Shown here: positions 1 to 64,000 of the stretch, in pieces
Position numbering within the stretch: the stretch's first letter is position 1
Layout of the letters: every line of letters starts with the position of its first letter
Source of the DNA: Thuidium tamariscinum
Lineage: Eukaryota; Streptophyta; Bryopsida; Hypnales; Thuidiaceae
Length of the DNA stretch: 64,000 bases
Assembly (NCBI GenBank): GCA_947034885.2
Contig: OX344749.2
Coordinates: 48,141,682 to 48,205,681, forward strand
Reading direction: 5' to 3'
Notes under the pieces: generated by a model
Told to the model about the DNA's origin: nothing
The model's input: the letters and a program-made list of their open reading frames with translations, nothing else
Databases searched by the model: none
Translations under genes and position numbers: made by a program

Positions 1-2064
1 CTACAAAGTTTGATTTCAATCAAACTCATAAATGCAACATTATAATATGAATGTAAATGGAACTTCAAAGAAGTACTCATTTGGGTTTAACTAAAATTGT
101 GCTTTGAGTGGTTCTTTTAGATACATACCATGTTGGGAAAATTGGCATCCTATGCTCGTTTTGAAGGTAACTAGTTCCACATGCAAGAATACAAGTCTTG
201 TATTTTTAGGGCCTAAAATGAGTGAGGAAATGGTCTTGCAATAGTGATTGTTTCATTGTTAAATTTCAAAAAACATGAGAAAATAAAAGATTTGCCACAA
301 ATTTAGAGCCAAAATTCAAGATCAATCATAGTAGAGTGAAAAGACATAAGAAAAGATGTACTATACAATACGAGAAAAAATTGAGAAACGGCTCAAATCC
401 AAGTGCAAGATGTGTATTCTAGTGGTTGTTTTTAGACACAAACCATGAAGAGCTAAAAAACACATGCCTTGACCTCATTGACTAGAATTCCTTATTTGAT
501 AATTTTTTTAATTCTTTACCACTAAACCTCCTTTGCTTTGGAAATTTTTATAAATTCAATAGTCAATATTTTCTGTATGTGACTCGGTATGTGAATAAAC
601 CGCTTTATAGTTAACTTTCTTTTCTTGAGAATGAGCCCAAGAATAATTAACTTTTCACATTCCTAAGTCTAGAAGTGACCATTCTAAAAAAAATCAACCA
701 TATTATGGTCAATGACAATTTGAAGGATTAATGACGAAAAAGTCTAAATTGGGCCTTAATTAGATTTTTTGAGCAGTTTTGAAGAGTTTATTTGGATATA
801 TTTTTAATCTATTTGAATAATTGTTCACTTAAAACTAATGCATGCAATGTTCTTCACTCAAGCTAATGATATAATAAAAGCTTCCATTTAGATTATTTTT
901 TCTATAATATGAGCAATCAAAGTTTATAGTTTAAAATCATGAATTCTTTGTATGTAAAGGGTTAATGAACCCTTATGATTTTAGTAACTAGCTTCAAATC
1001 AAATGCCAATTAATTTGGTGTGTTTAAAGATAAAAAGATAAATTCTTTATACAAGTGGGCTAATGGTAGGTAAAAACATCCATGAGGGATATGTGAATTA
1101 AGATTAATCAAAATTCAACCATTCATATCTAAGTCAAAACAAAGGAATTATGCTCAAAATAGAATTTTGAGCATAATTTTTTTCGAAATTTTAATGTTCA
1201 AAATAGAATTTTTAGACCTCATTTTAGGATAGTAGAATGTCTTTTTCTCAATAAAAGTTTAAAAATAATTGGAGAATTCAATTCTATTTTATTTTCATAA
1301 ACTCATTTGAAGTTTAGAGCCTCCAAAAAAAGTTATAGAGAAAATTCAAAGAAGGTGTTAGAAAATTTCGAAAAAAATACCCCTTCCACCCCTTCTGTGA
1401 AATTTGTCTTTAATTTTTAGCTGTAGTGTCAAAACTCAAGCAAATTATTAAAATAAAATTTAACTTTGTTTCCTTTCTTTTATGTTTCAAAGTTTTCTAA
1501 GAAAACCCGTTCTACTATTTATAAATGAGATCTAAAATTTTGCTTGAAGGATTTTCTTATGTTTTGATGATGAGAAGTCAAGCTTTCATCTTCAAATTAT
1601 TCTATATCCTTTGAGGATTCATCGTCGACACTTGCTTTCATTATAAAAATAACCTCTTCATCCTTCACTCTTACCCAATGTCAATGAAGTATATTAAGTC
1701 TTTCACATTGCCTTCAAAATTTTTTTTTGATGGTGGATGATATTTAGATCATTTTAGACTTTATTTCTGACAACCTGGTTAGAATTCAAGGTGCATTATA
1801 TTCCAAGGTGATCAATAATGAATTGGACCTCCAATACTCAAATTTTGAGCTATTCTAGACACTAACAACTATTTGACTTTTGAATGTAATGTGAGGAGTA
1901 TCAAGGAAAGAAATAATAAAAATGAAAGATAAAATGTAAGATTTGGGGTCCATAAAGGGTTTTTGTCAACTTCCAAAGGCTTGATTTGTCTTCTATTATT
2001 GAATTTCAATTTTCCAATTAAAATTCTAATTTCTCTAAATTTATAAAAATAATCTCCCTTAAAT
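1..2064. other. AT-rich intergenic DNA, no gene seen
   Basis: No open reading frame here resembles a known protein, and both strands are dense in stop codons. Around 1200-1400 the text is loosely similar to the segments near 17450-17550 and 43620-43720 (phrases such as 'tccataacttttga' and 'caaagaaggt'), so it is probably an old copy of the same dispersed repeat. I see nothing else that can be named. Confidence 0.6.
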
Positions 2065-3960
2065 TATGAAGCCATTTAAATTACAGTCACAAACATCCTA
2101 TAAGCAACCTAAGACCACCATTCCATGTACCTATTGGCTCTTGAGTATCCACCAATTAAGGACTAGCATGTTATATACATTGGAGTTATTGCTTAAAGTC
2201 TTGAGGCCTTTTTTTCCATCAAAATCCACTCAAAATTGCCATTTCTATTGCAAGGAGAAAATACTTTAAAGTTGTATTTTTTTTACAAATCTCACTATAA
2301 GATCTTATACTAGACTATTGTAAAAATATGTGGAAGAAATCTCCAAAAATTTGACCACATAGATTGTAAGATCTTTACATATGAAGTGAAAGAAACTCGT
2401 TTTTTTTCACTTTACTCAACTAGATTTGTTTGCTTCAAATCTACTCAACTTATAAATTTGCACTATAGATTTTGATTTTCTATTTCTTTTATTGAATATT
2501 GAACTGAAAATCCAATGGCAAAAATTTCAAGAAAAAAACCCTTAATTTACATTCATTAAAATATTATTGAAGAGAACTAGATCTAAAATTGAATGAAAAA
2601 TCAAATTGTTAATAGTTCTAAGGTAGAATTGAAGCACCATCATTGTAATGGTGAGATTGTTTTAACAAAAAAGCTATATCCTATCTAACAATATTTTGTG
2701 AAATTTAAAAAAAAATTGCATTCAGATATGAATTTTGTAAGTCATGTTTTCAAAAAGATGCTGACATTGTCTCTAAAACAAGATTGTTCATAAATTTTGT
2801 ATTACTAGTCCACATAAAATGGGACAAAGTTTCAAATGTAGGCAAAAATATAATCATTGAGAAAAATATATTAAAAAATCAAAAAAATCAATATTTTGTT
2901 ATATTTTTTGGATGTCCCTCAAGTTGTTTTTGGACTAAGGATGGCATAACTTTCATTCACAAGCACCAATTGAAATACAAATTATATCCATAGTAAGCTA
3001 TTAGATTTTCTATCTTCAATAAAAGTTTAAAAAATTTAGGTCAAAAATTGAGATCACATATGCCTACCCCAAACCCCAATAATTCCTTAATCCTTATAGT
3101 GACTTTTAGACTTTGGAGGTTAATGTACTCAAAGTGTGAGGAAAATAATTAAATAGATTTGGGTGAGTCCTACAGTGGGGATGGGGCCACAAGTTAGATG
3201 GCCAGAATAGGAAAATGGCAAAGATACCTTGTCTAAATGAGTTAGCAATCCTCTCTATGGAGGATTCAAGTCAAAAGCAAAAAAATTATGAGCACTCTTA
3301 TTAATCAAAAGCTTAGAATTGCTAAGAAAAGTGTTCTATTGGTTTTGTCTATTGTAAGCACAAAGCCTCAATGTCTTGTCTTCTAGTTTGTATTTTGAAT
3401 TGTAAGACAACAATCCAAGTACAATGCATGTCATAGTGTATTAGAGCAAAGATTTTTCTAGATGGTGATTTTAAAATAAATTTGGATATTTTGGAAAACA
3501 TTTGCCTATTTTGAGTGAATACAAACTCTAGGAAAGTCTATGCAATGGTTTTTGAAACTAGGATGGTTTTACAACATTTAGACAAATGTACACAACTTTG
3601 GATGACAACATTTTTCACCTATCATCTATAAATTTCCTAATGAACTTAACTTCAAGTGTCCAATTGAGATCTCTAGGAAATAGATTGGGTCAGTAGAATA
3701 GAGATACTTTGATGTTTTTCAAATGAGGATGACTTTACAACACTCAAATGAATGTACATAATTTTGAATAAAAATATTTTTCACCTCTCATCTATGAATT
3801 TATGTATGAGTATAACTTCAAATGTCCAAATGACATTGCAAATTATAATTATTTCCTCAGAAAGTTGCAAATAAATTCTCTAGCTTAAAGCTATTATAGT
3901 GTAAAATGTATATAGAATTACCTTTCATAAGTTTTGCATCTATGAATCTTAGGATTATTA
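2065..3960 (+). repeat. Dispersed repeat R, copy 1 (split by a TTAA element)
   Basis: Positions 2065-2192 and 3124-3960 together match copy 2 at 5640-6390, and the first part also matches copy 3 at 53085-53568. Shared landmarks are the 'cataaacatcct' start, the 'ccattccat..acctatt' phrase, 'gattttaaaataaattt' and a terminal stretch with 'caacactcaaatgaatgtacataa'. The last stretch occurs twice within copy 1 (about 3545-3690 and 3717-3960), so this copy carries an internal tandem duplication. The block is interrupted at 2197-3119 by a TTAA-flanked element. No coding capacity is recognised; it could be the remains of a retroelement or of a larger non-autonomous DNA element. Confidence 0.6.
2197..3119 (+). 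mobile_element. TTAA-flanked element, D subtype, decayed copy
   Basis: This 923-bp segment is flanked by TTAA at 2193-2196 and 3120-3123. Its interior resembles the better preserved element at 53573-54481, including the early 'gaggcctttttt' stretch, a 'gtggaagaaat' stretch and an 'ataacttt.attcacaagcacc' stretch. Its ends have drifted (left AGTCTTGAGGCC, right GACTTTGGAGG). It sits inside dispersed repeat R, whose uninterrupted copy runs straight across the matching point near 5757. No transposase is encoded. Confidence 0.55.
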
Positions 3961-5639
3961 CTCCTTTTGTCTTGAACTAAATCTAGGGTTTATTTGAAAT
4001 GGATAAATTAATGCATGAGCTACCCTTATTTTTAGGACATTGCATAGTTTTTGTAACTTCTACTTAACCCTAATAGGCTTGAAAAAATAGAAGTCAATAG
4101 TGAAGTGGCACATGTTAAAATCAAGCAATGAAATCAACGAACTTTTGTTCTTTTGGGAATTGCTCCAATGGTATTAATTTTGATTATTCTCCAAGCAATG
4201 TTGGTGCAATGACATCTATTGATGTCTTCTACAATCAATCCTAACAATGTCATGTGATTCAACTTTAAGAAATTCTCATCAAGAGATTTGTTGATAGTAG
4301 TTTTTATAGAATTGTGTGTTTAATTCTTTGCCTTTATTTGGTTAGAGGTTGCATTTCAATTTCCTTTGCAAGGATGAAATTCCTATATAGTATGGTATGA
4401 GTAGATGTTTTTGCTTATAGGTCTTCAGACTAGCTTTAGTTATTCTATACAAAGTTGCGGAGAGCCAATTTTGAATTTAATTTGAGACAAGTACAAGTGG
4501 AAAATATGGATTTATTTCAAGAAAGAGGGAGTGCCATTTGTAAATGAATGGCAAATTTTGGATAAAAATGTGCACATTCTAGAGTGAAAATGCTTTCATT
4601 CATCTTTGAATTATCTTTACTTCAACAAATAAGAAATTTTTGCTAAGAAAGACAACTCTTCCAAATGCTAATGTCTCTTCAAGAAATAATGTATTGACAT
4701 AATAAACGACAAATATTTATTTTGCTTTATCATATTAAGAGAATTTAAGATTGGTTGGATATAAATATACCAAATAGAGAAAACAACTAACACCCTTCCA
4801 AAAACAAGAGACTCTTTGGACATGATGGAGTTCTACAATGCCAAAGAGGATGCTTTTGTACTATGTGATTGCCCTTCTTTAGGTGTGAACAATTGAAAAG
4901 TTGTACCATAATTTAATCCAATTGTACAGTTGGAATTTAACTTCTTAGAAATGCCCAAAGGGACTCTTCCCTCTAAAATCACTCTAAACTAAAATGAAAG
5001 CGGCATATCTCCTTTTCATATCATTTAGAAAAAAACTAATAGCGAGATCTTTTTCATTATTACTTAAGCTTCCAATTTTCAAAGACTTTGACTGTATGGA
5101 TTTTAAAATGTCATTAATCAATGTGTAATTTTTGAAAAAATAGCATTCTTTTTCTTCAAGAATAATAATTTTAGTGTCCATTCTATAGTTTTCTACCAAA
5201 AATAATATTCCATTTTTGACAAATGGAAAGATGAATAGTTAAGAACATATGCACCAAATTTCACAAAGATTGTTTTTAAAGACTTGCAATCATGTGAGGT
5301 ACTTTTAGAAAATAAAATTTTACTTGACTATGACTATTGATAGCTTGCTCCAACTATCAACCCCTTGCCCACCTATAGAGTTTTTTTGAAATGGCCTTTG
5401 ATTGGTTAGATTTATTTTTCAAAACTATCTACATTGAACATTTTTTGGAGTGCTTGACTTGGAAAATCACTAAAAGCAAAGTTTTTTTCACAATCAAATG
5501 TTTTTTCAACTATAGAAAGAATATTTTGAGTGCGTATGATTCTTTTTCCAAATTAAACGAAAGTAGAGAATTACAATTTCCTCTTTAATATTCTAATTTT
5601 ATGAGTTTTTGAAGTAGTTCGTCCTAGATTTTAAAAATC
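3961..5639. other. AT-rich intergenic DNA, no gene seen
   Basis: The only open frames are short (up to about 71 codons), AT-biased and unlike any protein I know. No tRNA-like fold or convincing inverted-repeat ends were found by eye. Confidence 0.55.
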
Positions 5640-6390
5640 TTTCATCATTGGAGTCATAAACATCTTGAATACAAACTTTAAGTGCCATTCCATATACCTA
5701 TTAATACTCATTAATAAGCATCTGCCAATCACTAACATGTTACTCTATTTGGAATTATTGTACTAAAATTGTCTCCAAAGTAAATGAATTTGGATGAGTT
5801 TTTATAGAGCTAAGATGGGACCAAAAGTCAAATGGTAGAAATAAGTTGGTCTACTATACCTAATTGAAATTAGCAATCTTTCCACATAGAGTCCAAGTCA
5901 AGAAAATAAAAAATACTTAAAAGTACCCAAAAAATACATAATATTTTTTTGGATTTGTTAGAGCATAAAGCATGTCATTGATTGGATGACACCCTAGACC
6001 ATATCTTAAATTGTAAGCCAGTAATTTTAGCAGGATGTATGTTTAGAGCAAGGATTTTATTTGTGGTGATTTTGAAAATAAATTTATGTATTCTAAAACA
6101 TGCTCTCCTATTTTGTTTGGACACAATCTATAGAAAGTATGCATTGATGGTATTTCAAATGAAGATGATATTACAACACTCAAATGAATGTACATAATTT
6201 GGGATAAAAACATTTTTCACCTATCCATCTATGAATTTACTTAAGAATATACCTTCAAATGTCCAAGTGAGATTACAATTTATAATTATTTCCTTGGAAA
6301 ATTGGAAATAAACTCTCTGCTTTAAAGCAATTACTAACAGTTTAAAATGTACACAGCATTACATTTCATGAATTTTGAATCTATGAATCC
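5640..6390 (+). repeat. Dispersed repeat R, copy 2
   Basis: It matches copy 1 over most of its length without the 923-bp insertion found there. The best match is 6150-6385 against 3717-3955, including 'caacactcaaatgaatgtacataa' and 'ttataattatttcct'. It ends where base composition changes and the 3' flank of the GDSL gene begins, so it marks the edge of gene island 1. Confidence 0.6.
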
Positions 6391-6766
6391 CAAGATAATC
6401 ATACATGCTGCCAATGTCAACACTCCTCTTCAGACCGAGGTGAAATTTGGGTACCAAGCAATGGGCCAGTGCTGTTTGAAAAACCATTTGAAAACGAGAG
6501 AAATAAACAAGTAAATCGGCTTCACTCCAGACCAACATGATTCTACCCAGAAATTTTCTCTGAGTGTGCTCTCCCTCAAATTCGAGACTAACAAGAATTT
6601 GTGTTGACTGTAAGTTAGACAGCAAATCTAATCAGCAGACCCTTGTAAGTTTCCTTCACACAATCAGTTTGATCAGTCGGTGTAATCCCAATCGTTTGAT
6701 CACGGCGGTAATATTTCCACCGCGGTTACCGCGGTTCTGAAGGATTGTATTGCAGCATCCGTCTGT
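6391..6766 (-). other. 3' flank / probable 3' UTR of the GDSL gene
   Basis: The composition is less AT-rich than the repeats to the left and this DNA lies directly after the GDSL stop codon, so it probably includes the 3' UTR. An 88-codon minus-strand frame is present but resembles nothing. At 6718-6736 two CCGCGG palindromes stand three bases apart (CCGCGGTTACCGCGG) and could form a strong hairpin in the transcript tail. No unambiguous poly(A) signal was found. Confidence 0.45.
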
Positions 6767-10391
<3,625 letters not shown>

Positions 10392-10516
10392 AGCTCAATG
10401 TGCCAGACCCTCGGCCAGACCTTGGCAATTGGAGCTCGAGGGCTTCTCCCCAATGCCTGCAGCTATATTCTTGCTGCCTGCGAAACAAAGAGAACTCACT
10501 GATACATTAGAGGGCT
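10392..10516 (-). promoter_or_regulatory. Probable 5' UTR and core promoter of the GDSL gene
   Basis: Directly upstream of the ATG on the minus strand. A TATA-like TATAAGAG lies at about 10516-10523, some 130 bases before the start codon, which would place transcription initiation near 10490. This is inferred from position and one motif only. Confidence 0.35.
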
Positions 10517-10740
10517 CTTATATCAGAGTGTGCTACACGCACATTGCTTGCTTCGCTCACTCACACTGCCTGGCTGTGGAAAAAGAGCCGTATCTCTAGA
10601 TATGTGCCGCACATCACTTGATTCTTACACGCACGGTACAAGTGAAAAACAAGTCCCTGATGGAAAAAGCTTATATCATGATCTATTACGCATTACTTGC
10701 TCCTTACACTCACGTTTCCTGTGAGAAAAAAAGCAATGAT
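10517..10740. repeat. Degenerate ~75-bp tandem repeat upstream of the GDSL gene
   Basis: Three similar units start near 10518, 10591 and 10671. Units 1 and 3 share TTATATCA, a GCA.TTGCTTGC-like stretch, a CAC block and CCTG followed by an A-rich tract. Unit 2 is more diverged but keeps the order (cacttga, cttacac, gcac, gatggaaaaagc). A weak fourth trace lies near 10850-10915. The array coincides with the likely promoter, so the TATA-like TTATATCA (ATATAA on the gene strand) is itself repeated. Confidence 0.55.
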
Positions 10741-12420
10741 AGAAGCTAAAATTAGGATATGCTGAACATTGTCCCTCAGTCTCACTCTTGCTGCATCTGG
10801 AAAAGCAGCTCTGAAGAGCCACGATGGAGTTTTGTAATGGCATTTGCAAGGGATTCAGGTCTTTTCATCAGAATATGCTATACACTGCGCCGTGAGTGAA
10901 ATGAAAAAGCGCTTGGGGACAATTTCAACTACCTTTCACATCATTTTTTGTAATGGAAATTATGAGTACTCTTGTGAGATCTACCCACCCACCCACCCAG
11001 CTTCAATGTGAACAGAGAACGATTTGGAATCGAGATGGGTGGTCGCGAGAGAGGATGACATAACTTAGTTGGTACAAATTAAACAGCCACGCACAACTGA
11101 TTTGGCATGAGTTTCGATCGACATAATTACAGCTTGCAAGGAAGTGCTGGTCGGTGTGATCCCAACGGAACCCAATGGAGTTGAGTAGTGCTGATTAATT
11201 TTGTAATTCTGAGTATGGATGGAGTAGCATCGCAAGGACCGGATAAGCTTGTTCAAGTGGTAGGAGCGGCACGAGAAGGTCAGTGGACATAATGTCTAGA
11301 CGCAAGTTGTCCTCCTCGGAATGATTCGTGTACTTTTGGCAGCATTAAGTGGCTCGTGTTGAAACACAAATGTCATGGAACACAATGCTATTGAAATAAA
11401 GCTGAAAGGAAAGGATTAGACTGACGGACGGATACCTCATGATTGATCAGAGAGACAACGATCCAAGCAGTTCGGATCGACGAGCGTTTCCATTTCCTTC
11501 AATTCGCTGGGCGATCTCATTGCTCATGGATCGAATCAAAGGTTCTGCGATCGAGTTTTGATATTTCGACAGTATTTCATGACTCTGGATTGTGGGACAG
11601 AGTATCTCAAGTATGTAACCCACAATAGAGCATGCAATAACTGAAGACTAAAGGTCGACCCAATGAAGTAGAAGCAGTGTCCCCACACACACACACACTA
11701 GATTTGCTTTTCTTTGCTGACACAATCTCTTTCTTGTTTCAAGTGAGATGTTGTGCACCTGAGGATTCGATATAATTACAACAGTGATTATAACATAGGT
11801 TACGTAAGTCATTAATTTGATCTCAGAATATCAATTATGAGGCTCATTGAGCAGGACGGCCTAAACCGCCTCAGGCAATGAAAGTCGGTGCCTATCGAAA
11901 TCATGAGTTGCTTGCTCTTCACTGAATTTGTCAAGTGCTTCACAGGAAGAGTCGGGTCCCTCAATGAACTTGTCTCTCTCACTGATCCATAGTTTGTTTC
12001 CAGTGTGCGCATTATTGACACTGCATTTGTCCCCAAATTCTAACTGGGATCGAGCATTACTAGCAGACAATTAAGCCACCCTCTCTATTTTGATATGAAA
12101 AAAAATTGGAAATAAACAGGCTGGGGAAAAATAATGAGACAAATTTGAGGCTGAAGAGTTGCGGACACGATAGGGAAACTCCCTCCTGGCTTCCACGAAA
12201 AATCAACCTCAATAGAACCAATCACCCAGACTCCTTCAATCATATCGTTCTGGAGTTTGTTGCTTAGATCGTGTCAGTCAGTCATAATTTAACCCCGAAG
12301 TCCACTTTCTGGACGATGTACAGAATGAACCTGACCAGATTTCTTTCTTTCTCATTACAGCTTGGATGAAAGTCATCCTCATATCAAGAGTCTTATCCAA
12401 GTGGTGTTACTAGAGCACAT
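10741..12420. other. Unique gene-like DNA upstream of the GDSL gene, unassigned
   Basis: This stretch is less AT-rich than the repeat land beyond 12420 and I found no copy of it elsewhere in the window. Open frames reach about 74 codons, for example on the minus strand at 12070-11861 and 12036-11812; neither resembles a known family and no splice chain joins them convincingly. It may be extended promoter, a 5' UTR exon or a non-coding transcript. Minor simple repeats are (ACCC)n near 10983 and (CA)n near 11684. Confidence 0.45.
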
Positions 12421-12889
12421 CTTTTTCTAAATTTACAAATGTGGAAGTATTCCAAGTGGTTGACTTGCATTGACTCTAGTTCAAACTTGGAATTGCAAAA
12501 ATGAGGTCATAGAATTGAACAACACAAAAATTCCAAAAAATCACCATGTCAAGAGAACCTCATTTCAAGTCTTGTCCAACAAAATTTACTCAAAAAATGA
12601 CAACATTTTGCTTGTAATTGAATTTAGAAGGAATTTAAAATTTTTCCTTTAAAAAATTATAGAAAAATGTTGGTTATAGCATTAGTGAATCTAACCTTAT
12701 GGATAGAATCTAAAACTCAAACTCTACAACTTTTATTTGCACCTCAATTCCAAAAAAAATCTTTCAAATAATACATTATAATGATTTTTTTGAAATCGTC
12801 AATTCTGTAGATGAATCTAGACGCTTAGGGGTTAATCCACAAACTTCACAGTTCTCAAAAATAATTTGAAAGCTAAAACCAAAGGGCTG

Positions 12890-13440
12890 AAATTAATTTT
12901 TATTAATAGTTGCTAATTTACTAGTGTGCCTTGGACCATTGTCATAGTCAAAATAAAAGTAAAAGTAAAATTTTCAATTTTTTTAATTCATGAATAACTT
13001 CAAAATTCATAACTTCCACATCCTAGGTTCAAACACCACAAATGCACCCTTCTTTGCTAAAAGCTTTCCAACAATACCTAGATTGCAATCAAAAGACACA
13101 TGGGCCTAAAGATTTAATAGTAACAAACAAACAAAGCAAAACAAAACAAATAGCCTAATTTAAGGTTTTGGCTAGTGCACCTTGTGTTGTTGTCACAGTT
13201 CAAATAAAGATAAAAGTAATTTTCTAATTTTTTAATTCTTAAAAACTTTGAAATTCAATATCATTTTTTGACATGAGCTTAAACTCTACAAATCAAAGCT
13301 CATGCAACCAAGTGTCCCAAGTGCTTTTAATTAGAGGAAGCACGGTCCAAAAGATCTCACTATAGCAAGCAAGCAAACAAAACAAAATAAGACAAACATA
13401 GAAATATCTAGACTATCTAAAAAGTATGGATGGATATCAT
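12890..13440 (+). repeat. Multi-unit dispersed repeat, direct arm
   Basis: Two adjacent units of about 245 bases share 'gttgtcacag/ttgtcatag', 'aataaaagtaaaagtaa', 'ttcataacttccaca' and a 'caagcaaacaaa' tail. The reverse complement of the same units appears at 15490-16080, making a wide inverted arrangement around about 2 kb of AT-rich DNA. A further copy lies at 41340-41740. Non-coding. Confidence 0.55.
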
Positions 13441-15480
13441 CACTTCAATTTTGTATAAGGATCAAATAGGCAAAGTTCAATTGGCATCATACTTAATTTA
13501 TTACATGATAGGGGACACCTACAAATGCACTAGATGTCTAAAAGTACCACCACTTGAATAGATATAGATATAGATAATCATCTTCTACATCAATACATAA
13601 CTTAAAGTTGAACAATTTAGATCATCTACCAAAAAAGACTTTCATCCTTCATAACTTTTGTATATGATATTCAAGTGATGCATTTTTTGGTTCATTGAAA
13701 TCTCTTTTTGTTTTGGTAGTTTGAATGTAATTATTTTGGAATGAGTCAAATAATTCATACCTTTAGGTTAGGTTGTTTGTTTAATATAGTGAAATTTCTA
13801 GGATCATATGTCCTCCCGTATGTCCTCTAGGCTTGCTTTTGATATTGTTATAAAGATATTTGCAAAGAAGGATACTTGGGCTTGGATTCATGGCGTTTGG
13901 CCATTTAGTGAGGAAAATATTGAATTTCAAATTTTTACATATTGAAAATTTAGAAAATTATTTTTTCACTTATTAAGAAGGGCTTGGCCATCACTTTTAA
14001 CATCCCAATGACTATAGGATACACTGACTAGTCTCTATACCTTGGGGAGATCACTCTTGGTTTTTTATAAAATTACGTGAATCAGAAGATAGGGTCCATT
14101 TAATTCAAAGGGAAAAAATTTGTATAATATGTAAGACTAATATAAGGTCATTGAAATGCTATGCATTTTATTATATATAAATTAGGCTATGTAAAAACAT
14201 CATGTAGTAAGAATTTTTGTTAATAAGGTAGCCTTAACAAATAGAAGTTATACAAATTTTTCATTGTACAATGACCTTAGATGCAAGTAGATAATTTCAT
14301 GTAGATGAAAAAAATGAACACAATCAAGGTGAAGAAATCTAGAATGAAGGGTATTTCACTAAAATTTTGCCATGATACCAATAGTGTACATGATTAAAAA
14401 TTAAGTATAAGTGTAAGACACTAACCATAAGTGATTGAAATTGCTTCATTCGACATGCATAAGGAGTTTACCTTAGTGGATTCAACAAACTAAAAATTGT
14501 ACAACATGAGGACAAAATTTATAGTCGATTTAACTTCAATATTTGAAGCCATATATGTTATATATAATCATATTGAATAGAATGTTTACAGAGTAGTTTC
14601 AATGGAGATTCTAGAGGTATTTTGTGTTAAACTTCTTCTTATTCTCTAAAGCATGGATGGTGTTTTAGAAGAGGAAAAGTCAAATAGCCAAATTTCAAAA
14701 GCAAATATGAAATTTTTCTTATTCTAAATCAACCTACAATGAAAGGAGGTTAAATGCATTAGCAATATATTAGTCATTTTTTGATGTTTTCTTGTGCAAT
14801 GAAGAAATTTTTAGATCTAAATTTTTGGATATTTAATCTACTATGTTGTCAATTTTTATATCTAAATTTATTCATTGAATTCCAAATTTAAATAAATTAG
14901 AAAAAAAAATTAGAATATGTGGGAAAAATTTAAAGAACTTTAACTTCATTGGTTGCAAAATAATAGAACTCAAAGTTAGAAGAAAATGTTTTTCTTAAGT
15001 TGTCCCAATATAGCTAACAAAGTTTTACTTCTCTTAGAATGTGAATTGAGAACTAAATTTTTTTAGAACACTTGAATGACATATTTTATTAGTTGCATAT
15101 ATGCCAAATTTTAAAAGACAACGAGTGTTTTTGCAAAAGATGTACCAAAGATGCCCAACCTACCAAGAAAATTTAGGAGACCATAACTCTGATTTGGATC
15201 CCTAGTTGAAAAAAAATTATATTTTCACTTAAAGGCATATATGTTCACATTGTCTGTTCCATTATAGGGTATTGAATAGATATTCACACCGTAATTTACA
15301 AAAAACTATAGGATATTGCATACATGTTCACATTGGAAATATGCCCTTCATAGCTTTTTATGTAAAAATATGGTCATCTTAAATTCAAGAATTAAGGTAA
15401 ATAGCCCCACATCAAATACCCTCTTTATTCAAGTGTATACCTTAAATAACAAGGAATAATCTCCCCAAACTCTATACCTT
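13441..15480. other. AT-rich DNA between two inverted repeat arms
   Basis: This is spacer between the arms at 12890-13440 and 15490-16080. A fragment near 13845-13945 (ggtatacttggg..catggcgtttggcc-like) resembles the right arm. No gene or RNA was recognised. Confidence 0.5.
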
Positions 15481-15489
15481 AAATGAAGT

Positions 15490-16080
15490 TGTTTGTTTTG
15501 TTTTGTTAGTTTAATACATTGTAAACTAAAAAATTGTGAATTCACAAGCAACATTCTTGGTACTATTGAAAAGCTCTTTGCAAGGAAGGTGCATGGACTT
15601 TGTTTTGTGGCATTTGGACCTACGGGAGGAAAGTTATTGAATTTCAAAGTTTTCATGGATTCAAGAATTCAATAGTGAATCATCTTTCATTTTGGAAAAG
15701 CCATAGCTTTCACATTACATGTTCAAACACTACAAAACAAAACCCTTGCACTCCTTTGTACCTCAAGTTCTCTATTTGTGTCAATTTCATGACATCTAAA
15801 CCTACAATGTGAAAGTTATGAATGTTTTTTATAATTCAAAAATTGAATTAATTTATCTTTTATTTTGGAGAAACCATAACTTTTACATTGCTTGATCAAA
15901 TGCTACAAAACAAAACCCGTGCACTTGTTTATGTATGAAATTTTTTTTGTACCATGAATGCAACCTCTCACTATATGCTGTAAAAATATTGAAATTCAAA
16001 GTTTTTATGGACTAAATTTTTTTGTATTTTTTACTTTTATTTTGGCTATGGCAACGGCACAGGGGCGGGCACACTCATAC
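15490..16080 (-). repeat. Multi-unit dispersed repeat, inverted arm
   Basis: Reverse-complement relatives of the units at 12890-13440 and direct relatives of 41340-41740. Three sub-units carry 'gtgcatggactttgttttgtgg', 'cccttgcactcc' and 'cccgtgcacttg' in succession. Short open frames here (up to 75 codons) fall in different frames in each unit and are not genes. Confidence 0.55.
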
Positions 16081-16236
16081 TATTAATAACTGAGACCAAT
16101 AGAGTGGTATTTAAGGTAGGTACACCCCAAATGGCACCTGACCTTAAAGCGCCATGTACAATGTGCATACATTTTCAAAATCAGTCATGTACCCAGATTG
16201 TAGATGGCGCTTTCAGAAACACACTTTGACTGTTAA

Positions 16237-16853
16237 CCCCTAAAGGACCAAACTGCATTTTTTAGTTTGCGGGCAGTTATAGATTCTCTACTCTAAAATA
16301 AACTTTGAAAGCCTTTATTTTCCTCAATTTTTTATATTTTTGAAAAAAAATAAAAAATTTGGATGTTGATTGTTTGTCACAACATGACAACCATTGGGAT
16401 TGACATTTTAAAATTCTATAAATAAAATTTTAACAATTTAGTATTTTGAATCACCCTCTATTTCTTTCTACTTATTAATTTTTTCCTATGTGTTGTACAA
16501 TTCCAAATGATGTGAATTTTTTTGAACGTATAGCCAACTTGCCGTGAAGAATGAATCCAAAGAAGCACCACCATTTTGGACATTTTATCATAGAAATGTG
16601 ACCTTGTGAAGTGCAGCTGCCCGCTTTTATGCAGGGACAAAAAGAAGGTTTTTGTCAATTCAAATGCTAATATCTTGCAATTTATATGGTGGAAAATTCT
16701 GAAACTTTTTCCACATCTTTTCACACAAGTGAACTATAAGATCCTATGGTTACATGTGTCTAAAAATGTTTTTTTTCAAAAATTTGGTGCTTGAAGTAGA
16801 CATGGCAGTTTTGGTGTGTTTTTGGTGAAGACATAGTCTCTGACCTTTAGGGG
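16237..16853 (+). mobile_element. TTAA-flanked MITE A (CCCCTAAAGG ends)
   Basis: A 617-bp element flanked by TTAA at 16233-16236 and 16854-16857. Its ends are perfect 10-bp inverted repeats, CCCCTAAAGG and CCTTTAGGGG. The interior matches elements at 62221-63153 (same strand) and 35583-36501 (opposite strand), notably 'tccaaatgatgtgaa' and 'gtgaccttgtgaagtgca'. Compared with those it lacks about 300 bases after the left end, so it is an internal deletion derivative. No transposase is encoded. The TTAA duplication with CCC/GGG ends is typical of the piggyBac superfamily; assignment is by inference. Confidence 0.75.
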
Positions 16854-16894
16854 TTAATAACTTTTGCATACGGTATCCAAATCCACTGTTCTTT

Positions 16895-17675
16895 TGGTAA
16901 GTTTGCACCGGCTATTGGTAAAAAATTAGGTGCATTTACAGAGGTCTGGTTTCACGCTGTGAGCTTCTTTCGGGGGCAGGGCTCGGATGCGGGCAAAAAC
17001 TACTTTTATTTTGCCTTCAATTGATTTTTCCCCCATTTTGGCACACCCTTCGCTGCAGTGTTAGCCAACAAGAATTCCCCCAAAGATTCAGTCCACATCC
17101 AAACTACAAAGTAGAGTAGGATACAATTGAACACAAAATTTCCAATAAGAAAATTGGACCAATGATGTGGCTTCTGTGCTGCATAGTTCATTTTTCATCT
17201 TTGATCTCAATTGAGCCACTTGGTCAAGCTTGTGTAGAACTAGGAGAGGAGAGAAGCTCTTTATACTAGTGGGATAGTGGTAGGTGAAACAAACCATGTG
17301 GGATTTGTGGATGTAAACAAAGAAGAGCTCCACCACATGGTTAAGTGAAAACGCAGGAATTGTGATAGAAGTCAAATTTCAGACCTCATTTAGACATAGT
17401 ACAATTTTTTTTTTCAAAAAACTTCAAACTAAGAAAAGTTGGGGGATCAAGTAAAATTTTATCTCCAGAAATCCGTTTGAGATTTTAATACTCCATCTAA
17501 AAGTTATGGACAAATTTCAGAGAAGGTATTTTAAAATATCTAAGAAAATGTCCCTTCGACTCACCCTCTAAAATTTTGTCCATAACTCTTACATGAGGCT
17601 TCAAAATCTCAAGCGGATTTTGAGAGGTAAAAGTTAGCATAGTTCTCCAGCATCTTCTAGTTCAATTTTTTTTTC
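16895..17675 (+). repeat. Left arm of a 4.6-kb inverted-repeat structure
   Basis: This arm is the near-perfect reverse complement of 20495-21493. A 95-codon frame at 17375-17088 (minus) translates identically to one at 20982-21269 (plus), and a 61-codon frame differs at one residue, so the arms are young or were homogenised. The frames resemble no protein and shift with indels, so they are not taken as genes. The outer end reads TGGTA, mirrored by TACCA at 21489-21493. Confidence 0.85.
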
Positions 17676-18360
17676 TAAATTTTTTTTATTACACTATGCC
17701 CAAATGAAGTCTAAAATTCAACTTTGAGCATAATTCTTGTATTTTCATTTAACCATTAGTAGCTTCATTTTCTATGGAAAAAATGAAAAGTGCTTAAAAT
17801 AATACAATCCTGGTAGTGGAGAATTCTCTATTTAAGAAAGTGAATCCATGTTATCCTTTTCTTTAATTGATAGTTTTTACAAATTCTTCTCTAGTATATA
17901 CAATACTATTTTAAGAACACTAATTTTTTAGCATTGTGAAATTTTTTATTTATTCATACATTGTCTACAAAAATGTATTTTAGGAGATTTTAGAATATTC
18001 TTTTGACATCTACTAAGATTCTAAAAGAAATTGGTAGTTTCTTAATACAAAGAATGTGCAATTGCATATTCTATCACATGTAGGCATAATTATTTTATGA
18101 GAATTTAAAAAGTGATGTTTTGATTGTCAACCCTCTATTGTAAATATTTGTTTTACATGTATGTGTAATGCATAAGTTTTATCAATCACACAACGTACTT
18201 TCAAGTGGTGATATCAAAATTGTATTTTTCAAGTATTTGAGAGTTTTGTGTTTTTAAACTGATTTAACAAAGACTAATCATTGAAGATATTAGAAGCTTT
18301 ATATAAATATATTTTCTAATCATCAATTTCAACATTCAAACAAAGTAAGAATGTCAAAAA
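17676..18360. other. AT-rich spacer inside the 4.6-kb inverted-repeat structure
   Basis: Single-copy in this window, rich in stop codons, with no recognisable domain. If the structure is one mobile element, this is where an internal gene would be expected, and none is visible. Confidence 0.5.
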
Positions 18361-19385
18361 CATTGTACAGTGGGAGACCAATCAAAATGGCGTTTTCAAA
18401 TTTGTAGTGAAAGAAATTTTAGTGCACTCAACTTTGGTAGCCTCCCAAGAGCTCAATAATGGATATTTTACCATGAATTTGTTTTCAAAAAATTACTTCT
18501 TAATTAATAATGTGCTTGCCAAATTTTAAGGCCAAAAGATTTGTAGAAAATAAGATATTCAAAATCTCCCAACATGTGTAGTTGTGAGGATGAGTTTTTA
18601 CATCTTGTCAAACTTTGACCCATACAAAGACACTATACTCAGGGTTGAAAAACTCATCTTCACAACTACACATGTTGGAAAATTTTTAATGTCTATTTTT
18701 TGGTAATTTTTTTGAACTTGAAATTTAGAATACATATCATCAACATAGAGATGATCTTATGCAAAAAAATTAATGGTAAATAGACAATTTTCCAACCCTT
18801 GGAAGGGTGTCAAAGTTGGCAAGAGTAAAAAGTTTTTTAGAGCCACACAAGTTGGGAGATTTTGAATATCTATTTTTTGGTTTTTTTTTTTTTAACTTGA
18901 AATTTGGATCACATATAATTGACATATAGGTGACTTTATAAAAAAATATTCATGGAAAGAAACCAATTTTTTAGCGCTTGGAAAGGTGGTAAAGTTGGTA
19001 AATGTAAAAGTTTTCTCAAAACTACACATGTTGGGAGATTTCAAATATCTTAGATAATCTTTTGACCTTGAAATTTTTCACACATATTAAAAACATAGAG
19101 CTTACTTCATTCCAAAAATTTTATGGCAAAAAAACCCAATTCAATCCTTGGGAAGGTGTCAAAGTTGAAAGTAGTGAAATTTTTTTCACCACTACATATG
19201 TTGATAAACTTCAAATATCTTTTCTTGTGTAAATTTTTTGGCCTTGAAATTTGGCGAGCATATTACGAGCTTAGAGATGATGTTGTGACAAAAAATTCAT
19301 GGTAAAATATCAATTTTTAGCTCTTAGAAGGCTGCCAAAGTTGACTACACTAAAATTACTTTGATTGGTACCCCACTATACAATG
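18361..19385 (+). mobile_element. Inverted-repeat element with an internal ~175-bp tandem array
   Basis: The ends are CATTGTACAGTGGGAG at 18361 and CCCCACTATACAATG at 19385, and the similarity continues inward for roughly 240 bases on each side (18361-18605 against about 19190-19385). Between them lie degenerate direct units of about 170-180 bases, marked by 'acacatgttggga'-like sequence at about 18663, 18845, 19024 and 19193. At 18549-18692 the first unit faces the second as a palindrome around 'gatgagttttt'. No coding capacity. Long inverted ends suggest a Mutator- or foldback-like non-autonomous element; the class is uncertain. Confidence 0.65.
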
Positions 19386-20494
19386 TTATATACTATTAAT
19401 AACACATGTAGGTTTAGTATGAATTCACTTTTGGCATTTGGGGAATTAATACTTTTTCACTTGTAGTAAGTTTAGAAATAAAAAATGAATTTTCAAAAAT
19501 TAATTAAATAAAAAATATTTTCAAAATCGATTTAGGCAATGATGAGCTCAAGAATTACCTAATATTGAGTACTTTGAAAAGGAAACTCAAAAGAGTGTGG
19601 TGTTAAGCTCTACAAACACATTCTTTCCAATCCTTCTTTAAAAATTCTCCACTACTAACATTGTACTATATTCAACACTTTTCAATTTTGTTTACAAAAA
19701 ATGAAGCCTTTTATAGTTACACTTCAAAGTGCCTTCCCCCCTTGTTTCATTGTTGTTTCAACATTTGGTGCAAGCCATTAGTGCACTTTTTCTAAATAGT
19801 GAAAACAACTAAAAATCGGTTAATTGTTATTTGAAATAGTGATGGAATATTTTGGGATGTTTATCTAATGGTTGAATGTATTAAAAAAGGTATATTGTTT
19901 CAACAACATGTCACAATTAGACCATTAAATTTGAAATTAATCCATCATTGAAACTATGTTTGAACACCATCATTTAGCCATTATTGGAAAAAGTACGAGA
20001 CAAAATTGAAACAACCACATTTAGCCATTGTTCAAACAACAATTATACAAAATATAAAATATGTTAACATTCATCTATTGTTGAAATAACAATGAGACAT
20101 TGTTTAAGAAGAAAAACTTAAGCATCATTAATACAATTATGAAATATTGTTAAAGAATATATTTGTGTATCTACTTGATACAATATTGAAACAACCTTCA
20201 AAAATTCTATCTGCATGACAAAAGAACGGCTTCAACAACCAAAAGGTCAAACTACATAAATTGCACACACAAATTTTTGGGACACTGACAACAATTTAGT
20301 TAAGCCTTTTCATTTACTTGACTTGTGCTATTGTTAAATAAGTAAGAAGCGACCATGAGAATTCATTAAACGCTCCTTCTTAAAGTATTTCAATGGTCTA
20401 AAAATAACTTGCAAGACAAAGGTTTCTTTAGTAAATGAAATGTCTTACTTGTTGATACCACGTTTTGATCAATTGTCTTAAATTAGCTTTTTTC
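19386..20494. other. AT-rich spacer, no gene seen
   Basis: Within the 4.6-kb inverted-repeat structure, right of the nested element. Phrases such as 'attgttgaaacaac' and 'attgttcaaacaac' recur between 19860 and 20200 in both orientations, suggesting decayed short repeats. No reading frame of interest. Confidence 0.45.
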
Positions 20495-21493
20495 GGAAAA
20501 AAAAATTGAACTAAGAGATGCTGGAGAACTATGCTAACTTTTACCTCTCAAAATCCGCTTGAGATTTTGAAGCCTCATGTAAGAGTTATGGACAAAATTT
20601 TAGAGGGTGAGTCGAAGGGACATTTTCTTAGACATTTTAAAATACCTTCTCTGAAATTTGTCCATAACTTTTAGATGGAGTATTAAAATCTCAAACGGAT
20701 TTCTGGAGATAAAATTTTACTTGATCCCCCAACTTCATGGTTGCCATATCGGACGGAATATCACTGTTCACGGACAGAATCGGACGAGTTAGGGTTGACC
20801 CGCTGCGAACTTTGAACCCTTGTAACTTTTGAAAAAAGTCTTCAAATTGGACAAATAAGATGTTTTTTGGCATCTACATCTATTGCCAGTTATGGGTCCA
20901 GTGACGGTTATGGATGCTGCTACCTTAGTTTGAAGTTTTTTGAAAAAAAAAATTGTACTATGTCTAAATGAGGTCTGAAATTTGACTTCTATCACAATTC
21001 CTGCGTTTTCACTTAACCATGTGGTGGAGCTCTTCTTTGTTTACATCCACAAATCCCACATGGTTTGTTTCACCTACCACTATCCCACTAGTATAAAGAG
21101 CTTCTCTCCTCTCCTAGTTCTACACAAGCTTGACCAAGTGGCTCAATTGAGATCAAAGATGAAAAATGAACTATGCAGCACAGAAGCCACATCATTGGTC
21201 CAATTTTCTTATTGGAAATTTTGTGTTCAATTGTATCCTACTCTACTTTGTAGTTTGGATGTGGATTGAATCTTTGGGGGAATTCTTGTTGGCTAACACT
21301 GCAGCGAAGGGTGTGCCAAAATGGGGGAAAAATCAATTGAAGGCAAAATAAAAGTAGTTTTTGCCCGCATCTGAGCCCTGCCTCCGAAAGAGAAACCAGA
21401 CCTCTGTAAATGCACCTAATTTTTTACCAAGCGTGAAACCAGACCTCTGTAAATGCACCTGATTTTTTACCAACAGCTGGTGCGAACGTACCA
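20495..21493 (-). repeat. Right arm of the 4.6-kb inverted-repeat structure
   Basis: Reverse complement of 16895-17675 with two differences. An extra block of about 190 bases sits at about 20735-20924, starting near 'catggttgccatatcgg' and ending near 'gatgctgctac'. The outer end carries a partial tandem duplication of about 55 bases, so 'ccagacctctgtaaatgcac' occurs twice (about 21397 and 21450). Both changes are absent from the left arm. Confidence 0.85.
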
Positions 21494-21986
21494 TTTGGTG
21501 CGTTGGAACATGCTTTCACTCACCAACAAGACTGTAAAAAAAATCTGAACAACATAATAACAGGAACTAGGCACAGTATGAAAAACTGGCGCTTTTGGGT
21601 GTACCTACCTTACCTGATTTTTTCAGTTTTTTTTTCACCTGGCTAAGGCTGTGCCACCGATGTCACTGCCTCAACAACTGACTGAGATCGTTTTCTCCAT
21701 TGGAATAAAGAGCGAGTTCCAATATTTCCATGATTGGCTGCTCCTTCCTTCAATAATTTTTCATAATTTTCTGACGCTTCTGATTGTCCGTCTCCCACCA
21801 GGCCACTGGGCAATGGAATTTCTGTTTTATTTGTTTCAATAAAAACAATAATAATCATTTGTTAAAAATTTTGAAAAAAGAAAAAAGAACAATAATATTC
21901 ATGGTGTCCGCCGAGCTTAACTTGCAAGTTGCATTTTGCCTTTGCAATAGAATTCTGTTTTCGTTTGTTTCAATAAAAACAATAAC

Positions 21987-22522
21987 TAAGGTAAGAGGCT
22001 CAAGAAGCGATCATTTAAGTGCTGATGTGCTTTTTTCATGTACTTCCTAACATGGAAATATTTTTAACTTATTTTTCAGTTAAAGAGAAATGGATGAGGA
22101 ATCCAACACAAGTCGTTTCATTTTTTTTGAAGCATTATTGAATTAGTTATGAATTTTTGAACACAATCTGGTGTAGGTCCCTATTTGTGATCATAGGCCC
22201 TTGGAAACCCATCTATGCATAGTTTGAAAAAAAATCAGAAATGAATGCTTGATTTAATCATTATTTCATATTTTTCAATACTTGTAAGAAGGTAGTTGAA
22301 CAATGATTTCTAATTTTGAATTAAATTAGTAGACACCTAGCCACTTAGTTAGGAATGAACCAAGTGTGGTTCTTAAACCATCCATTGAAGAAGTATAAAC
22401 AAATCTCATCAAGCTCCATTGTAATTTAGAGTTCATTTTTCCAAACAGTTCACCTGTCCAGTTCAAAACCCCTACTGGATGGTTGAAAATGCCCACTTGG
22501 TTTTAGAGCCCTCTCCTATGAT
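21987..22522 (+). mobile_element. Decayed MITE related to 36880-37197
   Basis: The left end TAAGGTAAGAGGCTC and the right end GAGCCCTCTCCTATGATA are imperfect inverted repeats. The interior shares 'gaattagttatgaatt' and 'ggttttagagccc/ggttttagaaccc' with the better preserved element at 36880-37197. A third relative lies at about 61310-61560. Non-coding. Confidence 0.5.
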
Positions 22523-22552
22523 AAGATAGGGTACTTATAGTCAATCACTAAA

Positions 22553-23258
22553 CCCTTAAAGGACAGACCTATCACCACTAGTTTGAAGCTTCTTTGCCCG
22601 TCACTCAATTTGTTACTATTTTTGAAGCAAATATGTCTAAATTTTTTTTTCAGAGATGAAAGTACATTTCTTCTATATTCCACAAAAAATTTAGATTTTT
22701 TTGAGGAAAATTGATTTTTAGGAAATTTTTTGAAGAAAAAGTGAAGAAAAAATCATATCAAATAAAAAATTATCTCAAAAAATCTGAAAATTTCATCATG
22801 TGTGTACATTATAGTGACAAACATCATGGTGGAAACTCAATTCCCGTGTACTTTTATAAATGGACATTAAAACTGCAGCCAAAGTTCAAAATGCAATAAA
22901 ATATTCAAATTTTTTCTTAAATCTAAAATTTCAATTCAAGTAAAAACTAGAGTGGAGGACCTTCATTTCATTAGTTGGGTTCAAACTCAAAAAAAGTCAT
23001 TTTTAAGGAGAAATTTCAGATTTAGTGAATTTCTCAAAATACACTAAAATGGCAAATTTTGCCATCCGTTTTCTCTAATTACTTCTCAACTACATGAAAA
23101 CAAATAGTAATTAGACTAGAAACTCAATTGGAGACTCTTTACAACTTAACGCAAAAAGTCATTAAAAAAAAAGTGAATGAAAAAACTACTATTTAGGTCT
23201 TCTTCTGCTTCTGCGAAGTCATCTGATCACCAAAAATGGTGCCGACATCACTTAGGGG
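22553..23258 (+). mobile_element. TTAA-family MITE F
   Basis: The left end is CCCTTAAAGGAC preceded by TAAA (decayed TTAA); the right end is ACTTAGGGG followed by a perfect TTAA at 23259-23262. The interior is the reverse complement of the element at 41753-43097 over nearly its full length, for example 'cacctatcaccactagtttgaagc' region and 'tctcaactacatgaaaacaa'. 706 bp, no transposase. Confidence 0.65.
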
Positions 23259-23262
23259 TTAA

Positions 23263-24336
23263 GCAATTTTCAAGTAGATTGTGAGTAGTATGAGGCAAGT
23301 GAAATTTTTGTCAAGTAGAAAGAGAGGAAATATGGGAATGCAAATTTTCAAAATTTTATTCCCAAAATTTAACCCTAGAGTGTCTGGAATCATATCTAGA
23401 ATTGATGATTTGGAAAGAATGATTATAAAGTCCTATTTGAAAGAATATTTTGGGATTGAGATATATCAAAAGTTGTAAATTTTGAGTTTTGGATTCCATC
23501 CGTATGGTTAGATTCCCCAATGCTTTCACCAATATTTTTCTATAAATTCTGAAAGGAAAATTTCAAAATTCCTTCTAAATTCAATTACAAGGAAAATATT
23601 GTCATTTTTCAAATAAAATTTATTGGAGTGGATTTGAAATGAGCTTTTCTTCATATGGTGATTTTTTGAAATATTTTGTTCTTTAATTCTATGACTTCAT
23701 TTTTGCAAATCTAGTTTTGAACTATAATCAATATAAGTCAACCCCTTGACATATTCTTCATTTATAATTTTAGAAAATTATGTACTCCAATAATATCAAA
23801 TCCAACCTTTGGATAGAACAAAAACTTCATAAAGAATTTCTAAAAATTAGGATGACTTCCATCCAAGCAATAACAAGACAGGAAACTAATTTCCAAAAAT
23901 TTCAAATCTGTTCATCGTCTAGAAACTAGACATCAACGCACTCTAGGTTAAATTATTGTGACTTTTGGAAACCAAATAGGTAGTTGTTTGGACTAATAGC
24001 CAATGTCTAGACTCTTCCAATTTCAATCATAGACTAAATATTTTTCTGCTCACTACTTCCTATTTTCTTGCTCACTACATTGGTACATGTGTCATTATCT
24101 TATTGTCCCCAATCTTGAAATGGAAGAAAAAGCACATTCCAAGCTTTGGTTGAAAATATGTTCTTGCCTTGGTTGAAAATAGTTGCACTCTATAGATTGG
24201 ATATGGATCCCTAGTCGGAAATGGGTACTTCTACCTTAATGGTCATTAGGCTTGTATTTTACCTTAGTTTGCAATGGAATTTCTATTTTAGTTGTTTCAA
24301 AAATAATAATAACGTTTTCTATTGGAGTTTGGTTAA
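23263..24336. other. AT-rich intergenic DNA, no gene seen
   Basis: No recognisable gene or RNA. The phrase 'gcaatggaatttct.ttt' near 24275 also occurs near 21812, with a following 'tgtttcaa..aataataat' stretch, so a short decayed repeat is shared. Confidence 0.45.
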
Positions 24337-25278
24337 CCCTTCATTGCCTAAGGTCCAAACGTGTCTAAAAACATCCCTGCTTTTCAAAGCCTTTTAAGTT
24401 TAAATATCACTAAGCTATAAAAATCTCAATCATAGTGTGCATGTTGTAGATGACATGGACCAAATTTGGAGTCATTTGGTTGTATAGATTGCAAGATCAC
24501 AATGTTTTTGTGTTGAAGAAAGATATTGAAATTCTCTTAAAAACCCATTTGGAGTGAAATTTGATTTCTAAACCTATTCAAATGAAAAAACTTTAAACTT
24601 AAAAGTGCTACAAAACCAACACACAAACACATGGCAAAAAATGTCATTTAATTGATTCATTGTGTTTGCAAAATGACTTGGAAGTGTCATAAATAAGAAA
24701 AAATACATCTATGACTTCACCTCCTCCCACTAAAATGCTTCTCAATCACTCATACCTTCTTGGATTGATATGAAATTCTAGCTACACAAACTAGAATAGA
24801 ATGCACAACTTTTTCAAAAAAAACGATGAGAAACAAGCATTGTATGAGGAAGAAACAAGTTGCTAAAGTTCACTGTAATCTAAAAATGTCTAGTTCTTGA
24901 ACTTCAAATTGCTTCCAAACATTCAAAACAACTTGGATTGCCATGAAAATTTGACCACAATAACTAGACTTCTAGATGGGAACAAAACTTAACACATTTG
25001 ATTGAAAACCAACATTAGATGAAGGAGCAACAAGCCTCTAAAGTTGCAGTTATCCACTACTGTGTGGTGAATTCAGATTGAACTTATGAACTTTGATTGA
25101 CTTCCAAAAAAAACTTACATCTTCGATTGATATGAAAATTTTACCACACATTGTCAAACTAGACTAGTATGCTCAACTTTCCCAACGAGTCTTATTGAAT
25201 TCAAACATTGGATGGAAAAGTAACAACACTTTGAATTGAATTGTGAGGACACTTTTCATCCCCTTACACAATGAAGGG
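24337..25278 (+). mobile_element. TTAA-family element H (CCCTTCATTG ends)
   Basis: 942 bp with perfect 10-bp inverted ends, CCCTTCATTG and CAATGAAGGG. The left flank is TTAA (24333-24336) and the right flank is TTCA, one base off. The interior matches about 37380-39140, which is interrupted by a nested element, and a fragment at about 26765-27000. Internal direct repeats include 'ttggattgatatgaaa' and similar phrases at about 24762, 24930 and 25115, so the middle is built from degenerate units of about 170-190 bases. Non-coding. Confidence 0.65.
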
Positions 25279-26399
25279 TTCATACTTTGAGTTGTCTTCA
25301 TTTTGGAGTGCAATAACTTGACCCCTTTAGCATGTTGTCTTCAAAAATGGCCTATTGTACCCGTATGAATCCTTCAATTTTGGTCCTTAAATATGAGATT
25401 TCTTTCTTGCACAATTTATAGAGCAAGAGTGCATTCCTAGGCAATCTTGCAGAAAAAATTGTACTTGGAAAACAACTTTTACTATCTTACTTGCAAATGG
25501 CCTTTGTACTCAGAAGTTGCAACGGTAGTATCAGTGCACTGTAGGAAAGGGGATAATTATGCTCAAAGCCACATCTAAGGTTATACATTGGAGCCTAGTT
25601 AATTCCGAAAAGTTGATTTGAACCTAGAGGTTACTTGATGGATCATGCCCATTTGGAGGTTGAGGTGAACTAACCCCTTTGCTTGGCCCCTCGGGAAAAT
25701 GATGAAATTTTACACATAATAAAGTTTGCAAATTTTGAATTCATATTTGCAATTAGAGGCCGCAAATTAGTCATCAAGAGTGTATAAGGTAAATTTATCA
25801 AACACTAAATAGGAGGCTTTTTTTACTTGCACCTTTAAAATGACTTGCCGAAGGGGATAGAATAAAACACAAATGTGTTATAAAATATAAGTTTTGCAGC
25901 TTTTTTGAAGTTAACATCAAAAAAGATAATGTAAAGGACAAAAAGTAGAAAGTATCTATATGGTCAAAATTATAAAATTATTTTTAGATTCTCTTCAAAT
26001 GAATTTTGTAAATATGACTTCAAAGATTCATTAAAAATACAATTTCTATCTTTAGCATTTGAATTTGCTTTATTGATCAAAATTTTGGTTGCTATTGATT
26101 TGTAAAAAAAATGCAAAAAGACTAGTAATGAAAGCATCAACACTTTCTCCAAATAGTAAGTTTTTCAACACTAGGCAATTCTAAATATTTTGTGCTATTT
26201 CTCTTATAATTTTTGTTTGACTATGCCAATCTCAGGTTTGAGTACAAATGTTGAAAGACAACCAAATTTTTTCAAAATTCAAAAAACAAAAATTTGAAAA
26301 TTGTTTTTTTTCTGCCTGAAATTTTTTACTAAAGTTGGACAGTGACCAAAAAAGGGCGCTTGAGCGCTTATTAATAGGGGTTAAGAAAAGCTTTAGGCC
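25279..26399. other. AT-rich intergenic DNA, no gene seen
   Basis: Only short AT-biased frames. A lone 'aggggttaa' near 26376 resembles the right end of the TTAA family, but I could not find a matching left end. Confidence 0.45.
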
Positions 26400-26642
26400 C
26401 ATTTTCCATGTTATAAACTAGCTATTGCTGAGTAGGTGAAAAAATGATTGAAAAAATCTTGAAAATTTGGAAAAAATTGATAAAATTGAAAAAAAATTGA
26501 AATTTTTTATTAAAAAAATTAAATATTATTATTTGACATGACAATTGCTCGACCACATTAGACTATTTATGTAGCAAAATTTTCATAGTTCCCATAGTTT
26601 TGAGAACTTATCATCTTCCAAAGGCCCAAAAATTTTCTAATG
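26400..26642 (+). repeat. Core-module repeat, copy 1 (decayed)
   Basis: It contains TTGACATGACAATTGCTC followed by GACCACATTAG at about 26535-26563, aligning with the conserved core in the elements at 38.2, 59.0 and 63.6 kb. It ends in TTTTCTAATG at 26642, like the 59.09 copy. The left edge is uncertain. Confidence 0.5.
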
Positions 26643-26764
26643 TTTTTGTAAGACACTAAAGGCCATCTAATGGAATTGGGAGCCTATTCCTACTACCTTG
26701 TAGCGAGGGACTTGAAGTTATTTGAGCTCATCTCTGTGCTCTTGAGGTTTGTTCCTTTCAAGCT

Positions 26765-27010
26765 TAACCTATAAAGGCCCAAGGCCTTTTCAGGCTTAAA
26801 AACATTATTGCTTTTGAAGTGTTATAGGTCTAATGTCATGAAAGTATAGAAATCTCAACCAAACAATCTTGTAGTGTACAAGTTGTAGATGGCATGAATC
26901 AAATTTGGAGTCATTTGACCACATAGATTGTAAGATTATAATGTTTTAGTGTTGAAAAGAAATGTTGGAATTTTCCATCCAAAATACTTGAATAGACATT
27001 AAAAAAGTTC
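26765..27010 (+). repeat. Fragment of TTAA-family element H
   Basis: Begins TTAACCTATAAAGGCCC and then follows element H through 'ttggagtcattt' and 'agattgtaagatta'. The similarity is lost after about 27000, so only the left third is present. Confidence 0.5.
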
Positions 27011-27884
27011 AAATTCTAATGTTTGAAAATATTAAGAAAATCCCATCAAAAGCTAGCTAGAAGACAAAAATTATACAAGCCTTGACAATATATGCTCAAG
27101 AAAGAAAAAGCATACCAATTACACATCGTTTGGTTGTACCATATAGCAAGGTTTTGCTTTCTTAACCTCTAAAGTTCCATTGTTTGGCCTTGGAAGACAA
27201 TTTGGAGTTTAGATAGGTTTTTTATGTCTTAATTTATACTATGTTTTTTTCTTAAAAGGAACATATTTCCTTGCAAGAAATTTGTAGATATATAAATTTT
27301 ATAAGGATTGTATACATAGTGAAGAAGTTACATACATTTTTTTGGAAAACCAAACTTAGTAGGTACAAGTTGGGCTACCAAATTTACTTGACTTTGAAGT
27401 AGGTAAGTTAAGGGCAAAAAATCAAAGGTTGGACACTTGAATGTGGGCAAAGGGTGAAAAAGTTGTGCCACACATGATTGTCTAACCTCTAGTTAGAGAC
27501 AATGGAGGGTGGCAAAGGAGCAATGGAGCTTTATTATAAAGATAACACTCATGCTTCTTAATCAACATTTCCTTTTCATCTACTCAGTCAACAGAATCTC
27601 TAAAATTTTTAATGCAATTTGCATCCTTCTTTTGCAAAAGAAAGAATGAGGCTACACCTATTTGTAGGCTAGAATTTGATGAGAAATTTTCTGTAATCAA
27701 AAGAATTTACTAAGTTCATAATTTATATAAAAAATAATATCATATATGACTACTATAAAGCCATGATTTTGCTTTGTAGCACCTAATAGAAGCATTATTA
27801 TTTAATCCCACCAAAATTTGTTAAATTAGAGCATTGTACATATATAATTATACCCCTAAAATGTCTCTACTTTTGGACTCATGC

Positions 27885-28620
27885 CAGGGTCATTGCAAGA
27901 AACACTTACCGGTTTTGGCTCAAAATGGCCTTTTTCCATGAGTCGTGTGACTTTTGGAATAATTTTTTCTTAAATAAAATAAAGTATGGATAATTTGAAG
28001 AGCAATGAGACTATTATTTCTCTTAAAATTCAGACCTAAGAAAATTGACCTCTAAAAGTTATGCACAAAAAAAGGACATTGGAAAATACAATGAAAATAG
28101 ACACTTTTTTCTTTGATTTTTTAAAAATAGTAAAAAAATTTTAAAACAAAAATAAAAACAAAAAAACATTTTTTCTAACTTAAATTTTATTCTTTTCCAA
28201 TAAATTTCATCTTCAAAAAAAATATTTTGTATTCTGTACAAGTGTACCTTGGTAGTGCACTTTGAGCACATGTGGAAGTTGGACAGTTTAATATTTTCAA
28301 AAATTCTTTTTAAAAATTGTGTAACTATACTGTAGGTGCAAGCATGCCAATTTTCAGCTCAAAATTTGCTTTTTTGGGTCAAAAATAGGACTGAAAACCC
28401 CCAAAATGGCCAAGATAGACACCCAATCGGGGGTAGTTTAAAAATAGTAAAATAATTTTTTTTAAATTGAAAAAATTACACATAATGTAAAACTTTTTTA
28501 TGCACCTTCATTCAAAATTTCAAGTCAAACAAACAAAAGATGAAAAAGTTATGAGCAAAAAACTACCTGGTAAAGGTCAAGGGGACAAAAAAAAGGACAA
28601 GTGTTTCTTGCAATCACCTG
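27885..28620. mobile_element. hAT-like inverted-repeat element, copy 1
   Basis: 736 bp with inverted ends of about 22 bases: CAGGGTCATTGCAAGAAAC on the left and GTTTCTTGCAATCACCTG on the right. An element at about 39886-40633 has the same ends and similar A/T-rich middle. CAGGG ends fit the hAT superfamily, but no clear 8-bp target duplication is visible. It encodes nothing recognisable. Confidence 0.6.
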
Positions 28621-29570
28621 CCACCACAATTAGTACAACCAAGGCAACTTTAGCTAAATTTCAGTAACAATTGATGGTTTTCTAAGCCACTGAACATGTT
28701 ATAGAAGTATAAGGGTTAAATTTGACTTGCCAAACTACATATAAATTTTTTTTACTAAAAAACAATAAAGAATGTCAGAACCACTTCCTTCTCACAAGAA
28801 ATCATTGAAAAGCAAATTTTCTATTGATGCAAGGAGCATTGGATGTACATTCTCAAAAGGAAGAAGAGGAATGCTTGAACAAAAGACTGTTTTCTCTTTA
28901 GAGGAAAGTATATTACTTCAATTCCACTACTCTACTTACATTATCACTTTGTATTTTCAAGTTCTAAGATGAATTTTGTTTGGTTTCCTCTAGATTGCTT
29001 AGAATGAATTTTCCATTTGTCATAGTTGCAAATTGCTAGTCCAAATTTGTCTTACACTCTTACTTTGACTAATTCATAGTCCCCACTTCAAACTTCAATA
29101 TCTCTAATTCTATCAAATGAAGAATTTGATTATCTTAAATTCCTTTTTGTACCTTCATTACTACAAAAAAGTCAACAAAATTTCTTTTAGGAAGACATTG
29201 GCATCATTGGCAAGTTGAGTTACAAATATAGATAGCCAATAATATGAAATTAGACATAAATCCTCCAATTGAGAAGATCGGTGAAGAAGATTTCAATGAA
29301 GACCCTATTCTTCTTAACAAATCTAGAGTCTCAATGATCTATTAAAGCATCTAAAATTGTTGACAATCCTATGCAAATTGCAAAGCAATTGGACTGGGTT
29401 AGTGAAATTGTAACAAAGAGGGAGAAAAGCTTGCAAGACTTAAACAACAGTTTTGTACAAGAGTTGTAGAAAGAAGGTGGCTTCATGTCCAATGGAGGCA
29501 TCTAACCAAGGATTTGGATAGAAAGTATTAATTAAACTAGCTCAAGAAGTGGACAATATTGTGTTCCTAA
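28621..29570. other. AT-rich intergenic DNA, no gene seen
   Basis: A 66-codon frame at 28772-28972 starts well but resembles nothing and has no splice partner. The stretch at 29220-29560 is richer in G and in codon-like texture ('gaagaagatttcaatgaagac'), and could be a decayed coding fragment; I could not assign a family. Confidence 0.4.
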
Positions 29571-29861
29571 CACTATAAGAAACCTATGTTTTTGTTGATG
29601 AATTTTAGGTGACATCCAGTATAACAACTCATGTTTCTATATGAATGACAATGTCCACCATAATACCTTCATGTTATAGTAAACATTATTGTTGGCATAA
29701 AAACAAGAGTTTTTAAATTGGATGCCACTTAAAATTTATCACTTAATGTCCACCGTAACATCTTGGTGTTATTGTAGACATTAATATTGACATTCAAACA
29801 TATGTTATTACATTAGATGTCATCTAAAATTTGTCCCCTAAAACATGATTCTTTTGTAGTG
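29571..29861. mobile_element. CACTA-type MITE, 291 bp, TSD TAA
   Basis: Ends are CACTATAAGAA and TTCTTTTGTAGTG, flanked by direct TAA at 29568-29570 and 29862-29864. CACTA ends with a 3-bp duplication define the CACTA (En/Spm) superfamily. Inside, 'atgtccaccataa' and 'atgtccaccgtaac' mark short direct repeats. Too small to encode a transposase. Confidence 0.8.
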
Positions 29862-30689
29862 TAATTTAGGGGCGACCTCAAAATTTGGAATTGACGACCA
29901 CTACTATATTAGTAAAGGTAAGGGTTTACCTTTAGATTTTTTTTTGGTGAAATTCCTTGATAACAGTCAAACTAAAATGGAATATGAAATGGGATGCAAT
30001 TAGAAGGCAATGAACTAGGGCACAAGATGGAGGGGAAAATGAGGGGTGCCAATTTGGTATAGTTTCATACATATAAATTTCAAATTTATAGATGATAGCA
30101 TGAGCAAGTTCAAGATAGAGTATCATGATCTTGCTTTTAGTGAGAAGAAAAAAAAGATTGTGCATGATGATTGCTACAATGATGATGTAATAATGTAAAT
30201 AGCATCAAATATATATATATTGAGATTCTATCATTCTATTTGGTAACAAAAGTTCATTATTTATGACTCAAAACTTGAAGAGTTTCTTAGTTGCTCAATG
30301 TCATATCCTTAGCTTCTCCACTTTGTTCAAAATATTTAGGGTGGTGTGTATTTTGTAGTACATTGTTGTTGAGACAAATTGGTATGCAAATATGCAATGG
30401 CAAGGAATAAAGAAGATGAGGGATATATGGAGGGCCAAAGTGGGCAAAATGTATCTTGCTATAGTTGAAGGTATTCATGATCAACAATTGTCTTATATAT
30501 AGGCATGAAGCACCAATTTGATGTGTAGGATTTAATTTCTAAAATGAAAAGATGATTTTTTTATTGCCCAATTATCTCCACTTTGATGATATGAAATTGG
30601 TTTCAATGACTTGCTAAATGTTTGCATGTTACTAATCCATTAACTTCTAAAAGACCATAGTGCATTCTTTTAGCAATATAATATAGTGA

Positions 30690-31465
30690 TTTTGGGCACC
30701 TCGCTACAAATGGATTTTTTTTTCCTTTGAAATTTTCATACAATATATAAATGAATTTTTTCTTTAAGGCCCAAAATTTTTCATAACTTTTGAATGTATA
30801 GTTAAAACTTAGAAGTTAATGTATAAAATTTTGGGTTGCTTTTTTCTAGACTAAGCAATCTAAGAAGATTAAAAAACAAACTTTTTCTATAAACAAAACT
30901 TTAAAATTGGTTTTCAAGATTTATATGTATGTGAAAACCTTTGGATAATTCCATTTTGATTGATGAGATGTAAGTTATGAAGAGCTTCAAATTTGGGGGA
31001 ATTATAAATTTTCTACTTGAGAATCAATTTTGAAGTCCTTTATTTAACTCAATTTCTTTTAAATTGGAAAAAATAAAATTATAGAATGTAGATAGTTTGT
31101 TACAAGATTACAATCACTATGATTGCCATTTTTAATTCCATAACTAAATTCTCAACAATTTTTTGAATCAATTTCAACTTCTTTCTATTTATTATTTTTT
31201 CTTATATGTTGTACGATTCCAAATGATGTGAAAATTTCAAGCTTGTAGCCAACTTGACTTGAAGAATGGATCCAAAAAGAAGCCAACAACAAGAACATTT
31301 TTTCATGCAAAGGTGACCTTGTGAAGTGCAGTTGCTTTATTTAGTTCAAATGCTTATATCTTGAAATCCACATTAATAGTATAAATTTTTGTAATTTTTT
31401 CCGTACCTTTTCAAACCAAAGTACTATAAGATCCTAAGGTTACATGTGTCCAAAACTTGAAGAGT
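30690..31465 (+). mobile_element. TTAA-family element, decayed A/C-type copy
   Basis: Positions 31130-31455 align with elements A and C ('gttgtac(g/a)attccaaatgatgtg', 'gtgaccttgtgaagtgcag', 'aagatcctaaggttacatgtgtc'). The terminal CCCCTAAAGG is no longer recognisable at either end, so the edges are approximate. Confidence 0.5.
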
Positions 31466-32022
31466 TCACTTAGTGTATCTATAATAGGTCATATGCAATC
31501 AAATTTTAAACCCCCTGTTTTATGTCCTAAAATTCAAATAAAAGGAAATAAAAAAATATCAGTAGATTTTCCTACTTTGAAAGTTAATGTTTTGAATTAT
31601 TTATATTTTTATCTATCAAATATAATTAGTTATAAATTTTTTAAGTAAAAAATATACATTAGAGTTTAAAATAACTTTCACACCCATATATTATATGAGA
31701 AAAATTATCTAAAAAATGAATTAAATTTTTTTTTTAATAACTCTCTATTCAAAGTTCATTTTTCTTGATTATTGATGCAATGGTCATCTAAATGTGTTCT
31801 CAATCAATATTTGAGTTAAAAATTGTGCCATTTCATTTCATTTTTCAACCTATTCTAGAAATCATTTTGTATATTATTTGAGTAGGGAATTTTTGACAAT
31901 GGAAATCTATAGTCATTATTGGACAAAGTTCAAAATTATAGGTTGAAATTTAAATTTATTAAAAAGCATAAGGGGGACAAAAAATCAATTGTTTGCACGT
32001 GATCTATTATAAATACACTAAG
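31466..32022. other. AT-rich intergenic DNA, no gene seen
   Basis: No recognisable feature; strongly A/T-biased with short frames only. Confidence 0.45.
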
Positions 32023-32107
32023 CACTACAAGAGAAAGGGGTATTTTAAGTGAATTTTTAAGTATAGTCCTAATCATAAGATTTTAAACACCCCTTTCTCT
32101 TGTAGTG
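32023..32107. mobile_element. Minimal CACTA MITE, 85 bp, TSD AAG
   Basis: Perfect 19-bp inverted ends, CACTACAAGAGAAAGGGGT and ACCCCTTTCTCTTGTAGTG, enclose fewer than 50 bases. Direct AAG copies flank it at 32020-32022 and 32108-32110. This is close to the smallest form a CACTA element can take and it would fold into a tight hairpin. The sequence at 34796-34826 carries the same right end (CACCCCTTTCTCTTATAGTG) on a decayed relative. Confidence 0.88.
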
Positions 32108-34660
32108 AAGTGAACTCCCCAAGGTCCAAAAATGTGTTTTTTTTCCTCTAAAACTTAGTACTTCTATATAAATGATAGTTTTGGAGATTTTTTTGTGCAA
32201 ATATAGTCCATGAATTCTAGGGATTAAGACATGTGAGGAATAAAGTGATGTTGGGATCTAAAAAAATGGAGCAAATTAGGTGGTAATTCAATGCAATTAG
32301 AGACAATTGTAGTAATTCATGGAAGGTTGGTAAATTTTCTACAGTTGACAAAATGATGATTTGCTTTAAAGGCATTTATTTCCCCACACAACAATATATG
32401 CCCCCCAATGCCACAAAACTCATAGCTAAGCATGATTGGCATATAACATAGTACTGCAATTGATTACACCAAGTAGAGATAAAAATAAGGTGATTGGTTT
32501 AGACAATTTTTTCTAGCATTGCCTCATTCAAAGATCTATTGGATAGAAAAATTTATGTAATTGCCACAATGAAAGTGGCCCGGAAAGTGGGTGGATTTCC
32601 CTCAATCTTTTAGTCACACAAAAGCATTCAATAGAAATCTGCAAAGTAGACTAGATTGGTTCTTGTATGATTAGAGGCAAATGAATAGCATTGTATGGAA
32701 GGACACGAAAGTTACTTCTTCTCATCGTTTCAACACATGTAATTTCAATTCAATTTCCATAGTAGTTCCATGTTGCTTACAATAGGAAAGCATTCCAACA
32801 TTGCTTTTCTATGGTAAACAATTTTTACAATAGGAAAACATCACTAATGCACCTTGTGTATACAACACATATAAAAAGTGTGGATGTGATGAACCAATTA
32901 CAAGCAATGTAGACATGTTAGACCCAATCTTGCAAGTGATTGCACTTGATTTTCTATTTTTTTTTAATACAAGTATATAATTCACAATAAGTGCAAGACA
33001 TTAGATCCCCCATTGTGTCCAATCACACATTTGCAATTTTGGATTGAATTGTGCAAAATAGTAAGAAGGAAACAAGTCCAAAAGAGATGACTTGAAATTC
33101 AAGAAGTTCATTTTATAGGCATATGTATTATTTGACATTCATCGACATCCAAAATCCTTGAATGGTTTGCAACAATAGCTCATCTTGCATGGCAAAGCTG
33201 AAGATATATTGCTCAATTTGTAGTAATAAATTTAAGTCTCAACAAAAAGGTTGCTCTCAAATTTACCACAAACATCTACAATAAGTAACCATTTGCATTG
33301 CAAGAAACTTTTAGTAGGTATAAGAAAACTCAAATTTAGATATTAGGCAATTGCTTTAGAAGCAAGGTAAAAATAATAAACCAAGGCCTTGACAAATCAA
33401 AACTACCAAATTTTATTCTAGTAACCATCATTTGCCAAAACCTCTATAATTTTTGACTTTTTGACTTTGTTTTTGAAGTGTTTGTCCAATGTCTAAATTT
33501 AGATTTTCTTCTTCCTATTTAAAATTCTTTTAAAAATTCTTCCAATGATTTAAATTTAAAGTCCTAATTATAGTATAGGTCATTCAAAAATTAGAATTAC
33601 ATTTGGAGGGCCAACATCTCTGTTGAATGCTCTGAAGTGAATGCACAAGCATTCCAATTCCTATAGAAATTGGGATTCTTGATTCTTAAAATTCTCATCA
33701 TAGAATACCATTTGGATTCTTATTTTGACAAAGTATACAATGGGAAAAAATTTCAAATAGAGTAGTTTGTCATGAATTTGAAGTACATCTTGACAATGTA
33801 GGATTTTATTGGAAGTGTTCTTTTTCTTTGTTATCTTTGAAAATTGGTAGAACAATGTACAAATGGGTCTTCAATATAATTGAATTTTAAAGTCAAAATC
33901 CATAGTCCAAATAGAAACCAAAGTCTTTTTTAATTCTTAAGTAGGGTCCAAATAATACTTTTTGGAATTTCAACAACTCATATTCTCCAATCTATAAGGT
34001 CAAACTTCATACAAATTTTTTGTTCACCTAATCTTATATAAGGTCAATAAAAAATCTTATATTAAGTTGGATTTGCAAGTAAATATTTCATGTCTATATA
34101 GCTCAATGCACTAGAGATTACAATTTTGAGTTGTTATTGAGCCAATGCAAAAAAAGGCCTTGCTATTGTAGAAGTTAAGCACAATTTGATGACGCCTCTA
34201 TGGGTTTTTTCCCCTCATAGCAACCTTTGGAAAGGCCAAGTACTCCTTTTAAGGATGAGATCCATTGTTAAGTGGTCAAACATTTACTCAAACATCATGT
34301 CTAAACTAAATGTAGCCCATGAAGTTGTGTTCAAATATCAATCCTATATATTCAATTGAATTGCATATCATTGTAATAATTTTTAATTTTTTTCTAATAA
34401 TTCTTTTTGATGGATAAAAAAGTTATTGTAATTTCTTACAATCAAAGGTGGAAATAATATTATATCAATTATAATATAATTTAGAATGATTTGGAATTTT
34501 TTTTACAAATAAAGGTTAGAATTTTGAATCAATTAAAAATCTTGATATAAAATTAAAATTCATTTAAAAGAAAAAACTTTGAATTCTTTCAAAAATTTCA
34601 AGATGAAGTACAAAGATATCTTGCCAAACTTTACTTTCTTAGTTAAATTTAAATACCTAA
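32108..34660. other. AT-rich intergenic DNA, no gene seen
   Basis: Frames are short and unlike known proteins. No inverted-repeat ends or tRNA-like folds were found by eye. Confidence 0.45.
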
Positions 34661-34826
34661 AATGACATTTTTAGAAGATCTTAAGTAAGAAATACAATTT
34701 TTTTAGGAAAATTTTATAAGAAAGACATGTATTTCTTACTTAAAATCCCCTTAAAAGGTCATCACTTAAAATTTTATCTCTAGGACTAAACTTAAAACAC
34801 CCCTTTCTCTTATAGTGAGTATTGTT
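34661..34826. mobile_element. Decayed CACTA relative
   Basis: The right end matches that of the 85-bp element at 32107. Upstream, 'taagtaagaaataca' at about 34684 and 'tgtatttcttactta' at about 34728 form a 15-bp inverted repeat. No CACTA left end is visible, so it is probably truncated. Confidence 0.4.
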
Positions 34827-35582
34827 TATAGCTCATAGTATCTTTACATATCATCCATTCCACATTATGCACTACACATTCTACATCATGTAGATAATAC
34901 TAACCTTAAATTCCATCACCTTTTGGGGGATTTAAACTTCAAGCTCCCTAGCATCAATCTCTTAATATTTTAGTATTGCGTCACTTGAGGTTTTAGCAAT
35001 ATTGTGACAGAAATGTGATTTAGTAATTTTCAACGAGTAGAGGTTTAGGTCTACTATAGAGAAGGGCTTTGAATTGACTTTGATATAAAGAAAGAGGTCC
35101 TTAAGTATCACAAGAGGTGTGCTCATTTGCTGAAGAATTTCATCAAACTACTTTAGATTCATTCTTCTATTATGCTTAGATGTATGCTAACATTCATATC
35201 TTATGAATTTTAATCCTTTCATTAATATAAATGTTATTGTTGTCAATTCTAAAGTCACATAAGTGCTATTCATGTAAGTGTTACAAATTGTATGTGCTAC
35301 CTAAGATAAGTGTTAAAGTACCGACACCACTTAAGTACAACAAGTTTTCTTGCTTTAAAGTACAAGTAGAACTTCTTGTAGTGCAACCTTTCTTAGTACA
35401 AACTTGTAGTAATGGAGTTCGTAGGTGTAGGCAAATTTGAAGAACATTCTTTAAGAAATAGTGTTGAAAGTTGGCATCTATAAATGGCCATTCATTGCAC
35501 CTCTCTTGGTGCATAGTCCCAACACCTTGCACTAAAAGAAGTTTTACCTATATTAATAGATGTTGATGGTGGATTGTAATAA
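34827..35582. other. AT-rich intergenic DNA, no gene seen
   Basis: The minus-strand frame at 35532-35281 and the plus-strand frame at 35231-35440 overlap each other and match nothing. Several 'aagtgttaaagt/aagtacaa' phrases repeat loosely near 35280-35400. Confidence 0.4.
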
Positions 35583-36501
35583 CCCCTGAAGGTTTTTGAC
35601 TATGTTTTCACCAAAACTGCTCCAATACTGTCATTTCTAAGACAACTACCAAATATTAGAAAAAAATATTTTTGGAATAATATAACCATAGGATATTTTA
35701 GTGCACTAGTTTGAGAAGATTTAGAAAAAATTTCAGAAAGCTTAGTAGTGTAGATTGCAAGATATTAGTGTTTGAAGTTACAAAAATCCCTTTCTTATGA
35801 CTGCAAAAATCTGGGTAGCTGCACTTCAAAAGGCCACATCTATATGAAGAAAAATTCAAAATGGTTGTTACTCTTTGGATTCATTCTCTAATTCAAGTAG
35901 GCTACATGCTTGAAAATTTTCAAATCATTTCGAATTGTACAACATGTAAAAAAAAATAGTAAGTAGAGAGAAGTAGAGAATGATTCAAAACACTAAATTG
36001 TTAACAATTTATTTATTGAATTGAAAAATGTCAATCACAATGGTTCAAATGTTGTAATAAACAATTTACACCCAATTAATTTTTTTTCAAAAATATTGAA
36101 AATTGAGTAAAATAAAGGACTTCAAAGTTTATTTTGGAGTAGAGAATCCATAACTACCCGCAAACTAAAATTCTTCATAACTTTTGACTCATTAATCCAA
36201 ATGGAATGATTCAAAGCTTTCCGCTTATGTATAAATCTATAAGACAAATTTCAAATTTTGTTTTTTACAAAAAGGGATTTTTCCTAATCTGCCTGAACTG
36301 TCCGAGTTGAGAAACAAACAACATATTATGTGATAACTTTTCAACCATGTAGTCAAAAGTCACGAAAATTATTGGGCTTGAAAGATACTCCTTGTCCACA
36401 CCTTCTATTAAAGTATGGTTTCAAAAGATGAAAATCTCTAGTCACATGTACCTACCCAAAATTGCTATGTTGCTAAAAAAAGCACTTTGGTCCTTTAGAG
36501 A
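35583..36501 (-). mobile_element. TTAA-family element B (A/C type, inverted)
   Basis: 919 bp in opposite orientation to A and C. The left end CCCCTGAAGG is preceded by ATAA, and the right end CCTTTAGAGA is followed by TTGA, both one or two changes from TTAA and the consensus. It keeps the left-hand part that element A lacks, including 'catgtacctacccaaaattgc'. Non-coding. Confidence 0.65.
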
Positions 36502-36879
36502 TTGAAAGTTACATCAAGGTTCACCACTTACTATAGGGGCATTCACTTTTGAGATGTTGGACATATCAGAGTTAATTTTATCATCTAAAGTCTAAATCTA
36601 GATAATACAGTTTCTATTTTATCTTACTTTTAGATGCCCTTCTTATGATAATAATTTCAAGGCAACGCATTTGAGTTCACGTCGATGCTTCTGGATGAAT
36701 GTGGTATGATATCCGGACTAGGTTCACAGCCTCACTATTTATGATATCCGCACTATTTTGCAAATAGTGTCTCAGCAAATTGGCTGACACTGTTCACAAA
36801 GTGCTTGATGTTACCACATATCCTTTATTTAGAAATTACTGACCCAAGCTTAGTTCTCTTGGGTGATTCCTGGGGGTAC

Positions 36880-37197
36880 TAAGGTAGGAGGTCCATAAAC
36901 CGCTCATCTAAGAGCTGAAGCTGACTTTTGGGGAGGTAGAACTTCTTAAAATATTTTTCCAGTAAATTTTCCTTGAAAGGCAAGAGAAATTGGCATCTAA
37001 CCCAAGTTGTTTCATATTTTTTGAAGCTTTGCAGAATTAGTTATGAATTTCTGAAGGTGCAGAAAAGTGCATTTTTGTAGGCTCTAAAATTGACCACCTC
37101 CTCAAATGCACACCACTTGTACATTGGAAAGTGCAAAATGTACCTCTAGAGCCTGATTGGTTTTAGAACCCACTCCATTTTAGGACCTCCTACCTTA
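36880..37197. mobile_element. MITE with TAAGGTAGGAGGTCC ends
   Basis: 318 bp with a perfect 15-bp inverted repeat, TAAGGTAGGAGGTCC and GGACCTCCTACCTTA. The terminal TA on each side could be a TA target duplication, which would fit the Tc1/mariner (Stowaway) group. Related decayed copies lie at 21987-22522 and about 61310-61560. Non-coding. Confidence 0.7.
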
Positions 37198-37379
37198 TGT
37201 AGTCTTTTTTTCCGGCACAATGTGGCCAGATTGCACCATTTCAAAATAAATGTCTTTTTTCACCAGAAATTTTCTAGTTCTCTTTAAAATATGGATGAAG
37301 TTGCCAAATTTGGATGAAAAAGTGTATGAATACGATAAAAAAGTGTTTTTAAGTCCAAAAGACGGATGAATGTAAAAAT

Positions 37380-39140
37380 ACTATGCTTCACCAAATTTGA
37401 ATTGATTGCCATCTTGACACTTTTTCAAAAAGTAAAAAAAAAGGGCTGATACTATGCATCCAAAATTAGAGAATATTTCATCAAATATTCTAATTATCTT
37501 TTTAAAACCGTTGTTGAACAAATGAAATTTGTGATGTTTGGTGTCTGAAACTGAAATCAGTGTAGTGTAGCCTTTCAACTTTATTTTATAGCTTTTGGAG
37601 TCATTAGACCATTTAGATTGAAAGATCATAATGTTTTGAAGTTGAAAAAAGATGCTGAAATTTTCTTGAAAACCCCATAACATTCAGTAGCCCATAGAAG
37701 GACTGCCTTCATTACATTCAGTAGCAGACTGTCACACTGCCTCTCAGCGGATGAAATGGTGTGGAATATCCCACACCATTCCATTCAGCACCAATGGTAT
37801 TCCACTCCAATCAGTAACTAAAGTTGCAACTCCAAGAAATGTCAGATGAAATTAGGTGATGGAGACTTCATCAAGGGGAAGGCAGTCCTTCCATGGGCTA
37901 TTGAATGTTATGTTCCCCTTGCTAAAGTCCCCATCACATAACATAAGAGGATTTCTGGGCCCCCAGAAGACCGTTTCCCCGAAATTGTTCCCACTGCTGC
38001 AGACCAACCCCGTGTTGGTCTGAATTTTTGAATTTTGAAAAAAAAATTAAATTTTTTTTTCCAAAAAACTTCAGAATGTATTAAAGAGCAAAAAAACAAT
38101 TTAAAAAAACAATTTCTTTTTCAAAAAAATATTTTAAAAATATTTAATATTTAATTAAAATTAATAAAAAATTAGTATTTTCTGACGTGGTAGTCGCTCG
38201 ACCACATCAGCATCAAGTTCCCAGTGTTCCCAATGTGTTCCCAGCGTTTGGGAACTCGCAGTCTTGTACAACAGGTGAAAATCCTCTTATGTTTCATCTG
38301 ACATTTCTTGGAGTTGCAACTTTAGGTACTGAATGGTGTGGAATACCATTGGTGCTGGATGGAAAGGTGTGGAATATCCCACACCATTTCATCTGCTGGA
38401 TGGAATGGTGTGGGATATTCCACACCATTTCATCCGCTAGGAGGCAGTGTGATAGTCTGCTACTGAATGTAATCACATTTAGAGGTCAAATTTGATTACT
38501 AAACCTACTCAAATGAAGAAAAACAATTCAAACTATCAAGTGCTTCAAAACCAGCATACAAACACATTGGTTGAAACAATGTCATTTGATTGATTCATTG
38601 TGTCTACACAAAGCCTTTGAAATGTTAAAAAAAATAGCCAAAAAAGGTGCAAAAAAACACACCTATAGCTAACTACCTCCTTCTACTAAAATGCATCTTA
38701 GTCACTCATAACTTCTTGGATTGATTTGAAATTTTAATTATACAAACTAGACTAGATTATGCAATTTTTTCAAAAAAAATATTGGACACAGATAGTGTAT
38801 GCAGAAGAGATAAACTATTGAAGTTCACTATAATCCATAAATGTTTGGATTTTGAAACTATGAATTCCTCCTAAATATTTGAAACAACTTGGATTGATAT
38901 GAAATTTTTACCACATTGACTAGACTTCACGAGAAAGATAATCCAACAAATTGTCTTGAAAACAAACATTGGATGAAGAAGATATAAGCCCTTGAAGTTG
39001 CAGCCATTAGAATACAAATTGGTGAGCTCAAATTGAACTTGTAAACTTTGATTGACTTTCAAAAATTTGTATATCTTGGATTGATTTGAAAATTTTACCA
39101 CACAATACATAGAAGTTAAGTTAGTGTGTTTTCTCCGCAT
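37380..39140 (+). mobile_element. TTAA-family H-type element split by a nested element
   Basis: Left part 37380-37675 and right part 38478-39140 together follow element H (24337-25278); the break falls at the 'aaaaccc' phrase, where H continues without interruption. The outer ends are eroded. The 100-codon minus-strand frame at 37683-37381 is an accidental frame within it. Confidence 0.55.
37676..38477. mobile_element. Nested inverted-repeat (hairpin-in-hairpin) element
   Basis: Three inverted repeats are stacked. Arms 37711-37850 and about 38300-38473 pair over some 140 bases, with 'attacattcagtagcagact' at the outer end. Inside the left arm, 37853-37880 pairs with 37913-37940 (TAGGTGATGG.. 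with ..CCATCACATA). The tip, 37878-37912, is the reverse complement of the outermost stretch 37676-37710 (CATAACATTCAGTAGCCC). The centre (about 37950-38280) carries the core GTCGCTCGACCAC at 38190. A separate MITE at 59348-59501 has the same CATAACATTCAGTA ends. Confidence 0.7.
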
Positions 39141-39885
39141 GTTTTTTTTCTTGTCTTTCTGGAATGTGTAAGGACAAAACACCCATTTCCGCACTTATTC
39201 CTTATAGTCAACTGTAGATTCATCCAAATGCGTCAGTAGACTTCCCTTAATGTGTTCGCCACATGTATGATTGTAATTTGCTGACACAACTGAAGGACAT
39301 ATAGGGAAATTTGGTTGGCTGAGTGTTGATTTTTGCAAGGTTCAGTTTGGGGGGCACCTACAGGACGGATCCACAAGTCTAGGGAACCAACACTTTGGAA
39401 ATTTGTAGAAACTACATATTGTATCCGAAAAATCTATTTTTTTTTTAATATTCAAGATTTTTACTCGCTAATACTAGAAAAATATCATTTTTAGAGAATC
39501 TTACCTCCAACTATGCTAAATTTCTTATTTGGACATTTTTGGATGTTTCCACTGTACCTTATTTTAGTTGTCTCTCTTGGTATTGTTTGTTTTCAGTGTC
39601 ACTGAATTCTTAGATCATAAATGGATTATTTTAAAGTGTGAAAGATCTAGTTCAGTTTGTTAGTAAGAAAGAGATTTTTTTCCTTCTAGAATTTGGGTTC
39701 TCAACACTTGGCAGTGAGGTAAGGTTGAGGCACCAATAACCAACCACACCTAATAACCAACCTATACGGTGTAGTATTTCCGATTGAGGCTTGGAATGTG
39801 TAGTTTTTTTTGTTCTTTTCAAGGTTGAGACTAATAAAGTTATAACAAATGTATTGAATTAGTAACTAAGAAAGTAGGAAATAGT
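39141..39885. other. Intergenic DNA, no gene seen
   Basis: No recognisable gene. Around 39340 and 39700 the text is somewhat more GC-rich than its neighbours but carries stops in all frames. Confidence 0.4.
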
Positions 39886-40633
39886 GAGGGGTCATTGCAA
39901 GAAAGGGTGTGGAAAAAGCATAGTGTTTTTTACAAGACTCATTTTTACCTTTGGGAGTACTTTAAAATTAGAAAAATATTTTTTTTTGAAAGTGAAAAAT
40001 ATTTTTCATGTATATATCTTTAAGAAGAAGGTACCCTATGAAGGAAAAGTATAGAAAAATTCTCTAAGTAGGTGAACTAGAAAGTGCAAAATCTCATGAA
40101 AATAGTGATTGGTAGTGTAATTTCACATTTAAATTTATAAAAAATAGGAAAACCACTTTTTTTAAAACTAAAAATTGTCCATTTGGAAAAAATTGATGGT
40201 GATGATATTTCACCAAAAGAATGATCTAAAAATTGTCTTCAATATTCAAAAATTGTGTGTAATGGGAGTGTTGTTTACACTCATGTGGAGGACATGAAAT
40301 AATGAATTTTCAAATTTCCTGTGGTAGATACATGCTTCCCTATTATGCAAATAGACTATGTAAGTTTGAGCTCTAGATCATTAAATTTAGTGACTCATAA
40401 CGTAGTGAAAACCCCTAAATGTCAACTTGTGACAAATTAACAAAAATAGTTTTTAAATATAAAATGATTTTTAAAATTTTTAAAAATAAGGCATCTAATT
40501 TTTTTAAATTTATACATATTCAATAAAAAATTTCATGTTCATTCAACTTGTACTTCAAAAGCTATAGCAAAAAATAAGAAAATGGTTTTAATTGTGACTA
40601 GGAAATCAGTCACCCTTTCTTACAATCACCCTG
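39886..40633. mobile_element. hAT-like inverted-repeat element, copy 2
   Basis: Ends GAGGGGTCATTGCAAGAAA and TTTCTTACAATCACCCTG mirror each other and match the ends of the 27885-28620 element. Similar length (about 748 bp) and A/T-rich middle. Left edge accurate to a few bases. Confidence 0.55.
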
Positions 40634-41339
40634 AGCAAGACAAAAATTCTTGAATGATTGGAATTGGAAGACTCTAAACATTGTCTATCAGTCAATAGTG
40701 ATTTTTGGCTTCCAAAATTCACAATAATTTCAATTTTGGGAATTAAATTCTAAAAAATTTAGAATTTGTATATTTTCTAGCTTTCTACATGGGAAAATTT
40801 TCCACCCTCTCATTCTACGTTCAATCTACTCTAAAATTGCTTAAATGATCAATTACTAATGCCTCATCCCTCATCCTAGGGGATACTGACAACAATAGTT
40901 GCATCATGTCAAGCATTTGATCCAAGTGTGGGAGTGTATTGTCATTGGGAGATCTATATACTAGGAGCTCATTAGAAAGATTGCTTTGAGTACAAGAGTC
41001 AAATTTAGTGATTACAAATTTTGTACAAAGGGGGAGATCTTCTACAATAGCTTGACTTCTGATGATTACTTTTGAATTTTTGTAAACCAACCACTTCCAC
41101 AATATCAAAATGAATGATTTTCATAGTCACTACTTTGTCTTTTAGCCTCTTAAGGCCCAAGGGCTCAAAAGTGGCCTCACAAAGTCTAGAAGTCCAATTT
41201 AAAGTGTTGTAATTTTTACATTCAATAAAACTTATTGGAGAAGTTGCATAAAGAAGTACAACTTTCACCAAAAGAAACAAAAATCATGAACTGGATCATC
41301 AACAACTTAGAGCATATATGAGCGTGCCATGTGCGATTG
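40634..41339. other. Intergenic DNA with two minus-strand open frames, unassigned
   Basis: Minus-strand frames of 95 codons (41108-40821) and 91 codons (41280-41005) overlap. The phrase 'attgtagaagatct' on the minus strand recurs at 60260 and, changed, at 54822 beside other shared words, so this is better explained as repeat DNA than as a gene. Confidence 0.4.
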
Positions 41340-41740
41340 CCACAATCAAATCTAATTTTGGAATGCATAAAAACTTTGAAATTCAATAACTCTCACACCA
41401 TGGGTCGAAATGCCATGAAATAAAGTCCGTGCATCCCTCCTTGTCAAGGGCTTCCTGACGATACCAAGATCACACACAAAATATATGTAAAAATATTTTT
41501 TTAATTTTTAAAAATAAAAAATAACTCAAAATCCACAACTTTCACACTGTCGGTCAAAATGCCACAGAACCAAGCCCATGTAACTTAACTCTTCTAGCCA
41601 AAAGCTTTCCAACAGTACCAAACACATGACCAAGGGATGTATGGGTTGGGAGAACTCACTGTCTCTTGTTTCAACCAATTCCACATCTCCATGTGAATGG
41701 AATTTAGCAACTGTTACTTTGCCTTCTATCATCAATTAGT
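41340..41740 (+). repeat. Multi-unit dispersed repeat, third location
   Basis: Two units share 'cacaactttcacac.gtcggtc/taactctcacaccatgggtc', 'aaatgccat/aaatgccaca' and 'aagctttccaacagtacca' with the repeats at 12890-13440 and the reverse strand of 15490-16080. Confidence 0.5.
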
Positions 41741-41895
41741 AGGCTTCATTAGCCCTGGACTCCACATAGAAGTTGGTCCTATAAGGTACCCAGGGTCCTC
41801 AAAAGAGTTTAGAAGTAGTTTTTTCATCCACTTTTTTATCTTGACCTTTTGTATAGAGTTAGAAAGAATATTCAATTGAATTTTTAATCTAACTA

Positions 41896-42442
41896 CACTA
41901 AAATTGGTAAATAGTGTTGGCAACACTAATTTTCTGAGATAACACTAATTGTGATTAGCAAGGTTAGTGTTAGAAGATTATTTATCCATTCTAACACTGT
42001 TTTAGCTCTATAGTAAATTATAATTTTCTAGGGAAGGGACAAATTTTCGTGGTAGGAGGCAAAAATTACAATTTTTTAGGAAAAGGACAGATTTTCGTGG
42101 CGGGAGGCAAAAATTACAATTTTCTAGGAAAAGGACAAATTTTCACAGCGGGAGGCAAAAATTACAGTTGAGACAGATTTTCACGGTGGAAAGTAAAAAT
42201 TATAGTTTTATAGGAAAGCAACAGATTTTTGCGGTGGGAGGCAAAAATTACAATTTCGCAAGGAAGGGACAAATTTTTACGGCGGGGGGTAAAAATTACA
42301 GTTTTGTAGGGAAGGAACAAATTTTTATGGCAACAATTAAGTGCCTCAACACTATTTACACATAAGTTGAAAAATAGTGTTGGGGGGTAAAAAACAGGGA
42401 ACAACACTAATTATCATCCAACACTATTTACCAATTTTAGTG
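41896..42442. mobile_element. MITE with CACTAAAATTGG ends, carrying a 48-bp tandem array
   Basis: 547 bp with perfect 25-bp inverted ends beginning CACTAAAATTGGTAAATAG. It is bounded by TA on each side and no 3-bp direct duplication is seen, so a CACTA label would be unsafe despite the first five bases. Secondary ends such as 'aacactaa' recur inside. It lies within element G, and the matching uninterrupted sequence is at about 23090-23130 in element F. Confidence 0.8.
42025..42340. repeat. 48-bp tandem repeat, about seven units
   Basis: Units carry 'gacaaattttcgtggtagg'-like sequence followed by 'aggcaaaaattacaa'. Their starts fall at 42038, 42086, 42134, 42172, 42220, 42268 and 42316, an exact period of 48 except for one 10-base deletion in the third. 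Because 48 is divisible by three, frames on both strands translate into 16-residue repeats; this is not evidence of a protein. Confidence 0.9.
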
Positions 42443-43855
42443 TAGTGTTTGTTTTCATGTAGTTGAGAAGTAAGTGAAAAGGAATGGATGGCAAAATATG
42501 CTATTTTAGTGTATTTTGAGAAGTTATTGTTCCTTGCTCTAAATCTATCATTTCTCCACAAATTAAAATGATATTTTTTGAGTTTGAGCCCAACTAACAA
42601 AACAAAGATCATTATTTTACTCTAGTTTCTACTCCAATTGGAATTTAGGAAATTTTTTGTAATATTGAATATCTTATTGTAGTTTGAACTTTGGATGTAT
42701 TTTCAATGTCTACTTCATTCTAATTACAAAATGACACAAAAATTGAGTTTACAAAATGATGTTTGCCACTATAATGTACACATATGATGAAAAAAATTCA
42801 GATTTTTTGAAATAATTTTCTATTTGATGTGATTTTTCTTCACTTTCTCTTCAAAAATTCTCATAAAAAGCAAGTTTCCTAAAAAAAATCTAATTTTTTT
42901 GTGAAGTAGAAAAGACATGTAATTCCATCTGTGAAAAATATAAATAAGTTTTTTCAAAAGTAGAGAAGACATGTAATTCCATCTCTGACAATTATAAATA
43001 AGTTTTTTTCATACATGCCTATTTCCACAATGGCAGCAAATTGAGTGATGAGCAACGACGCTTGAAATTGGTGGTTATAGGTCCGTCCTTTTAAGGGTTC
43101 AGCATCATCAATAAATTAGTCAGCTGCTCTCTTCCTTCCTACCCAAGTAGCTTACAACTTCCTCCAACCATTTCCAAGTCAAGAGGCAAGCTAGTTTCTC
43201 GGGACACATCCAATGTTGTTGATTCCATGACACTCAAAACCCCAAACCCCAAACCCAACGACATTGAATTGCAAGAGAACCCTCTGCTGTCAACATGTGG
43301 CAAGTCTCTCTGAGTGGATTCATGTATAACTTAGTTGAATAACCATGAAACTCTTTCGCATGTTTGGCATTCCACGAAGAGGGGTTAGCTCATGTCCACA
43401 AGGAGATTATTTCACTTTCCCACATTATAACGTAGTAAAATCATGCAAAACACCATTAATCAAAACATCAGCATGTGGAAATTTGGAAAAGCTATGTGGA
43501 TTCTCTATATAACATGGTAAACTGTACCATTTTACTACTATCTCACACATCCAATGTGGAAAATTGTTTTCCCACATTATCAATGTAGTAAAATCATGGA
43601 AAACACCACATTGATATTTTCAAACATCCTCTCTGATTTTTGTCCATAACTTTTGAATGCAAGTTCAAAATCACAAAAAAAATTCTTGAGGTGAAAGTTA
43701 GTTTGATTTGACAACTTTTCTTAGCCCAAAGTTTTTGAAAAAAAGTCATTCTACTATGCCAAAATGTCCACCAAAGTCTGATGAGTTTATAATACCAAAG
43801 TAAAAATAGATAAGTAAGAAAAAAATTCTTCATCATGACATGAAAGTTGAATGTT

Positions 43856-43909
43856 GGTGTATTGGTAAGGTCTTTGGGTTGCTAGGCACGAAGTCTTGGG
43901 TTCAAACCC
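43856..43909 (+). ncRNA. tRNA-like pol III promoter (possible SINE head)
   Basis: An A-box-like TGGTGTATTGG (43856-43866) and a B-box-like GGTTCAAACCC (43899-43909) are spaced as in tRNA genes, and a T-run follows near 43937. The intervening sequence does not fold into a full cloverleaf by eye (the acceptor arms do not pair), so this is not called as a tRNA gene. A tRNA-derived SINE head is the likeliest explanation. Confidence 0.5.
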
Positions 43910-44024
43910 GGTTGGTTATCAAGAGTACATTGTAGTGTTTTTTGTTGATTAAAACAACGGATTTTTTTTACTACATTTGAAATGTAGTGAAATTCACTAG
44001 TTTCAAAATGATCTGGGTGGATTG

Positions 44025-44306
44025 GCCTTACCATGTTGTACCAAAGGTGCAATCAAAACAAAAAGCCCCCTAGTTTGGGCCATGATCACCCCTACTTTCA
44101 TCACCCCTTAGCTAATTTGCCTTATCATGTTTTACCAAAGGTGCAATCAAAACAAAAAGCCCCCTAGTTTGGACCATGATCACCCCTACTTTCATCACCC
44201 CTTAGCTAATTTGCCTTACCATGTTTTACCAAAGGTGCAATCAAAACAAAAAGCCCCCTAGTTTGGACCATGATCACCCCTACTTTCATCATCCCTTAGC
44301 TAATTT
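44025..44306 (+). repeat. 94-bp tandem triplication
   Basis: Three near-identical units start at 44025, 44119 and 44213 with 'gccttaccatgtt.taccaa' and end with 'ccccttagctaatttgc'. A single diverged unit is present at about 59822-59918 within a related element. The near identity of the three units points to a recent expansion. Confidence 0.92.
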
Positions 44307-44505
44307 GCGGTCTCTGATTGCAAATATGGCCAAATGGCCAAATGGCCAAGCGAGGGGGTCAGTTCTCCCTGTCTTTTCAGAATGTAGAGATGGTAGTGTG
44401 TTCTCTACATTGTGTCATTTGCTACTTTAGTGTTAACTTGATAGTAAAAGAGATAGTAAATTGCCTTGCTTTACTACATAGTAAAACCAAATAATCTCCT
44501 TGTGG

Positions 44506-44950
44506 TCCTCATTCTCAAGCCTCCCAATTCTCGCCAGTACATGCACTCCTCACACAGATCCTCATAGAGACCAATCGAAGGCCCGTTGCAAGGTTGGTTC
44601 AGATTTCAGTCGGTCGCCCCCTTTCCGAGCCATTAAAGATTTGTTTTTGCATCCCACAATTCCTCTCAGAAGCAGTTCAAACAGATGATTAGTTCCAACT
44701 CCCGGGATTCCCAGCTCCGGATTTCTCGCAGGTACTCTTTTACTCTCTAACCCTCAATTTAACGTGACTGCTTGGGAATTCGTCATAATCAAAGGTGCAA
44801 TAGTGCGAATGAACGCGAGACAACTGCAAGTTTAGTGCAGGACGTCAACGGCAATGTGATCGATCGACATGAGGTATGCAATGTGATCTTCTAGAATGTC
44901 ATTGACTGGAGATTAGATTAACGAAGTACGAGAGTATACATCAGCACTCC
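44506..44950 (-). other. 3' flank / probable 3' UTR of the PHR-like gene
   Basis: GC content rises here and the sequence is unique except that 'gcactcctcacac.gat' occurs at both 44545 and 44945, the latter overlapping the end of the coding sequence. This direct repeat about 400 bases apart suggests a local duplication at the gene's 3' end. No clear poly(A) signal was found. Confidence 0.45.
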
Positions 44951-47900
44951 TCACACGGATGCCTGTAAAGAATTGGACGGCAAGTTTCCGGGTTGTTGGG
45001 GCATGCAGCCCTGCACAGCGTTGTGCCGCTGCTGGGGTGCGGGTACGGGTGCGGGCGCGACACCCTCCACGGTGATGGTGGTGGACGACCCATCGACGGC
45101 GGAAGAGCTTCTGCTTAACCGAGACGGGAGTGGCGATGGACATGAGGAGGCAGAGGGCGAGTTATCTCGACTGGGACTGGCTGCACAACTCTGCAAACCG
45201 AGCAGTCCTGTAGGCTTGGGACTACTGAGCTTAGCACTGTCTTGTTTGTTGAAGGCCTCCAGGAAAGGCTCTTGCGGAACGATGACCAGGTTGGGAACCT
45301 CCACCCGGGCTCTCTTGGTGGTCGGCTCTCGTGCTGGCGAGCTCTCGCTGGTGCCGCGCGGAGAGGAGCTGTCATGCCTGGGTCATACGAGCATCGTGAT
45401 TAGAACATTTGCAAAGATGTATCTTCTCTTCTCAAATTGGGAAAACGAGAAACTCAGTAGACAAGGTGAACTTAGTCATGCTGAATGCCGAAGAGCACCC
45501 AAATCGTTGCAAGAAAACTGGTACCTCATGCATGGCATGGAATGAAATACCCGTTTGGCATTCTTGAACGAAGTTGAAGCTATGAACATAAATTTGCAAA
45601 ACATAGGCTATTCCATGAAAAATGGGGTTCAGAAAAGTGGACTTAGAGAGAAACGGAGGTGATTAGTTTGCAAATTTCACATTAATTTTTAGACCTCCCC
45701 CCATGGCAGTGCTGGAAGACTCAAAAAAATTCAGTTGATTCACAAAAAATAGACTCCACTTCTCACAAAATCACTTTATCTGGAGTTCATTAATTCGGAT
45801 TCTACGTTTAATGGAATGTGTTTTAGCAATTCTTACCTGTGAATATCAGTTGGATTCTGTGTGGCTAGGCCTTGAGACGGTTGAGCCGGCGATGCATCCC
45901 GGCTGTTGGCTGTTTCACTAGCAGGCTCCTTGCCAGGCAGGACGAAGGCTCCTGCCTTGGCCTGTGCTTCCAGCATCATCTTCAGGCTTTGCCCTTGCGC
46001 CTCAATTCGCAGTTGAAGCTCTCGTTGGATCTGCACATAACGCGCTTGTCAGGACACTCTGTAACATATGACCTTCTGTAAAAACAACAGTCTGCAACAA
46101 CTGTCAAACTTGTCACACTGTCAAAGACTGGAGCACACACTCATAACCTACTCTCTCGTCGTTGCTATTCAGGGACTCCAGATGGACAGTCTGTTTAGGG
46201 TTGTCAAGGAGTAATGGTCTTGGAAGTACAAAACCCTCTCATTTTCCATGAGAAACACGAAGTTGAAGTTTTTCATGACACGACTAATTAGGACTTAAGT
46301 AGGAGTCACAAGTGGAAGTAAGTGAAGTTTCAGCTTCATTCCTATTTTCTCTCGCGCTTCACTCCTCCTCTTTCGGCACAAACACGGACAGTAGAAAGAT
46401 AAGCTCTAATGCATTTTCTCAAAGAACTTCCTTCGTCTTCAACACATTGAGCTCGTGCCATTGAGTTACTGCTATGAGGTGTAGGATTCTAAAGAGACCA
46501 TGTCGCCTATTTAATGAGATGAGGAAAAGGGGAAAAGAGGACAATGACTCCCCCTAATGCACACAAGGGGGATCACAATTCGTGATTACCGTAATCCCTG
46601 CCACTATCGCTGAGCTGTAAGCAGAAACTAGCGACATCAACAGAAAGAAAACCAAAAAAACATGAGGAGATGAGGTTCGATCAGTTACCTCCAGTTGCTC
46701 ATGGAGACGCTTCTGCACCTCCATCTGCATCTGCAGCGCTTGTGTCATTTGGAGACTCCTGCAATTGTACCGCAAATGCTTCAAGTCAGAAACACCTCAT
46801 TGCTATCAGAAGTTGAATGGGTGGATCTTTCCAAACCATGCCCCGTAAGCTCCTCTCTCAGTGACATTCCTGTTCTTGTCTAAAACCATGTGGTTGCACA
46901 ATCTTAGATAATTAAACACACAGGGCTCACTCCTCTCGAGTCATCACGAAGTGGAAAGTAAAGACCAATTGATAGCTCCCAGAATGTTGAAAAACGTACG
47001 AATTTAAATTCATGGCGCCCAGGGAACTATCGTTTCGCCTTCTATCATTTTTAGAATCTGCACACAAAAAAATTTGAGTCAGGGATACTGAAAAAAGGAT
47101 GCCAAGGGAGACAATTGTGAGTGTACTAGATAAACGGAGGAGGGTCGGAAGGCCTGAGTGGGGCTATCTACGGTATCAGACATAATCCTCTCTTCTAAAC
47201 AAGGTAGAAAACGTTAAATCTTAGAGATCTATATAACTCTCTCCAAGGAAGTGAGCAGGACGGGGTCAAGACTCTAAACCTTCTTTTTCAACAGCAATAC
47301 ACCACGTGACAAAGGTGTGTGACAAGAGAGGGTTATGCTTTCAAAAAAATTGCATATCCAGATACCCGCTACAACCTAGATTCACAGAGAATTTGAACAA
47401 GCCACGAGATATGGCCTTACCTTCAGAAGCGGCCTCAGGAATAAGCCTGTATTTCTGCACAAACCCACAGGAAATTGCATGAGCCACTGAAATTAAGAAA
47501 CACCTTCAAATTGCTGCACACTATGGAAACGATTGAACTCGAATAAAGCTGAGCTCTAAATAGAAAGCTCTCTCTTTGAATGGCAACTCTTTGGAGAAGT
47601 CCTACTGACTTGTAAATGGCTCTTGACATGGTAGATAGTGATCCCTGTAACGCCCATCACACGCAAAACTGCTTTGGGTGTTGCACCTGCATAAATAAAA
47701 AGTAACCAGTCAGATACAATTAGTATCCTCTGTCTTTAAGTCATCAACTGAGACGAAGGAATCAAAATGATGGCAAATTATATTCATGAGAAAAGAACAA
47801 ACAGATCCAATGAGAATTTTAAAAATGGCTTTCACTTACGTTCCGAGCCACCCAGTTGTGCAACAGCGTCCACAAACTTTTCATGAAGCTCCGGAGTCCA

Positions 47901-48821
47901 TCGTAGACGTGTTTTGACAGCAGCTGCTTCAGCGGCAGCTGCCGCCGCCGCCGCTGCAGCAGTTGTAGTTGCAGGTGGCACTGAAGGACTCGGGCTCCCT
48001 TCTGAAGTAGCACCTAAATGTAAAGACAACACAATAGTTTAGGGTCTTCACTATGACGTCAAATTTGTCACACTAACGGAAAATTCACGAAATTGACACT
48101 TTTTCAAACGCCATTATTGATGCAAATAAAACTCAAATAATAAATCCGCTAATTAGTCTAAAGCACGCACCTGCTTGCTGCTGTTGCTGCTGCTGGGCAG
48201 GTGGGTCTTTTGTAGAAATGGGTGCTGGAGGTACAGAAGGGAATCTCTTCTGCTGTTGGAACACCTGCAATTGCGAATTGTTAGCCGACATCAAGAAATT
48301 ACAGGCCAGGCAATCCGGAAATATCAATGCCAAAAGAAAAATATATATACTACTCCTCATATTCGGTAGAACGGCGTAATTTCGAGAAATCGGCATTTTT
48401 TTCTAGGCATCCAGCTCAAATCTCAGATCTGTGCCAGTCGTAGTTCTGGAAACCGGTCGTGGTTTTGAGAGCTTAGTGCACTTGAACGTCACAATTTTTG
48501 CCCTCCAAAACAAAACCAATTTAACAAATATGACACACGAATTACAGAGATTGTAGACAAGCGTCCAAACAAGGGATCACTTACTTGTCCGCCACTGATA
48601 TTGTCCAAAGGTCCGCCATCATTGTATGTGTCTGAAAAATTCTCCATCCAATTCGGCTCCCATTCAGGAATGTTCACTGAAGCGTCTGCTGTTTGGGTGG
48701 AACCCTCACCGTCACGGATACTGAGACTCGGCTCAGAAGATCCATCCAGTAGCACCTGCTGCCACAGTTGCAGGCAATTTTCTTTAGGTCTCACAAGACC
48801 TGAGAACCCATATCCAGACAT
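44951..48821 (-). CDS. MYB-CC (GARP) transcription factor, PHR1/PHL type, nine exons
   Basis: Nuclear DNA-binding regulator of the family that binds P1BS sites (GNATATNC) and governs phosphate-starvation genes; the family role is established, the role of this copy is inferred. Minus-strand coding exons: 48821-48585, 48264-48171, 48013-47840, 47686-47610, 47454-47421, 47057-47000, 46758-46689, 46030-45837, 45377-44951. All introns are GT-AG and phases agree, giving 454 aa. Gln-rich (about 103-109) and Ala-rich (about 129-142) runs precede the Myb domain at 145-201 (LRWTPELHEKFVDAV, with SHLQKYR at 191-197). The coiled coil follows in exons 7-8 (about 227-275) with the diagnostic LHEQLE at 243-248. 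A basic KRAR (334-337) is a likely nuclear signal. The C-terminus is Ser/Pro/Val-rich. Trp54 and Trp58 match the acidic N-terminal motif of PHR proteins. Start uncertain: an upstream exon may extend it. Confidence 0.92.
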
Positions 48822-50772
48822 AAAATGTTTTTAAACTCTCGTAGATAGGGACAATTCAACCCTTTATAATGCTCCAATTCATTTTCAAATACTCGCACAT
48901 TCTTGCTTATATCATTGCACAAACATGTCATACACTTCAATTTCATCGAAGTGGTTGAAAAAGGACTTAGATTTTGTACAAAACTTCAAGCATTACTTTG
49001 AATAAATGTGAAGTTAATTGGATGAATCATCTCCCATGAAGCGCTCTGTCCGCCACCAGAATATGGACTGCAGGAGTACCCTAGAAAGCTCCACGGCACT
49101 ATCACCTCCTAATCTATGAATTTCCGAATACTCAATCACGGTATATTCGCGTTTCTCCAGACTCATCAACATCCAGAATTATAAGGAGATAACAAACAGG
49201 CTGATAAATTAAAGAACTTGAAATGTAAGCGACTAAGAATTAAAAAATGCCACCTGCTACATGATTTCGTCTTGCTGAGCAAAACGTACACTTTGCTGTG
49301 GATATTTTTCTAGGATTCCCTGTCACGATCATCTTGGAAAAGTTTTACGTACATCTCAGACTTTCCAAAAGAATCAAGTAATATCATTACGAAAAATTAT
49401 ATCTGGCACTATCGTACAGCGTACAAGCAATTTACGTACACAGGGTAATATACTGTCTATATGAAAAAAGAATGACCGATAAATCCCACACTAACTTAGA
49501 ACTAAGCCCTATAATCCAAAAACTAAACTCACAACTGCAATACCCTTGGCACACTTGCACATCTTTGAAATAGGTCAACTGTGCCCAGCGTTGATGCAAA
49601 GCAATTACACCGTTTATAATCTCCAGAATCACCAACGTTTCACTGTCCAGAACCCTGTACACCAAATTGAATACTACAAAGCAAATGCCGGTATCCTAAG
49701 TACAAACTGAAACGTTAATTTCGTTCAAATGGCGATACTCAAGCCGGAATTGCGACATACATCTTCACCATGGTCTCATTTCAGGCCAAATACTAAGACT
49801 AGTATTGAATTTAGGTTTAGACTGCACAGTCTGAACTTCGCCAAAATGACGGAATATCGCCAATTACACGAAATTGACGTTAAAAACTGAATCTAAGTGA
49901 ACGTTTGATAAGACACTTTACTGGATAAGCAATACATTTTCTCAGGTAGTGTCACCTATCAGCAAACGTAGATTGATTCAATAGGACACTATTATATGTA
50001 CGGCACAGTTCTCTAGACCGTAACTTACTCTCTAGAACAAAACGCAACAAAACGCAGTAATTTCAATCACTGTGACGCACGAACAATGATCATCACATGC
50101 ACAGCACAATCACTTCATTCTTCAGAAAAGGATTTCCAAGAAACCAAATCTACAAGCATCATTGAAAATGCCGGGCAATTCCCCGGCTCCTGCCAAAGCT
50201 ATCATTCTCCACCTGACCGATTAAAGAATAAGGTACCAGATTTTCTGCAGCTGAACTTTTCTACAAGAGTGCTTTACAAAAAGCGCTGATGTAAATGGTC
50301 CCGGGCCTACTTTATGACCGCAAATTAGAGGCAAGCTTACTCTGTGAAGTCTATGCACCCACATAATTAGAATTGCTTTACCCTAAATACTTCATCACAC
50401 GTATTTTTCACAGAGCATTCATTAGTTGAATCAGCAGGCCTGGATTTCTCAAATAAAATTTCTGAACCCGAATTTCTACGCTAAAGAGACGATCACGCGT
50501 ATTCATTCACAAAGCACTCAATAGATTTTCTCTCGTATTCTTGAGTTGAACCCTCGTGGAATTCAAAAGGTGATATGGTTGTGATAATCTGAAGATACCG
50601 GAGAAAAAAGATATACGGTAGGACTTCGGGAAGATGTTGTCGTAAGATTGGAATCAGCTCAACTTTCCAGGGTATAACTGCTGTAAGGCGGAGTATGTAA
50701 AACGGGCCGGCTGTGGAATGTTACGTATAATTTGAATAACCATTTTCAAAACACGGGGAAATGGGCACTAAC
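48822..50772 (-). other. Probable first intron or 5' leader of the PHR-like gene
   Basis: This unique DNA lies between the ATG at 48821 and a strong donor (CAG, then GTTAGT) at 50772. Frames are short and unlike known proteins. If the upstream exon at 50773-51555 is used, most of this is intron. Possible acceptors are TTCTCAG ending at 48800, which is in the wrong phase, and GCAGCAG ending near 48770, which is in phase but has a weak pyrimidine tract. Confidence 0.5.
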
Positions 50773-51555
50773 CTGCAGGGGGTCGCACAGGATAGCGCCT
50801 TGACCATCGGTTTTGGGTGTGATAACCATCGTGGCCGACGGGTAAGGAGCGCTGGATCCACCGCCTCGTCCCAAGCTCTCGAACGACGGCATTTGCAGCC
50901 CCTCCTGCAGTCCCGCATTCATAAACCCTTCCCCCGGGGGGACGTGTCGTCCTCCTGGCGAGTGGAAACCATTCAACCCACTGCTGCCACTGGAGGGCGG
51001 TACCAGAGCACTCAGCTGCGCATGGCTGGCTGGCCTGCTCCCCCCACTGCTCGGACTGGGCACTCCAATCCCCCCTCCACTCGTCGGCCAGTGGATGTTG
51101 CTGGTCCCGCCGGAAGACCACTGGTGGCTGGTGGTAGCAGTAGTAGTAGTATTCCCACTAGGACTGGTGCTCCACTGCGGTGGAAACGGGGGCATGATGG
51201 GGTATGTCGACGGCATCTGAAACGTACTGGAGTCCCAGGCGTGGATCGAAGAGCCCGGTTTAGGCATGTTGAATGGGTAGTTTCCGGAGGTGGAAGGCGG
51301 GTACGGAGACTGCGGTTGCGGCCATGAGGAAGAGGGTGAGCCTGCAGAAGGGAAATAGGATCGCTGTTGGGGTGGATTGGGATCAAAGCCATGGGTGGAT
51401 GGGAAGGGAGGCAGCGGCGGCTGCTGCTGCTGTAATACGGGTGTGGGGAATGGTGATCGGGATGACCCGCCTGGCGATGCTCGCGGACTGCTGCTGCCAC
51501 CGCCTTGGTGGTGCGCAGCTAGTGGAGGCAGCATCGGTGGCATCTGAATCGGCAT
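50773..51555 (-). CDS. Pro/Ser/Gly-rich candidate upstream coding exon of the PHR-like gene
   Basis: An open frame of 261 codons runs from ATG at 51555 to a canonical donor at 50772 (CTGCAG, then GTTAGT), ending in phase 0. The product is low-complexity, rich in Pro, Ser and Gly, with a short Gln run near residue 40, and has no recognised domain. It could be a disordered N-terminus of the PHR-like protein, joined in phase at the GCAGCAG acceptor near 48770, or an exon of an alternative transcript. It could also be a chance frame in GC-rich 5' DNA, since long overlapping frames exist on the other strand. No separate gene on this strand would explain it better. Confidence 0.45.
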
Positions 51556-52930
51556 TGAAGGTTTGGCATGGGCGGAGAGAGGAATGGGTTCGAAATGCGT
51601 CTGGTAGTAGAGTAATGTAGTTTGGATTCTGTTGTCCAGGATTTAGAATAAGAGTAGTGGGTGAAGTTCGGATACCAATGGTCTTGTGCTCGTCCTGTCC
51701 ACGGTCTTGTGCTATCAGTAAAGGATTCGAAGCAGAGGTTGCAAAGATTCCAGCCCACCGAGAATCTTCAGTAAGACTTTGGAAAAGAGTTTACCTCTTT
51801 CTTCATTGATTCGAACACCGCCATACCATTCGAACACTAGATGCTCATCCCGCGGTCTTCCAACAAACCCAGATTTCGACTTTCAAGGTATCACACTGTC
51901 CGGCTCGTTCCTCCACCTGCTCCAATCCTTTCTAGACGAACCGGTACCCAAATCCGGGCTAGCTTCCACGAGTTCGTATCAAACCCTCAGCCTCACACCA
52001 ACACGTTTCCCATGTTCAACTCCACCAAGACCACACCACCAGCCCGCGAATCCCCAACCATTCACTCCGACTCCCGTCGCGCAAAGCACCCAACCACGCA
52101 TCCCCTGCCACCATAGCCGCACCTCAAACCTGCAACCAACACAACCCAAACAACCAACAACCCGAATCCCCCACACCGCAAAATCCTCACCCCCAGCCCT
52201 GAACCCCCACCAATAGCTACGTCACCACCACTCCAAACTGCGAACTGCGAACTCCAAACTTGATTCCATACACCAACTCCCCCAAACGTGATCCGACCAC
52301 CCCAAATGAGCCCCAAGCAGTGACGCGTTTGCGTTCGACCCCGCGCACGCAGCGAGGCGGAGGGCCCGGACCCGGAGTCTGTGCGCAAGTTGCCGAAAGG
52401 CCGCAGTTTGGGGCTGCGCCTGCTCCCGAAATCCCCTTCGAGGAGTCGTCCCGGCTGGAAATCCAGGAAGACAAAATGAATGAGAGGGATGGCTTGTCTT
52501 GGAAGGGGTCGAGGAATTGGGAGTGTTTCCAATTCAGGGAGGGAGGGAGGGAGGGAGGGAGGGAGGGAGGGAGGGAGGGAGGTTGAGATTCTCGAGAGGC
52601 AAGGGGCGACTGGGGCTCCGAGAGGGCAAAGGCGAGTAATCAGTCGCGAGGAGCCAACTGCAGATGGAATCTTCATTTGAGGGAGGCCGGGAGGCAGGTG
52701 CGCGCGGGCTTCGTCGGTCTGGTCGCCCCCTGCCCGCTGCGTATTGGGAAGGGTCGACGGGATGTATTTCTACGTGTATTGTATGCTGGTCGTGCTTAGC
52801 CGCGGAGACGGACCCTATGGGGGAACGGGGAAGCCCCAGCCATACAGAGTCGAGTGGCAGGTGAGATACAGTGTTGGAAAAGTGCCCGTGGGTGGGACTC
52901 AAAATAAGGGAGACCAACCTATTACCACCC
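51556..52930 (-). promoter_or_regulatory. GC-rich 5' region / likely promoter of the PHR-like gene
   Basis: This is the most GC-rich stretch of the window and is not repeated elsewhere. It lies upstream of both possible starts of the PHR-like gene, so it probably holds the transcription start and long 5' UTR. CT- and CCA-rich tracts are frequent on the transcribed strand. Long frames on both strands, for example 52676-52062 minus, are low-complexity Pro/Leu or Gly-rich translations and are not called as genes. No TATA box could be picked with confidence. Confidence 0.45.
52537..52582. repeat. (GGGA)n microsatellite in the 5' region
   Basis: An unbroken GGGA run of 46 bases, about 11 units, read as TCCC on the transcribed strand. 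Its runs of three Gs could form a G-quadruplex on the plus strand. It lies about 1 kb upstream of the ATG at 51555. Confidence 0.95.
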
Positions 52931-52949
52931 TGATTTGCAATTGGACTAT

Positions 52950-53568
52950 CTTGGGGTCAATTCCAAGATGGACACATATTTTCCAGATGTGCCCGCATGT
53001 TTCACAAATGAAACCCAAGTGGAATTATAATTTTCTGATCAAAATTGTAATTTTCGTGAATTTTTGAAGTGTTCAGACCCAAATTTCAAAAGCGCCTATA
53101 ACTAGGGTCATAAACATCCTAATAACAACCCACAACCACCTTCTTATGTCCCTATAAGCATCTAGGTATTCACCAATCAGCTATTGCTACAATACCCTAA
53201 ATGACATAAATGCACTGATTTTGTCAGATTACTAGACAGAGTTGGCTTATTTCTAGACAGATTTGGATAGTAGAATGGGTGGTAATGGGGTGACGGAAAT
53301 GGGTTGCAAACAGAATTAGGTAGGTCTACCTTAGGGGAGACCTGAGGTTTCTAATTAAGGAGCCAAATTTGGGGAAGAATATCTCCATCTCCAATTTGAA
53401 GTAATACAAAGCATCATCAATGGATACCCTGAAACTCACTCTCTAAATGAGCTCATATTGACCATTGGAGTTGGGTTCAAATGCATAACATTGGTTACCA
53501 ATCTAATCTTTTCTCTCTACGAGATTGAAATAATTCCTCTCAAGGTAATTGGGAATGAATTTAGTGGT
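52950..53568 (+). repeat. Dispersed repeat R, copy 3
   Basis: From 'cataaacatcct' near 53107 the text follows copies 1 and 2 through 'cctataagcatct', 'atttggatag' and 'attaaggagcc', then runs directly into the TTAA element at 53573. It begins where the GC-rich region of gene island 2 stops. Confidence 0.55.
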
Positions 53569-53572
53569 TTAA

Positions 53573-54481
53573 CCACTGAAGGACCAAGGCCTTTTTTGTA
53601 TAAAAAATACTCAAAATTATTATTTCTTTAGCGAAGAGTAAAAAAAAATTCTTTTCTTTTCTTTTTTTCATTTTTTACCATTTTACCATAGGAACTTATA
53701 TCTATTTAGTTTGAGAATGTGTGGGAAAAAAATTCACAAATTGCAAGATATTTGCATTTAAAGTAGATAACACAAGTTTTGGGCACATTACAAGACTAGA
53801 TTATTTAACTTTGAACCTTCTTAACTTTGATTATTTGCACTATGAGTCTTGAGCTTTAAATCTTAATAGAGGGGGGTGGGGGTAGTTGAGAGTCTAGGGG
53901 GAAAAAATGAGTTTAAAGAAACTTAATTTTCATTCTTAAAAAAAATGTTCAAGAGAAGTAGGTATGAGATAGAAGGAAAATCTAAATGATCAAAATCTTT
54001 AAGATGGAATTAAAATGGAGTGATTCCAATGGTGAAATTTTTTAAGAGAGCAAACTAAAGCATATAGAACGTCTTTTTTAATTGTAGAAATTGTATTCAA
54101 AAATGAAACCTACAAGCTCTTTCTGTACAAAAATGCTTAGATTGTTGCTAAAACAAGAGTGTCTATAACTTTCACCCAACAAATTCAAATGAAATGAATC
54201 AAAGTTCTACACTTAGACAAAAAATACAATTTATGAGAATTTTTTAATTTTTAATTCAAGATTTTGAGAAAAAAAATTGTTGCTTAGTCTCCCTTCTTTT
54301 GAGCTTATTTAGGCATAACTTTTGTTCCTAGGCACCAACTAGGAAAAAAGTAATATTCCCATGAATCTATTCAATTTTTCTTTCTTATGAAAAGTTTCAA
54401 AAAATCACGACATGAACTTAAACCATAGGTACTAGCCCAAAATCTCATTAGTCCACCAAACAAACAATGGTCCTTTAGGGG
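53573..54481 (+). mobile_element. TTAA-flanked element D
   Basis: 909 bp flanked by TTAA at 53569-53572 and 54482-54485. The left end CCACTGAAGGACCA and right end TGGTCCTTTAGGGG are inverted repeats with two mismatches in 14 bases. The interior is shared with 2197-3119 and about 56640-57500 but not obviously with elements A/C, so the family has several subtypes that keep the same ends. No transposase. Confidence 0.75.
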
Positions 54482-54485
54482 TTAA

Positions 54486-56060
54486 TTTGCAAAGAGTCAT
54501 TGGTTGATTAGGAAGTTGTCATGTTAGAGATGCTCACTTTCTAACTAAGCAATAGGGTTGGTTGATAATGTTATAATGTGGAGTGGGGCTTGAAACTTAG
54601 GGCTCGAAACCTACCTCTATATGAACAACAATATTAATGAATCAAATGCATACTAGTAGCTATCTTCCATTCAACAAATGGTTTTTTTTAAAAGAAATTT
54701 GAAAAATAATAATTTAACTTTGGAAGAACATGGGAGGGCCTTATAGAAATTATTTGTTCAAAAACCATGGAAATCATAGGTATTAAAAATAAATAAAAGA
54801 ACTCATTTGAAGTTAAAGTAATGTAGAAGATTTCTACTTTCTACCCCTAATTTTGAGGATGAATAGTTGCATTTATGTTCTACATAAGAGAATGCCTTGT
54901 CATTCATTGAACACTAAATGTCTGTAGACGACGTATTTTTTCAGTTAAATTAAAAAATGATTAAAAATATTAAATATCAATTAAATACTATTATCTAATT
55001 TGGTGCAATTCTCATGTTCCTAAACATTTAGAAAACTTGCAACCCTTTACAACCCCCAAATCTCATAAAATTTGGCTCTTTTCATTCTAGCTTTATTGCC
55101 AAAAATCAAGTAGATGTGAGGCTCTTTCCATAGGACAATATGTGCATCATTCTACTCACAGTCTCTTGAAGTGGAAGGTCTAAGGTTGAAATATAAAATT
55201 GAAATATGCTATATTAAACAAGGGATTAGTTGTAGCCTAAAACGGAAAAAGGTGTGAAGGGATTGTGTTGGATCAATGAATTTCAAATTTTGAAATATTT
55301 ACTACGAAATTTTTTGATGTTGCTACTTTACTATATCTTATTCATGATGTACAAAAAGCATCCTAAATCAAATTCTCTAACAACTCACTAAATTATCTTA
55401 ATATCTTTTGTTTTATATAAACTTGTAATTACTACTATTAGAAGCATGTCAAAAAATTCTTTAAATAGAAATTATAAATTATTCAATTTAGTCCATGGGA
55501 TTTTGGTGCTATTTGAACTCAAAATTACCAAATCATCTTTTGTTGTGATCTTTTAAATTTATGATAATAGCCTACAAATATATTCAATTGAAGTATACGA
55601 GATAATATCAAAGTTTTTGGATTTTTTTGGCTCTACGAATTAACTAGTTTTGTTATAAATTGACTTGTCATCTAAACTTATTGTCCAAGTTTAATGTAGT
55701 AACGTAAAACTAGAGGTACAAGATGCATGTGCTCCATTGCAAATTTTATATTGGAATCTTGTACATGTGAATACAATAGACCACGCAAGTAAGTTTTTTA
55801 AATAGATGTTTCAACACACCTTTGATTTGTATTTATATCACCATGCTATTGTAGCTTCAAAAGAACAATAAAGTACAACACAATTTGTCCCCATTAGATC
55901 TCCAAATCTCTTCAAACAATTCCTAAGTGAAAGCTTCAATGTTACTCATGTGTGATTATTGAGACATTGTTTTAATAGACTTTTGATTGTACACTCATAA
56001 CTACTATACTACTAAAATCATAACTCCCTCCCTAATGTCACAAATGCTACCATTAATATT
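54486..56060. other. AT-rich intergenic DNA with a shared short repeat
   Basis: Positions about 54805-54930 match 60245-60370 ('ggatgaatagttgc', 'gtcattcat.(g/a)aacac'). Around 54950-55075 the text resembles the region surrounding the core-module repeat. No gene recognised. Confidence 0.45.
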
Positions 56061-56511
56061 AGGGGTTGGTGCTTGGTATGCTATGCATTCACTGTATCAC
56101 ATATTAATAAAAAATTTATATATTTGAATAGAATGCATGATATTGATTTCAATAAGTCCTTAAAGTAATTATTTTAAGTATTTTATAAGAATTTTTTCAA
56201 TCATGAATGCATGAAAATCTTATTGTCACACAATGTGATATTACAGAAAAGGAGTAGCAATTTGCAATCACTTTTGTAATATCACTTTTTACAAAGAGTG
56301 ATATTGTAAAAATAATGTAATTGTTGCAATGAAGGTGATATTAAACAAGATCCACAAGAAGATATAATAGAGGTAGCAAATCCATTGGTTTACTAAGCTT
56401 AACACTTCTTTGCGCTTCTATGATTTAGTGCTTTTGTGAGATTTGAGCTTTCATTATATCAATTTTCTAAATTCTAATGATGATTGCATAGCATAGCAAG
56501 CACCAACCGCT
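56061..56511. mobile_element. MITE with AGGGGTTGGTGCTTG ends
   Basis: 451 bp bounded by imperfect inverted repeats of about 26 bases: AGGGGTTGGTGCTTGGTATG on the left and CATAGCAAGCACCAACCGCT on the right (two mismatches overall). The interior has small hairpins, for example AATATCACTTTTTACAAAG with GTGATATTG near 56277-56307. No unambiguous target duplication. Class uncertain (hAT-like by the TAGGG start). Confidence 0.7.
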
Positions 56512-56639
56512 AGTTATATATAAATGTTCATTATCTCTCTTTGATGGGTGACACTTCATATTTTACCTAAGTTCATCTATCACATTACATAAGAGTTGGC
56601 TTGAATACAACTAACTTTTAAAGGTCATCGCTAAGTTTC

Positions 56640-57500
56640 ACTAAAAAAAACTTTTAAAATGTCATTTCTTGTGCAAAGAAATACATTGAAAAAGCACATT
56701 ATTTTTTGCATGTTCATCAATAGGATCTTACATTAAAATTATTAATTACAAAAATGTGTGGAAAAAATTCATAAACTCTGGTTATATAGATTGTAATATA
56801 CTAGTGTTTAAAGTAAAAGAAAAGTTGTACATTTTTGTTTGTTTGTTTGATTGTTTGACTTGGTTTGTGATTCATTAACTTGAAATTTTTCAATATAGAA
56901 TTTTGAGGTTTAAATCTGCATGGCAAAAAATTGAATTTAAAATCCTAAATAAATAAATAATGTTCATTCTTAAGGAAATTATTATGTTGAAAAAGGTACA
57001 TTGATAGAAGGAAAAATTAAATCACAAATAGTTCTTAAATGGAATTGAAACATAGTCATTGATCCAAATACAAAGATTGTTGTAGCGAATAATCTACATC
57101 TTACATATGTTGTTTTAAAAAATTGTAAAAATTGAATTCAAAACTAAATCCCGTACACAATTTTTTCAAGATGATGTCTTGATCTTCCAAAGAAAAGACT
57201 CTTCATAAATTTTGCATTTCTAATTTAAGTCCAATGAATAAAGCTTCTGTAAAAAAAAATTATTTATCTAGAGGGTTTTTCCCCATGCTAAAGCAATTTT
57301 GAGCTTAGGAGGACTTCATTTTTTCTCCCAAGCACTGAATAATATATAGAAACTAGATATTCCCACAAATCTAGTACACTTTTGGTACCAGATCTAAAAA
57401 ATACGTTTCAAAAGTTTATCATGAAAACTAACAGTATAAAAAACTACCAAAATCTTCAAAAATCCATTCTATGATCGACTTTATTACCTATACAATATTT
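56640..57500 (+). mobile_element. TTAA-family D subtype, decayed copy
   Basis: The interior aligns with elements D and 2197-3119: 'aatgtgtggaaaaaattcataaa' region, 'attcttaaggaaatt', 'gatagaaggaaaaattaaat' and 'atattcccacaaatctag'. Neither terminal CCCCTAAAGG nor flanking TTAA is convincing, so the edges are approximate. Confidence 0.5.
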
Positions 57501-58832
57501 CCTTACCTTGGCAAAAAGACCAAGAAAGAATCAATAATTTTTTTGGAAAGAAGCATTGGGCTTGTTGCTTGCAAAAAAATTGTTTGATTAGTGCATGCAA
57601 TAAGTGAATAGTATTTTGACTATTTAGCCTATATGTGGTACATGGCAAGCAATGCTTATTCTAAAAGAAGATCCAATAAATTGAAACCTTCTAAAAACAT
57701 GCATGAAATTTATTTTTGTCAATGGTTCATTCAAAAGCTAGCCTCATAGGCTAGGCTTGTTGATTAATAGTTCACCTTTAGAGGTTAAGCAATCAACTAA
57801 TATAATTATTTCTTGCAATTATTAATTTTTCCTTCAAATTTGCTAATATATTCCTCGTGACTTCATGGTCTGCTAGTTCCACCTATGTGCACATACATGA
57901 ATAGCCCCCCTCCCCAAAATGGATTGGATAGTTGACCATTATTGAATTGCCAAATCAAATGAATCTTTTCATTTTTTGCCATTGAAACCAAATTTGAAAG
58001 TGTACCAATTTTTATTAAATGTATTTATTAATTGTTTTTTAAATCTATTTGGGATATTGTTGTAAATTTATTTATTTTTTATATTTATTTTTTTAAATTA
58101 ATGCATTCTAAATTGTATATTTTATCATATGTGAAATTGATTTTGGTGTTTGTAAACCCAGTGTTTGCTACAAACGCAAATATGGTAGGAGCAAATAATA
58201 TTTGAATTTTCCATGGGAAAAAGTCTAAAGAAAGTATATGAGTGAAGAAAAGCACAATAAAACATCACTAGAAGATATCCTTGAATAAGTACCATTTACA
58301 AGTTTATCGAGTTATTTTCAACATGTTATTATATTTAAATTATGGGTAGCCCTACAATTACTATTTTACTCAAAAGAACTTTAAAAGTTGAAACCTCTAT
58401 TTCTATTTTGAGCCAAATTGTTTTACTTCCTCTTGAACTAAGTCTTATTTTCTACTTTTAACTTCCAAGAGATCCAACATTTATTATTTGAACTTTAAGT
58501 GTTTTCAAGAACTTATTGATGGAACTATAGAAAATTGATGAAGTAAATCTAAGTATATTAAAAAAGAATATTTTGTCTATTTTTCCAATAATGCAATCAA
58601 CGTGGTCACTTGGTGCTTTATGACCATTGTACAAGGTTTAGAATGAAGTCATGTTGGGAAGGGAAGAAAATGAAAACTTGATGTTTGAATTCTACTCATA
58701 TCATGATTTATTTTGCCTAAACCATTCAAAACCACATTCATCCCTCCCTTGGGCAATTAGGGATTAAATTAACACATGTCATTGTCTATTCAATACCCTA
58801 ATAATTCCTAACAACATTCAAAATAACTGATG
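57501..58832. other. AT-rich intergenic DNA, no gene seen
   Basis: Strongly A/T-biased; no open frame worth reporting and no repeat partner found in the window. Confidence 0.45.
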
Positions 58833-59087
58833 CATTAGAAGAAATTTGAAGACTATAGAAGGCCGTTTTGGATTTGTTCTTGAAACAGTTCCCGATATCA
58901 TTGGCCATTGTCAAGCCAATATTAATCCAAAAAATTAAAAAATTGGGTCTTAAAATATGAAAAAAGTCCCCAAAAAAATTTCAAAAAAGAAGAAGTTAAT
59001 GATGTGGCAGCCTCTCGACTACAGAGGATTCATGTTCCTGTAGTCCGAGAACTTGCAATCTTCCAATGCCCTCAAATTTCATCTAAT
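58833..59087. mobile_element. Core-module MITE, copy with CATTAG ends
   Basis: 255 bp bounded by CATTAGAAGAAATTTGA and TCAAATTTCATCTAATG, an inverted repeat of about 17 bases with one mismatch or gap. The core reads GATGTGGCAGCCTCTCGAC at about 58999-59019. It aligns with the reverse strand of 63503-63787, including 'attgggtcttaaaat' beside 'attgggtcctgaaat'. Confidence 0.65.
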
Positions 59088-59347
59088 GATTATGTTCAAA
59101 TGGTCATTCAAGCTTACTTTTGAGAATATTATAAACAAAAAGTGTTTTATTTTATGTATTTTTTAGGAGAATATTTCAACCTAGTTCACCAACTTCAGTA
59201 GAGAATGTGAGCCACGACAATTGTCAAAGCCACCGCAATTAGGCTGCAAAGTCAAAGCACTATTCACTATTCACTCTCAGTAAGCAACAAGCCCGTACTC
59301 CTTCTTGATTCAAGGAAACTTTTTATTACCCTTTGGGCTGGCCTCTA

Positions 59348-59501
59348 CATAACATTCAGTAGCATGCCATGCCTCTACAGTGATGGTGTGGCATATTCCA
59401 CTCTCAACCAATTAGTTACTTGCAAATACTGCAGGATGTGGCATATTTCACACCATCACTGTAGAGCCAAGGCAATGCCAGCCTTGTTACTGAATGTTAT
59501 G
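59348..59501. mobile_element. Palindromic MITE with CATAACATTCAGTA ends, 154 bp
   Basis: CATAACATTCAGTA and TACTGAATGTTATG bound the element, and pairing continues inward through 'ctctacagtgatggtgtgg' and its complement, so most of the length forms one hairpin. TA lies directly outside each end (59346-59347 and 59502-59503), fitting a TA target. The same ends occur at 37676 and 37912. Confidence 0.75.
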
Positions 59502-59619
59502 TAAGCAAGTGAATGCCCTGGTAAAGAATTATTACGTGCACTAGAGGACGAATCAAAACAACAAAAAAAATGAATTTTAAAAATTCTACAATTTCCTTTT
59601 AAATGCCTGAATTGCTTAA

Positions 59620-60120
59620 TTCTATTTGGCCCAGTTCAATTCCCTGAAATGAACATGATTTTGTCAGTTGTGTGGCGGAGGGAATCTCCAAACTGGCAGG
59701 ACTCTGGCTCTGACCCCAATGCTCCCTAAATTGCTTCTGACTACTAAATTAAGGTTAGTTAGATACCCCACCAAAATGGGGCCAGGGAGAATTGGATCTG
59801 GGTGGATTGGCCCCCTCGCTTGGCCTTACCATGTTTTACCAGAGGTGCAATCAAAATAAAAAGCCCCCTAGTTTGGGCCGTGATCACCCCTACTTTCCTC
59901 ACCCCTTAGCTAATTTGAGGTCTTTGATCGCAAATATGAATTCAAAATTTGCAAAAAAAATTAGTGTGAAAAATAAAAAATTACAGCATTTTACCCAAGT
60001 GGCCGAGCGAGGGGGTCAGTTCTCCCTACCCGGAGAATTGGACCCCCTTATTGCCCCGTTTTTTACCTCTTGGCCATCTTGCTTGACCCCTTCCAGTCAT
60101 TCCAAGGGTGCCAAATAAAA
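59620..60120 (+). repeat. Repeat related to the 44.0-44.4 kb triplicated unit
   Basis: Contains one copy of the 94-bp unit (about 59822-59918), a preceding 'ggatctgggtggattgg' and a following 'gagggggtcagttctccct', in the same order as at 44012-44370. GGCCCCCTCGCTTGGCC at about 59806 and GGCCGAGCGAGGGGGTC at about 60001 are inverted to each other. A shorter relative of its right part is at about 61040-61150. The 108-codon frame across it is accidental. Confidence 0.6.
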
Positions 60121-61309
60121 AAGAAGCTTCTTATTTCATGCTTGATTGGTTTATCTTATCCCTTGAAGGATGGACTGGTGGTCGACGAAATCATGCATCT
60201 TGATACAATGGGACATCATCTCCTTTGAATAAGCCAAATATATTCATTGGAAGTCAAAGTATTGTAGAAGATCTCTCCTTTCCATCCCTAATACTGAGGA
60301 TGAATAGTTGCGCTTTTACAAGGATAGATTTTTTTGTCATTCATCAAACACAAAGCATCCATGTTCAAAGGTTATATGCCCATTCTACACTAAATAGTGA
60401 AATTAGGTCGCCCTACACTAGTTCCTCAATATTTGACACTATATAAATATTTACTAATATTCTAAAATAATTATATGACATTTGAAGGACTTGTTGTAAT
60501 TGGAAATCATAAACCTCTATTTGTACAATTGGAAATATTTGTAGAAATATTTGTTAACAAAAAATTTATTAACTATGATGGCTTATGAACTTTCTTGGAG
60601 TAGGACAACCTAATTTCAATGTTCAAAGTAGCTAGGATAGGAACACCCAAATGTAACACTAGTCGCTCTCAAACATTTAGAAAAGAGTCTAAATCTAAGC
60701 ACAAGTGGATCCAAAGAAGACATGTGGGATTCTAAAGTAAACAAGTGAGGTTCTAAGAAGTTGTCACTCTTCCAAAAAAACAGCCAATCACCCACACGGG
60801 ATTCAAGATTAAAGTGTGTCACTTTTGGGTGTTTCCATGCCAACTTTGATGTTAGTCTAATCTTCACTATAGATGCATCTATGTAGTTGTTTTCAGAAAT
60901 TCATATTATATTCATACAAGCTCAAAAAAATACAAAACCAATTTTGTTAATTTTTTGACCATTGCCTAACAAACACACATCATTTTATTTTGTAGCTACC
61001 CTCCAGATCTGAGAGTTTGAAACAAGTGTCACTTTTAGGTGCTTCTACCTTAATTTGAGGCATCTGATTGCAAATAGAAATTCAAAATTAGAAGATTTTA
61101 TCATGGGTGGGTAAAAAAATTCAGCGTTTTCCTCAGGGGCTGAGCGAGGCCTGAATGTATCCCTCAGCTTCAGCCTCTTAGAAAACAAACTACTGAATAA
61201 CTTATTAGGTTTGCCCACACTAATTTATAGAAACTAGTTTCATGCAATGTCGTTGAACTACCGATATGCAAAATATCAGCTGCTAAGTTCAAAACTCCTA
61301 TAAGGTAGC
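60121..61309. other. Intergenic DNA with repeat fragments, no gene seen
   Basis: Holds the 60245-60370 partner of 54805-54930 and, at about 61040-61150, a fragment ending in 'ggggctgagcgagg' that resembles 59910-60015. The 83-codon minus-strand frame at 60867-60616 matches nothing known. Confidence 0.45.
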
Positions 61310-61560
61310 CGGCTTGAAAAGTGACCCTTTAAGGGCTGGTGGCCTTTTTGATGGTTTTCGGATGCTCGAAAATTTTCACTTATTTTTCTCTTGAAGAGGA
61401 ATTGATGAGGAATCTAACTCAAGTGGTTTCATATTTTTCGGAGCATTCATTAATTACTTATGAATTTTCAAAGAATTATGGGGTAGGTACCTATTTCTAA
61501 CTTGTAAGCCTTACAAAAACCATGCACATGTGGTCTGAAAAAAGATATGACTTGACTTTA
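61310..61560 (+). repeat. Fragment related to the MITE at 36880-37197
   Basis: Shares 'gatgaggaatctaactcaag', 'tggtttcatattttt', 'acttatgaatttt' and 'ggtaggtacctattt' with 22080-22190 and, less well, with 36995-37050. Only the left portion is present. Confidence 0.5.
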
Positions 61561-62216
61561 AATAAGCAATGTTGCATCAAAAAAGTAATACATGAAATTC
61601 ACGAATGTGATCTTATTAAAATCTAAATTAATCTTGCATCATTTTAACATTTAGAAGAAGTTAATTGAGCAATCAATTCTCATTCAGAAAAATTAAGTAA
61701 ACACACCCTAGCTTTGAAATGGACCCTCCTTGGCTTTAATTCCATCCATTGGCAAAATATGAAGCAAGATATGACAAGTCTTAATTATGCACTCACATTA
61801 TTGGCAATCCATTTTGGAACCATTGATTGTCCATTACATGGCTCCCTACTGGATCATTTGAAGAAGGTCTCTTTTCGAGCCACCTACCATACTAACTACG
61901 TACAATATGCTTCAAATAGAATTTTAAAAATGAATAAATAAAGCTTTCTTTTGATGACAAAGGAATTGACATTTTTTCTTGAAATTAAATTATTATTGAT
62001 GGATTTTTTAACTAGTTCATCCCAACAGGAAAGATTTTGCATAAATTTATGCATTACGCTCTCTTCTTTAGATTAAACAATGTTGTGGTACTTGAATTTT
62101 CACTTTAGATTTTGAAAGGGCCATGATCAATCACAAGGTGATAAACTTTTCATTTTAAAATGCTCTTTATTTTTGAAACAAATGGAAATGCATTGCAAAA
62201 TAAAAAGAAGTCTTTT
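61561..62216. other. AT-rich intergenic DNA, no gene seen
   Basis: A 75-codon plus-strand frame at 61714-61941 has more balanced codons than its surroundings but resembles no family and has no splice partner. It is left uncalled. Confidence 0.4.
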
Positions 62217-62220
62217 TTAA

Positions 62221-63153
62221 CCCCTAAATGCCCAAACTACAATTTTGGGCAACATAGTAATTTTTGGCGGCTCAAAACAAATAGAATCTTTATTTTCATT
62301 TCTTTGAAATTTCCAAACAACATTTTTTCAAGGAGTAACTTTAAGGTCCAACAATTTTTATAACTTTTGATCACATGTTTTAAAAGCTAATATAAGATGT
62401 GTAGTTTTCATTACTCAATAAGCAATTCAAGTAGGAAAAAAATAAACCTCTTTAAAATTACTTTTTCAAGAATTAAATATATGAAATTATTTTTTTAGAT
62501 TTATATTTAAGTGGAAAGTTTTGAATCATTCTATTTTGATCTATGCATCAAAAGTCATTAGGAGTTGTAGTTTGGGGCAATTTAGAAATAGTTATAGAAT
62601 CTCTATACTACAAAAAGAAATTGAAATACTTTATTTAATTCAATTTTTTTCTTAAAAACAAACTTGAAAAGTGTATATTGTTTATTACCACATCCTAACC
62701 ATTGGGATTGGCATTTTTCAATTTCATAAATAAATTTCTTACAATTTAATGTTTTGAATCACTTTTTGCTTCTTTCTACTTACTATTTTTTTCCTATGTA
62801 TCGAACAATTCCAAATGATTTGGAAATTTTCAAGCATGCAGACAACTTTCCTTGAAGAATGAATCCAAAAGGTAACCACTTTTTTCAAACAAATGTGACC
62901 TTGTGAAGTGCAATTGCATAATTTTTTGTAGGGCCAAAAAACGACTTTTGTCAATTTAAATGCTAATATCTTGCAATCTACAAGGTGAAAATTTTTGAAT
63001 TTTTTTCTATGTCTATTCAAACCAGCATACTACAAGACCCTATAGTTATATCATTACATGTGTCAAAAAATGTTTAAGAAAATGTTTGATACTTATATTA
63101 GAAATGTCAATTTTAAATTTTTAGTGAAAACACAGTCAAAAAACATTTAGGGG
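62221..63153 (+). mobile_element. TTAA-flanked element C (A/C type, longest)
   Basis: 933 bp flanked by TTAA at 62217-62220 and 63154-63157, with inverted ends CCCCTAAATG and CATTTAGGGG. The interior aligns with A (16237-16853), B (35583-36501, opposite strand) and about 30690-31465. It is the best full-length representative in the window. No transposase; the 93-codon frame on the minus strand at 63020-62739 parallels an 88-codon frame in A but is AT-biased and unrelated to any known protein. Confidence 0.78.
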
Positions 63154-63502
63154 TTAAGTCACAACTTAAAGGAATCTTGGAGACAATATTAAGAAATTCC
63201 TTCAAGGATGTGTATGTGACTTGATAGTTGATAATAAATAAAAATTACAACAAAGAATATAGAAAATTTTAGACTTTCATGGAGAATACAAGCAAGAATT
63301 GCAATTTTAGAGTTGTAGGTTAGGTTTAAACAATTGAATCAATGACTTTTGTTAAGATTTTCTTAGCTAATTGACAAACAATTAAATATTGATGATCCAT
63401 TCTAATTGCAAAAAAAAGAAATTTCATGAATTTAGACTAATTGCTGCTTAACTCTTAATACACCGAGGCATAGTTGGGGCTAAAATTGTAAGAAATATGT
63501 AA

Positions 63503-63787
63503 CATTAGGGGGATTTGAGGGCTAAAGAAGACTACGAGTTCCCACAATCTGAAAACGCAGGAACTGTCTTAGGAATGCTGAAATGTAGGAATCCTACGTG
63601 GTCGAGCGACTGCCATGTCATAAATTATTTTTTAGACTTCTTTTTTACATTTCAGGACCCAATTTAATTTTTAATTTAATTTTTTTTAATTAATTAATTT
63701 TTGGCTTAACGGCCACCAGCTGTTCTAGGAACAGTTACGGGAATAGTCCCAAAACAACCTTTTGGAGGCCTCAAATCCCCCCTAATG
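63503..63787. mobile_element. Core-module MITE with CATTAGGGGGATTTGAGG ends
   Basis: 285 bp with an 18-bp inverted repeat, CATTAGGGGGATTTGAGG against CCTCAAATCCCCCCTAATG (one extra C). The core GTGGTCGAGCGACTGCCATG lies at 63599-63618. It is the best preserved member of the core-module family. No target duplication is evident. Confidence 0.75.
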
Positions 63788-64000
63788 CTTTTGCAGGAAT
63801 AAGGAAAAAATGAAAAAAAATTCATAAACCTTAGATAAAAACACAAATTGAAAGATTATAACCTTGAAATTATAAGTGTTTTTTTTCCTTAGTTATCCAA
63901 TATGGTCAATACACTTCAACTCCTTCTAAAGTGAGATTTTTACACTACCTATAGTTGTTTTTTGGATATTTGTATCTTGTGTCATATAAATTACATACTT

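Follow-up and report, generated by a model that had tools for sequence, protein, structure and literature searches.

The window, by which we mean the whole stretch of 64,000 nucleotides that was analysed, contains eleven elements that could be delimited, a count that excludes shorter related fragments and for which three of the borders were read by hand. TTAA stands on both sides of six of the eleven and on at least one side of ten. The initial annotation had described such elements as a single MITE family; the end sequences that it quoted are present in the window as given there, and the elements themselves belong to several families.

Group I is represented by four MITEs. The copy at 62221-63153 (933 bp, plus strand; 62217..63157 with the TTAA of both sides) has TIRs of sequence CCCCTAAATG that match at 10 of 10 positions, and the internally deleted copy at 16237-16853 (617 bp, plus strand; 16233..16857) has TTAA on both sides as well. 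Comparison of the window with itself adds 35583-36501 (919 bp, minus strand; 35579..36505), whose borders ATAA and TTGA are decayed TTAA, and 30644-32223 (plus strand; 30640..32227), which has TTAA on both sides and is split by a nested element. The latter is a different element, lies near 31469-32022 and has 34-bp inverted repeats at 85% identity (CTTAGTGTATC...).

The group II MITEs are 53573-54481 (plus strand; 53569..54485), with TTAA on both sides, and 2190-3119 (plus strand; 2186..3123), with TTAT as the left copy of the target-site duplication and TTAA as the right one. The second had been placed at 2197-3119 with TTAA on both sides, a description that holds for 16237-16853, 53573-54481 and 62221-63153 and fails here: alignment with the 53573 copy, together with an empty site near 5757, puts the left border at TTAT 2186-2189, which pairs with TTAA 3120-3123, and the TTAA at 2193-2196 is internal to the element starting at 2190. 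The self-comparison also yields a group II-related copy at 56615-57784 (plus strand; 56611..57788), with borders CTAA and TTAA and, in the alignment, an excess of more than 200 bp close to the right end.

Three further families were distinguished. Both members of family E come from the self-comparison, 23373-23947 (plus strand; 23369..23951; ends CCCTAGAGTG and CACTCTAGG) and 12293-12831 (minus strand; 12289..12835), each with TTAA on both sides. The family C element lies at 22553-23258 (plus strand; 22549..23262; ends CCCTTAAAGG and CACTTAGGGG), between TAAA and TTAA, and the family D element at 24337-25278 (plus strand; 24333..25282), with a perfect TIR CCCTTCATTG, between TTAA and TTCA; both thus have TTAA on one side and a one-base change on the other, in agreement with the first description. 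Self-comparison reveals relatives of family C at 42443-42963 (minus strand) and of family D at 38471-39104 and 26764-26975.

The window also contains a large inverted duplication, 16915-17675 and 20496-21430, whose arms lie about 3 kb apart, match each other at 97% over 519 bp and at 98.8% over 240 bp, and look like the long terminal inverted repeats of a young element. A foldback structure occupies 37711-38473, with inverted repeats of 107 bp at 93% and 80 bp at 95%. A 94-bp unit occurs at 44021-44328 in three tandem copies (96-97%), and a further copy of this unit, at 92-95%, lies 15 kb away at 59820-59938. Pieces of a GDSL-type lipase gene at 6770-7153 and 7423-7782 (minus strand) are matched only weakly by Pfam, slightly short of the curated cut-off, and a Pfam scan of ten open reading frames of the window found nothing beyond these two.

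As regards the host, a LEAFY exon was found in the assembly, the other five of the six LEAFY-domain matches being weaker. In its DNA-binding part the exon comes nearest to 4bhk, a LEAFY structure from Physcomitrium (6.8e-71; next 1.3e-50), and shares a D with it at the presumed site 312. This agrees with the earlier attribution of the DNA to a plant; the host is most likely a moss. The excerpt of PMC6588583 places type II LEAFY mainly in mosses, with one liverwort case.

Ends and target-site duplication

The motif TTAACCCCTAAAGG occurs in the window three times exactly, and three, seven and twelve times with one, two and three mismatches; 20 first-order Markov shuffles of the window gave on average 0.3 matches with two mismatches and 7.15 with three, and none closer. 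A scan blind to the end sequence, which accepted any 10-bp inverted repeat starting with CC at no more than one mismatch, gave 192 pairs, three of them with equal 4-bp flanks, a yield of equal flanks not above that of the shuffles (127-172 pairs, 0-5 with equal flanks, mean about 1). Because inverted repeats with equal flanks are by themselves unconvincing when set against shuffled sequence, the evidence within the window rests on the end sequence.

In the 363-Mb assembly (19 contigs), exact CCCCTAAAGG ends number 10,070, against 364 for the reversed control. Most of them, 8,526 (84.7%), stand immediately after TTAA, the motif TTAACCCCTAAAGG being counted 8,526 times against 2 for its own reversed control. 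This genome-wide border tally refers to the TTAA form TTAACCCCTAAAGG; figures for the TTAT side (cf. TTATCCCCTAAAGG) come from fetched pairs only.

The 5'-CCC start of piggyBac elements is found in CCCCTAAAGG, CCCTTCATTG and CCCTAGAGTG. As worded in the excerpt of PMC2872659, the piggyBac TIR measures 12-19 bp and carries a CC[C/T]T motif, which CCCTTCATTG and CCCTAGAGTG fit; the main family begins with CCCC and not with CC[C/T]T, its TIR being either 10 or 14 bp long, depending on the copy, and a family starting with CCCC is also listed in that excerpt. The ends bear as well on the Kolobok-type elements, another superfamily with TTAA duplications: an origin from these would give the same 4-bp TTAA duplication, but the excerpt of PMC9587614 that describes it gives their termini as 5'-RR, against the 5'-CC seen here, and the transposase joined to MITE ends (see below) is of the PF13843 type, so that we regard such an origin as vanishingly improbable.

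TTAA is its own reverse complement, and its presence on both sides is by itself compatible with a 4-bp duplication, with a shorter one and with inverted repeats that extend further. For this reason the argument first put forward for TTAA as the duplication, namely that the bases outside it differ between the two sides, is not sufficient; the claim itself is upheld by copies with TTAT on both sides and by two empty sites. When flanks were tabulated, as had been proposed, for 19 distinct exact-end pairs in fetched genomic stretches, picked from the listing mostly by end spacing and not by flanks, 15 had identical 4-bp flanks, 13 of them TTAA and two TTAT. A broader flank-scoring set gave equal flanks in 25 of 44 pairs, some of which look spurious. 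Since TTAT is not palindromic, the TTAT/TTAT copies represent a true direct duplication; that some ends adjoin TTAT and not TTAA was counted against the explanation that we favour below.

For the 2190 element, a paralogous empty site is provided by a repeat without insertion at 5568-6273 (plus strand, near 5757). It agrees with a 4-bp duplication, its border being a reading of the alignment since filled and empty repeats are about 65% identical; a third repeat at 53130-53250, tried as an empty site for the same element, gave no clear reading. For the 23373 element, the repeat without insertion at 40632-40844 (minus strand) matches both flanks, and one TGAA stands in it in place of the two TTAA copies of the filled site. 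The target duplication is 4 bp long, with TTAA specificity.

Tourist (PIF/Harbinger) and Stowaway (Tc1/mariner) elements are common kinds of plant MITE. TTAA contains both TA and TAA, and its palindrome hides the length of the duplication in the TTAA copies, so that the TAA/TTA or TA duplications of these two kinds (taken from the excerpt of PMC10004981) could have been misread within it. The two TTAT/TTAT copies and the empty sites fit a 4-bp duplication, not TAA/TTA or TA, and the partner transposase is a piggyBac, which makes a Tourist or Stowaway origin extremely improbable. Neither TA, TWA or 8-9-bp duplications nor a partner from another superfamily, all of which the initial annotation had named as contrary outcomes, were seen.

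piggyBac transposases and their link to the MITEs

A search with the PF13843 (piggyBac) profile returned 659 first-look candidates; 116 of them were scored, and every one of the 116 lies above the cut-off. Counted from the listing, 74 of these have no stop within the match and 42 have at least one, and the stops were likewise counted against the favoured explanation. Open frames of up to about 1,000 codons surround the piggyBac domain, and Cys/His-rich C-termini are visible. The profile gave 0 matches in 14 control genomes, and since LEAFY likewise gave 0, these controls say nothing about plants.

The autonomous partner that had been predicted is found among these loci, in particular at L069, whose sub-terminal sequence resembles that of the MITEs. 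The complete element at this locus (632-5766, 5,135 bp) begins with CCCCTAAATG directly after TTAA and ends with AACTTAGGGG directly before TTAA; its termini can be read further as CCCCTAAATGCCC and GGAACTTAGGGG, again inside TTAA on both sides, and its left end, after TTAA, as CCCCTAAA... Over the first 100 bp or so and the last 250-300 bp, approximately, its identity to group II MITE ends is 68-81%. The transposase frame (2183-4504) spans 774 codons and matches PF13843 at an E-value of 2.1e-79, the values for L070 and L071 being 2.4e-78 and 1e-77. The T. ni piggyBac 6x67 matches L069 at 8.9e-33, and its residues D268, D346 and D447, presumably the catalytic aspartates, align with aspartates in L069; three acidic motifs can also be read in L070 and L071.

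At L070, a transposase frame of 521 codons is followed by the right end CCTTTAGGGG and TTAA, and the sequence at the corresponding distance from the right end is 73% identical to group I MITEs over 171 bp. L071 has a frame and a right end similar to those of L070, with short MITE matches only, and neither L070 nor L071 yielded a clear left end. A PF13843 partner within the same ends is therefore represented by one complete case, L069, and by the right ends of L070 and L071. To judge from these three loci, the counterpart of the group II MITEs would be an L069-type transposase, and that of the group I MITEs an L070/L071-type transposase; the link covers groups I and II, families C, D and E (with CCCTTCATTG and CCCTAGAGTG ends) not being tied to any transposase.

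No match to the central 500 bp or so of the MITEs could be detected in L069, L070 or L071, which does not support a simple internal deletion of those copies. The transposase lineages are 38-81% identical (11 distinct among 15 rows). Between L070 and L071, dN/dS is 0.08 at a dS of 1.35; synonymous sites are saturated in the five other transposase pairs tested.

Groups, length and age of the MITEs

Full-length copies of group I were recovered at L010, L014, L016, L017, L018, L020 and L021, in addition to the window copies at 16237, 62221, 35583 and 30644, and those of group II at L009:2398, L011, L012, L013, L015, L019 and L022, in addition to 53573 and 2190. All 14 full-length elements of groups I and II measure 917-942 bp, and 11 of 18 adjacent opposite-end pairs read from the genome-wide end listing are 921-924 bp long. 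In global alignment, group II is 66-69% identical to L014 of group I. The two groups are homologous along their length, with mean z of 5.9, 7.5, 5.8, 3.8 and 6.9 in five successive segments (four copies each), against 0.4, 1.1 and -1.2 for the reversed control of the middle three; on a simple reading of these alignments, both would descend from a common ancestor of about the present length.

A coding role for the MITEs was rejected, since among the 19 elements examined the stop-free frames reach 111 codons at most. The end-to-end pairs L025 (2,323 bp) and L026 (1,668 bp) were considered as autonomous elements and discarded, as neither has a frame of more than 79 codons.

The four group I copies of the window are 67-77% identical to one another, because they belong to subfamilies. 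In a sample of 29 copies, the best relative of the 16237 copy is the full-length L010 (95% over 593 bp) and that of the 35583 copy is L014 (89%), the best relatives of 62221, 30644, 53573 and 2190 being only 70-74% identical; with best sampled relatives at 70-95%, the window copies appear to vary in age. When one group I probe was used, the best 40 of 8,751 candidates, the probe included, comprised 39 other full-length copies 97-98% identical, lying on C1-C10, and 34 of the 40 were exactly 924 bp long. As the best-scoring candidates alone were scored, the result demonstrates a young subfamily, consistent with a recent burst, without implying youth for the majority of the copies.

Recent activity

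Across nine piggyBac loci (L060-L068), 3,984 bp are shared at 99.9-100% identity, and no two of these loci have the same flank. Their sequence ends sharply at ...GGCGTTTCAGGG followed by TTAA, and two of the copies, traced to a left end where TTAA precedes CCCCTAAACGCC, show one difference in 5,096 bp. Nine near-identical copies at nine sites imply that piggyBac activity in this genome is recent. Together with the 97-98% MITE subfamily, they bear out from outside the window the earlier proposal of an active or recently active piggyBac-like transposase. The nine-copy family forms a separate transposase clade, 44-46% identical to L058, L070 and L071, and is thus evidence of recent activity in the genome, not direct evidence for the lineage that moves the MITEs.

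One could accordingly regard the elements as mere relics, unrelated to the recently copied piggyBacs: the distant best relatives of several window copies and the separate clade of the nine-copy family would both speak in this sense. Against it, L069 joins a transposase to MITE-type ends, L070 does so at the right end at least, and one MITE subfamily has copies at 97-98% identity on C1-C10. We find this view very unlikely.

Two juxtapositions were observed in passing. At L062 one and the same TTAA borders both the piggyBac copy and a MITE-type end (GGG-TTAA-CCC), and at L053 a TTAACCCCTAAAAG end begins 4 bp past the transposon's own TTAA. MITE borders may have been reused as piggyBac targets at these loci.

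Discussion

The explanation we propose, with a high degree of confidence, is that the elements of the window are non-autonomous piggyBac elements (MITEs) that have been bound, excised and inserted at TTAA, occasionally at TTAT, by a piggyBac transposase encoded by the genome, with duplication of 4 bp. Its basis lies in the 4-bp target duplication, the TTAA specificity, the ends, the thousands of copies and the complete element that joins an intact-looking transposase to MITE-type ends. The transposase, encoded elsewhere in the genome, would bind the MITE ends in trans and cut the MITE out, the excision being seamless. The excised MITE would then be inserted at TTAA, occasionally at TTAT, where the four bases would be duplicated, and this movement would continue today.

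A broader picture, for which we see the chances as evenly balanced, is that several piggyBac lineages form a long-lived community in the moss that is mobile at present, and that a MITE lineage constrained in length to about 924 bp accompanies them. This MITE lineage would have diverged by about a third, together with its transposases, and would nevertheless have retained one full-length structure, without being re-made by repeated internal deletion.

The piggyBac enzymes are known mainly from animals. A land-plant genome with many intact-looking, recently copied piggyBacs, and with thousands of MITEs that depend on them, would be a source of piggyBac systems native to plants, and the moss piggyBacs with their MITEs would be a natural test of MITE/transposase coevolution. 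In the excerpt of PMC5505980, piggyBac is a gene-delivery transposon that comes from an insect, the cabbage looper. The genome would also show piggyBac thriving in a lineage with little mention in the literature surveyed, as far as the excerpts go. Among the matches listed for piggyBac, TTAA MITEs and the end sequence, as far as their excerpts go, there was neither an account of a moss piggyBac nor a paper giving the CCCCTAAAGG end for a plant. Insects, fungi and plants are all named as sources of piggyBac isolates in the abstract of PMC10813416, so that its occurrence in a plant is no novelty in itself; in excerpted tables, a fern genome has 1,230 PiggyBac entries amounting to 122 kb (PMC6890710) and a grass has one entry (PMC8319324).

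The kind of element is thus already known, and what looks new is the host, the scale, the diversity of lineages and the conservation of length. PiggyBac figures among the angiosperm MITE superfamilies in the excerpt of the review PMC10004981; the superfamily label is the same, but no partner transposase is named in that excerpt, whereas here partner and MITE share their ends. The coral CMITEs, according to the excerpt of PMC2872659, have TTAA and CCC ends in common with the moss MITEs, and one of their families shares its TIR with an autonomous piggyBac; they are about 96-108 bp long, whereas the moss MITEs measure about 924 bp, a length kept across divergent groups. With the piggyBac superfamily at large (PF13843; T. 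ni 6x67, piggyBat 9c0f), the system described here has in common the TTAA duplication, the 5'-CCC ends, the DDE_Tnp_1_7 domain and the three acidic residues. Animal piggyBacs with duplications other than TTAA are on record in the excerpt of PMC10813416. The present system differs from the known superfamily in its host, a moss-like land plant, in the open frames of up to about 1,000 codons that surround the domain, in the coexistence of several transposase lineages and in the use of TTAT duplications as well.
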